The position numbers and the translations under genes are program-made. A stretch of 58,346 nucleotides of DNA from Chloroflexota bacterium (GTDB taxonomy: Bacteria; Chloroflexota; Limnocylindria; Limnocylindrales; CSP1-4), in the NCBI GenBank assembly GCA_003141245.1, contig PLLE01000039.1:146656-205001 (forward strand), written 5' to 3'. Below the pieces are notes generated by a model. That model did not search any database. It saw only the letters and a program-made list of their open reading frames with translations, and had not been told where the DNA came from. Of this stretch, positions 1 to 58,346 are shown piece by piece; the stretch's first letter is position 1; every line of letters starts with the position of its first letter.

Positions 1-90
1 GTTGGGGGGCTGGTCGACGGGGACCGCTGACAGCTCAGGCGGCTTCTCGGCCCGCGGCGCGCCGCCGGATCGAATCTGGTTCTGCGTCAT
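1..90 (-). CDS. N-terminal fragment of an unidentified protein, cut by the window edge
   Basis: An ATG at 90..88 overlaps the TGA stop (89..87) of the methyltransferase-like gene in the ATGA arrangement seen repeatedly in this window. The frame stays open for 30 codons to the window edge. The peptide begins MTQNQIRSGGAPRAEKPP and is polar and proline-rich, with no recognisable motif. The stop-start overlap suggests translational coupling to the upstream gene and a minus-strand operon running out of the window. No function can be given from 30 residues. Confidence 0.45.
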   Translation of the reverse strand, partial: MTQNQIRSGGAPRAEKPPELSAVPVDQPPN

Positions 91-869
91 CGTGCCGCGG
101 AGCGTACCAGCCCGCCCGATGCGTCGGAGCCTCCCGACTCCGTTTCGCGCGCTCCGCCCGCTGCCGCCTCGCCCTCAGCCGCCTCGCCCTCAGCCGCCTC
201 GCCCTCAGCGGCCTCGCCCTCAGCCGCCTCGCCCACCGCAGCCCGGTCGCCGGGCGCCGAACGGTGGTAGACCGCGATCGAGTATTCGAGGCGCAGGCGC
301 TTCATCTTTTCGGCCACCTCGACCCCGGCATCGCCGAAAACGGCGCCCAGCAGGTCCCGCGCCTGCTCGACCGATTCGAATGTCCACCAGCAGTGGATGA
401 CCCGGATGCGGAATCCGTCGCCCAGGAACGGCCCTTTGCGCTGGCTCCACGCCACCTGTCGCTCGTGGACCGCCGGCAACAGCCCCCAGACGTCGTCGCG
501 GCCGTAGTCGTGGATCACCAGCAGCCGGCCGCAGGGGCGCAGCAGCGCGCCCGCTTCGGCGAGGAACTGCGAGCCCGGCGTGGCCATCTCCGACCACGGG
601 ACGACTACGGCATCGGCGCGCCCGACCCACCCGGCGAGTTCCCCGGCGGCGTCATCGGAGAGAGGGAATTGGAAGGCGGCCACGCGCGCGCCGATTTCCT
701 CCAGCTGGCGGACGCGGAAGCCGTGCCCGGCGTCCAGGACGACGACGTCGCGACCGATGACGGGACCGAGTACCTCCAGCGCCGCGGGCACCTTGCCCTC
801 CGCGTCCACGACACGGAGGAACGCCTCCTCCAGCTCCACCGAGGGGAGCGCGATCGACAGGTCGGGCAT
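87..869 (-). CDS. Class I SAM-methyltransferase-like protein with acidic repeat tail
   Basis: A 260-residue protein. The start is ATG 869, chosen because an AGGAGGC ribosome site lies just upstream (879..873) and longer frames would run into the amylase gene. The segment VVVLDAGHGFRVRQLEEIGA resembles the glycine-rich motif I of class I S-adenosylmethionine methyltransferases. It is followed by an acidic turn and a GALLRPCGRLLVIHDYGRDD strand typical of motif IV/V. The target is unknown. The last ~60 residues are low complexity, with five EGEAA-type units encoded by a 15-bp tandem repeat. The gene starts 9 bp after the amylase stop, so both are probably co-transcribed. The family assignment is from fold motifs only. 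Confidence 0.6.
   Translation of the reverse strand: MPDLSIALPSVELEEAFLRVVDAEGKVPAALEVLGPVIGRDVVVLDAGHGFRVRQLEEIGARVAAFQFPLSDDAAGELAGWVGRADAVVVPWSEMATPGSQFLAEAGALLRPCGRLLVIHDYGRDDVWGLLPAVHERQVAWSQRKGPFLGDGFRIRVIHCWWTFESVEQARDLLGAVFGDAGVEVAEKMKRLRLEYSIAVYHRSAPGDRAAVGEAAEGEAAEGEAAEGEAAEGEAAAGGARETESGGSDASGGLVRSAAR
166..240. repeat. 15-bp tandem repeat, five units, in frame
   Basis: Five consecutive 15-bp units (gcctcgccctcagcc and close variants) encode the EGEAA repeat near the C terminus of the methyltransferase-like protein. Unit length is a multiple of three, so copy-number change keeps the frame. Confidence 0.9.
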
Positions 870-877
870 GAAGCCTC

Positions 878-2593
878 CTAGGACATCCTGGCGGCTTTGA
901 CCACCGCTCCCTCCCGAGCCGGCAGATCGACCTCGAGAGTCTCCCCCAGGAGCGTACTCGGCGCGAGGGCCTCCCTCCACTCGCACCCGGGCCAGCTTAC
1001 CTGCTCCGCGATGGACCCTGCCAGGCCCGGAATCTGAAAGCCGAAGCGAATGGGTTCGTCGCTGGCGTTGACGACGACCACGATCGAATGGGCTGCCGAA
1101 CCGGCAGGCGAGTCTCCGCCCGAACCCTCAGTCGAGCCTTCGGGCGAGCCGGCAGCCGAACCTTCGCCCGAACCCATAGTCGAGCCTTCGGGCGAACCGG
1201 CAGTCGAGCCTTCGGGCGAACCGGCAGTCGAGGCTTCGGGCGAACCGAAGGTCGAACCCTCGGTCGAACCATCGAAATCGAGGGCGTAGGCGACGGCGGC
1301 GCCCTCGGCCCCCAGCAGCCGGAATCGACCGTGGCGCAGCGCAGTCTCCGTCTTGCGCATCTGGATCAGCCCCGAGACGAACGCCCGCAACTCGCCGTCC
1401 TGCCGCGCCGGGTCCCAAGGGTAGGAGCGGCGGCAGTCCGGATCCTCGCGCCCTTCCAGGCCTATCTCGTCGCCGTAGTAGATGCACGGGGCGCCGGGGA
1501 GCGTCATCTGGACCAGCATCGCCAGCCGCAGCGCCGACCGATCGCCGCCCGCCAGAGAGAGGAAGCGTGGCGTGTCGTGGCTGTCGAGCAGGTTCAGCTG
1601 CATCTGCGTGACCGCCGGATCGTACGTCGTCATGACCCGCCCGAGCTGCCGGCCGAATTCGGGCCCGTCGATCGCGCGGACATGTCGGCGGTATTCGTCC
1701 GTCTTGCCGACCAGGGCCTCGTCCAACCGGCCCGCGCCGACGAACGAGAGGATCGCCTCGGCCAGCGGGTAGTTCATGGCCGCGTGGAATCGGTCGCCGG
1801 CCAGCCATTCGGGGGCGAGGTTCCAGATTTCGCCGACGAGATAAGCCTCGGGGTTCACCGCCAGAACGCGGCGCCGGAACTCCTCCCAGAAGCCGGGCTC
1901 GGAGATCTCTTCGGGGACGTCGAGCCGCCAGCCGTCGATGCCGAAGCGGAGCCAGTGTTCGGCGACGCCGTAGATGTACTCGCGCACGTCGGGGTTGGAG
2001 TGGTTCAACGTCGGCAGGGCGGGCAGATCCCACCAGGCTCGGTAGCCCAGGCCGACCTTCGCCTCGTCGTGCCCCGGGTAAGCGGTAAGGCCGCGGTGGC
2101 CGGCCAGGACGTCGGGGTCGAGGTGGAACCAGTCGCGATAGGGCGACCGAATGCCGTTCTCCAGGATGTGGTGGAACGGCCAGAAGCCGCGACTGGCGTG
2201 ATTGAAGACGCCGTCGAGGATGACGCGCATTCCGCGCCGGTGGGCCTCGTCCAGCAGCTCGCCAAAGGCCTCGTCGCCGCCGAGGAGCGGATCCACCGTC
2301 TCGTAGTCGAAGGTGTGATAGCGGTGATTCGAGGCCGACGCGAAGATCGGCGTCAGGTAGAGCGCGGTGATGCCGAGCGCCTGGAGATCGTCGAGATGCT
2401 CCGCGATCCCCAGCAGGTCGCCGCCCTTGAAGCCGTTGGGCGTGGGCGGGGCGTCCCAGGGCTCCAGCTCGCCGGGCTTGGGGACGCGCGGGCTGATGGC
2501 GTAGCGGTCGGGGAAGATCTGGTAGAAGACGGCGTCCCGCACCCAATCGGGGCCGGCGCCTCGACCCTGTCCGGTCTCTGCGGCTCCAGTCAA
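878..2593 (-). CDS. GH13 alpha-amylase / neopullulanase-like glycosidase
   Basis: A 571-residue retaining alpha-glucan hydrolase. The four GH13 regions are visible: DGVFNH (region I), GWRLDVPEE with the nucleophile Asp (II), YLVGEIWN with the acid/base Glu (III) and LLDSHDTPR (IV). The WVRDAVFYQIFPDRY start is typical of neopullulanase/maltogenic-type enzymes. No signal peptide is seen, so it is likely cytoplasmic and acts on imported maltodextrins. The start chosen is TTG 2593, which overlaps the LacI stop as TTGA; GTG 2542 is an alternative. A longer upstream reading would only be the shadow of the regulator gene. The C-terminal beta domain carries a long Gly/Ser/Pro/Glu insertion. Adjacency to a LacI regulator suggests sugar-responsive control. 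Confidence 0.93.
   Translation of the reverse strand: MTGAAETGQGRGAGPDWVRDAVFYQIFPDRYAISPRVPKPGELEPWDAPPTPNGFKGGDLLGIAEHLDDLQALGITALYLTPIFASASNHRYHTFDYETVDPLLGGDEAFGELLDEAHRRGMRVILDGVFNHASRGFWPFHHILENGIRSPYRDWFHLDPDVLAGHRGLTAYPGHDEAKVGLGYRAWWDLPALPTLNHSNPDVREYIYGVAEHWLRFGIDGWRLDVPEEISEPGFWEEFRRRVLAVNPEAYLVGEIWNLAPEWLAGDRFHAAMNYPLAEAILSFVGAGRLDEALVGKTDEYRRHVRAIDGPEFGRQLGRVMTTYDPAVTQMQLNLLDSHDTPRFLSLAGGDRSALRLAMLVQMTLPGAPCIYYGDEIGLEGREDPDCRRSYPWDPARQDGELRAFVSGLIQMRKTETALRHGRFRLLGAEGAAVAYALDFDGSTEGSTFGSPEASTAGSPEGSTAGSPEGSTMGSGEGSAAGSPEGSTEGSGGDSPAGSAAHSIVVVVNASDEPIRFGFQIPGLAGSIAEQVSWPGCEWREALAPSTLLGETLEVDLPAREGAVVKAARMS
1092..1272. repeat. 24-bp tandem repeat inside the amylase gene, about seven units
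   Basis: About seven degenerate 24-bp units encode STAGSPEG-like octapeptides inserted between a beta strand (AVAYALDFDG) and the next (SIVVVVNAS) of the amylase C-terminal domain. Boundaries are approximate. The insert is likely an exposed flexible loop. Confidence 0.85.
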
Positions 2594-3807
2594 TGCCTGG
2601 CCGCTCCCCTCGCGGATGGCCGGGCGGAGGCCGTTCCTCGGGCGTGGGCCTGGCGGGGCGCCGTGGCGATCGGTGGCTTCGCCGGGGCCTGGCCGGGCGC
2701 CGTGGCGGCCGTTCCCCTGGCCGTCCCCCGGCCGGCGGTCGGGGGCTTCGCCGGGGCGAGGCCGGTCGAGGCGCGGATGATCAGTCGCGTCTCCAGCACC
2801 TTGTGCTCCGGCCGCTCCAGGTCCGGGTTGGCGATCATGCGCAGCAGCAGCTTCGCCGACTCCTCGCCCTTCTGACGGATCGGCTGGCGGACGGTGGTCA
2901 GTGGCGGATTCGAGTGTGGCGCGACCTCCAGGTCGTCGAAGCCGACGATGCTCAGGTCCTCGGGCACGCGCAGGCCGATCTCGCGTGCGGCCCAGATCAC
3001 GCCGATCGCCATGACGTCGCTCATGGCCAGGACGGCCGTCGGCCTCAGCTCGTCCTCCCAAACGCGACGGAAGGCGGCAACTCCGCCGTCGAAGGTCGCC
3101 GGTCCGACGACGATACGCTCGTCCGCAAGCTGAATACCGCCCAACTCGAGGCCTTGACGGTAGCCGCTCAGTCGCCGCGTCGCGACAGTCTCGGTCGGGG
3201 CCGACGAGTACTCGAAGAGGCCGGGCATGTTTGGCGGCTCGACGCCGACGATCACGAACTCGCGGTGGCCCAGGCCGAGCAGATGGCGGGCGGCCGATCG
3301 AGCGCCGACCTCGTCGTTCGACTCGACCGAGCCGTGCTCCGGGAATGCGTCGCCGTCGACGAGGACCATCGGGATGCCGGCGCGACGGATCTGTTCGACC
3401 TCGGGGTGGTCTTCGGATAGACCGACGGCCACGAAACCGTCGACGGTCGCGCGGCCGAGGGCCCGGATCAGCGACCCATGGAGCGGCGAGACGAACAGCA
3501 GGCCGTAGCCGGCCTGGTCGGTGACGGCGGCCACTCCCCCGCACAGGGTGGCGTAAAAGGGATTGGCGAAGACGACGGAGAGGACCTGCGGGGTCAGCAG
3601 GCCGATGGTCATGGTGTTCTTCTGGGTGAGCATCCGGGCCACGGGGCGAGGACGATAGCCCAGGGCGTCGGCGACCTCGCGAATGCGGGAGGCGGTCTCG
3701 GCGCTCAGGCGCCCGGGGCTGTTGAAGGCGAACGAGACCGCGGTCTTGGAGACGCCCGCCTCCTTCGCCACGTCGGCGATGCGGGCGCGCTTCGTCCTGA
3801 CCTCCAC
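2590..3807 (-). CDS. LacI-family transcriptional regulator
   Basis: A 405-residue protein. The N-terminal helix-turn-helix and hinge read RIADVAKEAGVSKTAVSFAF and then RLSAETASRIREVADALGY, the classic LacI/GalR DNA-binding domain. A periplasmic-binding-like effector domain follows from about residue 65 (TIGLLTPQVLSVVFANPFY) to GFDDLEVAPHSNPPLTTVRQP. The start GTG 3807 lies 8 bp from an AGGGAG site. LacI proteins usually have about 340 residues; this one ends in an extra ~57-residue Ala/Pro/Arg tail (PAKPPTAGRGTARGTAAT and similar), again repeat-like. The downstream amylase is translationally coupled, so the regulator probably controls maltodextrin use. The effector is not known. Confidence 0.93.
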   Translation of the reverse strand: MEVRTKRARIADVAKEAGVSKTAVSFAFNSPGRLSAETASRIREVADALGYRPRPVARMLTQKNTMTIGLLTPQVLSVVFANPFYATLCGGVAAVTDQAGYGLLFVSPLHGSLIRALGRATVDGFVAVGLSEDHPEVEQIRRAGIPMVLVDGDAFPEHGSVESNDEVGARSAARHLLGLGHREFVIVGVEPPNMPGLFEYSSAPTETVATRRLSGYRQGLELGGIQLADERIVVGPATFDGGVAAFRRVWEDELRPTAVLAMSDVMAIGVIWAAREIGLRVPEDLSIVGFDDLEVAPHSNPPLTTVRQPIRQKGEESAKLLLRMIANPDLERPEHKVLETRLIIRASTGLAPAKPPTAGRGTARGTAATAPGQAPAKPPIATAPRQAHARGTASARPSARGAARH

Positions 3808-3842
3808 GCCGTTCTCCCTGGCTCTCTGTCTCGGGAACCGCG

Positions 3843-3942
3843 CCGGCCCTGGTTGAGCGGTTCCGGCCCTGGTTGAGCGGTTCCGGCCCTCGTTGGGCGG
3901 TTCCGGCCCTCGTTGGGCGGTTCCGGCCCTCGTTGGGCGGTT
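3843..3942. repeat. Five 20-bp direct repeats upstream of the LacI-family gene
   Basis: Five head-to-tail units of ccggccctggttgagcggtt (two copies) and ccggccctcgttgggcggtt (three copies) span exactly 100 bp, 35 bp upstream of the regulator start. A 20-bp period places the units close to two helical turns apart, so they could form a binding array for the regulator or another protein. They could equally be a neutral minisatellite, of which this genome has many. Confidence 0.9.
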
Positions 3943-4522
3943 CCGCCCTCGCACGCTATCCGCGCCCGGTGTGGCTGTCAACGTGAGTCGGTCGGGTCGG
4001 GCGAACGTGGGATCGGGCGAGCCGCCAGCCGCCAGCCGCCAGCCGCGCCTCCGCGCCGCGCCTCGCGTCGCGCCTCGCGTCGCGCCTCGCGTCGCGTCGC
4101 GCCACTCCCCAAGGTTTTGCTCAACACGCCTGGGGGTAGTGCAGTGGAGGCCGACGACGCGAGTTGGGCCGGCCGGAACGCCACATACGGCTCCCGAACC
4201 ACGATTCCGCGCACAAGACGGCCGTATCGGGCCCCTCTGCGGCCGAGCCGGGCCCCTCTGCGGCCGTTCCCGGCGCAGATTCGGTCCGGCGACCGCCCAG
4301 ACCCGCGCGGCTCCCACCTTGTACTCCCCACAGGCGTGTTGGGCAAAAACGGGCCGCCGACACCGCCACCCACCGCCGGCACCGCTACCCACCGCCGACA
4401 CCGCCACCCACCGCCGACACCGCAGTCGGCCGCCCGCCCCCAATCGCACCCGTGGCAGAATCACCGGGGGCTCAGCGATTGGGCTACCCGTTCCGAGAGA
4501 CGGCACATTATTGAGGCACTCG
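3943..4522. other. Divergent intergenic region rich in short repeats
   Basis: This 580-bp gap separates the LacI-type regulator from the FAH-family operon. It holds several short direct repeats: a 7-bp run near 4022-4046, a 12-bp run near 4057-4100, a pair of cgggcccctctgcggccg near 4230-4270, and an ~18-bp run near 4347-4427. It also contains a pair of 30-bp inverted repeats, listed separately. Open frames crossing it show no protein-like composition. The promoter of the FAH operon should lie here, but no convincing -35/-10 pair was found. Confidence 0.6.
4115..4348. repeat. Inverted repeat pair (4115-4144 and 4319-4348)
   Basis: The left arm begins TTTTGCTCAACACGCCTG. The right arm read on the minus strand begins TTTTGCCCAACACGCCTG. 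The arms agree at 25 of 30 positions, both point inward, and weaker similarity continues some 30 bp further in. The arrangement looks like terminal inverted repeats of a ~235-bp non-coding element, but no target-site duplication was identified. The RNA could also fold as a long hairpin. Confidence 0.65.
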
Positions 4523-5596
4523 ATGCGACTGGTGACGATCAGACCCCCGACCCTCGCAGGATCCGATCCCCAGAGCCAACGAGTGGCGGTCGTGCTGGGA
4601 AGCGGACGCTTCCTGCCCGTCGGCGTCCTGGCCGAGCTAACGCCGGACAACCTGTCCGAGGAGATCCATGGGCTGAGCCTGGCGAGCGTACTTGCCCTGG
4701 ATCCCGGGCTTGGCGCGATCCGCAAGGCGCTCGAACAGGCCGGCGCAGAGGCGCTCGAGGCGGCGGCCATCGACCCGGCGACAGTACAACTCGCGCCCCC
4801 GATCGCGTCGCCAGGCAAGATCGTCGGCGTGGGCTACAACTACCTCGACCACATCCGCGAGCAGGGCAAGGAGCGGCCCGTTCGGCCCGTCCTCTTCTCT
4901 ATGTTCGCCAACGCGGTGGTCGGCGACGGCGAGCCAATCCGACGCCCGGCCGGCACTCACGCCCTCGACCTGGAGGCCGAACTGGCGGTCGTCATCGGAC
5001 GGCGTGCGACCCGCGTCAAGGCGGCCGACGCGCTCCGCTTCGTGGCTGGCTACACCGCCGCCAACGACGTCACCGCCCGCGACTGGCAGGGCCAGGCAAA
5101 CGCGCTCCGGCCCGGCGAGAAGGGCGACGGCCAGTGGCTTCGGGCCAAGGGCTCGGACACGTTCCTGCCGCTCGGTCCCGCCCTGGTTTCCGCCGACGAG
5201 CTCGGCGACGGACGAGGGCTGCGCGTCAGGAGCTGGCGAACGGCTGCCGCGGGCCCGCAGGCCAACCAGCCGTTCCAGATGCAGGACGGAACGACCGCCG
5301 ACCTGCTCTTCGGTGTCGCGGAACTGATCTCGCTCATAAGCCAGGAAGTCACCCTCGACCCGGGCGACGTCGTCATTACGGGCACGCCAAGCGGGGTCGG
5401 CGTCTTCCGCGAGCCGCAAGTCTTCCTGGAGCCGGGCGATCTCGTTCGAGTCGAAGTCGAACGGATCGGCAGCCTGACGAATCCCGTGACGGATGCCGAG
5501 GGCAATGCGCCGGCCGGGTCCCCGGCGGCTCGGTTCATGGCGGAACGGGCGGCAGCGCTCGACGGGTCGGCGCGAGTTGGCGGAGGCCGACCATGA
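4523..5596 (+). CDS. Fumarylacetoacetate hydrolase (FAH) family protein
   Basis: A 357-residue protein, longer than minimal FAH-domain enzymes (~280). The C-terminal two thirds carry the family signatures IGVGYNYLDH-like (KIVGVGYNYLDHIRE), LDLEAELAVVIGRR with the two metal-binding Glu, GYTAANDVTARDWQ with the metal-binding Asp, and VVITGTPSGVGV. Members hydrolyse or decarboxylate beta-diketo or 2-keto-3-deoxy acids using Mg2+; the substrate cannot be told here. ATG 4523 was chosen because GAGG lies at 4513-4516 and upstream codons look non-coding. It overlaps tdh by ATGA, so it belongs to that operon and may process a sugar- or amino-acid-derived keto acid. Confidence 0.88.
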   Translation: MRLVTIRPPTLAGSDPQSQRVAVVLGSGRFLPVGVLAELTPDNLSEEIHGLSLASVLALDPGLGAIRKALEQAGAEALEAAAIDPATVQLAPPIASPGKIVGVGYNYLDHIREQGKERPVRPVLFSMFANAVVGDGEPIRRPAGTHALDLEAELAVVIGRRATRVKAADALRFVAGYTAANDVTARDWQGQANALRPGEKGDGQWLRAKGSDTFLPLGPALVSADELGDGRGLRVRSWRTAAAGPQANQPFQMQDGTTADLLFGVAELISLISQEVTLDPGDVVITGTPSGVGVFREPQVFLEPGDLVRVEVERIGSLTNPVTDAEGNAPAGSPAARFMAERAAALDGSARVGGGRP

Positions 5597-6758
5597 GCGA
5601 ACTCGCCTCCACGTCCGTCATCGCGGCCGCAACCTCGATCGACCTCCGCATCCCCAAGACCATGCGGGCCCTCGTCAAAGCCCGCCCCGAAGCCGGCGCT
5701 GAGCTGCGCGAAGTCCCGGTCCCGCGCCCCGGCCCCGGGGAACTGCTGATCCGTCTGGAGGCCGTCTCCCTGTGCGGCACCGACCTGCACATCTACCGCT
5801 GGGATCGCTGGGCTCAGGGCCGCCTGGGCAAGTACTTGCCCCGCATCTTCGGGCACGAAATGGCCGGCCGCGTCGTGGCCCACGGGTCGGGCACCGGCGC
5901 CGTCCCGCTGGGCACGCGCGTCGCCGCCGAGACCCACCTCGTCGACTGGACCTGCTACCAGTGCCGAACCGGCCGCGAGCACGTCTGCGCCAATCTTCGA
6001 ATCCTGGGAGTGGACGCCGACGGCGCCTTCGCCGAATACATGTGCCTGCCCGAGCGCAACGCGTGGCCGTCCGAGGGACTCACGCCGGAGATCGCGGCGA
6101 TCCAGGAGCCGATGGGCAACGCCGTCTTTGCCACCTTCGTGGAGGAGATCACCACGGCCTCGGTGGCGGTCCTGGGCTGCGGCCCGATCGGGCTGATGGC
6201 CATCGCGATCTGCCGGTTCGCGGGCGCCTCGCGCATCTTCGCCACGGACGTCATGCCGCACCGCCGCGAGATGGCCGCCCGCATGGGCGCCGATTGCGTG
6301 CTCGACGGGGCGGGCGACGTGGCCGCCGAGATTCGGCGCGAGACCGGCGGCACCGGCGTGGATGTCGTGCTGGAGATGAGCGGCGCCGAGGCGGCGATCC
6401 ACCAGGCCTTCGAGATGACGACCAACGGCGGTCGCGTCTCCCTGCTCGGCCTGCCGTCGCGTCCGGTCACGCTCGACCTCAACGACGCGATCATCTTCCG
6501 CGGGCTGCGCGTCTACGGCATCACGGGGCGCAAGCTCTGGGAAACCTGGTACAAGACCGCCGCGCTCCTGCGCGAGGGCCTGGACGTGAGCCCGATCATC
6601 ACCCACCGCCTGCCGCTGGCCCGCTATGAGGAAGCCTTCGACCTGCTGGCGCAGGGCGTCGCGGGCAAGGTTGTCCTGCTGCCCGGGAAGGGCGAAGACG
6701 GCGAGGTCGCCGAGCCCGAATCGACCCCGGAGTCGATGGTGAACGAAGGAGGCGCGGT

Positions 6759-6762
<4 letters not shown>
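5593..6762 (+). CDS. tdh: L-threonine 3-dehydrogenase (zinc-dependent MDR family)
   Basis: A 389-residue enzyme oxidising L-threonine to 2-amino-3-ketobutyrate with NAD+. Visible are the catalytic-zinc segment SLCGTDLHIYRWD, FGHEMAGRVV, the Rossmann motif VAVLGCGPIGLMA, and GITGRKLWETWY typical of Tdh. The structural-zinc loop reads DWTCYQCRTGREHVC; alignment to the usual four-Cys loop suggests the first Cys is Asp. About 20 extra polar residues end the protein. It overlaps the FAH gene and kbl by 4 bp on each side. Pairing with kbl makes the threonine-to-glycine route the best assignment; a related sugar-alcohol dehydrogenase is less likely. Confidence 0.92.
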
Positions 6763-7990
<1,228 letters not shown>

Positions 7991-7991
<1 letters not shown>

Positions 7992-8911
7992 TGGCAGCTT
8001 CCAGAGGCGCGTGGCACGGGCCTCGGTCCGCGCCGCACGGGCCTCGGTCCGCGCCGGCACAGGCGCGCGACGTCCCGCTCGACGCCCACCTCCATACCGA
8101 CCTCTCGCCGGACAGCCAGGTGCCGATGGAGTTGTACGCCGCGCAGGCGTTCGAACGTGGCATCCCTGAGATCGCCCTCACCGATCATCTGGACTTCATG
8201 CCCGGCGCGCCTGCCTACCAGTACTCGTCCTACGCGCGGCGGGAGCGGATGGTCCGCGACGCCGCCGAACGATGGGCCGGGCGGGTGACGATCCGGTTCG
8301 GCGTGGAGCTGACATACGAGAGTCGCTACGAGGACCAGATCCGCGAGCACCTGCGGACGCACTCGTACGACTATTCGATCGGCTCGGTGCACGGGATGTC
8401 CGACGGTCCGTACGCGCGGGAGCGGATCGCCTCATTCGTGACCGGGAAGACGCTCGCGGATGCCGTGGCGCCGTACTTTGGGGAGGTCGCGCTCGCGATC
8501 CGCAGCCGCCTCTTCGACACGATGGGCCACCTGGACATGGTCAAGCGCTGGCTCGTGCCGTGGTTCGCGGCATCGGACTTCGCCGCCGTGCCGGAGCTGT
8601 ACGAGCCGCTGCTCGTCTCGCTCGTGGAGAGCGGCATGGCCCTGGAGGTGAACGCATCGGGGCTTCGGCATCCGACCGGCGAGACGTACCCAGGGCCCTG
8701 GGTCGTCCGCCGCTTCCGCGAGCTGGGCGGACAACGAGTCACCACCGGCTCGGACGCGCATCTGCCCAATTGCTTCGCGTTCGGGCTCGAGGAAGCCTGC
8801 GAGATCGTGGCCGCCGCGGGCTTCGACCGGTTGACGCTGGAGCGGGCCGTGGACCGCGGCGACCTGGTGCTCCCGGAGCGGTTTCGCGGGGCGACCCGAT
8901 CGCGGCCCTGA
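7991..8911 (+). CDS. PHP-domain phosphatase, histidinol-phosphatase (HisK) type
   Basis: A 306-residue protein. GTG 7991 uses the last base of the kbl TAG stop, so translation is probably coupled. Metal-binding PHP motifs are visible: DAHLHTDLSPDS, LTDHLDF, GVELTYE, GSVHG, GHLDMVKRW and TTGSDAHLP. These fit the HisJ/HisK-type histidinol-phosphate phosphatase family, which uses three metal ions. The first ~30 residues contain a duplicated heptapeptide GPRSAPH/GPRSAPA and precede the real domain, so a downstream start cannot be excluded. The true substrate may be another small phosphate ester, because no other his gene is nearby. Confidence 0.85.
8014..8055. repeat. 21-bp tandem duplication in the PHP gene
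   Basis: Two copies of a 21-bp unit (gcacgggcctcggtccgcgcc, the first copy with flanking tgg) encode HGPRSAP twice near the N terminus. In-frame and recent-looking. Confidence 0.8.
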
Positions 8912-8946
8912 CGCCTGGCCGACAACTCGGCTGACGCTCGCGCGGG

Positions 8947-8952
8947 TAATCT
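8947..8952 (+). promoter_or_regulatory. -10 hexamer TAATCT directly before the MBL-fold gene
   Basis: TAATCT ends 6 bp before ATG 8959 and no Shine-Dalgarno sequence intervenes. Transcription starting at the normal distance would begin at or beside the start codon, predicting a leaderless mRNA. No good -35 box is seen. Confidence 0.45.
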
Positions 8953-8958
8953 TGCCCA

Positions 8959-9780
8959 ATGGAGTTGATCGTCATCGGGGCCGGCCCCGCCTACACCGAC
9001 CGTGCCGGTTCGGCCGCCTCGTCGTACCTGCTGCGAGCCGGCGACGCCGCCCTGCTGCTCGACCTTGGCCAGGGCGCCTTCCCGAATCTGGCGTCTACGC
9101 TGGAGCCAAGCGTGCTGGCGGCGGTCGTCGTCAGCCACCTCCACCCCGACCACTTCATCGACCTCGTCCCGTTGCGCCACTACCTGCGCTACGAGTTCGA
9201 CCCGCCGCGGCGCGTGCGGGTCGTGGGTCCGGCCGGCCTGGCCGACCGGCTCGATGCGCTCCACGGGCACCCCGATTTCGCTGCCATCTCCCTGGACGTG
9301 GCGCCGCTGGAGCCGGGCCTCCAGCGCATCGGGCCGTTCACGGTCGAAGCCCGGCGCGTCGCCCACACCGACGAGAGCTACGCTCTGCGCGTTTCGGTCG
9401 CCGACTCCGCCGCCACGGGCGCGGCCGCGGGTGCCGCCACGGGTGCCGTCGCGGGTGCCGTCGCGGGTGCCGTCGCGGACTCCGCCGTGGGGCTCGTCTA
9501 CTCCGGCGACTGCGGCCGTGCGGACGACCTCGTCCCGCTGATCCGTCCCGGCGACACCCTCCTCTGCGAAGCGTCGTTCGGGGCGGGCACGGTCCCACAC
9601 GGAGCGGAACATCTGACCGCCGCCGACGCCGCCCGCGCCGCGGCCACGGGTCATGCCGCTCGCGTTTTGCTGACCCACATCCAGATGGGCTTCGACCGCG
9701 GTGAAGCTCTCGCCGCCGCCCAGGCCGCCTTCGCCGGCCCCGTCCAGCTGATCACCGAGGGCGACCGCTTCGAGCTCTGA
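8959..9780 (+). CDS. MBL-fold metal-dependent hydrolase (RNase Z / phosphodiesterase-like)
   Basis: A 273-residue metallo-beta-lactamase-fold protein. It has the HxHxDH metal motif (VVSHLHPDHF), an early loop AYTDRAGSAASSYLL and a later Asp in VYSGDCG, as in the RNase Z/arylsulfatase/cyclic-nucleotide phosphodiesterase branch. The terminal LTHIQMGFD supplies the last His. Substrate is unknown. A loop between two strands holds a run of Ala/Thr/Gly/Val units (ATGAVAGAVAGAVAD) encoded by 12-18-bp repeats around 9412-9480. It lies 47 bp after the PHP gene with its own probable promoter. Confidence 0.82.
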   Translation: MELIVIGAGPAYTDRAGSAASSYLLRAGDAALLLDLGQGAFPNLASTLEPSVLAAVVVSHLHPDHFIDLVPLRHYLRYEFDPPRRVRVVGPAGLADRLDALHGHPDFAAISLDVAPLEPGLQRIGPFTVEARRVAHTDESYALRVSVADSAATGAAAGAATGAVAGAVAGAVADSAVGLVYSGDCGRADDLVPLIRPGDTLLCEASFGAGTVPHGAEHLTAADAARAAATGHAARVLLTHIQMGFDRGEALAAAQAAFAGPVQLITEGDRFEL

Positions 9781-10264
9781 GCGGGCAGCGGCCGGCTCGT
9801 AGTCGCACCGGATCATGCCAAATGCAAACCCGCGTAGCACCGGTCCAAGTTCGCCGCCGGGATGGGGCTTCCGGATCGTGGAATAGCCCGAAGACCAGAC
9901 GGCCTCCGCGCTCACGGCAGGCCACGCCAACCTCGATTCGGCCGTCGTGGACCGTTCCTACGGTCGCCAACCTCGCCTCGTGCTACCCCCGTTAGCAAAT
10001 GGCAGGAACCTGGGCTCGCCGCATAGCGCGTCCGGCCTCGCCGCCCGGCCCGCCGACCCAACCCGGCTTCGGCGGATAGCAGGTCCGGCCCGCCGCCCCC
10101 GTCCGCCCCGCCATGCCCCAAGCGCGTCCGGCCCCGCCCCGCCCCGCCCCGTGTGGCGGACGCAACCCGTGGCGGGCCTCCCCTGACACGGCGCGCCGAC
10201 TCGTTCAAGATGGGCACTGCGAGCGAGAGACGCGGCTCGGCATCGACTCCAAGGAGACCAAACC
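9781..10264. other. Intergenic region with an inverted repeat pair
   Basis: This 484-bp gap has no credible gene; short frames here are compositional. Two inward-facing arms, 9817-9844 on plus and 9976-10003 on minus, agree at about two thirds of positions and share TGC, AAC and GTAGCAC blocks. The right arm (GCCATTTGCTAACGGGGGTA) resembles the core of the inverted repeats at 4115-4348. The rest is GC-rich simple sequence (gccccgccccg). The phosphoketolase ribosome site AAGGAGA is at 10250-10256. Confidence 0.5.
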
Positions 10265-12667
10265 ATGGCTGACAGCGGAACCACTGCTCGACGGGCCACC
10301 ACGGCCAACGGACCGCTCAGCCCCGAAGAGCTGCGCCTGATCGACGCCTACTGGCGCGCCGCCAACTACCTCTCCGTCGGCCAGATCTACCTGCTCGACA
10401 ACCCGCTGCTGCGCCGGCCGCTGGAGGCGAAGGACGTCAAGCCGCGGCTCCTGGGCCACTGGGGTACCACGCCGGGCCTCAACCTGATCTACGCCCACAT
10501 GAATCGGGTCATCAAGGCCCGCGACCTCAACGCCATCTACATCATCGGCCCCGGACACGGCGGCCCCGGCCTCGTCGCAAACACCTACCTCGAGGGCAGC
10601 TACACCGACTTCTACCCGAGCATCACCCGGGACGAAGACGGCATGCGCAAGCTATTCCGCCAGTTCTCGTTCCCGGGCGGCATCCCCAGCCACGTCGCGC
10701 CGGAGACGCCCGGCTCGATCCACGAGGGCGGCGAGCTCGGCTATTCGCTCTCCCACGCCTATGGCGCCGCCTTCGACAACCCCGATCTCCTGGTCTGCTG
10801 CATCGTCGGCGACGGCGAAGCCGAGACCGGCCCGCTCGCGACCGGCTGGCACTCGAACAAGTTCCTCGACCCCAAGGGCGACGGCGTCGTCCTGCCGATC
10901 CTGCATCTCAACGGCTACAAGATCGCCAACCCGACGATCCTGGCCCGCATCCCCGAGAACGAGCTGCGCGACTTGATGATCGGCTACGGCTACAAGCCGT
11001 ACTTCGTAACGGGCGACGAGCCGGCGCTGGTTCACCAGCAGCTGGCGGCGACCCTCGACACCGTCCTCGACGAGATTCGCGACATCCAGAAGGCCGCCCG
11101 CTCGGGCAAGCCAAAGGGGCGTCCGGCCTGGCCGATGATCGTCCTTCGGACGCCCAAGGGCTGGACCGGCCCGAAGGTCGTCGACGGCAAGCAGGTCGAG
11201 GGCACGTGGCGGTCGCACCAGGTTCCACTGGCGGACACCCGGACCAATGCGGCTCACCGGGACCAGCTCGAAACCTGGATGCGAAGCTACAAGGCCGAGG
11301 AGCTGTTCGACGAGAAGGGCGCGCTCCGGCCCGAGCTGGCCGCCCTAGCCCCCAAAGGCGAACGGCGAATGGGCGCCAACCCTCACGCCAACGGCGGCCT
11401 GCTGCTGCGCGACCTGATCATGCCCGACTTCCGCGACTACGCCGTCGAGGTGCCCAAGCCGGGCGGTTCGACGGCCGAAGCGACCTATGTGGCCGGCACC
11501 TTCGTCCGCGACGTGATGGCCAAGAACCCCGACAACTTCCGGATGTTCGGGCCCGACGAGACGGCCTCGAACCGCTTCCAGGCGATCTTCGAGGTGACCG
11601 GCAAAGCCTGGGACGCAGAGGTGATCCCCGAAGACGCCAAGGACAATGTTCTTTCCACCGACGGCCGGGTGATGGAGGTCCTTTCGGAACACCAGTGCGA
11701 GGGCTGGCTGGAGGGCTACCTGCTGACCGGCCGCCATGGCATGTTCAACTGCTACGAAGCCTTCATCCACATCATCGACTCGATGTTCAACCAGCACGCC
11801 AAGTGGCTGAAGGTGACGCGCAACATCCCCTGGCGCCGCCCCATCGCCTCGCTCAACTACGTGCTTTCGTCACTGGTCTGGCGTCAGGACCACAACGGCT
11901 TCACCCACCAGGACCCCGGCTTCATCGATGTCGTGGTCAACAAGAAGGCCGAGATCATCCGCGTCTACCTGCCGCCGGACGCGAACACGATGCTGTCGGT
12001 CACCGACCACTGCCTGCGCAGCCGCAACTACGTCAACGTGATCGTTGCCGGCAAGCAGCCTTCGCCGAACTGGCTGACCATGGACCAGGCCATCCTGCAC
12101 TGCACCCGCGGCATCGGCATCTGGGACTGGGCCAGCAACGACCAGGGCGGCGAGCCCGACATCGTCATGGCCTGCTGCGGCGACGTCCCCACGCTCGAAA
12201 CCCTGGCCGCCGTCGACCTGATGCGGCAATACCTGCCCGACGTGAAGATCCGCGTCGTGAACGTGGTCGACCTGATGCGCCTGGAGCCCGAGACCGAACA
12301 TCCGCACGGCATGACGGACAAGGAGTTCGACTCGCTCTTCACCACGGACAAGCCGATCGTCTTCGCCTACCACGGCTACCCGTGGCTGATCCACCGCCTC
12401 ACCTACCGCCGCCACGGCCACGACAACATTCACGTCCGCGGCTACAAGGAAGAGGGCACGACCACCACGCCGTTCGACATGGTCATGCTCAACGACCTGG
12501 ACCGCTACCACCTGGTGATCGACGCCATCGATCGCATCCCCGGGCTGGACGCGAAGGCCGGCCACGTCCGACAGCTCATGCAAGATAAGCGCACCGAAGC
12601 CCGGGCCTACACTCGCGCCGAGGGCGAGGACGCCCCCGAGATCCGCGACTGGAGCTGGCCCTACTAG
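10265..12667 (+). CDS. xfp: Xylulose-5-phosphate/fructose-6-phosphate phosphoketolase
   Basis: An 800-residue thiamine-diphosphate enzyme cleaving xylulose 5-P or fructose 6-P with phosphate to acetyl phosphate plus a triose or tetrose phosphate. Family hallmarks are [45 protein letters not shown] and the ThDP/Mg motif [20 protein letters not shown], followed by a C-terminal transketolase-like half ending in RDWSWPY. Length is normal (~790-825). ATG follows AAGGAGA at 9 bp. It stands alone in transcription context; no acetate kinase or phosphotransacetylase is adjacent. It points to a carbon-conserving or pentose-fermenting route. Confidence 0.97.
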
Positions 12668-12689
12668 TTGGTGGCGAGTAACTCGCAAA

Positions 12690-12711
12690 GGCGGCCGCTC
12701 TAGAGGCCGCC
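12690..12711 (+). terminator. Hairpin after phosphoketolase
   Basis: GGCGGCC, an 8-base loop and GGCCGCC form a 7-bp GC stem 22 bp after the xfp stop. No T-run follows, so it may be a weak terminator or an mRNA 3' stabiliser. Confidence 0.35.
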
Positions 12712-12736
12712 CGCGATCGACGGACGGAGAGCAGGC

Positions 12737-14221
12737 GTGGAGCAGACCCTGGATCGGGCAACCCCGGAGTCGGTCGGGATTCCCTCGAGCGTCATCCTCG
12801 AATGGGTGAACGAGCTGGAGCGCACGGCTCCTGATCCCCATTCGTTGATGGTCGTCCGGCACGGCACGGTCGTGGCCGAGGGATGGTGGGCTCCGAACGC
12901 CCCTGCGCTGCGCCAGACGCTGAACTCCGTGTCCAAGAGTTTCACCTCGACTGCCGTCGGCATTGCCATCGGCGAGGGACGGTTCGGCCTGGATGACCCG
13001 GTTGTCTCCTTCTTTCCCGCCGAAACGCCCGCTCAGGTCAGCCCGAACCTCGCGGCCATGAAGGTCCGCCACCTGCTGGCCATGTGCACCGGCCACGACG
13101 CGGAGACAGTCGATCGTGCCTTAGTCGGCGATGGCACCCATCTGGTCCGCGGCTTCCTGGAACTGCCGGTGGCATACCCACCCGGCACCCATTTCGTTTA
13201 CAACACCCCAGCCACCTACATGCTTTCGGCCATCCTCCAGAAGGAGACCGGCCTGAAGCTCTTGGACTACCTGCGGCCACGGCTATTCGAGCCGTTGGGT
13301 ATCGAGAACCCGACCTGGGAACAGGATCGGTCCGGGATCAGCATGGGCGGGTTCGGGCTGCGGGTTCGGACCGAAGACATCGCCCGTCTGGGTCAGCTCT
13401 ATCTGCAAAAGGGCGTTTGGGGCAGAAAGAGACTGGTTCCGGCGGAGTGGGTGGAGGCGGCCACCTCGCTCCAGATCGAGACCGGACCGGAGTTGAACCC
13501 GAACCCGGATTGGGGCCGGGGCTACGGCTACCAGTTCTGGCGGGGGCGCCACGACAGCTTCCGGGCCGATGGGGCCTTCGGCCAGTTCTGCGTGGTCGTG
13601 CCCGCCCAGGATCTGGTCGTGGCGATGACGTCCGGGACAGGCCCGATGCACCGAGTACTGGACGCACTCTGGAGCATCGTCCTCCCAGCGCTCCAGCCCA
13701 CCGCACTTCCTGAAGACCCGGCCGCCCACCAGGCTCTGAGGCAGCGCATGGCCGGCCTGCGTTTGGTCCCCCGCCCCGGGGCAATTTCGTCAGCGATCGA
13801 GGCCGACCTTGACGGGGCGGAGTTCACCTTCGACTCCAACCCGCTCGGCTTCACGTCCCTGCGCTTCGAACTCACCACGCGCGGGGGAGCGTTGGTCTTC
13901 GGCGTGGAGGGCTCACCGCGCCCGCGGCGGCTGAGATTCGGCCGGGGCGCCTGGCGGACAGGCTCCTCAGCCGTTGTGCGTCAGTGGCCGGGCCAGCACC
14001 TGACTACCAGCGCCGCCTGGCGCGACCAGCCTCTGGCAGCCAGTGCTGCCTGGCCCAGGCCGGATTGCCTGGAAGTCGACGTCTGCCTCTACACCAATGC
14101 CTATCGCTACACCCTCACGTTCGACTTCTCGGGTCCGCAGCTGCGCCTCGCCGTGCGCGTCAACGTCGCCTTCGGCCCCACGGATCTGGGTGTCTTCACG
14201 GCTCGGGAGAGTGGCAGATGA
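12737..14221 (+). CDS. Serine hydrolase of the beta-lactamase class C / penicillin-binding-like family
   Basis: A 494-residue protein. Residues 64-67 (SVSK in TLNSVSKSFTS) match the S-x-x-K nucleophile motif. HFVYNTPATYM supplies the Tyr motif, and RADGAFGQFCVVVP resembles the third conserved segment. The family includes esterases, D-aminopeptidases and beta-lactamases; substrate is not predictable. No signal peptide is visible, suggesting a cytoplasmic enzyme. After about residue 360 lies an extra beta-rich domain with a tandem TTSAAWRDQPLAASAAW segment. GTG 12737 has GGAGA 6 bp upstream. Its stop is 28 bp before ptsH, so read-through into the PTS genes is possible. Confidence 0.85.
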   Translation: MEQTLDRATPESVGIPSSVILEWVNELERTAPDPHSLMVVRHGTVVAEGWWAPNAPALRQTLNSVSKSFTSTAVGIAIGEGRFGLDDPVVSFFPAETPAQVSPNLAAMKVRHLLAMCTGHDAETVDRALVGDGTHLVRGFLELPVAYPPGTHFVYNTPATYMLSAILQKETGLKLLDYLRPRLFEPLGIENPTWEQDRSGISMGGFGLRVRTEDIARLGQLYLQKGVWGRKRLVPAEWVEAATSLQIETGPELNPNPDWGRGYGYQFWRGRHDSFRADGAFGQFCVVVPAQDLVVAMTSGTGPMHRVLDALWSIVLPALQPTALPEDPAAHQALRQRMAGLRLVPRPGAISSAIEADLDGAEFTFDSNPLGFTSLRFELTTRGGALVFGVEGSPRPRRLRFGRGAWRTGSSAVVRQWPGQHLTTSAAWRDQPLAASAAWPRPDCLEVDVCLYTNAYRYTLTFDFSGPQLRLAVRVNVAFGPTDLGVFTARESGR

Positions 14222-14249
14222 TGGCCCGCGAGCCCGCAGGGAGGCTGAG

Positions 14250-14531
14250 TTGAAGTCGAGGGATGTCGAGATTCGCAACCCGTCCGGGTTGCACGCTCGG
14301 CCTGCCGTCCTGTTCGTTCGCCAGGCGACGACCTTCAAGTCGAGCGTCACTCTCCAGAACCTGGCGACGGGCAAGCCACCGGTGGACGCCAAGAGCCTGA
14401 TCGCCGTTCTGACCGCCGGGGTCCTCGCCGGCACCACCGTACGCATTGCCGCCGACGGCGAGGACGAGACCCAGGCGGTCGCCCACCTGAAGGCGGCCAT
14501 CGAGGGCGGCCTCGGCGAGCCGTTGGGCTGA
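14250..14531 (+). CDS. ptsH: HPr phosphocarrier protein
   Basis: A 93-residue HPr. The phosphorylation site is visible in NPSGLHARPAVLFVRQA (His about 15), and DAKSLIAVLTAGV holds the region of the regulatory Ser. It passes phosphate from enzyme I to EIIA or DhaM-type acceptors. Start TTG 14250 is chosen because AGGGAGG lies at 14238-14244 and no ATG or GTG is in frame nearby. It is 10 bp upstream of ptsI. No EII component is in the window. Confidence 0.9.
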   Translation: MKSRDVEIRNPSGLHARPAVLFVRQATTFKSSVTLQNLATGKPPVDAKSLIAVLTAGVLAGTTVRIAADGEDETQAVAHLKAAIEGGLGEPLG

Positions 14532-14541
14532 GGACCAGCGC

Positions 14542-16344
14542 ATGACCATTCGCATAGAAGCTTCTGCGGCAGCGCCCGGCGTCGCCACCGGTCCGGCGTG
14601 GCGATACCCGCGGCGGCCGACGCAGGAAGAGACTGCCGCGGAGCACGATCGCCAGCAATCCTCGCGCGGGGCCGTGCGGCCGAAGCTGACCGAGGTTCAG
14701 GCCATCGCCGCCGTCACGGACGCGGCCCACCGGGCCGCCGATCAGCTGACGGCGCTCGCCGATCGCCTCTCCGAGGCCGGCCGACGTGACGATGCGGGCA
14801 TCTTCGGCGCCCAGGCGATGATGGCCACGGACACGGCCCTCCTCGACGAGGCCATCCGACGGGTCCGGGCGGGCATGGATCCGGTCGAGGCCGTGGCCGA
14901 ATCGGCGACGGCGGCCGCGGAGATGCTGGCCGCGGTCGACGACGAGCTGCTTTCGGCGCGCGCGGCCGACATACGCGACGTTGGGGCGCGGATCGGCCGC
15001 ATCCTGCGCGGCGAGCAGCCTGAGCTGCCCGAGCGCCCGTCCATCGCCGTCGCCGACGATCTGCCGCCGTCGGTCACCGCGGAGATCCCCGCCGGCTTCC
15101 TCCGGGGAGTGGCCCTGGCCGGTGGGTCGCGGACGGCTCATGCCGTCATCCTCGCCCGCGGGCTTGGCATCCCGGCGGTGGTCGGGGCGGCGGGTCTGCT
15201 CGAAGCCGTCGATGCGGCCACTGACGCCGCCGTCGCGGCCGGGTCGCCGGCTCCCCTCACCATCGCCGTCGACGGGTCGCGAGGCGAGATCCTGCTCGAA
15301 CCGAGCGACGACGACCTCGGCATCTTGCGCGGCCGCGCGGACGCGCTCGCGAAGCGCACCCGCCGGGCGGCGGCGCTGCGGGATCGACCGGGCGCGACGG
15401 CCGACGGCGAGCGGGTGCCGTTGGTCGCCAACATCGGTACGCCCGACGACGCGCCGCGAGCGCTCGAGGCCGGGGCCGAAGGTGTCGGCCTCTTCCGCAC
15501 CGAGTTCCTGTACATGAAGCGGCAGACGCCGCCGACCGAGCACGAGCAGATGCTCGCCTACCGCCGCGTCATGACCGCCTTCGGACCCGACCGCCCGGTC
15601 GTCATCCGCCTGGCGGACATCGGCGGCGACAAAGGGATCCCATATCTGGGCCTGCCCGCCGAAGCCAACCCGTACCTCGGCGGGCGCGCCACACGGCTCG
15701 CGGACCGCCCGCATGACCTGCTGCGGACGCAGCTGCGGGCGATCTGGCAGGCCGGCGCACTGGCCGAGGTCACGCCCCACGTCATGGCTCCGATGGTGGC
15801 CACGGTCGCCGACGTGAAGTTGCTGCAGCAGCTACGGGACGAGGCCCGCGACGATCTCCGCTCAAAGAAGCTGCCGTGTGCCAGGAAGATAGTCACCGGG
15901 ATCATGGTCGAGATCCCGTCGGCCGCGATCCTCGCCGCCGAGCTGGCCCAGATGGTCGACTTCTTCAGCATCGGCACCAACGATCTGATGCAGTACCTGA
16001 TGGCCGCCGACCGAGGCAACGCCTCCCTTGGCTCGCTCCAGGACGCGTTGCATCCGTCGGTCCTGCGGACGATCGCCGGCGTGATCCACGGCGCCGACTC
16101 GGCCGGGATTCCGGTCGCGGTCTGCGGCGAACTGGCCGGCGACCCGGCCGGTGCGCTGGTCCTGGTGGGCCTCGGGGTGGACGAGCTGTCGGCCGATGCG
16201 GGATCGCTCGACGGCATTCGCGCCGCCCTCGCCGCCGTGACGCGGGCGGAGCTCGACGACCTCTCCACGAGAGCCCTGGCGTCGGTCGACGCCGAGTCCG
16301 TGAGGGCTATAGTCGCGCCCTATCTGGCTCGGCTGACCGACTGA
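14542..16344 (+). CDS. ptsI: Phosphoenolpyruvate-protein phosphotransferase (PTS enzyme I)
   Basis: A 600-residue enzyme I that autophosphorylates with PEP and phosphorylates HPr. Visible are the active-site segment GGSRTAHAVILARGLGIPAV with the phospho-His, the substrate-binding LFRTEFLYM, DIGGDKGIPYLG, DFFSIGTNDLMQYLMAADRGN and VCGELAGDP with the catalytic Cys. The usual length is ~575; the extra residues lie in the N-terminal helical HPr-binding region. It is co-transcribed with ptsH. Without local EII genes the pair could serve a dihydroxyacetone kinase or a regulatory PTS, which is inference. Confidence 0.95.
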   Translation: MTIRIEASAAAPGVATGPAWRYPRRPTQEETAAEHDRQQSSRGAVRPKLTEVQAIAAVTDAAHRAADQLTALADRLSEAGRRDDAGIFGAQAMMATDTALLDEAIRRVRAGMDPVEAVAESATAAAEMLAAVDDELLSARAADIRDVGARIGRILRGEQPELPERPSIAVADDLPPSVTAEIPAGFLRGVALAGGSRTAHAVILARGLGIPAVVGAAGLLEAVDAATDAAVAAGSPAPLTIAVDGSRGEILLEPSDDDLGILRGRADALAKRTRRAAALRDRPGATADGERVPLVANIGTPDDAPRALEAGAEGVGLFRTEFLYMKRQTPPTEHEQMLAYRRVMTAFGPDRPVVIRLADIGGDKGIPYLGLPAEANPYLGGRATRLADRPHDLLRTQLRAIWQAGALAEVTPHVMAPMVATVADVKLLQQLRDEARDDLRSKKLPCARKIVTGIMVEIPSAAILAAELAQMVDFFSIGTNDLMQYLMAADRGNASLGSLQDALHPSVLRTIAGVIHGADSAGIPVAVCGELAGDPAGALVLVGLGVDELSADAGSLDGIRAALAAVTRAELDDLSTRALASVDAESVRAIVAPYLARLTD

Positions 16345-16426
16345 TCGGGGTCCGGCGGCGGCTGCGGCGCCCACGCCCGCCGTCCGATCCACGGAACACC
16401 GATCCACGGAACGGCGTGGGGCTCGC

Positions 16427-16432
16427 TACCAT
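16427..16432 (+). promoter_or_regulatory. -10 hexamer TACCAT directly before argS
   Basis: TACCAT ends 6 bp before ATG 16439 with no ribosome site between, another leaderless arrangement. A direct repeat of gatccacggaac lies just upstream (16386-16412). Confidence 0.4.
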
Positions 16433-16438
16433 GCGCCT

Positions 16439-18148
16439 ATGACCCCTGACGCGACCGCCAGCCTGCGCACGCAGGTACGCCAAGCCATCCAATCCGCGTG
16501 GCAGAGTGCCCAGGTCGACCTGCCCGCCCCCGTCGACGCAATCGACGTCCCCGTCGACATCGAGCGGCCCGCGGACACGACGCGTGGCGACTTCGCCAGC
16601 ACGATTGCCCTCAAGCTGGCCAAGCCCTACCGGCGCGCGCCTCTCCAGATCGCCCAGGCCATCGCCGCGCACGTCGCCACGACGGCCACGGATCCGGCCT
16701 CCCCTATCGCCGCCGTCGAGGTGGCCCCGCCCGGCTTCCTGAACATCCGCCTCGCGGACGGGGCCCTCGCCGCAAACGCGGCCCGCATCCTCCGCGACCC
16801 GGCCGCCTGGGGCCACGTCGCCGCCGAGCATCCCGAGCACATCAACGTCGAGTTCGTCTCGGCCAACCCCACCGGGCCGCTCCACATTGGCAACGCCCGC
16901 GGTGCCTTCACCGGCGACCTGCTGTGCCGCGTCCTCACGGCCGCCGGACACAAGGTCGAGCGCGAGTACTACTTCAACGACTTCGGCAGCCAGGTCAAGA
17001 ACCTGGGCGCCTCGGTGGTGGCGATCCGTGAGGGCTGTGAGCTCCCCGAGGACGGCTACCACGGCGACTACGTCTACGACATGGCCCGCGAGCTGCCGGC
17101 CGAAATCCTGGACGAGGCCCGGAAGCCGGGCGAGGATCCCGCCTGGGCGGTCGGTCGCTGGGCGTCAGAGAAGGTCCGGTCGGGCATCGAGGCCAGCCTC
17201 GATCATCTCGGCTGCCATTTCGACGTCTGGCGCTCGGAGAGCACGCTTCATAACGACGGCTGGGTCACCCGAGCGGTCGAACGACTTCGCGCCGCCGGCG
17301 ACGTCTACGAGGAGGACGGCGCGGTCGTCTTCCGATCCACGAAGTACGGCGACGACAAGGATCGGGTGATCCTGCGCTCGACCGGCGATGCCGCGCCCAC
17401 CTACTTCGCGGCCGACATCGGCTACGTGGTCGAGAAGTTCAGCCGCGGCTACGGGCGCATCGTCTTCATCTGGGGCGAGGACCACCACGGCTACGTCGCC
17501 CGGGTCAAGGCCGCCGCTCAGTCGCTCGGCTTCGAGGGCGACCGCGTCCAGATGATCCTGACCGCCTGGGTTCGCTTCGTCCGGGACGGCAAGGAAGTCC
17601 CGATGTCAAAGCGCACGGGCGAGTTCATCACCCTCGACGAGCTGCTCGGCGAGATCGGCGTCGATGCGGCCCGCTGGTTCTTCGCCTCACGCGCCGCCTC
17701 GAGCGGCATCGACTTCGACATCGAGCTGGCGAAGAAGCAGTCGAACGAGAACCCGGTCTACTACGTCCAGTACGCCTACGCCCGAATCGCCTCGATCCTG
17801 CGCAAGGCCGCCGAGGCAGGGATTGCGACCCCGAAGGCCGACGATCCGCGGCTGGTCGGGCTGCTGACCGGAATCCTGCCGGGCGCCCCCGAGGCGCAGT
17901 TGGTCCGCCAGATCGTGCGCCTGCCCGAGGTCGTGGAGGAGGCGGCCGCGAGCGAGGAGACGCACGGCATCACGACCTACGCCACGGAGCTGGCGACCGC
18001 GTTCCACGCCTTCTACCGCGACGCCCGCGTCATCGAGGAAGCGGAGCCGGATCGCTCGGCGGCGCGCCTCGCTCTGGTCGCGGCCACGAAGACGACCCTC
18101 GCCAACGCATTGGGTCTGCTCGGCATCTCCGCCCCCGAGTCGATGTAG
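16439..18148 (+). CDS. argS: Arginyl-tRNA synthetase
   Basis: A 569-residue class I synthetase charging tRNA-Arg. The class I HIGH motif appears as GPLHIGNARGA. The KMSKS region is VPMSKRTGEFITLDEL, the common ArgS variant. The N-terminal Add-1 domain starts VRQAIQSAWQSA, and NVEFVSANPTGPLH is an ArgS signature. The C-terminal anticodon domain includes NPVYYVQYAYARIAS. Length and motifs are complete. It is probably essential and is flanked by a convergent gene on its right. Confidence 0.97.
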   Translation: MTPDATASLRTQVRQAIQSAWQSAQVDLPAPVDAIDVPVDIERPADTTRGDFASTIALKLAKPYRRAPLQIAQAIAAHVATTATDPASPIAAVEVAPPGFLNIRLADGALAANAARILRDPAAWGHVAAEHPEHINVEFVSANPTGPLHIGNARGAFTGDLLCRVLTAAGHKVEREYYFNDFGSQVKNLGASVVAIREGCELPEDGYHGDYVYDMARELPAEILDEARKPGEDPAWAVGRWASEKVRSGIEASLDHLGCHFDVWRSESTLHNDGWVTRAVERLRAAGDVYEEDGAVVFRSTKYGDDKDRVILRSTGDAAPTYFAADIGYVVEKFSRGYGRIVFIWGEDHHGYVARVKAAAQSLGFEGDRVQMILTAWVRFVRDGKEVPMSKRTGEFITLDELLGEIGVDAARWFFASRAASSGIDFDIELAKKQSNENPVYYVQYAYARIASILRKAAEAGIATPKADDPRLVGLLTGILPGAPEAQLVRQIVRLPEVVEEAAASEETHGITTYATELATAFHAFYRDARVIEEAEPDRSAARLALVAATKTTLANALGLLGISAPESM

Positions 18149-18193
18149 GGCCCTACGCCGCAGGCCCGGCGTCGCAGCCCGCGGCTCAGACCA

Positions 18194-19513
18194 TCAGAGG
18201 GGCGGGCGGCAGGGGGCGAAGGCCTCCAGGGCGGCCACATCCGAGGCCACGTACAGGTCCACGCTGCTCGAGTCGCCGCACAGGATGGCCGGACCCGGCA
18301 AGCTTCCCAGCTTCAAAGTCGCGCTGTCGTGGAAAGCCGCGCGTCCGGCGCTGCTGCGCCACTGCGTGCGCAGGACCACCGCCCACGCCCCGTTCGGGCC
18401 TTCGTACAGCCCGATCCGATCGCCGGCCCACATGGAGGCGGCGGAGTCCGCGGCCGCCTTCTCCGCGGCCGTCGGGTGCTCGCCCTCGAGCCAGACCCGC
18501 AGCTGCAGCTCGCCCATGGTGTCCTGCATCGCGAGCGTCCAGCCGGTGCCCAAAGAGGAGGGCACTCCCGGAATCGCCAGGACGACCGGCGTGACGCCGC
18601 CGGCGTACAGCTCCGGATGAAGGATCTGGGAGGTGGAGTCGGGCGGCTTCGAGTACAGCCGGTTCACTGAACTCCAGCCGCCCTGGCTGTAGACGCCCTC
18701 GACGAAGTTGAGGCCTTCGTCGTACGGGAACATCAGATCCTCGCGCAGGATCGCCGGCGCATTGGCCAGCTGATCGGCCTGAGGGCCCGACCCGGCGGAG
18801 ACGCTGACCGAGAGCAGGTCCAGGATCGACATGTGCGCGGTGGCCCATTGGGTCATGGCCAGGCTCGCATCTCCCTCGGGCAAAGCCGTCCGGGCCAGGT
18901 CGCGGTCGCTCTGATCGGCCGTGTCGATTGCCAGCTTGTCCAGGCCGAAGTTCTGGTCCTGGAGGGCGTGGGTGAACTCGTGCGAGAAGGTCAGCTGCTC
19001 CTCCGGCCCGACCGTGCCCGACTGGGAGAGCAGGTAGAGCTGCTTGGTGTCGGTGTCGTAGAAGCCGATCGCCTGGCCGGCGTTGAGATCGAGGGCGAGT
19101 TGTTCGAGCGACGCGCCGGCCGGCAGCAGGCCGAGGTGGGCGAAGAGCCGGCTTTGGGCCGCCATCGCCTGGTGGTCGACGCCGGCCTGATATGCCTTGG
19201 TCATCCAGTCGCGAACGCCCTGCTCGTCGAGCAGGATCGGGTTGACGGCGCTCTTGGGCTTGAGTGCCCGCAGCTCCTCCACCTGGGCCTCGATCTGGGC
19301 GTAGATCGCCTGATCGCCTGATCCGGAGGCCGTCGGGCTTGCCGAAGAGCTCGCCGCTGCCGACCCGGTCGGGGTGGCGCTGGGCTGGGAGGTCGGGCTG
19401 GCGCTGGGCTGGGAGGTCGGGGTAGGCGTCGCCGTCGAGGTACCGCAGGCGGTGGCGATCGCCGCCAGGGCAACGAGAATCGAAGCGTTGCGGCGGAGAC
19501 GTCGATCGTGCAT
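18194..19513 (-). CDS. Secreted lipoprotein with a zinc-metallopeptidase motif
   Basis: A 439-residue protein. The N terminus has basic residues, a hydrophobic stretch and a lipobox (LAAIATAC at the Cys), followed by a Pro/Ser/Thr linker with a TSQPSA duplication. The body contains TFSHEFTHALQDQ, an HExxH zinc site, preceded by FYDTDTKQLYLLS. This pattern occurs in uncharacterised extracellular metalloprotease-like proteins often found in Chloroflexota and Actinobacteria. Peptidase activity is inferred from the motif only. It converges on argS with a 45-bp gap. Confidence 0.75.
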   Translation of the reverse strand: MHDRRLRRNASILVALAAIATACGTSTATPTPTSQPSASPTSQPSATPTGSAAASSSASPTASGSGDQAIYAQIEAQVEELRALKPKSAVNPILLDEQGVRDWMTKAYQAGVDHQAMAAQSRLFAHLGLLPAGASLEQLALDLNAGQAIGFYDTDTKQLYLLSQSGTVGPEEQLTFSHEFTHALQDQNFGLDKLAIDTADQSDRDLARTALPEGDASLAMTQWATAHMSILDLLSVSVSAGSGPQADQLANAPAILREDLMFPYDEGLNFVEGVYSQGGWSSVNRLYSKPPDSTSQILHPELYAGGVTPVVLAIPGVPSSLGTGWTLAMQDTMGELQLRVWLEGEHPTAAEKAAADSAASMWAGDRIGLYEGPNGAWAVVLRTQWRSSAGRAAFHDSATLKLGSLPGPAILCGDSSSVDLYVASDVAALEAFAPCRPPL

Positions 19514-19842
19514 GCGGGCATTGTGCCAGGCGAGGTCCGTTGCGCGCGACGTCCTTTTCTCGGCAGGGGTCCGGCTCGGGCATCGCGGCGCCTTTCGCCT
19601 CGAAATGTGGGTTTCTTAACCAACTGGCGGACCCTGTTTTCACGGAGCGTCGCTACCTTTCGAGTCGGAACACTGGACGAACCTCCTGAACGTTCCATCC
19701 TCCCTCCCTCCGACCGGAGGTGCCGATTGGGCAGGCGCCTCCGGTCCTCCTTTTGTGGGCGCCGACGAGGGGCGAGCGGCGCACGGCAAGGGGCGAGCCC
19801 CGGGTAAGCGGCCGATGATCGGCATGTGCAAGAATCACCCCC
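19514..19842. other. Divergent intergenic region with a terminator-like hairpin
   Basis: This 329-bp gap lies between two divergently transcribed genes and should hold both promoters. No coding frame is convincing. Apart from the hairpin at 19712-19746, it contains AT-richer sequence (gtttcttaacc and ctgttttcac near 19610-19640), which is the most promoter-like stretch. Confidence 0.5.
19712..19746 (+). terminator. Strong hairpin followed by cctcctttt, possible attenuator or small-RNA terminator
   Basis: Arms 19712-19724 (GACCGGAGGTGCC) and 19734-19746 (GGCGCCTCCGGTC) pair over 13 bp with one G-T pair and a 9-base loop. Cctcctttt follows. It has the form of an intrinsic terminator on the plus strand, yet no gene precedes it on that strand. 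It therefore may end a short leader or small RNA upstream of the gene at 19843. Confidence 0.5.
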
Positions 19843-20517
19843 ATGGAACTCACCTGGTACGGGCGGACCTGCGTCCGCATGCGCAGCAAAGACGCGGTCG
19901 TGGTCGCCGACGCATATCAGTCGGTCGTCGGGCCGACCGGCCGCGGCATTACCGGCGACATCGTCACCTACAGCCACCCGGACGACTCGCCTCACCCCAA
20001 GGCCAGGGGCCGTCTATCGCGGGATGGCTCGACGCTGCTGCCCAGCAGTCTCGAAGAAGCCTTCTGCCTGGACGGGCCCGGCGAGTACGAGATCAAGGAC
20101 GTCCTGATCACCGGCGTCCGGACCTTCCGCGACGAAGCCAAGGGCGGCGAGCGCGGCCGCAACATCGCCTTTCTGGTGGAATTGGACGGCGTGCGCGTCA
20201 TCCATCTCGGCGAGATCGGCCACCTGCTGACTGAGGACAAGCTCACCGACATCGGTCCGGTGGACGTGGCCTGCATCCCCGTCGGGGGCTCGCTCCCCGC
20301 CATGAAGGCGGCCGAGCTGGTGGCTCAGCTCGATGCCAAGGTCGTCTTCCCGATGCCGGTCTGCGACGACGCGGAATCGACCGAGGCGCTCGCCAAGTTC
20401 CTGCACGAGATGGGCGTCTCGACGCCGCCGGCTCTTCAGTCGAAGCTGACGCTCATGCCGTCGTCGCTCCCCGCGGAAGTGACGACGGTCTTGCTGGAGC
20501 AGCGCGGCAAGATCTGA
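19843..20517 (+). CDS. MBL-fold protein of the UPF0173/UlaG-like type
   Basis: A 224-residue protein starting MELTWYGRTCVRMRSKDAVV, the typical opening of zinc-dependent beta-lactamase-superfamily proteins related to UlaG and UPF0173. GPGEYEIKDVLITGVRTF and GVRVIHLGEIGHLLTEDKL match later family strands. The metal motif is altered: SHPDDSPH stands where HxHxDH is expected. Metal binding or catalysis may therefore differ from the family norm. No ribosome site precedes the ATG. The gene converges with hutI. Confidence 0.75.
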   Translation: MELTWYGRTCVRMRSKDAVVVADAYQSVVGPTGRGITGDIVTYSHPDDSPHPKARGRLSRDGSTLLPSSLEEAFCLDGPGEYEIKDVLITGVRTFRDEAKGGERGRNIAFLVELDGVRVIHLGEIGHLLTEDKLTDIGPVDVACIPVGGSLPAMKAAELVAQLDAKVVFPMPVCDDAESTEALAKFLHEMGVSTPPALQSKLTLMPSSLPAEVTTVLLEQRGKI

Positions 20518-20541
20518 CGGCAGAAAGCCGGCAGCCGAAAA

Positions 20542-20566
20542 CCGGCCGGCGCCGAAAACCGGCCGG
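20542..20566. terminator. Possible bidirectional terminator between convergent genes
   Basis: Two copies of CCGGCCGG at 20542-20549 and 20559-20566, each self-complementary and complementary to each other, can form an 8-bp stem with a 9-base loop ending gaaaa. A direct repeat of cgaaaaccggccgg surrounds them. The location between two convergent stops fits termination in both directions. Confidence 0.4.
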
Positions 20567-20588
20567 CCGATGACATGGGGCGCGCGCG

Positions 20589-21920
20589 TCAGGCCCGGCG
20601 TTCGAAGACGACGCGACCGCGCCTGACGATCGTCCGAGCCAGGTCGGCGCCGAGCCAGTAGGGAATCTGCTCGAGCGTCGGCACGCCCCAGACGACCAGG
20701 TCGGCCTGCTTGCCTGGCTCGATCGAGCCGATCTCGGCGCCGAGCCCCAGGGCGTGGGCGGCGTTGATCGTGACCGCCGAAAGCGCCTCGGCCGGGGTCA
20801 AGCCCAGCTCCACGCAGCCGATCGACATCACCAGGGGCAGGCTGAGTGTGGGGCTCGTGCCCGGGTTCAGATCCGTGGCTAGGGCCACCGGAACGCCGGC
20901 GTCGATGAAGCGGCGGGCCGGGGCGAAGTGGTGCTTGCCGAGGAACCAGCTCGTGGCCGGCAGCAGCGTCGCCACGACCGGATGGCCCGCTTGCGCGGTC
21001 CGGGCCAGCGCCTCGATCCCCGCCTCCGACGGCGCCGCGAGGTGATCCGCCGAGAGGCAGCCCAACTCCGCGGCCAGCTCGGCCCCGCCCGACGGGGCAA
21101 GCTCGTCGGCGTGGATGCGGAGCGCCAGGCCGTGGTCGGCGGCGGCATGCAGGATGCGGCGGCTCTGGTCGGCCGAGAAGACGCCTTGCTCGCAGAAGAC
21201 GTCGCAGAAGAGGGCGATCCCCTGGCGGGCCACCGCAGGCAGCTGATCGCGGACGACGTGGGCGACGTACTCGTCCGTGCCGCCGGGGCGGTCGCGATAC
21301 TCCGCGGGAACCGCGTGCGCGCCAAGGAATGTGGGGATGAGCCCGACCGGGCCTTCGCGGTCGAGCCGGCCGATCAAGTCCAGCAGCCGGATCTCCGTCG
21401 CGACGTCCAGACCGTAGCCGGACTTGGCCTCCGCGGTCGTCGTTCCGTTGGCGAGCATCTGGGCCAAGCGGGCGCGGCCCCCGGCCAGCAGCTCTTCGTC
21501 CGACGCGGCGCGGGTTGCGGCCACTGTCGAGAGAATCCCGCCGCCCGTGGCCAGCACGTCCAGGTAGCCGGCGCCACGGGCGCGGACCTGCCACTCGCCC
21601 TCGCGAGTCCCGGCGAAGAGCAGGTGGGTGTGGGCGTCGACGAGGCCCGGCGTGATGAAGCCGCCGTGCGCGTCGAGACGGCGAAACTCGTCGAGCGGGA
21701 GCCCCTCGGCCACGATCTGGCGGTGGACTTCGTCGCTCCAGCCCACGGCCAGGATCCGCCCCTCCCAGCACGCGACGGCGAGCGCGCCCCCCGAGATCAG
21801 ATCCGCGTTCCCCTGGGCGCCGCCTCTCCGTATCGGGCCCGCCATCGTGGCGATCCCGCTCGCCCCTTCGACCAGCAGCCCGCGGCCCGCCGTGCCATTC
21901 GGCCGCGGTTCCCCGCTCAT
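20589..21920 (-). CDS. hutI: Imidazolonepropionase
   Basis: A 443-residue amidohydrolase-fold enzyme opening imidazolone-5-propionate to N-formimino-L-glutamate, the third step of histidine degradation. Metal and substrate motifs are DAHTHLLFAGTREGEW (HxH), TTTAEAKSGYGLD, RIHADEL, SADHLAAPSEAG and ALATDLNPGTSP with the metal-binding Asp; these are specific to HutI. ATG 21920 overlaps the ftcD stop as ATGA and excludes longer frames. The product is handed to the adjacent FtcD. Length is slightly above the usual ~410 because of a Gly-rich N terminus. Confidence 0.95.
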   Translation of the reverse strand: MSGEPRPNGTAGRGLLVEGASGIATMAGPIRRGGAQGNADLISGGALAVACWEGRILAVGWSDEVHRQIVAEGLPLDEFRRLDAHGGFITPGLVDAHTHLLFAGTREGEWQVRARGAGYLDVLATGGGILSTVAATRAASDEELLAGGRARLAQMLANGTTTAEAKSGYGLDVATEIRLLDLIGRLDREGPVGLIPTFLGAHAVPAEYRDRPGGTDEYVAHVVRDQLPAVARQGIALFCDVFCEQGVFSADQSRRILHAAADHGLALRIHADELAPSGGAELAAELGCLSADHLAAPSEAGIEALARTAQAGHPVVATLLPATSWFLGKHHFAPARRFIDAGVPVALATDLNPGTSPTLSLPLVMSIGCVELGLTPAEALSAVTINAAHALGLGAEIGSIEPGKQADLVVWGVPTLEQIPYWLGADLARTIVRRGRVVFERRA

Positions 21921-22879
21921 TGGCCGCGAACCGCGTCGAGCCGCAGCTCGAGCGCCTGCATCGGCGAGAAGTCGCGCAGCCGCAGGAAATCGGCCGCACC
22001 CGCCAGTCGCTCGGCAGTCGAGCGGCCGACTGGGATTCCGGCGTGGTCGGCTACGTCCAGCAGCGACGCCAGAGGCGCAAGTCCGATCAGTTCGGACTCG
22101 GCCAGCTCGACCTCCCCCTCGGCCGCCTCCGCCCGGACCGCCTCCCAGACGAGCCATAGCGGCGTCGTGCGGAAGTCGAGCAGGTTCATCGATACCTGGG
22201 CCCGGCCGAGCTCCCCGATCCAGAAGCCGCTGGCCTGGACCCGCGGCAGTCCGCCGCTCGACTCTCGGATCCGGCGCGCGATCCGCCTGGCCAGATCGAC
22301 GTCGCTGCTGGCGAGGTTGATGTTGTAGGCGATCAGGAACGGCCTGGCACCGACCGCCACCGCCCCTGCCGTGGAGTGGAGCCGTGCGGGGCCGAAGTCC
22401 GGCTCGCGGCCGGGCTCCCCGATCAGCGTCTTGAGCCCCTCGTACTGGCCACGCCGAACGTCCGCGAGCCGCTGCCGCGTCGGCGCCGTGGCCGCCTCGC
22501 CGTACAGGTACACGGGCAGCGAGAACCGCTCCGCGACCCGCGCCCCGAATGTCCGCGCCAGCTCGACGCAGTCGGACATCGTCGTCTCGCCCAACGGCAC
22601 GAACGGCACAACGTCGACGGCCCCGATGCGCGGGTGCTCGCCGGCGTGCCGCTCCATGTCGATCTCGGCGACGGCGACGGCAAAGGTGCGCTCCAGCGCC
22701 TCGAGCATCGGGGCCGCCTCTCCGGCGAGAGTCAGGACGCTGCGGTTGTGGCTGGCGTCGCTGGTTCGATCGAGCAGGAAGGCGCCCGGCACGCTCTCGA
22801 CCGCCGCCGCGAGCTTGTCGACGACCTCGATTCGGCGTCCTTCGCTGAAGTTGGGAACTGACTCGACGAGCCTGGTCAC
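21917..22879 (-). CDS. ftcD: Glutamate formimidoyltransferase
   Basis: A 320-residue single-function formiminotransferase moving the formimino group of formiminoglutamate to tetrahydrofolate. Signatures are ESVPNFSEGRR at the N terminus, RTSDASHNRSVLTLAG, HPRIGAVDVVPFVPL with the catalytic His region, YLYGEAA, and ARPFLIAYNINLASSD. No cyclodeaminase domain follows. It is first in the minus-strand pair with hutI. This places the organism's histidine route on the folate-linked branch rather than HutF/HutG. Confidence 0.94.
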   Translation of the reverse strand: MTRLVESVPNFSEGRRIEVVDKLAAAVESVPGAFLLDRTSDASHNRSVLTLAGEAAPMLEALERTFAVAVAEIDMERHAGEHPRIGAVDVVPFVPLGETTMSDCVELARTFGARVAERFSLPVYLYGEAATAPTRQRLADVRRGQYEGLKTLIGEPGREPDFGPARLHSTAGAVAVGARPFLIAYNINLASSDVDLARRIARRIRESSGGLPRVQASGFWIGELGRAQVSMNLLDFRTTPLWLVWEAVRAEAAEGEVELAESELIGLAPLASLLDVADHAGIPVGRSTAERLAGAADFLRLRDFSPMQALELRLDAVRGQ

Positions 22880-23010
22880 CCTGCCTCCGATCCACCGGTA
22901 ACTGGCCGCCCGAATAGCCGATGCTTATCGTGGCACAGCTTGAATGAGACGGGTCGCCTAATGCCGGGCCAAGGGTCGGTTGATACGATGCCGCCACATA
23001 AGGACGGGGC

Positions 23011-24348
23011 ATGCTGGGAATAGCTCGACCTTCACTCTGGCGCCACGGCGACTTCCGGAAGCTCTGGACGGCCGCCACGGTGAGTGTGCTCGGCAGCCAG
23101 GTCACCCTGATCGCCGTTCCGTACATCGCGTTGACCATGCTCCACGCGAGCGTCTTCCAGGTCTCCCTGCTCGCCGCAGTCGAGATGCTGCCGTTTCTGC
23201 TCTTCACGCTGCTGGCCGGTGCCTGGCTGGATCGCGTCAGGCGGCGGCCCGTCCTGATCGCCGCGGATTTCGGCCGGGGCGCCGTTCTCCTGAGCATCCC
23301 GGTGGCCTACGTGGCCGGCGTGATGTCGATCTGGCAGCTGTTCATCGTGGCCTTCGTGACCGGCACCTTCAGCGCCTTCTTCGACGTGGCCGATCAATCG
23401 TTCCTGCCGGCGCTGATCGACCGCGATGATCTGGTGGAGGGCAACGGGCGCCTGCAGGTCAGCTACTCCGCGGCGCAGATCGGCGGCCCCACGCTGGCCG
23501 GCAACCTCATCCAGATCGTGGCGGCGCCGCTGGCGATCGTTGCCGACGCCCTGAGCTTCTTCATCTCGGGCGGCCTGATCGGCCTCATCCGCAAGCGCGA
23601 AGACAAGCCGGAGCGGATGCTCGACGCCGCCGGGCGCCCGACGTCTCTGCGGGCCGAGATCTCCAGCGGCCTGCGCTACGTGCTGGGCAACCGCTACCTG
23701 CGCTCGATCGCCGGCTGCACGGGGACGTCGAACCTCTTTGGGGCGGCGCTCTTCGGCGTCTTCCCGGTCCTGATCTGGCGCGAGCTGAATCTGCCGCCGG
23801 CCTTCTTCGGGACGGTCGTCGGCCTGGCGAGCTTCGGCTTCCTGGCCGGGGCGGCGCTCTCGGGCCGCCTGCCGCGAAGGTTCGGGCTCGGGCCGACGAT
23901 CATCGTCTCGGCAGCCCTGAGCTCGCCCGCCTTCCTGCTGCTGACGCTGACGCCGGCGCGGCTGGAGTGGGCGGCCGTCACGCTGTTCGCAGGCTGGTCC
24001 GTGCTCGGCTTCACGCAGGTCGTCTACAACGTGGCCCAGATCAGCCTGCGCCAGTCGATCACCCCGTTGGCGATGCAGAGCCGCATGAATGCCACGATGC
24101 GTTTCATCGTCTGGGGCACGATCCCGATCGGGTCGTTGATGGGCGGCCTGCTGGCAACGCTGCTGCCGGTGCGCCTGGCGCTGGTCATCGTGGCGCTGGG
24201 GTCGTTCGCGTCCGTGCCGTGGGTGCTCTTCTCGCCGCTCCGCTCGCTGCGCCAGATGCCCGAAGAGGTGGGCGGCGAGGGAGCCGACAGGACGGGCGCG
24301 GCCGAACCGCTTCTCGAGCCGGTCAAGACCCAGGCCACGACCGCCTAG
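23011..24348 (+). CDS. MFS transporter (MFS_3 / enterobactin-exporter-like)
   Basis: A 445-residue integral membrane protein with about 12 hydrophobic segments. The start LWRHGDFRKLWTAATVSVLG is typical of this MFS branch, and the inter-helix-2/3 loop GAWLDRVRRRPVLIAADFGR is the MFS signature. DVADQSFLPALIDRDDLVEGN is a hallmark of the MFS_3/EntS-like exporters. It probably exports a small molecule or drug by proton antiport; the substrate is unknown. AAGGACGG precedes the ATG. It is divergent from the hut pair and need not be related to it. Confidence 0.88.
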   Translation: MLGIARPSLWRHGDFRKLWTAATVSVLGSQVTLIAVPYIALTMLHASVFQVSLLAAVEMLPFLLFTLLAGAWLDRVRRRPVLIAADFGRGAVLLSIPVAYVAGVMSIWQLFIVAFVTGTFSAFFDVADQSFLPALIDRDDLVEGNGRLQVSYSAAQIGGPTLAGNLIQIVAAPLAIVADALSFFISGGLIGLIRKREDKPERMLDAAGRPTSLRAEISSGLRYVLGNRYLRSIAGCTGTSNLFGAALFGVFPVLIWRELNLPPAFFGTVVGLASFGFLAGAALSGRLPRRFGLGPTIIVSAALSSPAFLLLTLTPARLEWAAVTLFAGWSVLGFTQVVYNVAQISLRQSITPLAMQSRMNATMRFIVWGTIPIGSLMGGLLATLLPVRLALVIVALGSFASVPWVLFSPLRSLRQMPEEVGGEGADRTGAAEPLLEPVKTQATTA

Positions 24349-24384
24349 GGCCGGCGAAGACCGCCGGCCCCGATTGAGGGTCGG

Positions 24385-24972
24385 CTACTGTGCCGGAGCC
24401 GCGGGCGCGGCGGGCGGGGTCGGCTCGGCGGGGGCGGGGGCAGGCGCGAGGGTGGGGGCAGGCGCGAGGGTGGGCGCAGCCGACAGTGCGGGCGCAGGGG
24501 CGGGGGCAGGGGCGGGGGCAGGCACGGGCGCAGCCGTCCGGGCCGTGGCGGTCGCTTGCTTCTCGGCTTGGATCTGGAGCACCTCCACCACGACCAGCAC
24601 GGCCGCAATCGTGGCAACGACCAGATGAACGGTCATCCTGTAGGTGGCAATCATGTCGGGGCCGACGGCGCTGTGGCGCATCGCGAGGTTGGTCAGGAAT
24701 GCCAGCGCGCTCCATCCGAACGTCGCGGCGAGGACGTAGAAGTTGGGCCGCAGCAACAGCAGAGCGAGCAGGGCGGCGCTCACGACGGCGGCGCCCAGGT
24801 CGACCAGCCAGCCGGCGTTGACGTTGCACGTCGAGCCGCTGCCCCCGTAGAAGTAATTGCACAGATCCGGCATCTGCATGTTTATGAGCCCGTTGCCGGC
24901 GTCGACCAGGGCGACGAACCCCAGCAGCAGCGCAAGCACGTAGCTCGGACGGTTGAGATTGCGCGTGGCCAT
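24385..24972 (-). CDS. Small four-helix membrane protein with Ala/Pro tail
   Basis: A 195-residue protein of no recognised family. Hydrophobic segments lie at about residues 11-26, 56-77, 79-95 and 113-132. The last 50 residues are a simple Ala-Pro array with PAPALSAAPTLAP units, encoded by repeats at 24385-24540. A strong AGGAGGGAG site precedes ATG 24972. The tail would be a flexible, probably extended linker on one membrane face. Codon use outside the tail looks like that of its neighbours. Confidence 0.75.
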   Translation of the reverse strand: MATRNLNRPSYVLALLLGFVALVDAGNGLINMQMPDLCNYFYGGSGSTCNVNAGWLVDLGAAVVSAALLALLLLRPNFYVLAATFGWSALAFLTNLAMRHSAVGPDMIATYRMTVHLVVATIAAVLVVVEVLQIQAEKQATATARTAAPVPAPAPAPAPAPALSAAPTLAPAPTLAPAPAPAEPTPPAAPAAPAQ

Positions 24973-25053
24973 TCGATCTCCCTCCTGTGACTCAAACGTG
25001 GCGGACTCAGGCAGATCGTAGTCGTCCGTCGAAGAGGCGTCGAGGTATGCGCG

Positions 25054-26757
<1,704 letters not shown>

Positions 26758-26759
26758 CC

Positions 26760-27428
26760 CTAATTGATCCCCTCGATCAGCTGGCGGCCGAGGCGGCGCG
26801 GACCGAGGTCCATGATCGAGACGAGGATGCCGTTGCCCAGGCTGAGCGTGTAGGCCATCACGCCGCCCTTGCACGTGGCCACGTCGACCTGCCAGTCGTT
26901 GATCGACTCCAGGGTGGTCGTGTCGATCCCGTCGGCCTGCGAGCAGGCGGTCTTGAACCAGCTGTCGCGCCAGGAGGCGTAGAAGTCGTCGGTCTGGGCG
27001 CCTTCGCGGAGCGAGGCGACCGAGACCTCCAGCCAGTTCAGATCCGAGATCGAGTCGATGTGGGCGACGTAGTAGGCGTCGAAGGGGCTCGCGTAGTTCG
27101 GATCGTCGAGCGCGAGCATCTCGAACTCCACGTCCTCGAGCAACGGGTTGCCGCCGACGGATGCCGGGATGTTGCTCAGAAGGCTCGGATCGATCCGAAG
27201 GCCGAAGGTGCCGGTTGTTCCGTTCGGCCAGCCGGTGGGCTCGATCGGCACGGACGTGACGAGCGGCGGCGGGTTGGTGACGACCACCGTGTAGGAGCAG
27301 CCAACCGCGACGACCGAGGTGGCGAGAAGGACGGCCGCGGCAAGGAGCCCGCCGATCCGAAGCCGCCCGATTCGAGGCCGCCCGATTCGAGGCCGCCCGA
27401 TTCGAGGCCGCCCGATTCGAGGCCGCAT
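26760..27428 (-). CDS. Predicted lipoprotein with RPRIG repeats before its signal peptide
   Basis: A 222-residue protein. Five RPRIG-type units encoded by a 15-bp repeat (27353-27425) precede a hydrophobic stretch ending VVAVGCSY, a lipobox. The mature part has no known motif; [19 protein letters not shown] and [19 protein letters not shown] are its most conserved-looking segments. It is probably anchored outside the cytoplasmic membrane. It lies directly between the GNAT gene and hutU with gaps of 0-2 bp, so all three may be one transcript. The arginine-rich extension before the signal peptide is unusual; an internal start would remove it. Confidence 0.7.
27353..27425. repeat. 15-bp tandem repeat encoding RPRIG
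   Basis: About five copies of gattcgaggccgccc lie at the extreme 5' end of the lipoprotein gene. Most copies are identical, so expansion looks recent. Confidence 0.9.
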
Positions 27429-28268
27429 CTAGAGCTCCCTCCGCATGACCGGGTAGCGTTCATCGTCCGCGGCCAGGGCGAAGCCGGCCCGGAGCCAGAA
27501 CCCGGGTTTGGCCGCGGGCGTGGCGTCGGCGACGGCATGCGCCTCGGGGTAGGCCTCCACCGCGGCGAAGCCCCGGCCGGCCAGGTCGCGGCACACCTCA
27601 GCCACGAGACGCAGAGCGTGGCCACTCCCGCGGCCGGCGGCGGTGGTGGCGATGCACGTTATCACCGCGGGCAGCGGCGCCTGGGGGAGCTGCGGGTAGA
27701 GGTCGCGCGTTCGGAGCGCGCGGGGGTACGCGGAGAGTGGCCCGAACTGGCAGTACGCCACGGCCTCGCCGTCGACGAGCATCACCTTGGCGTAGCTGCC
27801 GAAGATGCCGAGCCCCCGACCGAGCAGCTGCAGCTTGCGCGGCGCCTCGGCGGCGATCGTCGGCCTGGCCGGGCGCTGCGGCGCGAAGGGATTGTCGGCC
27901 AGGCGATCGGCCGCGGATACGTCGGCCGCGAACAGATTGACTGAGGCCTTGGGCGGTGGGGCGAACGGGTTCGACTCGAACCTGGGCGGCGGCGCGAAGG
28001 GATTGCTCGAGCGCTCGGCCGAGGTCGCCCCAGTCGAGCCGACAGTCGAGCCGGAGGTCGAACCTGCGGCCCCAGCGGTCGAACCTGCGGCCCCAGCGGT
28101 CGAACCGACGGCACCGGCAGGCAGCCACCTCGGCCGGCTGGCCTTCGACCCGCTGTCGGCGTCCTCCCAGTAGTCGCACGTTCGATGGTCGAACGCCTGA
28201 TCCGCGCAAGGCGGAACCAGCCCGAAGCGGGCTTCGTCGGTCAGGTCGACGATCTCGATCGTTGCCAT
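27429..28268 (-). CDS. GNAT-like acetyltransferase with a low-complexity insert
   Basis: A 279-residue protein. The C-terminal half has the GNAT pattern: [45 protein letters not shown] (acetyl-CoA pyrophosphate loop, GRGSGHA) and [23 protein letters not shown]. The N-terminal [14 protein letters not shown] contains a possible metal or thiol site. Between them lies an insert with GSTAGAA units and repeated SNPFAPPP. Its substrate is unknown. ATG 28268 is directly upstream of the lipoprotein gene. Confidence 0.75.
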
Positions 28269-28359
28269 GGCGGCGCAACTGTAGCGCCAGAAGGGCAGAA
28301 GGGCGGCGGGGCGGGCGGCGGGGCCGCACGACGCGGCCGTCGCCTCGTCGTCGCGCAGC

Positions 28360-28365
28360 TAGACT
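28360..28365 (+). promoter_or_regulatory. -10 hexamer TAGACT directly before an MFS gene
   Basis: TAGACT ends 7 bp before ATG 28373 and no ribosome site is present, again suggesting a leaderless transcript. Confidence 0.45.
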
Positions 28366-28372
28366 GCGGGAC

Positions 28373-29743
28373 ATGACTTTCTCTCCCACGGCACCCACCG
28401 GGTCTGCCTCCGGCGGCGGCCCGCGCTGGCGGCGGGCGCTGACCCGTGGCGTTACCCGGAACGTCGTGGCGCTCGGGCTGGTGAGCCTCTTCACGGACGT
28501 CTCGAGCGAGATGCTCGTCTACGTCATCCCGCTCTTCCTGGCCAACGTGCTATTGGCCCCGGCCGCGGTGATCGGCCTGATCGAGGGCGTGGCGGAGAGC
28601 ACGGCCTCGATCCTCAAGCTCATCAGCGGCGCTGTCTCCGACCGTATCGGGCGGCGCCGCCTGCTGGTCGGCATCGGCTACGGGACGTCTGTCGCCGCCA
28701 AGGCGCTCTACCTCGTGGCGACGGTATGGCCGGTGGTTCTGCTCGGCCGCGTCGGGGATCGGTTTGGCAAGGGGATCCGGACCTCGCCCCGCGACGCGCT
28801 GATCGCCGACTCCACCGCGCCGGAGCACCGGGGAGTGGCGTACGGCTTCCACCGCGCCATGGACACGACCGGAGCGTTTGCCGGCGTGTTGGTGGCGGCC
28901 GCGGTCATCTGGGCCATGGAGGGCGACGCGATCCGCCTCACCGGCGACGCGTTCCGGGTTCTGGTGCTGCTCGCGCTGGTGCCGGGGCTGCTCGCGATCG
29001 TCACGATCGTCGTCGGCGTGCGGGACGTCCGGAGGGCTCCCGCCGACCCGGCCGTTTCGGCTGCCGCCTCCGCCTCGCCTACCGCTGCCGCCTCGCCCAC
29101 CGCACCCGGATCGGCTACCGCCGCCGGCTCGGCCGCCCCGGTCGGCCTCGTCCGCCGTACCGTCGGCAGCGTCTCCGAATGGCGCCGCTTCCCCCGCCCG
29201 TTCTGGCTCTTCATGCTGGCCAACGCGCTCTTCACCCTGGGCAACTCGAGCGACGCCTTCCTGGCGCTTCGATCGCAGAACCTGGGCCTCACACTGCTGG
29301 CCCTCCTGCTGACGATCGTCGCCTTCAACGCCACCAACGCGATCGTGGCCTGGCCCGCGGGCGCGCTGTCGGATCGGATCGGTCGGCGCGGCCTGATCGC
29401 TCTCGCGTGGCTCATCTACGCCGTCTGCTATGCCGGCTTCGCGGTGGCCACCTCGGCGGTCTGGGTCGTGCCGCTGTGGGTCGCCTACGGCACCTACTAC
29501 GCGCTGAGCGAGGGGGTCGGCAAGGCCCTGGTGGCGGACCTCGCCCCGACCGAGCTGCGCGCGACCGCCTTCGGCATCCTCAACGCCGTCCAGGGAACGA
29601 TGATCCTGCCGGCCTCCGTGATCGCCGGCATCCTGTGGAGCGCGATCGCACCGCCGGCTCCGTTCTGGTTCGGCGCCGCCTGCGCAGCCGCGGCAGTGGT
29701 GCTGCTCCTGCTGACGGTGAAGCCTCCACGCCAGCCACGATAA
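28373..29743 (+). CDS. MFS transporter
   Basis: A 456-residue transporter with about 12 membrane segments. SLFTDVSSEMLVYVIPLFL and RVGDRFGKGIRTSPRDALIADS define a well-populated MFS branch of unknown substrate. The second-half loop AGALSDRIGRRGLIALAW repeats the MFS signature. The central cytoplasmic loop contains an Ala/Ser/Pro/Thr low-complexity stretch (SASPTAAASPTAPGSATAAG). ATG 28373 was chosen over upstream codons because those overlap the divergent GNAT gene and the -10 box lies just before it. Confidence 0.88.
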   Translation: MTFSPTAPTGSASGGGPRWRRALTRGVTRNVVALGLVSLFTDVSSEMLVYVIPLFLANVLLAPAAVIGLIEGVAESTASILKLISGAVSDRIGRRRLLVGIGYGTSVAAKALYLVATVWPVVLLGRVGDRFGKGIRTSPRDALIADSTAPEHRGVAYGFHRAMDTTGAFAGVLVAAAVIWAMEGDAIRLTGDAFRVLVLLALVPGLLAIVTIVVGVRDVRRAPADPAVSAAASASPTAAASPTAPGSATAAGSAAPVGLVRRTVGSVSEWRRFPRPFWLFMLANALFTLGNSSDAFLALRSQNLGLTLLALLLTIVAFNATNAIVAWPAGALSDRIGRRGLIALAWLIYAVCYAGFAVATSAVWVVPLWVAYGTYYALSEGVGKALVADLAPTELRATAFGILNAVQGTMILPASVIAGILWSAIAPPAPFWFGAACAAAAVVLLLLTVKPPRQPR

Positions 29744-29746
29744 ACT

Positions 29747-29762
29747 GCCCCTCGTCAGGGGC
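29747..29762 (+). terminator. Short hairpin after the MFS gene
   Basis: GCCCCT, loop cgtc, AGGGGC forms a 6-bp stem 3 bp after the stop. No T-run follows, so terminator function is uncertain. Confidence 0.3.
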
Positions 29763-29833
29763 CGAACGTCCTCGCCCCCTCAAACATGACTGGCTGGCGC
29801 TCACCTCGAACCGCCGGCGGATGGAGCCAAGAG

Positions 29834-31069
29834 ATGTCGATCCGGACTCGGACCTCAAGCCTGACCTGGCGCGGCATCGGCCCAGTGCGACTTCACGGCC
29901 GGCAGGTTTCTCGGGCGACCAGCCTCGGCCTGGCGAGCCTGCTCGTCGTCCTCGCCGTCGCGGGCTGCTCCGGAAACTCGGCCACCGGATCGCCGACTGC
30001 GGAATCGCCGACCGCCAGCGCGACTCCTGCGCCGACGCCCAGGTCTCCGTTCAGCCGGACCGGCTCGATGGCAACCGCTCGCGACGGCCACACTGCGACA
30101 CTGCTTTCCGACGGCCGGGTCCTCATCGCCGGGGGCGTGGACACCAACCTGGTCGGGAACGCCTCGGCCGAGCTGTATAACCCGAAGACCGGCAAGTTCA
30201 GCCCGACCGGCTCGATGACCACCGTTCGCGACAACCATACGGCCACGCCACTTTCCGATGGCCGCGTCCTCGTCGCGGGAGGCGTGGGCGCCGACCTGGC
30301 GGAGATCGCCTCGGCCGAGCTGTATGACCCGAAGACCAGCACTTTCAGTGCGACCGGCTCGATGGCCGCCGCCCGCGACAGCCACACTGCCACCCTGCTC
30401 TCGGACGGCCGGGTCCTCATCGCCGGGGGCTTCGACGCTAACCTGGCGAAGCTCGCCTCGGCCGAGCTGTATGACCCCAAGACAGGCACTTTCGGGCCGA
30501 CCGGGTCGATGGCTACCGCTCGGAAGGGTCAGTCCGCCACGCGGCTCTCCGACGGCCGCGTCCTTGTTGCCGGAGGGGAGGACGACCTCGGCCAGCCTCT
30601 CGCCTCAGCCGAGCTGTATGACCCCAAGACCGGCACCTTCGGGCCGACCGGCTCGATGGCTGCCGCTCGCAAGAGTCAGTCCGCTACCCTGCTCTCCGAC
30701 GGTCGCGTCCTCATCGCCGGAGGCATTGGCGCCGACCTGGCGGAAGTCGCGTCAGCCGAGTTGTATGACCCGAAGACCGGCACCTTCGGGCCGACCGGCT
30801 CGATGAAGACCGGCCGCGCGGCTCAGTCCGCCACACTGCTCTCCGACGGCCGCGTCCTCATCGCGGGAGGCGTGACTTCCGGGGAGGTGACCGTTGCCTC
30901 GGCCGAGTTGTTTGACCCGGCCAGCGGCACCTTCGGGCCGGCCGGCTCGATGGCCATCGCTCGCGAGAACCAATCCGCCACGCGGCTCGCCGACGGCCGC
31001 GTCCTCATCGCCGGGGGCATGAACACCGCGGAGGCGGCCTTTGCCTCAGCCGAGTTGTATCGCCCGTAG
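29834..31069 (+). CDS. Kelch-repeat lipoprotein, seven-unit beta-propeller
   Basis: A 411-residue exported protein. The signal region SLGLASLLVVLAVAGCSG ends in a lipobox Cys. A Pro/Thr/Ser linker leads to seven near-identical 49-residue units of the form TGSMATARDGHTATLLSDGRV and so on, each containing LIAGG and SAELYDPKTG, as in kelch/galactose-oxidase propellers. ATG 29834 was preferred to 29786 because GGAG lies 7 bp upstream. The ligand is unknown; such lipoproteins are often surface binding modules. The very regular 147-bp DNA period indicates recent duplication or conversion. Confidence 0.85.
   Translation: MSIRTRTSSLTWRGIGPVRLHGRQVSRATSLGLASLLVVLAVAGCSGNSATGSPTAESPTASATPAPTPRSPFSRTGSMATARDGHTATLLSDGRVLIAGGVDTNLVGNASAELYNPKTGKFSPTGSMTTVRDNHTATPLSDGRVLVAGGVGADLAEIASAELYDPKTSTFSATGSMAAARDSHTATLLSDGRVLIAGGFDANLAKLASAELYDPKTGTFGPTGSMATARKGQSATRLSDGRVLVAGGEDDLGQPLASAELYDPKTGTFGPTGSMAAARKSQSATLLSDGRVLIAGGIGADLAEVASAELYDPKTGTFGPTGSMKTGRAAQSATLLSDGRVLIAGGVTSGEVTVASAELFDPASGTFGPAGSMAIARENQSATRLADGRVLIAGGMNTAEAAFASAELYRP
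30062..31066. repeat. Seven 147-bp direct repeats (kelch units)
   Basis: The block ggctcgatg recurs at 30062, 30209, 30356, 30503 (as gggtcgatg), 30650, 30797 and 30944, an exact 147-bp period with high DNA identity between units. Confidence 0.9.
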
Positions 31070-31170
31070 GTGTCATTGGCGGACGCTCGACCACCACGTT
31101 GGCCAAAGACAGCCCGTCACTGCCAGCGGTCGCGGGGCGTAGGTTTGTCGCCGAGAGCAGATCCTGGGTG

Positions 31171-32340
31171 CTATCCGGCCTTGTAGGTGACGGCGGTCCC
31201 GATCGGGACGCTCTGGATGAAGATCTCGCCTCGAACGAGCGGGATCTCAGCGCCGGAGGAATCGTACAGGCGGGTCAGCGCCGTGTTCGACGCCTTCTTC
31301 CAGGTGCCGACGATTGCCTGGCCTTCGAGGAAGACGATGGCCTTGCCGGTTCCGACGTTGGCCACCACGGGGCGGTTGTGGCCGGGCTCGGTGACCGAAT
31401 CGGTCGTCACCGACTGGAACAGCACAATTACGTTCCGGGCCTTCACCTGCTGGCCGTTGGCCGGGTCGGTCTGATAATGGCCGCCCACGAGCCGGAGGTA
31501 GGAGTCGGTCGCCTGATCGAAGATGTAGCTGACCAGGCCGGTGCGATAGGGAACCCAAATGGACTGCGTCGCCGGCCTCTGCGAGGGCGGCGAGTCGTCT
31601 TTGAAGGTCCGGACGGGCAGGTTCTGATAAGTGGCCGGGTAACCCATCTTCTTGACGCACGTGATCAGCGCCGCCGAGTTGGTGTAGGCGTTGTGCGGCA
31701 TCGCCCGGGTGGCGATGCGGTGGTACGGGCAGGAGCCGCCCTTGAGGTCGTCCATGTTGTAGATGTTGTTGAGGTTGGCCGGAATGACCTGCTGAAGCGC
31801 CTTGACATCGCCGCCAAAGTGCCCGTACAGCGCCTTGTATTCGGCTGCCCAGTAGACGAAGTAGGGCCGCGCGCTTCGGACCGGCCCGATGTCGGTCGCG
31901 GTTCCCTCCTGGAATACCATCACGTAGCGGTCCTCGCCGCCGTCGGCCGGGGCCTGGTAGACGATGGAGGCGGACGAGAAGCCGGACTGGGGCCGAGCGG
32001 CCCTGTTGTCGTCGACCATGATCGCCATGGGCAGGCGGTGAGCGAGGTCCGGGGGAGCAAGCGCGCCGTCGAGGTCCGAGTAGACCCAGTCCGGGCCGGG
32101 CGTTGCCGAGGCGGAAGGCGCGTCGGACGGCGACGGGAGAGGTGTCAGTAGGTTCGGCAGGAGGGGCGATGCGATTGCCGATTCTGTAGCGCCCGGTGTT
32201 GCGCTCGGCGTGGCGCTGGCCTGGCCAGTTCCGCCCGGTCTGACCACGACAAGCAGGCCCGCCGCCGCGATTGCCACCAACGCCAGCCCGCTGACTCCGA
32301 TCACCACCGACCTGTGGCCGGTCCAGATGCGTTGGATCAT
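31171..32340 (-). CDS. DUF3048 (YerB-like) membrane-anchored protein
   Basis: A 389-residue protein. An N-terminal membrane segment (SVVIGVSGLALVAIAAAGLLVVV) is followed by a Ser/Pro/Thr linker. The conserved module reads MAIMVDDNRAARPQSGFSSA, IVYQAPADGGEDRYVMVFQ, and IGPVRSARPYFVYWAAEY, which match the DUF3048/YerB pattern. Function of the family is not established. ATG 32340 has AGGGAG 10 bp upstream and is preferred to GTG 32373. It is convergent with the kelch gene. Confidence 0.85.
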   Translation of the reverse strand: MIQRIWTGHRSVVIGVSGLALVAIAAAGLLVVVRPGGTGQASATPSATPGATESAIASPLLPNLLTPLPSPSDAPSASATPGPDWVYSDLDGALAPPDLAHRLPMAIMVDDNRAARPQSGFSSASIVYQAPADGGEDRYVMVFQEGTATDIGPVRSARPYFVYWAAEYKALYGHFGGDVKALQQVIPANLNNIYNMDDLKGGSCPYHRIATRAMPHNAYTNSAALITCVKKMGYPATYQNLPVRTFKDDSPPSQRPATQSIWVPYRTGLVSYIFDQATDSYLRLVGGHYQTDPANGQQVKARNVIVLFQSVTTDSVTEPGHNRPVVANVGTGKAIVFLEGQAIVGTWKKASNTALTRLYDSSGAEIPLVRGEIFIQSVPIGTAVTYKAG

Positions 32341-32843
32341 TGGTCTGAGTCTCCCTGAGTAGAATCGGTTCACAGCATAGCCAGGATCAGACGGCCGAGT
32401 TGCCCGCCGCCGGGCGACGCTTTACGGGTTGGCGTGGGATACGCGCTCCCTGTCCAAACGTCCTCTCAGATGGCCACGACCTCGCACCCGATCAGATCGA
32501 GCCTCAGATAGGCTCGGCGAGCAACGTTGCGGCGCCCATCGAGCCGATGCCGCCGTGGCGATACTCGTCGTTTGGTAGGCTTTGCGGGTGGAGGAACCCA
32601 GACTGTTGTCGGCCGTCGATCAGACCGTCTCGTTCGTCCTGGGTCCTCCTCGTGGACAACGTCTCCATGGATGACACCGTCGCCCGTGCCGGCGTCGACA
32701 ACGAGCAACGCCCGGGGGAAGTTGCGTTAACGACCGTAACCTACCGCCTTGTCCAATTCGACCTGATGACTAGCTGGGCTGGCGCTCGGGCTGGTGTGCG
32801 GGAACGAACGGGGCTCCGCGGGTACGTGAGAGAGGCGCTTCGC
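32341..32843. other. Divergent intergenic region
   Basis: About 500 bp between the YerB-like gene and the metallophosphoesterase gene. A plus-strand frame is open throughout, but its composition is not protein-like and it has no ribosome site. I see no clear repeat or RNA structure. Promoters for both flanking genes should lie here. Confidence 0.4.
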
Positions 32844-35516
32844 ATGCTGGGTGGGCAGAGTCCACGGGCGCGACCTCGTCGTTACGCAATCTGGCGTGCG
32901 ACCCGCCCCGGCCTGGCAGGCTTGTTCGTTGCCCTGCTCGTCGCAGGCTGGTCTGGTAGTGGCTCCTTCACTCCCACCGGCTCGATGATCACCACTCACT
33001 CAGGGCACACCGCCACAGCGCTATCCGACGGCCGCGTCCTCATCGCCGGAGGGTTGCAAGACTTCTATGCGTTGCGCGCGATTCCAATGTCAGGGCCCTC
33101 GACACCGGGGACCACCCCATCTGCAAGCGAGAGTCCGGTCCTGATTGGCGCCGGCGACATCTGCATCACCCCAGAGATCGCCAATGCGCAGGCCACGGCG
33201 GCGCTCATTGCCGCCCGGCCGAACGACATCGTCTTCACCATCGGCGACAACTCGAACGAGGGAGGCACGGCGGACCAGTACGCCAACTGCTACGGCACGA
33301 CGTGGGGCGCGTTCCTGGACCGAACCCACGCCACCGTCGGGAACCACGACTATCTGTCGTGGTGGGCGGGCCCCCCCTGCATCTACGCCTACTGGGCGGG
33401 CCCCTACTACTGCTACTTCGGGGCGGCTGCCGGTCCCCCCGGCAAGGGCTACTACAGCTACGACCTGGCCAACAACTGGCACGTCATCGTGCTCAACGGA
33501 ATGTGCTCCGAGGTCGGCGGCTGCGGGGTAGGGTCCGTTCAGGAGACGTTCCTGGAGACCGACCTTGCCGTCAACGCAGGCAAGCACATCATCGCTATGT
33601 GGCATCAGCCGCTCTTCAGCTCGGGCGTGATCGGCAACAACCCGGATTACACCGCGTGGTGGCAAGACCTCTACGCCGCCCATGCGGACATCGTCCTCAA
33701 CGGCCACGACCACGAGTACGAGCGATTCGATCTCCAATCGCCGACCGGCCAGGCAGACCCAGACGGCATCCGCGAGTTCGTCGTGGGGACCGGCGGGGCC
33801 ACGCCGAGTGGGTTGGGCACGCTCCGCGCTAACTCGCAGGTCCGTAACTCCGGCGCCTTCGGCGTCCTCGAGCTGACTCTCGGGGCGCACGATTACAGCT
33901 GGCAGTTCATCCCGGTCGCAGGTCAGACCTTCTCTGACTCGGGGACGCAGGCCACGCACAGCGATCCCATCGTGCCATCGACCCTGGTCGTGTCCGGCAT
34001 CCCGAGCCCGACCGTCGCCGGTGTCGCCGGCAACGTGACCGTCACCGCCGAGGACACATACGGCAACACCGCTACCGGATACCAGGGCACGGCGCACTTC
34101 ACCAGCTCCGATCCGGCAGCAGTCCTGCCTGCGGACTACACCTTCACCGCCGCTGACGCCGGGACCCACGTCTTCGGCGGGAACGTCATCCTCAAGACCG
34201 TCGGCACGCAGTCCGTGTCCGCGACCGACACGGTGGCGAGCAGCATCACCGGGGTCCAGGCCGGCATCGTGGTCAATCCGGCCGCGGCTGCGACCCTCGT
34301 CGTCTCGGGGCTGACGACGCCGCGAACCGCCGGCACGACTGGCAGCATCCGAGTCACCGCAACCGACGCCTACGGCAACACCGCTACCGGATATCAGGGG
34401 ACGGCGCACTTCACCAGCTCCGACCCGACAGCAGTCCTGCCTGCCAACTACACCTTTACCGCCGCTGACGCCGGCACCCACGTCTTCTCCGGGGCCGTGA
34501 TCCTCAAGACCGCCGGCACGCAGTCTGTGACCGCGACCGACACGGTGACAAGCACCATCAAGGGCGCCCAGGCCGGCATCGTCGTGAATGCCGCGGCCCT
34601 CTCCAAGCTCGCGGTCTCAGGGCTCAGCTCGCCGCGGACAGCCGGGACGACCGGCAGTATTCGGGTCACGGCAACCGACGCATCCGGCAACCGCATCCAT
34701 ACCTATCTGGGCACGGTGCAGTTCAGCAGCTCCGATCCACAGGCCAAGCTGCCTGCCAACTACAAGTTCACCGCCGCCGACGCCGGCACCCACGTCTTCA
34801 GCGTCACCCTCAAGACCGCCGGGACTCAGTCTGTGACCGCTACCGACAAGGTGACGAGCACCATCACCGGCGCCCAGGCCGGCATCGTCGTGAATGCCGC
34901 GGCTTTCTCCAAGCTCGTCGTCTCAGGGCTCAGCTCGCCGCGGACAGCCGGGACGACCGGCAGCATCCGAGTGACGGCAACCGACGCCTATGGCAACCGC
35001 ATCCATACCTATCTGGGCACGGTCCACTTCAGCAGCTCAGACCCGCAGGCCAAGCTGCCTGCCAACTACACCTTCACCGCGGCTGATGCCGGCACCCACG
35101 TGTTCAGCGCGAACGTCATCCTCAAGACCGCCGGCACGCAGTCTGTGATCGCGACCGACACGGTCACGAGCACCATCAAGGGCGCCCAGAGCGACATTGT
35201 CGTGAATGCCGCGGCCCTCTCCAAGCTCGTCGTCTCGGGGCTCAGCTCGCCGCGGACCGCCGGTTCGTGGGGCAGCATCCGGGTGACGGCAACCGATGCC
35301 TACGGCAACCGCATCCATGGCTATCTGGGCACGGTCCACTTCACCAGCTCAGACGCCAGGGCCAAGCTGCCTGCCAACTACAAGTTCACCGCCGCCGACG
35401 CCGGCACCCACGTCTTCAGCGTCACCCTCAAGACCGCCGGCACGCAGTCCGTGTCCGCGACCGACACGGCAACAAGCTCGGTCGAAGGCTCCCAGGCCGG
35501 CATCGTCGTGAGGTGA
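32844..35516 (+). CDS. Exported metallophosphoesterase with five Ig-like repeats and a kelch fragment
   Basis: An 890-residue protein. A signal-like segment (GLAGLFVALLVAG) is followed by one incomplete kelch unit (TGSMITTHSGHTATALSDGR to LIAGG). A calcineurin-like phosphoesterase domain follows with GAGDI, IGDNSNEGG, TVGNHDYLSWW, MWHQPLFS and LNGHDHEYER metal ligands. From about residue 379 come five ~104-residue Ig-like repeats (TATDAYGN, HFTSSDP, YTFTAADAGTHVF, LKTAGTQS). The position of a lipobox Cys in the related kelch gene is Trp here, so lipid anchoring is probably lost. ATG 32844 has GAGAGAGG nearby. Substrate is unknown; no sorting signal ends the protein. Confidence 0.85.
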   Translation: MLGGQSPRARPRRYAIWRATRPGLAGLFVALLVAGWSGSGSFTPTGSMITTHSGHTATALSDGRVLIAGGLQDFYALRAIPMSGPSTPGTTPSASESPVLIGAGDICITPEIANAQATAALIAARPNDIVFTIGDNSNEGGTADQYANCYGTTWGAFLDRTHATVGNHDYLSWWAGPPCIYAYWAGPYYCYFGAAAGPPGKGYYSYDLANNWHVIVLNGMCSEVGGCGVGSVQETFLETDLAVNAGKHIIAMWHQPLFSSGVIGNNPDYTAWWQDLYAAHADIVLNGHDHEYERFDLQSPTGQADPDGIREFVVGTGGATPSGLGTLRANSQVRNSGAFGVLELTLGAHDYSWQFIPVAGQTFSDSGTQATHSDPIVPSTLVVSGIPSPTVAGVAGNVTVTAEDTYGNTATGYQGTAHFTSSDPAAVLPADYTFTAADAGTHVFGGNVILKTVGTQSVSATDTVASSITGVQAGIVVNPAAAATLVVSGLTTPRTAGTTGSIRVTATDAYGNTATGYQGTAHFTSSDPTAVLPANYTFTAADAGTHVFSGAVILKTAGTQSVTATDTVTSTIKGAQAGIVVNAAALSKLAVSGLSSPRTAGTTGSIRVTATDASGNRIHTYLGTVQFSSSDPQAKLPANYKFTAADAGTHVFSVTLKTAGTQSVTATDKVTSTITGAQAGIVVNAAAFSKLVVSGLSSPRTAGTTGSIRVTATDAYGNRIHTYLGTVHFSSSDPQAKLPANYTFTAADAGTHVFSANVILKTAGTQSVIATDTVTSTIKGAQSDIVVNAAALSKLVVSGLSSPRTAGSWGSIRVTATDAYGNRIHGYLGTVHFTSSDARAKLPANYKFTAADAGTHVFSVTLKTAGTQSVSATDTATSSVEGSQAGIVVR
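33978..35515. repeat. Five 306-312-bp direct repeats (Ig-like units)
   Basis: Equivalent codons fall at 33981, 34293, 34605, 34911 and 35223, giving periods of 312, 312, 306 and 312 bp. Long stretches are nearly identical between units and with the repeats at 36839-38695. Confidence 0.9.
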
Positions 35517-35842
35517 TCGAACGGAGAGGATGAGGATCGGCCTTGCTTCGATCCTCGCACGAGCGGACTCGCGCCATCAGGTCATAGCGCCGAGATCAAG
35601 TCGTTTGCGCGCTCTTGTGGGAGTAGGCTAGACGGGCACGTCCACGATGGGATGCGGGATCTTCGGACGTGCGATAGGCCGCCGGCGGGGAGCTCCACCA
35701 TAGATCGGGCGTCGTCACGCGGCGAATTGGCTCGTGCGGTCAATTCTGCTCGACCAGAAGATAGGTCGGGTCGACACGCGAGCACCGACAGACCGGGGAG
35801 TGCATGGCGCAGGTCTGCGGACATCTAGAGGAGCGCGGTTCG
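35517..35842. other. Intergenic region between two repeat-protein genes
   Basis: A 326-bp gap, AT-richer than its surroundings. TAGGCTAGAC near 35625 could contain a -10 box. The ribosome site AGAGGAG of the next gene is at 35827-35833. No gene or structured RNA is apparent. Confidence 0.4.
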
Positions 35843-38695
35843 GTGAAGTCACTCGTATCGGCTGCGATCCCTTCCCGCGCGGGTTCGCCCGCTTCGCACC
35901 AGTTGCTGGTGCGGCTCCTGGGGCTCGCTCCGGCGGCGCTCCTGCTCTCCGGGCTCTTTGCGGTCTGGGCCGTGCCGCTTGCTGTGTCTGTGGCGGCAGC
36001 CGCGCCGACGGACGTCGTCGTCGCCTGGGGCGACAACTACAATGGCCAGACCACTGTCCCGGCCGGCCTGTCAGGCGTCACCGCGATCTCCGCCGGCGGC
36101 TACCACAGCCTCGCTCTCAAGAGCAACGGCACGCTCGTCGCCTGGGGCTACAACGGCGACGGCCAGACCACCGTTCCGGCAGGCCTCTCGGGCGTCACCG
36201 CGATCTCCGCCGGCTACTACCACAGCCTCGCCCTGAAGGCGGACGGCACGGTTGTCGCCTGGGGCTACAACGGCTACGGCCAGACGTACATCCCGGCCGG
36301 CCTCTCGAGCGTCACCGCGATCGCTGCGGGCGAATACCACAGCCTCGCCCTGCGGTCGGACCACACGGTCGCCGCCTGGGGCTACAACGGCGACGGCCAG
36401 ACCAACGTCCCGGCCGGCCTCTCGGACGTGAAGGCAATCGCTGCCGGTGGCTTCCACAGCCTCGCCCTCAAGTCGGACGGCACGGTCGTCGCCTGGGGTG
36501 ATGACACCTGCGGCCAGACAAACGTCCCGGCCGGCCTGTCGGGCGTCACCGCGATCGCTGCCGGTGGCTTCCACAGCCTCGCCCTCAAGTCGGACGGCAC
36601 GGTCGTCGCCTGGGGTGATGACAACCGCGGCGAGACACGCATCCCGGCAGGCCTGCTCGGCGTCACCGCCATCGCGGCCGGGTCTCAATCCAGCCTCGCC
36701 CTGCGGTCGAACGGCACGCTCGTCGCCTGGGGTGATGACACCTACGGCCAGACAAACGTCCCGGCCGGCCTGTCGGGCGTCACCGCGATCACCGCCGGTG
36801 GCTTCCACGGCCTCGCCCTGGAACCTTCGGTTGCCGCCACGCTCACCGTCTCCGGCATCCCAAGCTCCTGCGTCGCGGGTGTCGCCCACAGCGTCACGGC
36901 CACCGCAAAGGACCCATCCGGCAACACCGCGACCGGATACCGGGGCACGATCCACTTCGCCAGCCCCGACCCGGCAGCAGTCCTGCCCGCGGACTACACC
37001 TTCACCGCCGCTGACGCCGGGACCCGCGTCTTCAGCGGAAGCGTCACCCTCAAGACCGCCGGCACGCAGTCTGTCTCCGCGACCGACACGGTGGCGAGCA
37101 GCATCACCGGAGTCCAAGCCGGCATCGTGGTCACTCCGGCCGTGGCTTCGACCCTGGTCGTGTCCGGCATCCCGAACTCCTATGTCGCGGGTGTCGCCCA
37201 CAGCGTCACGGTCACCGCAAAGGACTCATCCGGCAACACCGCTACCGGATATCAGGGCACGGCGCACTTCACCAGCTCCGACCCGACAGCAGTCCTGCCC
37301 GCGGACTACACCTTCACCGTCGCTGACGCCGGGACCCACGTCTTCGGCGGGAGCGTCACCCTCAAGACCGCCGGCACGCAGTCTGTGTCCGCGACCGATA
37401 CGGTCACGGGCACCATCACCGGGGTCCAGGCCGGCATCGTGGTCACTCCGGCCACGGTGAAGACCCTGGTCGTGTCCGGCATCCCGAACCCGACCGCCGC
37501 CGGTGTCGCCGGCAACGTGACCGTCACCGCAACCGACGCATACGGCAACCGCGTCTCGAGCTACCTGGGCACGGTGCACTTCACAAGCACGGATGCCAAG
37601 GCCGGCCTGCCGGCGAACTACACCTTCACCGCCGCCGACAACGGCGTGCACACCTTCACTGTCATCCTCAAGACTGAAGGGACGCAGTCCGTGACTGCCA
37701 CCGACACGAAGACCGCGACGATCAAGGGCGCCCAGGCCGGCATCGTGGTCAATCCGGCCGCGGCTGTGACCCTGGTCGTCTCAGGGCTGACGACGCCACG
37801 GACCGCCGGTTCGTGGGGCAGCATCCGGGTGACGGCAACCGATGCCTACGGCAACCGCATCCATGGCTATCTGGGCACGGTGCAGTTCACGAGCTCCGAC
37901 CCGCAGGCCAAGCTGCCCGCGGACTACACCTTCACCGTCGCCGACGCCGGCACCCACGTCTTCAGCGGGAACGTCATTCCCAAGACCGCCGGCACGCAGT
38001 CCGTGACCGCGACCGACACGGTCACAAGCACCGTCACCGGCGCCCAGGCCGGCATCGTCGTGAATGCCGCGGCCCTCTCCAAGCTCGTCGTCTCAGGGCT
38101 CAGCTCGCCACGGACAGCCGGGACGACTGGCAGTATCCGGGTGACGGCAACCGACGCCTATGGCAACCGCATCCATACCTATCTGGGCACGGTCCACTTC
38201 ACGAGCTCAGACCCGCAGGCCAAGCTGCCTGCGAACTACACCTTCACCGCCGCTGACGCCGGGACCCACGTCTTCAGTGGGAACGTCATCCTCAAGACCG
38301 CCGGCACGAAGTCCGTGACCGCGACCGACACAGTCACAAGCACCATCAAGGGCGCCCATGCCGGCATCGTCGTGAATGCCGCGGCTCTCTCCAAGCTCGT
38401 CGTCTCAGGGCTGACGACGCCACGGACCGCCGGTTCGTGGGGCAACATCCGAGTCACCGCAACCGACGCCTACGGCAACCGCATCCATGGCTATCGAGGC
38501 ACGGTGCATTTCACCAGCTCAGACGCCAGGGCCAAGCTGCCTGCCAACTACAAGTTCACCGCAGCTGACGCGGGTACCCACGTGTTCTCCGGGGCCGTGA
38601 TCCTCAAGACCGCCGGCACGCAGTCTGTGTCCGCTACTGACACGCTGACCAAGACTATCAAGGGCAGCCAGACCAGCATCGTCGTCAAGAGCTGA
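35843..38695 (+). CDS. Exported RCC1-like propeller protein with six Ig-like repeats
   Basis: A 950-residue protein. GTG 35843 is chosen because AGAGGAG lies 9 bp upstream; ATG 35804 is an alternative. A hydrophobic signal (LLGLAPAALLLSGLFAVWAV) ends near VAAAAPTD. Seven 39-residue RCC1-like units follow (VVAWGDNYNGQTTVPAGLSG, then VTAISAGGYHSLALKSNGT), enough for a seven-bladed propeller. Six Ig-like repeats of the same type as in the neighbouring metallophosphoesterase make up the C-terminal two thirds. It has no catalytic motif; an adhesin or matrix role is plausible but inferred. No cell-wall anchor is visible. Confidence 0.85.
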   Translation: MKSLVSAAIPSRAGSPASHQLLVRLLGLAPAALLLSGLFAVWAVPLAVSVAAAAPTDVVVAWGDNYNGQTTVPAGLSGVTAISAGGYHSLALKSNGTLVAWGYNGDGQTTVPAGLSGVTAISAGYYHSLALKADGTVVAWGYNGYGQTYIPAGLSSVTAIAAGEYHSLALRSDHTVAAWGYNGDGQTNVPAGLSDVKAIAAGGFHSLALKSDGTVVAWGDDTCGQTNVPAGLSGVTAIAAGGFHSLALKSDGTVVAWGDDNRGETRIPAGLLGVTAIAAGSQSSLALRSNGTLVAWGDDTYGQTNVPAGLSGVTAITAGGFHGLALEPSVAATLTVSGIPSSCVAGVAHSVTATAKDPSGNTATGYRGTIHFASPDPAAVLPADYTFTAADAGTRVFSGSVTLKTAGTQSVSATDTVASSITGVQAGIVVTPAVASTLVVSGIPNSYVAGVAHSVTVTAKDSSGNTATGYQGTAHFTSSDPTAVLPADYTFTVADAGTHVFGGSVTLKTAGTQSVSATDTVTGTITGVQAGIVVTPATVKTLVVSGIPNPTAAGVAGNVTVTATDAYGNRVSSYLGTVHFTSTDAKAGLPANYTFTAADNGVHTFTVILKTEGTQSVTATDTKTATIKGAQAGIVVNPAAAVTLVVSGLTTPRTAGSWGSIRVTATDAYGNRIHGYLGTVQFTSSDPQAKLPADYTFTVADAGTHVFSGNVIPKTAGTQSVTATDTVTSTVTGAQAGIVVNAAALSKLVVSGLSSPRTAGTTGSIRVTATDAYGNRIHTYLGTVHFTSSDPQAKLPANYTFTAADAGTHVFSGNVILKTAGTKSVTATDTVTSTIKGAHAGIVVNAAALSKLVVSGLTTPRTAGSWGNIRVTATDAYGNRIHGYRGTVHFTSSDARAKLPANYKFTAADAGTHVFSGAVILKTAGTQSVSATDTLTKTIKGSQTSIVVKS
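36020..36838. repeat. Seven 117-bp direct repeats (RCC1-like units)
   Basis: The codons for AWG recur every 117 bp from about 36020. Two adjacent units around 36430-36660 are almost identical. Confidence 0.9.
36839..38695. repeat. Six 306-312-bp direct repeats (Ig-like units)
   Basis: Equivalent codons fall at 36839, 37151, 37463, 37769, 38081 and 38393, with periods of 312, 312, 306, 312 and 312 bp. Units 4-6 are closest in sequence to units of the metallophosphoesterase gene, suggesting exchange between genes. Confidence 0.9.
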
Positions 38696-38856
38696 GCCCG
38701 ACGGGGCGGACGGCTGTCGGCTTCACGGCAGATCATCGCCCAGCTTGGTCGTGCGGGATGGTCAGGGCGAGGACTTGGACCAGCCGTCCCCGCGCCTCGG
38801 ATCGTTCTGCCAAGCTGGATCGCAGATGCGCTGGCAGGGGTGGTCTGAGCCGGTCC

Positions 38857-40068
38857 CTAGAGCGCACCCCGCCAGTAGATGCCCACGAGGATCGAGCCGA
38901 TGCTGGCCAGGACCAGAAGCCTCTCGGGCCAGCCAATCCAGCGTCGCGATCCGATCGCCATCAGGGCCACGAGGAAAGGCGTGAAGTCCAGGGAGTATCG
39001 GAAGCCGTACTGGATGGCGCCCCCGCCGTAGTAGAGGAACACAGGCACGGCCACCAGCAAGGTGGCCATCCACAGCAAGCGGGCCGCCTTGTCCCGGAAG
39101 CCGGCCCACAGGGACGTAATCAGCGCCGGCGAGACGAGCAGCATGGACATCCCGTAGACGTTGGGTGAGAGAAACGGGAAATTGCTGATCCGGTCCGGAA
39201 GGGCCAGGAGCGCCAGCCTGACGTTCTCCGGGATCTGTACGACAGAGAAGAGCCCCTGTGCCCGCCGTTCTTGAAGGCTGCGCGATGTCAGGACCGAGAT
39301 CGATAATCCCGACTCAAGCGACGTACCGAAGCGAACCCAGTTGAACCAGCCATAGAAGGCGATCGCAGCGGCAATCGGAAGCCCGAAGGACGCGGCGCTG
39401 CGCGCCATCGCTCGAAGCTCACCTCGCCGCGTCCAAATCAGGTAGAGACCGAATGGAATGGCAGCCAGGATAGTCGTGGGGCGGGCGAGGAAAGATACGC
39501 CGAGGCACACGCCCAGCAGAGCCGGTCGTCGCTTGCCGGCCCACTCGATCAGGAAGAGTGTCAGCGCCAGGAACGACTCGGCGTGGGCCAAGTAGTACAT
39601 GTTGCCCAAGACCGAGACCCAGAACAGCAGCGATCCGAAGGCGGTGAACGCGGCGATCCAGTACGCCGCAGTGCCCCGGGCTCCGTAGGCGCGTGCCAGC
39701 GGCAGGGCCAGCCAGGCTGCCGGAACCCCGAACAGGAGCCCGATGATGTACTTGCTGACGCCCTGAAGAAGGGGTACGGCGGCGAACGGGATGTAGGGGA
39801 GAAGCTGTAGGGGACCGAGGGCGAGGTAGTAGCGGCCGCCGATCTTCACGGTGTCGACCGTACCCTTCAGGGCGTTCGAGTCGAGGTGTCCGCCGAGCGC
39901 CCGTTCGGCCACGATCATCATCCGGTCGGGACTCAGGTGGCCCCAGTGCATCGTGAATGCGGTCGCGACGAGATAGGCTCCGAGAACCGCGAGAGCGAAC
40001 AGGACGTCGCCTCGCGAGAGTCGCTTCCAGGGCAGGGGACGACTATCCGGCGAGACGGTGGGCATCAT
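38857..40068 (-). CDS. Polytopic membrane glycosyltransferase-like protein (GT-C type)
   Basis: A 403-residue membrane protein with about ten hydrophobic segments. The arrangement GDVLFALAVLGAYLVATAF, a loop with DRMMIVAERALGG and YYLALGPLQLLPYIPFA resembles dolichyl-phosphate-mannose-type GT-C transferases that use lipid-linked sugars. No diagnostic motif allows a donor assignment. ATG 40068 was chosen; longer frames enter the intergenic Ig-repeat remnant. It is divergent from a second membrane glycosyltransferase and probably belongs to surface glycan assembly. Confidence 0.7.
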   Translation of the reverse strand: MMPTVSPDSRPLPWKRLSRGDVLFALAVLGAYLVATAFTMHWGHLSPDRMMIVAERALGGHLDSNALKGTVDTVKIGGRYYLALGPLQLLPYIPFAAVPLLQGVSKYIIGLLFGVPAAWLALPLARAYGARGTAAYWIAAFTAFGSLLFWVSVLGNMYYLAHAESFLALTLFLIEWAGKRRPALLGVCLGVSFLARPTTILAAIPFGLYLIWTRRGELRAMARSAASFGLPIAAAIAFYGWFNWVRFGTSLESGLSISVLTSRSLQERRAQGLFSVVQIPENVRLALLALPDRISNFPFLSPNVYGMSMLLVSPALITSLWAGFRDKAARLLWMATLLVAVPVFLYYGGGAIQYGFRYSLDFTPFLVALMAIGSRRWIGWPERLLVLASIGSILVGIYWRGAL

Positions 40069-40123
40069 GGACGCGAAGTATAGGGAGCCGGCGCGTCGGT
40101 TTTCGCCTCGGAGACCCCACAAA

Positions 40124-40220
40124 CACCCAGTTAGCGGTACCCCATAAGCAGTCGATGACCGCGACCGATACTGCGACCGCATCGCTCACCGGCACCCAGA
40201 CCGGCATCGCCGTTCACTAG
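40124..40220 (+). pseudogene. Decayed fragment of an Ig-like repeat
   Basis: The plus strand encodes QSMTATDTATASLTGTQTG followed by IAVH and a stop, matching the end of the neighbouring Ig-like repeats (QSVTATDTVTSTIKGAQAG, IVVN). Before it, bases from 40124 still align to the repeat DNA (cacccac...tcaag), with small deletions including about 12 bp. No start or upstream domain remains, so this is the 3' end of a lost gene. Confidence 0.75.
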
Positions 40221-40255
40221 AGCCGACAGACGGCCCTCCCGTAAGGCCGCGCCGC

Positions 40256-40261
40256 TATAAT
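40256..40261 (+). promoter_or_regulatory. Consensus -10 hexamer TATAAT before a glycosyltransferase gene
   Basis: A perfect TATAAT ends 10 bp before ATG 40272, rare in such GC-rich DNA. The transcript leader would be only a few bases. No matching -35 box is evident. Confidence 0.6.
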
Positions 40262-40271
40262 CCCGCCCGTC

Positions 40272-42341
40272 ATGAAGAGGCACGACGAGATCGTCACGAA
40301 GCGCGATGACAGCGGCAATCAGCTGCCGGAGGGGGGCCGCCCAAGCGGCGGCGTTGCTGGGAGCGCGAGCGACTCGGGGATGAGGGCTACGGCGATCCGT
40401 GGCGTAGCCACGCGATTTCGCGGTCTCCGGCCGAGTGTGGATCGTGCCCTGGCGGCGCGGATCGCCTCCTGGTTGCCTTTCCTGGCGATCCTGCTGATCG
40501 CGGCCGCCATCCGCTGGCGCCACATCGGCGATAGCAGCCTCTGGCTGGATGAGCTTGCGCAGGTCCACGTCGCGCGCTCGCCGCTCGATGAGCTGCTGGC
40601 CGGCGTTCGTTCGCATACCGCCGCCGCCCCCCTCGATTACCTCGGCACCGGGCTCATGATGGATACCGCAGGCGCCATCGTCGGCATCGGCAGCCTCAGC
40701 GCTCGTTTGTGGCCATGGCTCTGCGGCGTGGCGACCGTGTTTGCGATCGAGCGCGCCACGCTGGAACTGACCGGGTCGCGTCGGGCCGCGCTGACGGCCG
40801 CCGCGCTGACGGCCTTCTCGGGCTTCCTCGCCTTCTACTCCCAGGAGGCCCGGTTCTATTCCATGTCCGCCCTCATGACAGTCGTGGTCGTGTGGACCTT
40901 CGCCCGGGCGATCCGGCTGCGACGGCGTCGTGACTGGGCCGCCTTCGGCTGCGCGGCGATCGCCGGCGTCTACACCCACTACTTCATAGCGCTGCTTCTG
41001 GCGCTCGAGGGAGCGGGTCTCCTGGCCGTGGAAGGAGTTCGAGCCGCCCGGCGGCGATCGGTCGGCCCCGCCGTCGTCGAGATGGGGCGACGTCTCCTCC
41101 CGTTGGCTCTCGTCGGCGTTGTCACGGTGGTGGCGTTTCTGCCCTGGTACCTGTATGCGACTCGCACTCAGCTGTCGGTTGTGAACGCCTACCCGCCCAT
41201 TGCCGCCCTGAGCCCCGAACGTCTCGCCCGTCTACTCGAGACTCTCCTGGCTGCCGTCCCTCGGGCCGGCGTGCCCGGTGGAGATCCGTGGAGCGACTGG
41301 CTGCTTACCGCCGCGGTTGTGGCACTTGCCGTTCCTGGGGCGGCCCTCCTGATGCGCGCTCGTCCCGAAACGGCCATTGCGATGGTCTCCATGGCGATCG
41401 TCCTCATCCCCCTTGTCTGGGCGATGGACATCGGATCGCACTACTTCATCTCAGAGAGGCAGTTCATCTTCCTCTTGCCCGTGCTGTACATCCTGGCCGG
41501 GGCCGGTCTCGACGCCGCGCTCGTCGGGCTCGAACGCCTGGCCGGGTTCGCGCGCCCGCGCGCATCGCTGGTCGTCCGCAGGCTGGCCCCGGTGGGCCTC
41601 GCCATCGCTCTGGCGGCTATGAGCGTCCTTCCTCTCCACCGCGTTTACGCCGGCGATTTCAGGCCGCGCGAGAACTGGAAATCGGCCTCCGCCTTTACGG
41701 AGAAGATGCTTTGCCCGGGTGGCCACGTCTACAGCAACGTAGGGCCGAACTACTACTACGGCGTCACGCTCTATGCCCCGGAGCTGGAGCCGCGCGCGGT
41801 CTACATCACCCAGCACGGTCAGAACGAGTTCCTCTTGGATGCCCTCAAGCGGTACCCGATAGGCTCGAGCGACGTCATCGTCATCTTCACTCCGGCGCCC
41901 GGGGTCTGGGTACCGGGCCGCGGCACGATCGGCACCATCAGTGACGCTCTCAAACGGCAGGGCTTCCAGTTCCGCAGTATCAGTTCGGATCGCATCCGCA
42001 TCTTCTACAACCCGACAGGGTGTCAGGCGGCGCCGACAGAAACCCTGGTAGGGTCGGGCATGACGACACCACGGACGGCGGGTTCGACCGGCAGCATCCG
42101 GGTGACCGCGGCCGACGCAAACGGCAACCGCGTCCCGAGCTACCGAGGCACGATCCACTTCACGAGCTCCGACGCCGAGGCCAGGCTTCCTGCCGACTAC
42201 ACGTTCACCGCGGCCGACAACGGCACCCACGTCTTCGTCGGGACCGTGATCCTCAAGACTGCCGGCACGCAATGGGTCCGTGCGACCGACAAGGTCACGG
42301 CCACCATCACCGGCACGCAGACCGACATCGTCGTCAAGTGA
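40272..42341 (+). CDS. Membrane glycosyltransferase (PMT/ArnT-like) with a C-terminal Ig-like repeat
   Basis: A 689-residue protein. Residues ~55-480 form a polytopic GT-C-type domain with the acidic loop WRHIGDSSLWLDELAQVHVA and YSQEARFYSM, typical of the mannosyltransferase/PMT_2 superfamily using polyprenyl-phosphate sugars. A soluble extracellular part follows (MLCPGGHVYSNVGPNYYYG). From about residue 590 a complete Ig-like repeat (TPRTAGSTGSIRVTAADANG to TGTQTDIVVK) is fused, the same module found in the exported proteins upstream. The start ATG sits just after a TATAAT box. The Ig module would lie outside the membrane. Confidence 0.8.
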   Translation: MKRHDEIVTKRDDSGNQLPEGGRPSGGVAGSASDSGMRATAIRGVATRFRGLRPSVDRALAARIASWLPFLAILLIAAAIRWRHIGDSSLWLDELAQVHVARSPLDELLAGVRSHTAAAPLDYLGTGLMMDTAGAIVGIGSLSARLWPWLCGVATVFAIERATLELTGSRRAALTAAALTAFSGFLAFYSQEARFYSMSALMTVVVVWTFARAIRLRRRRDWAAFGCAAIAGVYTHYFIALLLALEGAGLLAVEGVRAARRRSVGPAVVEMGRRLLPLALVGVVTVVAFLPWYLYATRTQLSVVNAYPPIAALSPERLARLLETLLAAVPRAGVPGGDPWSDWLLTAAVVALAVPGAALLMRARPETAIAMVSMAIVLIPLVWAMDIGSHYFISERQFIFLLPVLYILAGAGLDAALVGLERLAGFARPRASLVVRRLAPVGLAIALAAMSVLPLHRVYAGDFRPRENWKSASAFTEKMLCPGGHVYSNVGPNYYYGVTLYAPELEPRAVYITQHGQNEFLLDALKRYPIGSSDVIVIFTPAPGVWVPGRGTIGTISDALKRQGFQFRSISSDRIRIFYNPTGCQAAPTETLVGSGMTTPRTAGSTGSIRVTAADANGNRVPSYRGTIHFTSSDAEARLPADYTFTAADNGTHVFVGTVILKTAGTQWVRATDKVTATITGTQTDIVVK

Positions 42342-42589
42342 GTCGGTCGGACGCCGAGATGGGTCCGACGGCCCCGGCGAACCACCGGCAAGGCCTGGAC
42401 CGGCTGCAATGATCCGCCGCGCTGCCAGCCCGACGCCATGTCGCCGGTCCATGGTGGGTGGTACAGTTGGGTGGTGGGCGCGACTCAGACGCACCCCCGA
42501 CGGAGGGTGGGGTAACGTCGCGAGGCCGTCACGCTTCCTGTCCAGCCTGACGCTTCAGAACACGCCACGCCACGCCACACTACTGGGGC
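42342..42589. other. Intergenic region upstream of the glycan operon
   Basis: About 250 bp with no gene. GTACAGT near 42465 inside a gggtggt direct repeat is a possible -10 box, and CACCC/GGGTG arms near 42492-42510 could form a small hairpin. Nothing else is recognised. Confidence 0.35.
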
Positions 42590-42751
42590 ATGATGGACTT
42601 GGACACTGACGACCGCATCTCCGCGCCTGACGCGGGTCTGCAGCATCTCTGGACTCCAACCAGCCCCCTCGGCCGCGTCAATGCCGGCGTCTGGTCGAAC
42701 GGGTGGACTTGGGCGGTACTGAACGTTCCCAACTTCCGGGAGTCCCGCTAA
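42590..42751 (+). CDS. Possible 53-residue small protein before the CDP-alcohol phosphotransferase
   Basis: ATG 42590 opens a frame MMDLDTDDRISAPDAGLQHL ending in TAA at 42749-42751, directly against the ATG of the next gene. GGGG precedes the start. The composition (acidic N terminus, two Trp-rich stretches) is not that of the shadow frames. It may be a leader peptide or chance. Confidence 0.3.
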   Translation: MMDLDTDDRISAPDAGLQHLWTPTSPLGRVNAGVWSNGWTWAVLNVPNFRESR

Positions 42752-43666
42752 ATGGCGCTCGCCTCCGGGCCGGTTGGGGTCGAGCCGGGTCGGGCAAGCG
42801 TCGCCCGAATACGGACCGTCACCAAGCGCCCCGAGCACGAGTTCGTGCTGGCTCGCTACTACGGCAGCATCATCTCGCCCTACCTGACGTGGGCCTGCCT
42901 GCGCCTCGGGCTCAGCGCCGATCAGGTGACGATAGTCGGCGGCGTCATCGGCGCGGCCGGTGCCGCCCTCCTGTTTCCGGCGCTAGGTCCCTGGACGGCG
43001 GTTGGTGTGATCGCCCTCCAGGTCGCCTACATCCTCGATTTCTCGGACGGCCAGGTCGCCCGGATGCGAGGCACTTCATCGATGGCCGGCGGCTACCTCG
43101 ACTGGCTGACGCATCTGTACGTGCCACCCGCGGCGGCCCTCGCAACCTCGGCCAGCGTCGCCATCGCGGTCGGGCAGCCGTGGCCGTTCGTTCTCGGAAT
43201 AGCCGCGGCGCTCGAGCTCGCGCCGATGGCCTTCCAGGCCAAGGAGCACATCCTCGTGGCGATGGCCCGCACCGATCCGGCTTTGGGTAGATCGGCCTTC
43301 TTCTTCGCTGCGCTGAACGACGACGCACGGTCCGGTGACGTCGAGCAGGCGCCCGACGGCGCCCCGACGCCACTCCGCGCGGCCGGCATTGCCGGTAGGG
43401 CCCGTCGCCCGTCCGTGCGCTCCCTGGTCGGAGAGGTCCTCATCTATCCCGGTGCCGCGCATCTGCTGACGCTCGCCGTCTTCGCCGACCTCGCGTCGTC
43501 GGTACTGGGCGGGCCCGCCGTTGGCGCGAGGGTCATCGTGCTGGCCGCCTGGACTGCCGCGCTGCTGGTCCACCTGCCGCTCGTCGTCCGCCGCAACTAC
43601 CGCGTCATCCGGGCAGTCGAGGGCCGCTCTGGAGGCCACGCGCCATCGCAGAACTCGGACCAATAG
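42752..43666 (+). CDS. CDP-alcohol phosphotransferase family membrane protein (first copy)
   Basis: A 304-residue polytopic protein. The family motif is visible as D96-FS-D99-G-QV-AR, then G and D117 in GGYLDWLTH. The position of the fourth Asp, the proposed catalytic base, is His121. The family transfers a phospho-alcohol from a CDP-alcohol to an acceptor alcohol. Soluble loop residues ~185-225 separate the last helices. It stands first in a run with a nucleotidyltransferase, a G1P-dehydrogenase-like enzyme and a second family member, so a non-housekeeping product such as a phosphoglycerol-modified lipid or glycan is likely. Donor and acceptor are unknown. Confidence 0.8.
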   Translation: MALASGPVGVEPGRASVARIRTVTKRPEHEFVLARYYGSIISPYLTWACLRLGLSADQVTIVGGVIGAAGAALLFPALGPWTAVGVIALQVAYILDFSDGQVARMRGTSSMAGGYLDWLTHLYVPPAAALATSASVAIAVGQPWPFVLGIAAALELAPMAFQAKEHILVAMARTDPALGRSAFFFAALNDDARSGDVEQAPDGAPTPLRAAGIAGRARRPSVRSLVGEVLIYPGAAHLLTLAVFADLASSVLGGPAVGARVIVLAAWTAALLVHLPLVVRRNYRVIRAVEGRSGGHAPSQNSDQ

Positions 43667-43875
43667 ACGAGGAGAGGGCAGGGCCCGACGGCACGAGGTC
43701 CACTCGCCAGGAAGGTCGCGACCGTGCTGCCGCGTCCTTCCCCCCGGAACGGTCAGGCGCTCTCATTCTCTCCGGATAGGCAGAGGGAAGTCTGGGTCGG
43801 ATACCATGGGCGCCTCAGGCTTCCGCGCATTGTCGCGCCTGTCATCGGTGCGGTGCCGGGGCCGCCCGTGCAGAG

Positions 43876-44643
43876 GTGCCCACTATCCGATCCAAACCCA
43901 TGCCGCCGATTGGTCTGGTCCTGGCTGCGGGGCTCGGCCGACGGCTCGGCGACCGCACAGCCGACCGTCCTAAGGCCCTGATCGAGCTGCAGGGGAAGAC
44001 CCTGCTCGAGCGGCTCCTTGTCTCGCTCGCCGCGGCGAAGGTGGAACAGGCCGTCGTCGTGACCGGTCACTGCGCCGAGCGCGTCGAAGCCTTTGTCGCG
44101 AGCCGCGCCTTTGGCCTGTCGGTGCGAACCCTCTTCAACCCCGACTACGCGACGGCGAACAACATCGTCTCCTTCCTCAGCGCCGCAGAGATGATCGAGG
44201 ACGGCTGTTTGCTGTTGAACTCGGACATCGTCGTCGATCCGTCGGTCATAGAAGAACTGGCTGCGGATCGGGACGGCAGCTGGCTGGTCGTCGACCACGA
44301 CGAGCCGCTCGGCGCTGAAGAGATGAAGGTCCAGCTCGACGAGGCTGGCTGGATAACGCGCGTGAACAAGGAGCTTCAGCCGGAGGATTGCGTCGGCGAG
44401 TACATCGGTGCGCTGCGCTTTGACGCGTCGGGAGTCAGAGAGTGTCTGGCATCGGCCCGCCGGCTCGTCGCCTCGGGTGGGACGAACCTGTACTACGAGC
44501 ACGCCATCGACGCCGCAGCTGCGGAGATCGGAGCCCTGCCCTTGCCCACAACTGGCCGGGCGTGGACGGAGATCGACGACGAAGTCGACTATGCCCGAGC
44601 CCTGGCGATCCTGGCCGGCGTCGAAGGGCACGGGGCTAGATGA
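43876..44643 (+). CDS. LicC-like nucleotidyltransferase (alcohol-phosphate cytidylyltransferase candidate)
   Basis: A 255-residue nucleotidyltransferase. LVLAAGLGRRLGDRTADRPKAL is the nucleotide-binding signature, and NNIVSFL, LLLNSDIVVD, EYIGALRF and TNLYYEHAID match the LicC/phosphocholine- or inositol-phosphate-cytidylyltransferase pattern rather than sugar-1-phosphate enzymes such as RmlA. It probably makes a CDP-alcohol from CTP and an alcohol phosphate supplied by the next gene. GTG 43876 is given; ATG 43900 is an alternative. It overlaps the next gene by ATGA. Confidence 0.8.
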   Translation: MPTIRSKPMPPIGLVLAAGLGRRLGDRTADRPKALIELQGKTLLERLLVSLAAAKVEQAVVVTGHCAERVEAFVASRAFGLSVRTLFNPDYATANNIVSFLSAAEMIEDGCLLLNSDIVVDPSVIEELAADRDGSWLVVDHDEPLGAEEMKVQLDEAGWITRVNKELQPEDCVGEYIGALRFDASGVRECLASARRLVASGGTNLYYEHAIDAAAAEIGALPLPTTGRAWTEIDDEVDYARALAILAGVEGHGAR

Positions 44644-45719
44644 TCGGCGAAACGATCGGCCACCGGTCGGTGCGGATTCCCAGGCTCTTGCGGCTCGTAG
44701 AGTCGCGGTCCGCCGTGATCGACGAATTGGCCGCGTTGGGGCAGGGCTGTCGGTTCCTCGTGGTTCACAGCGGTCAGGCATCGCCGACGCGATACGGCGA
44801 GGCATTCATGACCGGCGCCCGAGCGGCTGGCATCGATGTGGAGGAGTGTCTCGTTCGCTCCAACACGGATGAGTGGGTCCGAGCTGTGCGCCGCGAGATC
44901 GCGCGGGTTGGCCCCGATTACGTGGTCGGGGTGGGCGGGGGACGCGTCGTGGACGTGGCCAAGGTCGCGGCCGCCCTCGACGCGATCGACTTCATCAGCG
45001 TCCCCACCCAGGCATCGAGCGACGGCATCTGCTCCCCGGTCGCCGTGATGCAAGAAGCCGACGGGCGACCGACGTCGCTCGGGGCACGGATCCCGGTCGC
45101 AGTCGTCGTGGACATGGAGGTGCTATCGCGGGCGCCGCTCGTCACGTGGCGCGCCGGGCTCGGAGATCTCCTCTCCAATCTGTCGGCAGTCCAGGACTGG
45201 CGACTGGCCCACGCGCGGTACGGCGAGCCGATAGACGACTTCGCCTGTCTCACGGCAGAGGCCGCGGCGCTCTCCGCGTACCAGGAGGGCGCCGACCTCC
45301 AGGATCGCCAGTTCCGCGAGAAGCTCATGCGGGGCCTGATCCTGAGCGGAATCTCGATGGAAATGGCCGGCTCGTCGCGGCCTGCGAGCGGATCGGAGCA
45401 TCTCATCAGCCATGCCCTGGATCGGCTCCTGCCACAGCCGCGTCACCACGGCCTGCAGGTCGCGCTCACGACGGTCACCGCGTTCATTCTGCGCGGCGAG
45501 GACGTGAGCGCTCTCATCCGTTACTTCCGGGGCCTTGGCCTGCCCGTTCTTCCCCGGGACCTCGGGATCGAGACGGACCTCTTCCTCAGGGCCGTGCGAA
45601 TGGGACCGGGGCTGCGGCCCGGCCGATCGACGGTGCTCGACCATGTTGGGGACCAGGAAGTCCGCATGCTGGCCGACGCGCTCGAGAAGATCGCCGGGAA
45701 TAGGTCGTTCGCGCCGTGA
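44640..45719 (+). CDS. sn-Glycerol-1-phosphate dehydrogenase-like enzyme (AraM/EgsA family)
   Basis: A 359-residue enzyme of the iron/zinc alcohol dehydrogenase fold. GVGGGRVVDVAK (97-108) binds the dinucleotide. VPTQASSDGICSP, GLGDLLSN, GSEHLISHAL and HHGLQVAL match the substrate- and metal-binding segments of glycerol-1-phosphate dehydrogenases. The family reduces dihydroxyacetone phosphate to sn-glycerol 1-phosphate. In bacteria it is uncommon; AraM of Bacillus is the known example. It overlaps both neighbours by 4 bp, placing it between a cytidylyltransferase and a CDP-alcohol phosphotransferase. A different polyol phosphate remains possible. Confidence 0.82.
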   Translation: MIGETIGHRSVRIPRLLRLVESRSAVIDELAALGQGCRFLVVHSGQASPTRYGEAFMTGARAAGIDVEECLVRSNTDEWVRAVRREIARVGPDYVVGVGGGRVVDVAKVAAALDAIDFISVPTQASSDGICSPVAVMQEADGRPTSLGARIPVAVVVDMEVLSRAPLVTWRAGLGDLLSNLSAVQDWRLAHARYGEPIDDFACLTAEAAALSAYQEGADLQDRQFREKLMRGLILSGISMEMAGSSRPASGSEHLISHALDRLLPQPRHHGLQVALTTVTAFILRGEDVSALIRYFRGLGLPVLPRDLGIETDLFLRAVRMGPGLRPGRSTVLDHVGDQEVRMLADALEKIAGNRSFAP

Positions 45720-46495
45720 ACATCACGCTAGCCGACGTTCGGCGCCGCCAGAAGGACCCCCACCTGGCCGCGGATCCGACTTACTCGACACTCGTCATGC
45801 GTCGGATCTCCCCGTTCCTGACCTGGTTCGTGGTCCGCTTCACGCCCCTGAGCGCCGACATGGTGACTCTGGCAGCCATCGCCTCAGGCGTCCTGGCCGC
45901 GGCTCTGTTGTTCGAGCCGCATCCGGCAGCGTATTTCGTGGCGGTCGTGCTCCTGCAATTCGCCTACCTCTGCGACACGTCCGATGGCGAAGTGGCGCGA
46001 ATCAGGGGCACGGCCGGCAAACGCGGCTCCTACCTGGACCTGCTGGGCCACCACATCCAGGATCGCTGCCTCTGGCTGGCGGCGAGCTGCCAGCTGGTGC
46101 TCCTCTCGGGCATGGCGCCCGCCATGGTCGCCCTGGTCCTCTTCTCGATCGCATTCACGAATCCGTTCGGCATCCAGGCCCGGTCCTACGTGCTGCACAC
46201 GATCGACCTGGAGGACCCGGTCCACGGAATGCACCGCGGCGTCGTCCGGCCCGAGCGCATCACGCCCGCATCGCTGGTCTACTACCTGTACCGCCGGATC
46301 GCCTTCCTGTGGAACTACCCCGCGGCGATGAACCTCTTCTGCATCGCGATCCTGGCAGACGCCGGTAGGTTCGCCGCCATCCCCGGCGCTCAGCCACTCG
46401 TTCTCCCGCTTCTCTTCCTGGCCTTCGGTCCGACGCGAGCGGCCAAGCAGTTCGGCAACGCGTTCCGTCTGCTCAGGCGGGCCAACTGGACGTGA
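45716..46495 (+). CDS. CDP-alcohol phosphotransferase family membrane protein (second copy)
   Basis: A 259-residue paralogue of the protein at 42752. Its motif is D87-TS-D90-G-EV-AR and D108 in GSYLDLLGHH, with His112 again where the fourth Asp is expected. The shared substitution suggests a subfamily trait rather than decay. About six hydrophobic segments are visible. GTG 45716 overlaps the dehydrogenase stop as GTGA. Two copies in one locus may act on two acceptors or form a heteromer, which is inference. Confidence 0.8.
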   Translation: MNITLADVRRRQKDPHLAADPTYSTLVMRRISPFLTWFVVRFTPLSADMVTLAAIASGVLAAALLFEPHPAAYFVAVVLLQFAYLCDTSDGEVARIRGTAGKRGSYLDLLGHHIQDRCLWLAASCQLVLLSGMAPAMVALVLFSIAFTNPFGIQARSYVLHTIDLEDPVHGMHRGVVRPERITPASLVYYLYRRIAFLWNYPAAMNLFCIAILADAGRFAAIPGAQPLVLPLLFLAFGPTRAAKQFGNAFRLLRRANWT

Positions 46496-47928
46496 TTGCC
46501 GGTTCCAGGTTGATGACTCCGATGAAGCGGAGCGTTGTCGCGCTCTATATCGGCCGGCTCGTGTCGGCCGGCTCCACTGTCCTGCTGCTCGCTGTGGTTG
46601 GCCGGCTGAAAGGCCCTGATGACCTGGGCGTCGTCGGTGTCGGAATGGCAACGGGTGCGCTGCTGTCCTCCCTGACCGAGCAGGGGGCATCCATGCTCGT
46701 CGTCCGCGCTCTGGCGCAGCGACCAGAACGCGCCCGCCAGATCGTAGGGGGCCTGACCCTCGTCCGGTCCGTCTCGGTACCTGTGGGTGTGGCCCTGACG
46801 TACGGCCTGATGACTCTCCTGTTCCCCGCCCACGCCCTCGCGATCTCCCTGGCGGCGGCCTGGCTGGCCGTCCAGCAGTCGACCGAGCTGACGCGCGCCG
46901 TTCTCGTCTGGGGAGGCCGGGCCGGCATGTCCGGTCTGCACACCTCAATCGAGAACCTGACCTGGGTGGGCGTCATGACCGCTCTGCTGCTTGCTCACGC
47001 GTCGCTCGAGGTCGCCTTCGTTGGCGGGCTGGCGGTTCTCCTGTGCTCGCTGCTGGTTGGATACGTTCTTGTCCGGATCCTGCTCGGCTGGTTCCCGACC
47101 CGACCGATGATGCAGGACGTTCGCCAGCTGCTCCGTGATACCCCGCCGTTCACCGCCTTCGTCGTCCTCGGACAGCTTTACACTCGTGTGGACACCCTCC
47201 TCATCGGCGTGTTCATGCCGGGCGGGCTAGCTGCCGCCGGGGGGTACTTCTCGGCCATGCGACTCATCGCGGGACTCGAGTACCTGCCCGACGCGCTGAC
47301 CCGGGCGATCTACCCATACCTGGCGCGTGCCTACGTCTCTGGCGCCGATACGGTACGCGGGATGATCCGCCACCCCATGGAGTTGCTGTTGTGGGTAAGC
47401 ATTCCGGTGCCGTTCGTTGCCTTCCTCGGTGCCGACTGGGGCTTTCCACTCCTGTTCGGCCCGGACGTCCTCGGCTACAGCTGGGTCCTGGTGGTTGTCG
47501 CCGTCTTCGTGCCGATGCGATTCCTCGGTTACTTGCTCGGCATCACCTTGACGACGGGCGGCGCGCAAGCCAGGCGGGCGCTCGCGGTAGCGCTGGCTGC
47601 GGTGATCGTCATCGGTCTCGACGTCGTGCTGCTGCCCCGCCTCGGGCTCGTGGCGGCCGTCATCGCGTTCATAGCGGCCTCGGCGACAACGTTCGGGATC
47701 TATTTCGTGCAAGTGTGGCGACACTTTGGCCTGCCGCCGGTCGCGAGGGCTGCTGCCGAATCGCTAGCCTGCGCGCTGCTGGCCTTCGTCGCCGGCCTGG
47801 CTCTCCGGTCGGTCGCCCCCGCTGTGGTTGCCGCGCCCGCCGCACTGGCGCTCTTCGGTGTCGTGTACGCGGCTATGTGGCTGGTCCGCCGGGCTGGACC
47901 CGGCAAGCCCAGGCCCGCGGAGGTCTGA
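46492..47928 (+). CDS. Wzx-like polysaccharide flippase (MOP superfamily)
   Basis: A 478-residue protein with about 13-14 hydrophobic helices. SVVALYIGRLVSAGSTVLLL at the N terminus and FVVLGQLYTRVDTLLIGVFM in the second half are typical of O-antigen/teichuronic-type flippases. It should move a lipid-linked glycan or glycolipid across the membrane. GTG 46492 overlaps the preceding stop as GTGA, so it is translated with the CDP-alcohol genes and probably exports their product. Confidence 0.88.
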   Translation: MIAGSRLMTPMKRSVVALYIGRLVSAGSTVLLLAVVGRLKGPDDLGVVGVGMATGALLSSLTEQGASMLVVRALAQRPERARQIVGGLTLVRSVSVPVGVALTYGLMTLLFPAHALAISLAAAWLAVQQSTELTRAVLVWGGRAGMSGLHTSIENLTWVGVMTALLLAHASLEVAFVGGLAVLLCSLLVGYVLVRILLGWFPTRPMMQDVRQLLRDTPPFTAFVVLGQLYTRVDTLLIGVFMPGGLAAAGGYFSAMRLIAGLEYLPDALTRAIYPYLARAYVSGADTVRGMIRHPMELLLWVSIPVPFVAFLGADWGFPLLFGPDVLGYSWVLVVVAVFVPMRFLGYLLGITLTTGGAQARRALAVALAAVIVIGLDVVLLPRLGLVAAVIAFIAASATTFGIYFVQVWRHFGLPPVARAAAESLACALLAFVAGLALRSVAPAVVAAPAALALFGVVYAAMWLVRRAGPGKPRPAEV

Positions 47929-48061
47929 GGGCGCGCGGTCCCGATCCCGGCGGCGACGTTCATGATCGCGACCACCAGGGCCAGAGCACCTCGCGCCAGC
48001 CGGGTGGCGCTCGGCAGGGCGAACGGTCAGAGTGCGGCTGGTGGGATCACCGGCTGTCCGA

Positions 48062-49237
48062 TCAGGTTCGCCTCTGAAGCATTCGCCGGAACAGCTGCTC
48101 GTACTCGTCGGTGACGTGATCCCACGAGTACTGAGCCTGGGCTCGGGCCGCCGCCAGCTCGCCCAAGCGTGTCCGCTGGTCGGGTGAGGCGACGAGCTCT
48201 CGGATCGCCGCCGCCAGCGACGCGCTCGAATTGCGATCGTAATAGCAGCCGGCATCGTCGAGGACCTCTCGATGCTCAGGGACGTCGTTGGCGATGATGC
48301 AAGCGCCTCGGCCCATGGCCTCGACCAGGGCCGGGTGTGTGCCGCCAACCTCTGTGGCCTGGATGTAGAGGGCGCAGTTGGACTGCAGCTCGCCATATCC
48401 CGCGCCGAAGACGTAGCCGGGCATCAGGACTCCGGGGACCGCCGCAACCTTGTCATGAAGCGACCGCCTGTATGCGTTCGCGTAGGGCGCGTCGCCCACG
48501 AGCACGAGCGGCATTCCCAGGGCCGCCTCTCCGCCCGCCTTCTCATAGGCCTCGAGGACTACGTGGGCGTTGTTCTCCGGCTCGAGCCGGCTGACGTACA
48601 GCAGATAGCCGCCGGGTCGCAGACCGAGCGAAGCGAGGGTCTCCCCGGGCGGCACCGGGAACGGGTCGGAGCCATAGGGCACATAGACGGTCGGTTTGCC
48701 GTGCCGCTCGCGGTAGTAGCGGGCGATCACGAGAGCGTCGGAAACGAGGACTATCGGCAGTTTCGGCGAAAGCCAGGCGCAGAAGCGGTAGTACATGCGG
48801 CCCGCGAGCCCCCACTTGCGGCGCTCCCACTCGAGCCCATCCACGTTCAGCGCGACCTTCGCGCCGGTCAAGCGCGGAACCACGGCGAAGGGGGCATTCG
48901 CGTTGTTGCATATCAGGACGATGTCGAAGCGGCGGGGGAGTGCGTCCAGGACGGAGATCGCGGTGTGAACGACCGTGTCGAGGTACTTGTGGCGAATGGT
49001 GGGCAACACCCGAAGCCGCATCCCGCGATACTCTCGCAGGCCGTCGGGGACGACGTGAGAGCGGCCGTACACGGTTACCTGATGGCCCCGCGCCACCAGC
49101 CGACTGCCGAGCTGCTCCGCGAACGTCTCGAAACCGCCGTAGGCGGCCGGCACTCCCCGCGTGCCGGCGATCGCGATCTTCATCGGCGCTGCTGCCGCAG
49201 GGAGCTCCGGTCGGCTGGCGCTCACGAGCGGGGTCAT
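48062..49237 (-). CDS. GT4-type glycosyltransferase with a DUF1972 N-terminal domain
   Basis: A 391-residue cytoplasmic GT-B enzyme. MKIAIAGTRGVPAAYGGFET is the DUF1972 signature found in rhamnosyltransferase-like enzymes. LLYVSRLEPENNAHVVLEAY and IQATEVGGTHPALVEAMGRG are the GT4 donor-binding and E-x7-E regions. About 18 residues precede the domain, so an internal ATG is possible. It overlaps the GT2 gene by ATGA. It likely adds a hexose or deoxyhexose to the lipid-linked glycan. Confidence 0.88.
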   Translation of the reverse strand: MTPLVSASRPELPAAAAPMKIAIAGTRGVPAAYGGFETFAEQLGSRLVARGHQVTVYGRSHVVPDGLREYRGMRLRVLPTIRHKYLDTVVHTAISVLDALPRRFDIVLICNNANAPFAVVPRLTGAKVALNVDGLEWERRKWGLAGRMYYRFCAWLSPKLPIVLVSDALVIARYYRERHGKPTVYVPYGSDPFPVPPGETLASLGLRPGGYLLYVSRLEPENNAHVVLEAYEKAGGEAALGMPLVLVGDAPYANAYRRSLHDKVAAVPGVLMPGYVFGAGYGELQSNCALYIQATEVGGTHPALVEAMGRGACIIANDVPEHREVLDDAGCYYDRNSSASLAAAIRELVASPDQRTRLGELAAARAQAQYSWDHVTDEYEQLFRRMLQRRT

Positions 49238-50325
49238 GGGTGGACTCGTCCGAGGGCTCGGCCTTTGGCGCTGGCCGGCGCGTCTCCGAATTCAGGCTGC
49301 TCGTCAAGCGGCCGTTCGGCCACCGCGCCGAACCAGGCCATGATCTCCTCGTCGCTGGCTGCCCGTCGGCGCATGCTGTCGTTGCGGCGGGCCCACAGTC
49401 GCGGGATGTCACGCGCGACCGCGGCGAGGGCGCGCATCGACGACTGCTCGCGCAGGATCATCTCGCCGCCGTTGCCGGCATCTCCCCAGATGATCCATCG
49501 CCAGTCGCTCGGCCAGCCTGCCGTCAGCCCGTTTTTCAGAAGCAGGCGCCACTGGTTGGGGCTGGAGTACCGGTCGGCCGGGGGCTGCAGTATCTCGCAC
49601 CGGCCCGGCGCCAGGCTTCGGCGGTGGCGGGCGACCGCCGCGGGGGCGTACTCGCAACGCCAGCCCAGAAGCTGCGCCCGCCAGGCCAGATCCACGTCAT
49701 CCAGGTGACTGCCGAAGGATTCGTCGTAGATCTCGCCATGGTAGGCGACATTCTCGAGCATCTCGCGGCGGTACACCGCAGCTGCGCCGCTCGGCCCGAA
49801 TACGTAGTCGGCGTCGAGGTAGCTGCCCTCTGCGCGGTCTCCCGCCCCGCGCTCGGTGAAGAGCCGGTCGCGATGGGCCATGAGCCCGGTCGAGTCGAGC
49901 GTGTCATCGGGTAGCTCACGCTCCAGCAGTTCAGCGGAGTTCCCGAGCATGTCCTCCGGCCGAAAACGAATCAGCCGGCCGGCGACGGATCCGACCCAAG
50001 GATCGCGATCGAACGGCTCGAGGGCTCGGGCGAGGAAATCCCGATGGAGCCGGACGTCGGGGCTGAGGACGAGGTGGAAGTCCGCGGGGGCGAATGCCAT
50101 CGCCCTGTTGTGGCCGGCAGCGAAGCCAAGGTTGGTCTCAGAGCGCAGGAACCGAGCGCGGGGCAGGGCCGCCCGGGCGCGTGCCAGACCGTCGTCCGCG
50201 GAGGCGTCGTCGAGGATGCTCACCTCGTCGGCTGGCCGAGTCTGAGCGTCGAGCGCGGCCAAACACGCGGCGATGTCACTCGCCGAGTCGTGTAGGAGGA
50301 TCGAGACGGTAACGGTCAGGGCCAT
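49234..50325 (-). CDS. GT2-family glycosyltransferase
   Basis: A 363-residue GT-A enzyme. It starts VTVSILLHDSASDIAACLAA, followed by SILDDASADDG, ETNLGFAAGHNRAM and a DXD-like segment LVLSPDVRL. FGSHLDDVDLAWRAQLLGW carries the catalytic-base Asp. These features match rhamnosyltransferase/WbbL-like GT2 proteins. It forms a two-gene minus-strand unit with the GT4 gene. Confidence 0.88.
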   Translation of the reverse strand: MALTVTVSILLHDSASDIAACLAALDAQTRPADEVSILDDASADDGLARARAALPRARFLRSETNLGFAAGHNRAMAFAPADFHLVLSPDVRLHRDFLARALEPFDRDPWVGSVAGRLIRFRPEDMLGNSAELLERELPDDTLDSTGLMAHRDRLFTERGAGDRAEGSYLDADYVFGPSGAAAVYRREMLENVAYHGEIYDESFGSHLDDVDLAWRAQLLGWRCEYAPAAVARHRRSLAPGRCEILQPPADRYSSPNQWRLLLKNGLTAGWPSDWRWIIWGDAGNGGEMILREQSSMRALAAVARDIPRLWARRNDSMRRRAASDEEIMAWFGAVAERPLDEQPEFGDAPASAKGRALGRVHP

Positions 50326-50421
50326 CGGCCAGCCCGTTGGAGGCCACGGTCCGCCAGGCGGGAGCTTAGCATCGTCGTTTCCACGAGTGTGAATTGTGCC
50401 TGATAGGCCGCGGTGGCCACG

Positions 50422-50646
50422 TCAACCAGCGACCTCGTCGTGCAGGCCGGCGAACATGCCTAGCAGCGCCAGTGCCAGGCCCACAAGTATGGCGGCGCGG
50501 GAAGGACCGGGCAAGTCGTACACGGCGAAGCCAATGCCGTAGAACAGGATCAGTCCGGCCATGGCTGCCACGACGGGCTCATGCGTGCCAGCTTCCGATT
50601 GCGGCTCGCCTCCGCCATCCCCTGTGGGGATCCCGCGTGTTCTCAT
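50422..50646 (-). CDS. Possible small membrane protein with two helices
   Basis: A 74-residue frame from ATG 50646 (start possibly 50712). After a polar N terminus come two hydrophobic segments, VVAAMAGLILFYGIGFAVY and AAILVGLALALLGMFAGL, separated by a short DLPGPSR loop. This is the pattern of a real two-pass protein and unlike the arginine-rich shadow frames nearby. No good ribosome site is seen and no family is recognised. It fills part of the 554-bp gap between divergent glycosyltransferases. Confidence 0.45.
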   Translation of the reverse strand: MRTRGIPTGDGGGEPQSEAGTHEPVVAAMAGLILFYGIGFAVYDLPGPSRAAILVGLALALLGMFAGLHDEVAG

Positions 50647-50844
50647 CGCGGGAGGACGACGTGGGGGGACGGCAGGTGCGGAAGCAGGCCTCCCGGAATG
50701 CCTCTGGCACAAAGATCGGCCTTATCACGCCCGACGTGCCCCGCGCTGACTACTGCGATGATGCGCTTTCCCTTGTCCACGATATGACGATACCAGAGGC
50801 TGACCGCATGGTCAGGCCGTTCCAACCGAGCCAGCCGTGGCGAG

Positions 50845-50873
50845 TTCAAGGCGGGCCGCGAGGTCGCTACACT
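50845..50873 (+). promoter_or_regulatory. Possible promoter TTCAAG-17-TACACT before a glycosyltransferase
   Basis: TACACT (50868-50873) ends 6 bp before GTG 50880. A weak TTCAAG -35 box lies at the normal 17-bp spacing. There is no ribosome site near the GTG, so the mRNA may be leaderless. Confidence 0.45.
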
Positions 50874-50879
50874 GCGCTC

Positions 50880-52058
50880 GTGCGTGAACGAAGCATCCTG
50901 CTGCTCCATCCAACCGACGAGCCGTACGGTTCCGACCGGTCGCTCCTACGCGCGGCCGTCGGCCTCCATGAAAGAGGCTGGCGCGTCCGTATCCTCGTGA
51001 GCGACGACCAGCGACCGGGCTGGCTGACCGAGCAAGCCGCAGCCGCAGGGATCCCGGTAGGGCACGGCCCTCTGGCCCCGGCTCGAAGGCGGTATTTCGG
51101 GCTTCGTCAGTTGCCAGCTTACTGTCGTCGCCTGCTCAAGGCCCGCCGTTGGGTCAGGCAAGAGGTCGACTCGTTCGAACCCTCGGTCGTCATGGTCAAC
51201 ACGAGTTCCCTGCTCGTCGGGGGATTCATTGGTCGGCCGCACGGCATCCGGCTCGTCTGGTACGTCCACGAGATCGTTACCGAGCCGAAGCTCATGAGCT
51301 GGGTCTTTCGACTCATGCCATCTCTCACTGGCGACCTCGTCCTGGCGGTGTCGCACTCCGCGCGGCGTCATCTGACGCCGTTCCGCTTCCGCCGATCCAA
51401 GGTGGTGACGCTGTGGAACGCCATCGAGCCGAGGCCACAGGGGCCACCTGGCCGGCAGCAACCGCCCCTGGTCGCCTTCGTCGGCCGGTTGAATCGGTGG
51501 AAGGGCTACGAGGTGCTCGTCGAGGCTGCTGCATTGCTGGCTGACGAGTTGCCGGACGTGAGGTTCGCGATCGCAGGAGATCCGCCCGCCGGCGAGGAGT
51601 GGCGAACGGATGCGCTCAAGGCCGAGGTCGAGCGCTTAGGGCTGATTGATCGGTTCGAGCTTCTCGGGTTCGTGAAGGACGGGGCTGCGGTCTTCGAGCG
51701 GGCTACGATCGCGGTCGTGCCTTCCACCTGGCCGGAGCCGTTCGGCAGCGTCACCCTCGAGGCGATGTGGGCCGGGACGCCGGTCATCGCGTCCGCTCAC
51801 GGCGGCAGCCTGGAGATCGTCAAGGCGGGCAAGTCCGGTTTGCTCGTCCCTGCTGGCGACCCGTATGCCCTGGCAGGAGCGATCAGGCGGTTGATGCTGG
51901 ATCCGGCATTGCGCCGGAGGGTCGCTGAGGCGGGGCGGCGTCGGGCTTTGGAGGAGTTCTCTCCCGAGCGGCTGCAGGAGAAGCTGGATGAGGCGCTGAC
52001 CAGGCTCTTGCAGGACGGTCCCCGTACCGCATCGGACGCAGCCCGGCCCGCGCAGTGA
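50880..52058 (+). CDS. GT4-family glycosyltransferase
   Basis: A 392-residue GT-B enzyme. The N-terminal HPTDEPYGSDRSLLRAAVGL holds the acceptor-side Gly loop. LVAFVGRLNRWKGYEVLVEA and STWPEPFGSVTLEAMWAGTP carry the nucleotide-sugar site with E-x7-E. GTG 50880 is chosen because the domain begins immediately (RERSILLLHP) and a -10 box lies just upstream; the longer upstream reading is not protein-like. Its stop is four bases before the overlapping next gene's main body, indicating an operon. Confidence 0.9.
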   Translation: MRERSILLLHPTDEPYGSDRSLLRAAVGLHERGWRVRILVSDDQRPGWLTEQAAAAGIPVGHGPLAPARRRYFGLRQLPAYCRRLLKARRWVRQEVDSFEPSVVMVNTSSLLVGGFIGRPHGIRLVWYVHEIVTEPKLMSWVFRLMPSLTGDLVLAVSHSARRHLTPFRFRRSKVVTLWNAIEPRPQGPPGRQQPPLVAFVGRLNRWKGYEVLVEAAALLADELPDVRFAIAGDPPAGEEWRTDALKAEVERLGLIDRFELLGFVKDGAAVFERATIAVVPSTWPEPFGSVTLEAMWAGTPVIASAHGGSLEIVKAGKSGLLVPAGDPYALAGAIRRLMLDPALRRRVAEAGRRRALEEFSPERLQEKLDEALTRLLQDGPRTASDAARPAQ

Positions 52059-53065
52059 CTCGCCGGATCACCGTCATCACCGTCACTTTTCAGTCGGCTG
52101 CCGAGATAGGCGACTCCCTGGCCTCCGCTCGCGTCGCCGCCGAACGGGCGGGGATCGACCTGGAGTTCGTCGTCATCGACAATGCCTCGACCGATGGCTC
52201 AGCCGAGGTTGCGGCGTCGGCCGCCGGCGGTGCCGTCGTCATTCGAAACGCGGAGAACGTCGGCTTCGGCGCGGCGAACAACCAGGCCTTCGAGGTCGCG
52301 ACCGGGGATGCCTGGCTGCTGCTCAATCCCGACGCTCGTCTGGAGCCGGACGCGCTCCAGCTGTTGTTGCGGTATTACGACGACCACTCGCGGGCGGCAG
52401 GTGTCGCTCCGGCGATCGCCGGCGGCGGGGCGCGTGGCGGGTCCTTCGAGCCCGGAGGAGCCGAGAGCGCCGGAATGTTGCCCGGCACCGCCTCCGCCAT
52501 TGGGCACTTCCTGTTCCTGAACCGGCTCCTGCCGGATGATCGCGGAGGGGCGTGGCGCGGCTTCCAGCTAACCCGGCGTCCGAGGCTCGGCCCTCGCCGG
52601 GTCGAGTGGGCGAGCGCTGCTGCGCTCCTGTTGAGGCCGGCCGCGATCCGCCAGGTGGGTGGCTTCGATCCAACCATCTTCATGTACGGCGAGGACGTGG
52701 AGCTCGGCGAGCGGCTCGCGCGGGCGGGCTGGCAGATGTGGCTTGTCCCCGGAGCCCACGCCTGGCACACCATCGCCTCGAGCCAGTCCGGCGTCTCGAC
52801 GCGCTGGATCGACAGCCTCCACGGCGCCATGGCACGCCGGTCGGGCAGGTTCCGGCTGACCGTCTTCGACTTCGTGCTCGGAGTCAGTCTGCTTACCAGG
52901 GCTGCTGCGACGCGCGGACGACGACCCGAGGCGTGTCTACATCGGCGCAGGATGAAGGCGTCCGGAGGCCGAGCCCTCCGATTGGCGCTGACGGCCGCGC
53001 ACCACGGCCCCTCCGCGGCCCCCGATCGAGCAGCGCCCGAAGTCCGGGAGCCGAACGTTCGATAG
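52055..53065 (+). CDS. GT2-family glycosyltransferase
   Basis: A 336-residue GT-A enzyme starting RRITVITVTFQSAAEIGDSL. FVVIDNASTDGSAEV, NVGFGAANNQAFE, LLLNPDARLEPDAL and FMYGEDVELGERLARAGWQ are classic rhamnosyltransferase/WbbL-like segments, including the DXD-type and catalytic Asp. GTG 52055 overlaps the stop of the GT4 gene by 4 bp. The C-terminal ~40 residues are polar and unstructured. Confidence 0.9.
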   Translation: MTRRITVITVTFQSAAEIGDSLASARVAAERAGIDLEFVVIDNASTDGSAEVAASAAGGAVVIRNAENVGFGAANNQAFEVATGDAWLLLNPDARLEPDALQLLLRYYDDHSRAAGVAPAIAGGGARGGSFEPGGAESAGMLPGTASAIGHFLFLNRLLPDDRGGAWRGFQLTRRPRLGPRRVEWASAAALLLRPAAIRQVGGFDPTIFMYGEDVELGERLARAGWQMWLVPGAHAWHTIASSQSGVSTRWIDSLHGAMARRSGRFRLTVFDFVLGVSLLTRAAATRGRRPEACLHRRRMKASGGRALRLALTAAHHGPSAAPDRAAPEVREPNVR

Positions 53066-53160
53066 CCTTCACGCCGGCCGATTCGCTGGTCGATCGCATC
53101 AGCGGTCGCCCATCAGCGGGCGTCCACCGATCGCCGCTGGTATCGCGAACGTTCGAGCTA

Positions 53161-53190
53161 TTGAGCGGGCCCACTGCCTGCGTGTACAGT
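53161..53190 (+). promoter_or_regulatory. Promoter TTGAGC-18-TACAGT before the glycosidase gene
   Basis: TTGAGC (53161-53166) and TACAGT (53185-53190) are 18 bp apart, the best -35/-10 pair in the window. Transcription should begin near 53197. Confidence 0.55.
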
Positions 53191-53224
53191 CTCGATGCAC
53201 ATCCGTAGGCTCGGAGGCCTTCTG

Positions 53225-56107
53225 TTGCAGGATCCCCGTCGTCCCAGCGCGATCCAGGCGCGTCGCCGCTGGGTACTCGTTGCCACGCTGCTCGGGCTGC
53301 TCTTGCCGGCTATTCCCGGAGCCGCGCCCGGCGTCGCTGCGGCCGGCACCCAGACCGCCCTACTATCCGCCGTAATTGACGACTTCAACACGTCCAGCCC
53401 GGCGTGGTACGTCGCGAGCGGCCCCGGAACGGTCTCCCAGTCCGGCAACGCCGCGCTCGCCCTCTCCTACAACTTCGCCTCGGTCAACCAGATCCAGGTC
53501 GCGCCCAAGCTGACCCATGCCGACCTGCCCGGTCTTCCTCGACGAGTCTGCGTCGACGTCAGCGGTGATGGCAGCTGGAACGTCGTCTACTTGCAGCTCC
53601 GCGACTCGACCGGTGAGATCTTCCACTACCGCCTCGGCAACCTGAGTTTCACAGGCTGGAGCACGCTTTGCGTCCGGCCCGGCACGGACGCGCCGGCAGC
53701 AACGATCGGCGGCAACGCCGACGGCGTGGTGGATCTCCCGCTCGCCGTGTTCCGCCTGGTGCTCGACAAGAATCCGGGCGGCAAGGCTGCCAGCGGCCGG
53801 GTCCTCTTCGACAACCTGCGCGTGGAATACGAGGCGTGGACTCCTCTCCGATCCGACGCGGCGGTTTTCGCGCCCAGTGCCGGTCAGACGACGACCCTCC
53901 GTCTGGGCCTGCAGGACGCTGCCACTTTCGCCGCCATTCTGACCGATGAGGCCGGACGAACACGCACCTGGAACGGGTCCACAGCTGGGAGCGGGGCGGC
54001 GCAGTCGCTGGCCTGGAATGGGACCGATTCCGCCGGCGTCGCCATGAGCGGGTCCGTGCGAGCGCGCCTGAAGATCACCCGGAGTGGCGTAGCGCAGACC
54101 GTAGGCGTGCCCTACCTCGCGGGGCTGCCCGCCAGGTACGAGCCGGCCAGCCCGGGCTCGATCGTGGGCATCAACTCCTACGTCGACACGATCAACACAG
54201 GCACGCGGTCGGCGGCGGAGACGCAGGCTCGACTGATGGAGTCGGCCTACGTCCGCAGCGCCCGCGAGGAGTTCGACTGGCACCTGATCGAGCCCAGGCA
54301 GGGCTGGTTCGAGTGGGCCAAGTTCGACCAGGCGGTCGAGGTCCTGCGCGCCCACAACATCGCGGTCCTTGGCAAGCTCCTCTCCGCGCCGGCCTGGGCC
54401 AGCTCGGCGCCCTCGGGGGCCGCGTCTGCGGCGGTGGGCGCTTACCCGCCGCGCAACCCGGCCGACTTTGCCGCCTACGCCCGGGCGGTCGTTCACCGCT
54501 ACAAGGACAGGGTGCACGTGTGGGAGATCTGGAACGAGGAGAACCTCGCCGCGTCCTGGGCTCCCGCACCGAATGCCACGGCATACGCAGCCTTGCTCAA
54601 GGCCGCCTACGCCGCGATCAAGGCCGAGGACCCGACGGCAACCGTCATGATCGGTGGCCTGGCCGCCTCCGACCGCAGCTTCCTCGACAAGGTTCGGGCT
54701 GCCGGCGCGTGGAATTCGTTCGACGTGGTCGCAATCCACACCTACGTGAACGGGGCGCCCGAGATGAGCGTGGCCGGGCAATGGCTGGACGAGATGCGGG
54801 CCTACGTCGACTCCGTCGGCCATAAGCCGATCTGGATCACGGAGTTCGGCTGGTCCACGTACTCGGGATCGGGGGTCAGTCAGGCCACCCAGGCCCAGTA
54901 CCTGTCGCGGTTCTACCTGATGGCTGCCAGGGCGGGCATCGCAGGCGTCTTCTGGTTCCAGCTCCAGGCTCACAGTTCGAGCGCCAGCTCGGTCAACGAC
55001 AACTACGCCGTCGTCAACGCCGACGGCACGACGAGACCCGCCTACGCAGCCCTGCGCAAGATCGGTGAGGCGCTCGACCAGGGGAGTGTCCTCGGAGACG
55101 CAGACCCGAACGCGTCCAGCCGTGTGGTCGTCGACAAGATGGCCTCGATCAGTGGTTGGAAAGCAATGCCTCTGGGAGGCGGATCGGCATCGATCGCGAA
55201 TTCCCCCTTGAGTGGCAAGGAGGGCTCCACGTGTATGGCCTTGAAATACTCCTTCACGTCGACTTCGACCGGAGTGGAGCTGCGGCGCAATCTGACACTG
55301 CCGGGCAAACCAACGTCGGTCGCGGTGTGGGTCTACGGCGACCACTCGGCAAGTCCCGTCTATGTCAAGGTCACCGACGTTACGGGCGAGACATTCCAGG
55401 CGCGAGTAGGCAGTCTTCAGCCAGGCTGGCAGCGGCTCGTGCTTCGGTTCGACAAGGCATCCCCAGGCTGGACGCACAGTGGCGGTGACGGCGACGGCGT
55501 TGTCGACTACCCCGTCCGCCTGACCTCGGTCTTCGTCTATCGCGGCGGTCTGGGGCACCTGAGTGGCACTGTGTATCTGGGCGGCGTGGAGGTCGAGAGC
55601 GGCACGCCGGCAAGGGGCTTGGTCGTCAGCCGTCGCGGTGGCGTGGAGCAGATCCTCTACACCCTATCCTCTCCCGCGATACAGGCCGTGCCGGTCACAG
55701 CTCCCAGCTGGTTGGTTTCAGGATCGAGCTCGTCCGCCCTGACAGTCTCGGGTGGGCGAGTCAAAGTGAGCCTGTCAGGCGCGCCTGTCAACATCCTGAG
55801 TTCGTCGGCTCTCACGGCTCCAAAGATTCTGGTCTATGCCAGCGGGAAGCGAACCATCACTGCTATGCAGTGGCCGTCCGGGCAGGGGAGTACCTATACG
55901 TTCCAGGTCTTCAACAGCTCCGGAAAGCTGCTGGCCACTCTGGCCAAGGGCGCTACGGCGCCGGCCGGTATCGCCTCGGCAACATGGGACGGGTCGATCG
56001 GCGGCAAGGCCGTGGCCCCAGGTACCTACAAGATGGCGGTCGTCCTGACCGGCGTCGACGGCCGCGTGACCGCGCTTGTCAAGTGGGTTACCGTCGCCTC
56101 AGCCTAG
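53225..56107 (+). CDS. Secreted GH39/PslG-like glycosidase with beta-sandwich and FlgD-like modules
   Basis: A 960-residue exported protein. Order: signal peptide (WVLVATLLGLLLPAIPGAA), a carbohydrate-binding-like sandwich (IDDFNTSSPAWYV to LFDNLRVEYE), a FlgD-like Ig module (LAWNGTDSAGVAMSG), and a clan GH-A barrel with acid/base WEIWNEEN and nucleophile WITEFGWS. A second sandwich follows, then a terminal FlgD-like module (ATWDGSIGGKAVAPGTYKM). PslG of Pseudomonas is a comparable glycosidase in an exopolysaccharide locus. TTG 53225 is preferred because GGAGG lies 7 bp upstream and the promoter would start transcription at about 53197, inside ATG 53195. Role: trimming or processing the locus glycan, inferred. 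Confidence 0.82.
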   Translation: MQDPRRPSAIQARRRWVLVATLLGLLLPAIPGAAPGVAAAGTQTALLSAVIDDFNTSSPAWYVASGPGTVSQSGNAALALSYNFASVNQIQVAPKLTHADLPGLPRRVCVDVSGDGSWNVVYLQLRDSTGEIFHYRLGNLSFTGWSTLCVRPGTDAPAATIGGNADGVVDLPLAVFRLVLDKNPGGKAASGRVLFDNLRVEYEAWTPLRSDAAVFAPSAGQTTTLRLGLQDAATFAAILTDEAGRTRTWNGSTAGSGAAQSLAWNGTDSAGVAMSGSVRARLKITRSGVAQTVGVPYLAGLPARYEPASPGSIVGINSYVDTINTGTRSAAETQARLMESAYVRSAREEFDWHLIEPRQGWFEWAKFDQAVEVLRAHNIAVLGKLLSAPAWASSAPSGAASAAVGAYPPRNPADFAAYARAVVHRYKDRVHVWEIWNEENLAASWAPAPNATAYAALLKAAYAAIKAEDPTATVMIGGLAASDRSFLDKVRAAGAWNSFDVVAIHTYVNGAPEMSVAGQWLDEMRAYVDSVGHKPIWITEFGWSTYSGSGVSQATQAQYLSRFYLMAARAGIAGVFWFQLQAHSSSASSVNDNYAVVNADGTTRPAYAALRKIGEALDQGSVLGDADPNASSRVVVDKMASISGWKAMPLGGGSASIANSPLSGKEGSTCMALKYSFTSTSTGVELRRNLTLPGKPTSVAVWVYGDHSASPVYVKVTDVTGETFQARVGSLQPGWQRLVLRFDKASPGWTHSGGDGDGVVDYPVRLTSVFVYRGGLGHLSGTVYLGGVEVESGTPARGLVVSRRGGVEQILYTLSSPAIQAVPVTAPSWLVSGSSSSALTVSGGRVKVSLSGAPVNILSSSALTAPKILVYASGKRTITAMQWPSGQGSTYTFQVFNSSGKLLATLAKGATAPAGIASATWDGSIGGKAVAPGTYKMAVVLTGVDGRVTALVKWVTVASA

Positions 56108-56232
56108 GCGATTGCGGTTGCCGGCTTCGTCCCGCTGCCGCCCGGACGCCTGCTTACACGCACTCGAGCCCTGGACTGAGCAAGCCGTTCGCCGTCCCGT
56201 CGTCCGCTGTCGCGGCGTCGTCGGGCCTCCCG

Positions 56233-56238
56233 TACAAT
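56233..56238 (+). promoter_or_regulatory. -10 hexamer TACAAT upstream of the ligase-like gene
   Basis: TACAAT overlaps the ATG at 56237, so that ATG cannot be in the mRNA if the box is used. Transcription would start near 56245 and give a ~35-base leader containing AAAGAGG. Confidence 0.5.
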
Positions 56239-56278
56239 GCACGTCGGTTCGCCTACCAGCCCGGCAAAGAGGACCCTC

Positions 56279-57736
56279 TTGATCGTCATCCTCGTCGCGA
56301 TCGCCGTCTGTTTGCTCCTGCTCGGGATCTGGTCCGCTCGCCGACCCCTCGACGCGCTGATCCTCCTGCTCGCCCTCCTCGTGTTCCACAGCGGCCTCTC
56401 GCGGGTGTTGGAGAACGTCTTCGTCCTGGATAACCGCCTGGTCCTCCTGCTGAGCGCCTGGAAAGAGGCCGTCATCGCCGGGCTTGCGGTGGCAGCGTTC
56501 GTCCGGTTGCGGCGGGGATCCGTCCGTGCGCGTCTCTCGCCCGCGGTACTGGCGGCCCTCTTCCTCGCCCTCGCAGTGATCCGCATCGGCCTGGACGTGG
56601 CAGCCCACGTCGGCCCAACGGACGAGCTGTTCGCGGCGCGCAACGCCTGCGAGTTCGCGGTCCTGTTCATCGTCGTGGCCGTGCTTGCGCCCGACGTTGC
56701 CTGGCTCCGCCGCGCCAGCTGGGTGCTGGTTCCGCTCGTCGTGGTCGCCGCCGAGGCGGCCCTCATCGAGCTCCTCTACGGGTCCCGGCTCTATGATGTC
56801 CTGTACCACGCTCCCGGCCAGCAGCTGGCGTCGTCCTTCACCGTCAGGTTCGGCGGCCAGATCCTCCCGCGCGCGGCCGGCACGTACACGGCACCCAACG
56901 AGTTCGGTCTGGGCCTCGCCGTCTACCTCTTCGCGGTGATACTGCCGCTGGCGCTCCTCCGACCGGGACCCTTCTCTCGTGCCCTGCTCGGCCTGGCCGC
57001 AATGACGTCCAGCGTCGCTCTGGCGCTGACGTACTCGCGGAGCGCCTGGGTCGGCGCGGCGGTTGGGGCCGGCCTGCTGATCGTGCTTCTGCACCGCCGG
57101 ATCATCGGCTGGGTTCGAGGCCACGCCAGGAGGAGAATCGGCACTGGCTGGCGTAGGACGGCAGTCCTGGCCGCGGCGGTCGTGGTCCTGATCGTGGTCT
57201 TCGTTGCGTCCAGTGGCTCGCAATTCCTGATGGCCACGCTGACGGGTAACGAGGTCAGTGCGGCGGCGCGCCCATCGTCGCTGGCAGCAGGTGTCGAGGC
57301 GCTGCTCCACAGCCCGCTCGGACAGGGCATGACAGCCGCGGGGCCGAAGGCGTTGTCGGTCAACAAGACGGCGGTCCTGACGGAGAACTGGTATCTGGTC
57401 TATGGCATACAGCTTGGCTGGCTGGCGCTGGCATGCCTGTGCGCATTCCTGGGAGCGTGTTTGATCTCGTTGATGCGTCGTGTCCATGCCGCATTTTCTT
57501 CGCCGGAGGAGCTGACGGCACGGGCCGCGTTTCAGATCGGCGCCCTCGGCGCGCTGACCGCCGCACTCGTGGGCGCGCTCTTCATCCCCTCATTGCTCGA
57601 CCTGCCGGCCTCGGTAACCCTCTGGACCTTCGTCGCCGCAACCTTGGGTCCCGATGCCGCCGTCTCTGCCGATACCGCTCCACTCGATCCCATCGGTCGT
57701 GCGCCGCGCTCTAACCAGAAAGGAACTGCACGATGA
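56279..57736 (+). CDS. O-antigen ligase / Wzy-like membrane protein
   Basis: A 485-residue polytopic protein with about 11-12 hydrophobic segments. The large loop before AGTYTAPNEFGLGLAVYLFAV and the segment TYSRSAWVGAAVGAGLLIVL are typical of the O-antigen ligase/polymerase family (TAPNxFG and YSRSAW motifs). It should polymerise the glycan or transfer it to an acceptor. TTG 56279 is chosen because AAAGAGG is 6 bp upstream and the -10 box covers ATG 56237. It overlaps the next gene by ATGA. Confidence 0.85.
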   Translation: MIVILVAIAVCLLLLGIWSARRPLDALILLLALLVFHSGLSRVLENVFVLDNRLVLLLSAWKEAVIAGLAVAAFVRLRRGSVRARLSPAVLAALFLALAVIRIGLDVAAHVGPTDELFAARNACEFAVLFIVVAVLAPDVAWLRRASWVLVPLVVVAAEAALIELLYGSRLYDVLYHAPGQQLASSFTVRFGGQILPRAAGTYTAPNEFGLGLAVYLFAVILPLALLRPGPFSRALLGLAAMTSSVALALTYSRSAWVGAAVGAGLLIVLLHRRIIGWVRGHARRRIGTGWRRTAVLAAAVVVLIVVFVASSGSQFLMATLTGNEVSAAARPSSLAAGVEALLHSPLGQGMTAAGPKALSVNKTAVLTENWYLVYGIQLGWLALACLCAFLGACLISLMRRVHAAFSSPEELTARAAFQIGALGALTAALVGALFIPSLLDLPASVTLWTFVAATLGPDAAVSADTAPLDPIGRAPRSNQKGTAR

Positions 57737-58346
57737 ACCAACTGCCGCGCGAAGCGCGCTGGTCCCTGCTCGCGGCGATTGCTCTCGGGCTCTTCCTAGC
57801 CGGCCTGGGCGCCGGCGCCCTCTTCGTAACGCAGCGCTTGAACCCGACCTCGGTGGAGGTCCGCAGCGGCGGGGGCGATAATTCCAGCGTCCCCGCCACG
57901 AACAACGGGACTAGCAGTAGTCTTGCGCCGTCTGGCTGCGGCCCAGGTGCGACGGCCAGCGGATGCGAGCCAGCCATCGTGGCCGGGCCGGTCGAGCTCT
58001 ACACCAACGGCAACGGCGGCTACGTGACACCGGGCGCAACCGCGCCCTCACAGTTCACGGTCGCATCGGGCCCGGTGCGCATCTCCGCGCTGAAGACGTA
58101 TCACGCCGTTCTGCCCAATGGTCTGCCCTCGGCCGGCGCGATCAGCCTTCTGAGCTCCGACGGCAGGGTCTACGGCCCCTGGCAGACAACCGGCTCACCG
58201 GGCGCCGGTGGCCTTGCCAATGCCTTCTGGACCGCCTCGATCGATGTCGAACTGCCGGCCGGCATATACACGGTCATCGACTCCGATCCGTCCACCTGGT
58301 CGGCCAATGTTGACACTCGCGGAGCGGGCATGTTCTGGATCAGCGG
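57733..58346 (+). CDS. Exported protein of the glycan locus, 3' end outside the window
   Basis: ATG 57733 overlaps the ligase stop (ATGA) and has AAAGGA upstream. The frame stays open for 204 codons to the window edge. A single membrane segment (SLLAAIALGLFLAGLGAGAL) is followed by a Gly/Ser/Asn linker, two Cys about ten residues apart and a beta-rich domain (YHAVLPNGLPSAGAISLLSS, PAGIYTVIDSDPSTWS). No family is recognised. Coupling to the ligase suggests a role in the same envelope polymer. Confidence 0.75.
   Translation, partial: MNQLPREARWSLLAAIALGLFLAGLGAGALFVTQRLNPTSVEVRSGGGDNSSVPATNNGTSSSLAPSGCGPGATASGCEPAIVAGPVELYTNGNGGYVTPGATAPSQFTVASGPVRISALKTYHAVLPNGLPSAGAISLLSSDGRVYGPWQTTGSPGAGGLANAFWTASIDVELPAGIYTVIDSDPSTWSANVDTRGAGMFWIS

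Follow-up and report, generated by a model that had tools for sequence, protein, structure and literature searches.

Described systems and their relation to the locus

Published work describes bacterial CDP-glycerol as having sn-3 stereochemistry and traces sn-1 phosphoglycerol to phosphatidylglycerol (PMC7086022, PMC5974469). The AraM route to sn-glycerol 1-phosphate (G1P) is regarded as a trait of Bacillales and not of bacteria in general (PMC8262930). Several described systems share features with a gene run located in a 58,346-nucleotide stretch of Chloroflexota DNA (hereafter the window), which encodes a putative cytidylyltransferase (NT), a G1P dehydrogenase-family protein (DH), two CDP-alcohol phosphotransferases (AP1 and AP2) and a flippase (FL).

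One such example is a Streptomyces block of araM, CDP-alcohol phosphatidyltransferase, sugar-phosphate nucleotidyltransferase, GT2 and tagGH genes, which a synteny study of 2026 lists with no function given (PMC13118837). It shares with the window the NT-DH-AP2 order, a second AP upstream, a glycosyltransferase and an exporter. It differs in that the exporter is a TagGH-like ABC system in place of the flippase, and in that the upstream AP carries an extra N-terminal domain, DUF5941, and the canonical motif. The initial annotation knew of no characterised system of this composition; the Streptomyces block shows that the set is not peculiar to this genome.

Other systems overlap in single steps. 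The Lic and Pnt systems, which handle phosphocholine (LicC/LicD) and aminoethylphosphonate (PntC), likewise tailor the surface with a small phospho- or phosphono-alcohol that a LicC-like enzyme activates with CTP, and a LicD occurs in a congener (G095). In the window, however, a G1P dehydrogenase-family enzyme would supply the predicted substrate, the genome has no PepM, and AP2 takes the place of LicD. Wall teichoic acid synthesis by TagD, TagB and TagF employs a CDP-glycerol donor, a lipid-linked glycan acceptor and export, all of which are predicted here as well, but NT is of the LicC type, the genome encodes no member of the TagF family, and it is the opposite enantiomer of glycerol phosphate that is predicted here. 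The IPCT/DIPPS pathway, which forms CDP-inositol and di-inositol phosphate, also pairs a nucleotidyltransferase with a CDP-alcohol phosphotransferase, whereas the window adds DH, a flippase and glycosyltransferases, its NT lacks inositol-type residues and its APs lack the fourth Asp. Finally, the AraM/PcrB pathway to heptaprenylglyceryl phosphate contains a bacterial G1P dehydrogenase; unlike it, the present genome has no PcrB, and DH joins the group formed by archaeal and actinomycete cluster enzymes, not the Priestia araM-type enzyme.

Organisation of the locus

All five open reading frames lie on the plus strand (Table 1). AP1 is upstream, separated from NT by a gap of 209 bp, and the last four genes are joined by 4-bp overlaps (ATGA or GTGA) at NT/DH, DH/AP2 and AP2/FL. 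The coding GC profile is GC3>GC1>GC2 in five of five genes. The single-orientation run with its overlaps thus stands as first described, as do the family assignments, which profile matches and motifs bear out; the gene order is AP1-NT-DH-AP2-FL, which differs from that in the title of the initial annotation.

Table 1. Genes of the phosphotransferase locus and its downstream flank, in window coordinates
Feature	Position	Strand	Description
AP1	42752-43666	+	304 aa; integral-membrane CDP-alcohol phosphotransferase; PF01066, 29.6 bits; motif given in text
NT	43876-44643	+	255 aa; LicC/PntC-type cytidylyltransferase; PF12804/PF00483
DH	44640-45719	+	359 aa; sn-glycerol-1-phosphate dehydrogenase family; PF13685, PRK00843
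AP2	45716-46495	+	259 aa; integral-membrane CDP-alcohol phosphotransferase; PF01066, 36.6 bits
FL	46492-47928	+	478 aa; Wzx-type polysaccharide flippase; 71%-identical L023 orthologue has PF01943
GT4/DUF1972-type glycosyltransferase	48062-49237	-	
GT2 glycosyltransferase	49234-50325	-	
GT4 and GT2 genes	50394..53065	+	counterparts directly after flippase in L023
Wzy_C membrane protein	56237..57736	+	O-antigen ligase/polymerase-like; PF04932, 47.8 bits

The minus-strand glycosyltransferase pair is a divergent insert relative to a fen Chloroflexi MAG (L023), which has no counterpart at the equivalent place. The plus-strand GT4 and GT2 that follow probably build the acceptor glycan; the real start of this GT4 is probably downstream of 50394. 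The Wzy_C protein is a candidate for polymerising the exported unit. Position 58346 is the end of the contig.

The dehydrogenase and the fate of its predicted product

DH matches PF13685 at 101 bits against a cut-off of 28. It aligns over residues 31-337 with the curated G1P dehydrogenase profile PRK00843 (E 2.5e-73; 247 bits, below the model cut-off of 413), and a search with an alignment profile matched it to the G1P dehydrogenase of M. jannaschii (4rgq; E 4e-69). Alignments show that the NAD-binding GGG...D, the (S/N)DG(I/F).SP and the SSRPASGSEH..SH motifs of solved G1P dehydrogenases are kept, with SSRPASGSEHL.SH reading as in M. jannaschii. D176, H254 and H270 are also retained, positions which we take to be metal ligands from known GldA and G1P dehydrogenase structures. 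In the tree, DH groups with the archaeal M. jannaschii enzyme and with actinomycete cluster enzymes (support for the latter pairing 87/85), apart from the phylum's lone AraM-like and GldA-like homologues. This grouping favours the earlier proposal that the enzyme could make G1P, and reduction of dihydroxyacetone phosphate (DHAP) to G1P is its likely reaction.

The usual consumers are missing: the genome, which is 92% complete, yielded no match to PcrB (PF01884), with B. subtilis and archaeal controls positive, and none to TagF-type glycerophosphotransferases (PF04464). PepM was not found in it either, the sole PEP_mutase-family match, below cut-off, being PanB beside CoaBC. The lack of PcrB, TagF and PepM speaks against an ether lipid, an ordinary teichoic acid and a phosphonate, respectively, and the first and last of these were rejected on this ground. 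An archaeal-type ether lipid, for which DH would feed G1P to a PcrB-like prenyltransferase, has a precedent in what AraM is known to do in Bacillales (PMC8262930), yet the missing PF01884 match leaves it with hardly any credibility. On contig 42 the same genome encodes a WecA/MraY-family enzyme and, at a distance of about 2.3 kb, an LCP-family protein, which count in favour of the surface-glycan pathway proposed below.

The cytidylyltransferase and its predicted substrate

The nearest solved relatives of NT are PntC (6pd1), LicC (1jyk) and IPCT (4jd0), and a fold search returned PntC and LicC as top matches; the AlphaFold model of NT was usable (pLDDT 66, pTM 0.73). Sequence relatives and fold therefore uphold the assignment to the CTP-using LicC/PntC type. 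NT carries the G.GxRL..PK and NN..S motifs and the catalytic Asp of LicC/PntC/IPCT cytidylyltransferases; its NN..S residues align with the cytidine-binding Asn90/Thr93 of CpgD. A comparison aimed at the choline-binding aromatic box and the ligand Asp of LicC proper gave an alignment that covers LicC only up to residue 124 and from 181. Asn115 occupies the site of the amine-facing Glu104 of PntC. The inositol signature is also missing. Specifically, IPCT 2xme and the phylum's inositol-type NT-AP pairs have in common a Met before (G/S)DH, an EATKV-like strand and no GEYIG; NT has N115-SD, EEMKV and GEYIG.

From these features and its neighbours, NT is predicted to be a CTP:sn-glycerol-1-phosphate cytidylyltransferase, and we infer that G1P, rather than another alcohol phosphate, is its substrate. 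Known substrates in the family are phosphocholine, inositol-1-P, phosphoglutamine, AEP and phosphoglycerate. Glycerol-1-phosphate was tried with the characterised relative CpgD and gave no product; the family therefore does not take it by default. Our literature search found no report of CDP-sn-glycerol-1-phosphate or of a G1P cytidylyltransferase. The range of substrates known in the family could favour a different alcohol, with DH acting on another keto-phosphate, or with NT using inositol-P, phosphocholine or a further alcohol phosphate while DH serves elsewhere. In two genomes (G445 and G307) a related reductase-NT-AP cluster includes PepM and Ppd, and its alcohol is therefore presumably a phosphonate. 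The exact G1P dehydrogenase motif of DH, the co-occurrence of DH and NT in two phyla, the PepM-free genome and the NT residues described above nevertheless make such an alternative rather unlikely.

The phosphotransferases, the flippase and the predicted acceptor

Both AP1 and AP2 pass the PF01066 gathering score of 22 bits. Their motif reads DxxDGxxAR-x8-GxxxDxxxH, so that the complete DxxDGxxAR-x8-GxxxDxxxD is broken by a His in place of the fourth Asp. This position is also His in AP2 of the fen MAG and Ala in the Streptomyces and Nonomuraea counterparts. With this Asp missing from both, AP1 and AP2 may be impaired or may catalyse the transfer in a different way. The AlphaFold model of AP2 has a pLDDT of 41. 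AP2 is predicted to be the core transferase and AP1 an accessory one. FL has 11 hydrophobic segments, within the Wzx/MOP range of 10-14 membrane segments; it has no Pfam match itself, and its orthologue in the fen MAG matches PF01943 (Polysacc_synt) at 41 bits against 28.2. FL is predicted to export the modified lipid-linked unit.

A phospholipid product would arise if AP2 took G1P from CDP-glycerol and attached it to a lipid alcohol such as diacylglycerol in a Kennedy-type route. Both APs match archaetidylinositol-phosphate and PI-phosphate synthase models weakly, and the head group of phosphatidylglycerol is sn-1 (PMC7086022). Against this stand a separate CDP-alcohol phosphotransferase in the same genome, with the fourth Asp present and the motif intact, which serves housekeeping lipid synthesis, the Wzx-type flippase, glycosyltransferases and Wzy_C protein alongside, and the substitution of AP2 in the congener by LicD, a glycan phosphotransferase family; a lipid product is thus quite improbable. 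With diacylglycerol as acceptor, the product of such a route would have normal phosphatidylglycerol stereochemistry, with the free glycerolphosphate sn-1.

NT and AP could also make a soluble compatible solute of the diglycerol phosphate or glycerophosphoinositol type, as di-inositol-phosphate synthesis is built on NT-AP pairs and inositol-like pairs occur in the phylum. The flippase and glycosyltransferases in or beside the operon, together with the GT2 adjoining the actinomycete counterparts and the TagGH-like export genes in Streptomyces, render this very unlikely.

Conservation of the module

The fen MAG retains the NT-DH-AP2 order, the flippase and two glycosyltransferases, with 74% identity for AP2, but AP1 is missing upstream of NT. 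The same order recurs in Actinomycetota (Streptomyces and Nonomuraea; L025, L026 and L028) at 32-41% protein identity, which argues that the run did not arise by chance; the actinomycete evidence comprises three plasmid records and one paper (PMC13118837). The congener has LicD-NT-DH, and this replacement of AP2 by LicD points to a glycan acceptor. The conserved core is therefore NT-DH plus an exchangeable transferase, AP2 in the window and the actinomycetes and LicD in the congener; AP1 and the flippase lie outside it. The earlier view that the genes belong together is supported by the NT-DH-AP2 core, which is conserved in two phyla.

Within Chloroflexota the module is rare and other DH relatives are solitary. 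Lone homologues examined with their flanks were not accompanied by NT or AP, which means that DH by itself is no marker of the module. A scan for DH relatives found none in viral contigs and one in genome contigs. The NT and AP trees resolve deep branches poorly, and co-inheritance of all three proteins consequently lacks phylogenetic support. NT relatives carried on plasmids of Diaphorobacter, Roseomonas, Sulfitobacter and Solidesulfovibrio are found with different partners, including a fatty acyl-AMP ligase, an aminotransferase with a CDP-AP, and a TagF-like protein.

Proposed pathway and significance

The best explanation, which draws on homology and gene context only, is a surface phosphoglycerol-tailoring module that supplies its own donor from the mirror-image glycerol phosphate, a reading to which we give an even chance. 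DH would likely convert DHAP to G1P, and NT would combine G1P with CTP into a CDP-glycerol of stereochemistry opposite to the TagD product. AP2, with AP1 where present, would then transfer phosphoglycerol to a polyprenol-linked oligosaccharide made by the adjoining glycosyltransferases, releasing CMP. The flippase would carry the unit outward for possible polymerisation by the Wzy-like protein. Although plausible, this pathway is uncharacterised, and its gene set occurs elsewhere and has been reported before.

A broader proposal is more tentative, and we put it somewhat short of even: that bacteria of two or more phyla, streptomycetes among them, have CDP-sn-glycerol-1-phosphate as a dedicated cytoplasmic donor for membrane-embedded CDP-alcohol phosphotransferases without the usual fourth Asp, yielding glycopolymers of lipoteichoic-acid stereochemistry with no involvement of TagF, LtaS or phosphatidylglycerol. 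Direct tests are possible, since GlpQ is a stereospecific hydrolase and Streptomyces can be cultivated. If true, a conserved pair that makes and activates G1P would represent a new nucleotide donor, would give bacterial G1P dehydrogenases a role beyond ether lipids, and would account for a widely conserved Streptomyces block that lacks an assigned function.

Gene run and genomic setting

Five plus-strand genes of normal coding composition follow one another in the window: AP1, NT, DH, AP2 and FL. Pfam assigns AP1 and AP2 to the CDP-alcohol phosphotransferases, NT to the MobA-like NTP transferases and DH to Fe-ADH_2. The initial annotation had described one orientation with 4-bp overlaps among the last four genes, and this was confirmed: stop/start overlaps couple NT, DH, AP2 and FL, and 209 bp separate the end of AP1 from NT. 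FL has no Pfam or NCBIfam match at E 0.001; its 71%-identical orthologue in L023, a fen Chloroflexi MAG locus, matches a polysaccharide flippase profile.

The surroundings form a surface-polysaccharide region. FL is followed by two divergent glycosyltransferases, then by GT4, GT2, a large protein resembling glycoside hydrolases, and a Wzy_C protein. Upstream of the run lie a membrane glycosyltransferase of PMT_2-like type and another membrane protein that matches no profile. The window lies at the terminus of contig 43; the genome measures 2.54 Mb (92% complete). Outside the window, this genome encodes WecA/MraY-family enzymes and LCP proteins, two of each, with one gene of each kind ~2.3 kb apart on contig 42; neither TagF nor a WbaP-type initiator was found in the genome. 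Near-identical Ig-like repeats (TAGTQSVSATDT...) occur both in the PMT_2-like glycosyltransferase, where they are fused to its C-terminus, and in an RCC1-repeat protein; a nearby metallophosphatase protein matches the same weak Ig profiles.

Features of the window and of compared loci
Feature	Location	Strand	Content
AP1-NT-DH-AP2-FL	window 42752-47928	+	five-gene run
FL	window 46492-47928	+	flippase
PMT_2-like protein	window 40272-42341		membrane glycosyltransferase
RCC1-repeat protein	window 35804-38695
Metallophosphatase protein	window 32400-35516
Lone G1PDH-like gene	L024:9665-10714		Nitratidesulfovibrio vulgaris megaplasmid
Homologous cluster and hopanoid genes	L025:11492-20663		Streptomyces; hpnCDE and shc directly after cluster
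Phosphonate clusters	L126:3638-9252 (G445 C6), L127:3480-9127 (G307 C9)		one run: NT, CDP-alcohol phosphotransferase (fourth Asp = Ala), PepM (EDKVFPKRNS), Ppd, iron-type alcohol dehydrogenase

Dehydrogenase and cytidylyltransferase

The NCBIfam model closest to DH is that of NAD(P)-dependent glycerol-1-phosphate dehydrogenase, with a score under its cut-off. A six-sequence profile searched against solved structures gave 3ce9, deposited as "glycerol dehydrogenase", and archaeal sn-glycerol 1-phosphate (G1P) dehydrogenases as best matches (E 4e-69), with other glycerol dehydrogenases far behind (E about 1e-26). The motif SSRPASGSEHL.SH is common to DH and the M. jannaschii enzyme. Phylogenetically, the dehydrogenases of the window, the fen MAG and a congener (G095) stand beside those of actinomycete clusters (87/85), in a clade that includes M. 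jannaschii G1PDH (97/93); a Priestia araM-type enzyme and lone homologues fall outside. The lone gene in L024 has type III secretion/SpoIIE genes on one side and a radical SAM gene on the other.

The nearest solved relatives of NT are PntC (aminoethylphosphonate), LicC (phosphocholine) and IPCT (inositol-1-phosphate), and PntC and LicC also lead the matches of its predicted fold. The earlier assignment of NT as LicC-like is thus borne out, and by sequence that of DH to the G1P dehydrogenase family appears sound. In the alignment made here, the NN..S segment of NT falls on the CpgD residues that bind cytidine and select for CTP (PMC13228409). N115, EEMKV, GEYIG and a YE pair close to residue 207 occur in all six NTs linked to a DH; the phylum's inositol-type NTs, so labelled here for their resemblance to IPCT in sequence, have Met at 115, as IPCT does, and lack GEYIG. 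N115 aligns with PntC Glu104, which faces the substrate amine (PMC6697681), suggesting that a neutral polyol such as glycerol would fit NT better than an amine. One caution is that CpgD, which belongs to this family, yielded no product when glycerol-1-phosphate was the substrate (PMC12275187).

Conservation of the module

L023, the closest named relative locus, holds NT-DH-AP2-FL-GT4-GT2 as a single run between unrelated genes, without AP1 (identity: DH 91%, NT 85%, AP2 74%, FL 71%). The order in Streptomyces fungicidicus is AP-DUF5941 protein, NT, DH, AP2, GT2, ABC permease and ABC ATPase, then hopanoid genes; the NT-DH-AP2-GT2 core recurs in Streptomyces BHT-5-2 and Nonomuraea. Identity of NT, DH and AP2 between phyla is 32-41% over aligned parts, so either the order has been kept across great divergence or the block has been passed around as a unit. 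G095 instead has LicD-NT-DH, and the 19 kb read there contained no AP2, which argues that NT-DH is the constant pair while the transferase can be exchanged. Co-occurrence elsewhere therefore holds for NT-DH-AP2 across the two phyla, but not for the five families as a set, given the absence of AP1 from L023, the ABC genes in place of the flippase in Streptomyces and LicD in place of AP2 in G095.

The module is rare among the Chloroflexota that were sampled; the remaining DH relatives stand alone, and most NT relatives have a canonical AP as partner and resemble the inositol type. In a second actinomycete locus, L026, hpnC- and hpnD-like genes also come after the cluster, and a functional tie of the Streptomyces cluster to hopanoids is possible.

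Phosphotransferases and proposed pathway

AP1 and AP2 both contain DxxDGxxAR-x8-GxxxD, with His in place of the fourth Asp, the presumed catalytic base of the family. Actinomycete AP2 has Ala there; the actinomycete upstream AP and the organism's own housekeeping enzyme retain the Asp. It is also replaced in the glycan cluster L089 (Gly) and in the phosphonate clusters. The two APs of the window and of actinomycetes might, speculatively, act as priming and extending enzymes in the manner of TagB/TagF.

Most likely, the module leads from DHAP through G1P and CDP-glycerol to an exported phosphoglycerol-glycan. DH would convert DHAP to G1P, NT would join G1P and CTP into CDP-glycerol, AP2 and AP1 would move phosphoglycerol onto a polyprenol-linked oligosaccharide, FL would export it and the Wzy_C protein might polymerise it. 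We infer every reaction from what was observed: gene order, families, conservation, motifs and the absence of alternatives from the organism's own genome. PcrB was not found in that genome (92% complete), which would close to it the use of G1P known from bacteria. With diacylglycerol as acceptor, ordinary phosphatidylglycerol would result, because the free glycerolphosphate of that lipid has the sn-1 configuration (PMC7086022); the flippase in the run, the nearby glycosyltransferases and the LicD substitution argue against this.

Relation to known systems

L126 and L127, in small Chloroflexota genomes (1.6-1.7 Mb), with gene names assigned by reading the sequences, are probably hydroxyethylphosphonate tailoring clusters. 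They share with the window the logic of a reductase, LicC-like activation and a CDP-alcohol phosphotransferase, but apply it to a phosphonate.

No description of CDP-sn-glycerol-1-phosphate as a natural donor, or of a G1P cytidylyltransferase, was found in the literature. In work on capsule polymerases, Gro1P was handled as a substrate that does not occur naturally, and the authors argued for the AraM route of Bacillales being exceptional, not common in bacteria (PMC5974469, PMC8262930). The view that no characterised system is so composed stands in this respect, although the block itself had already been listed: a comparison of synteny across 929 Streptomyces genomes gives, without function, a region of CDP-alcohol phosphatidyltransferase, GT2, sugar-phosphate nucleotidyltransferase, araM and tagGH (PMC13118837). 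Because each of its parts belongs to a known kind and the block is seen in Streptomyces, the module is a new form of nucleotide-activated surface tailoring rather than a category of its own.
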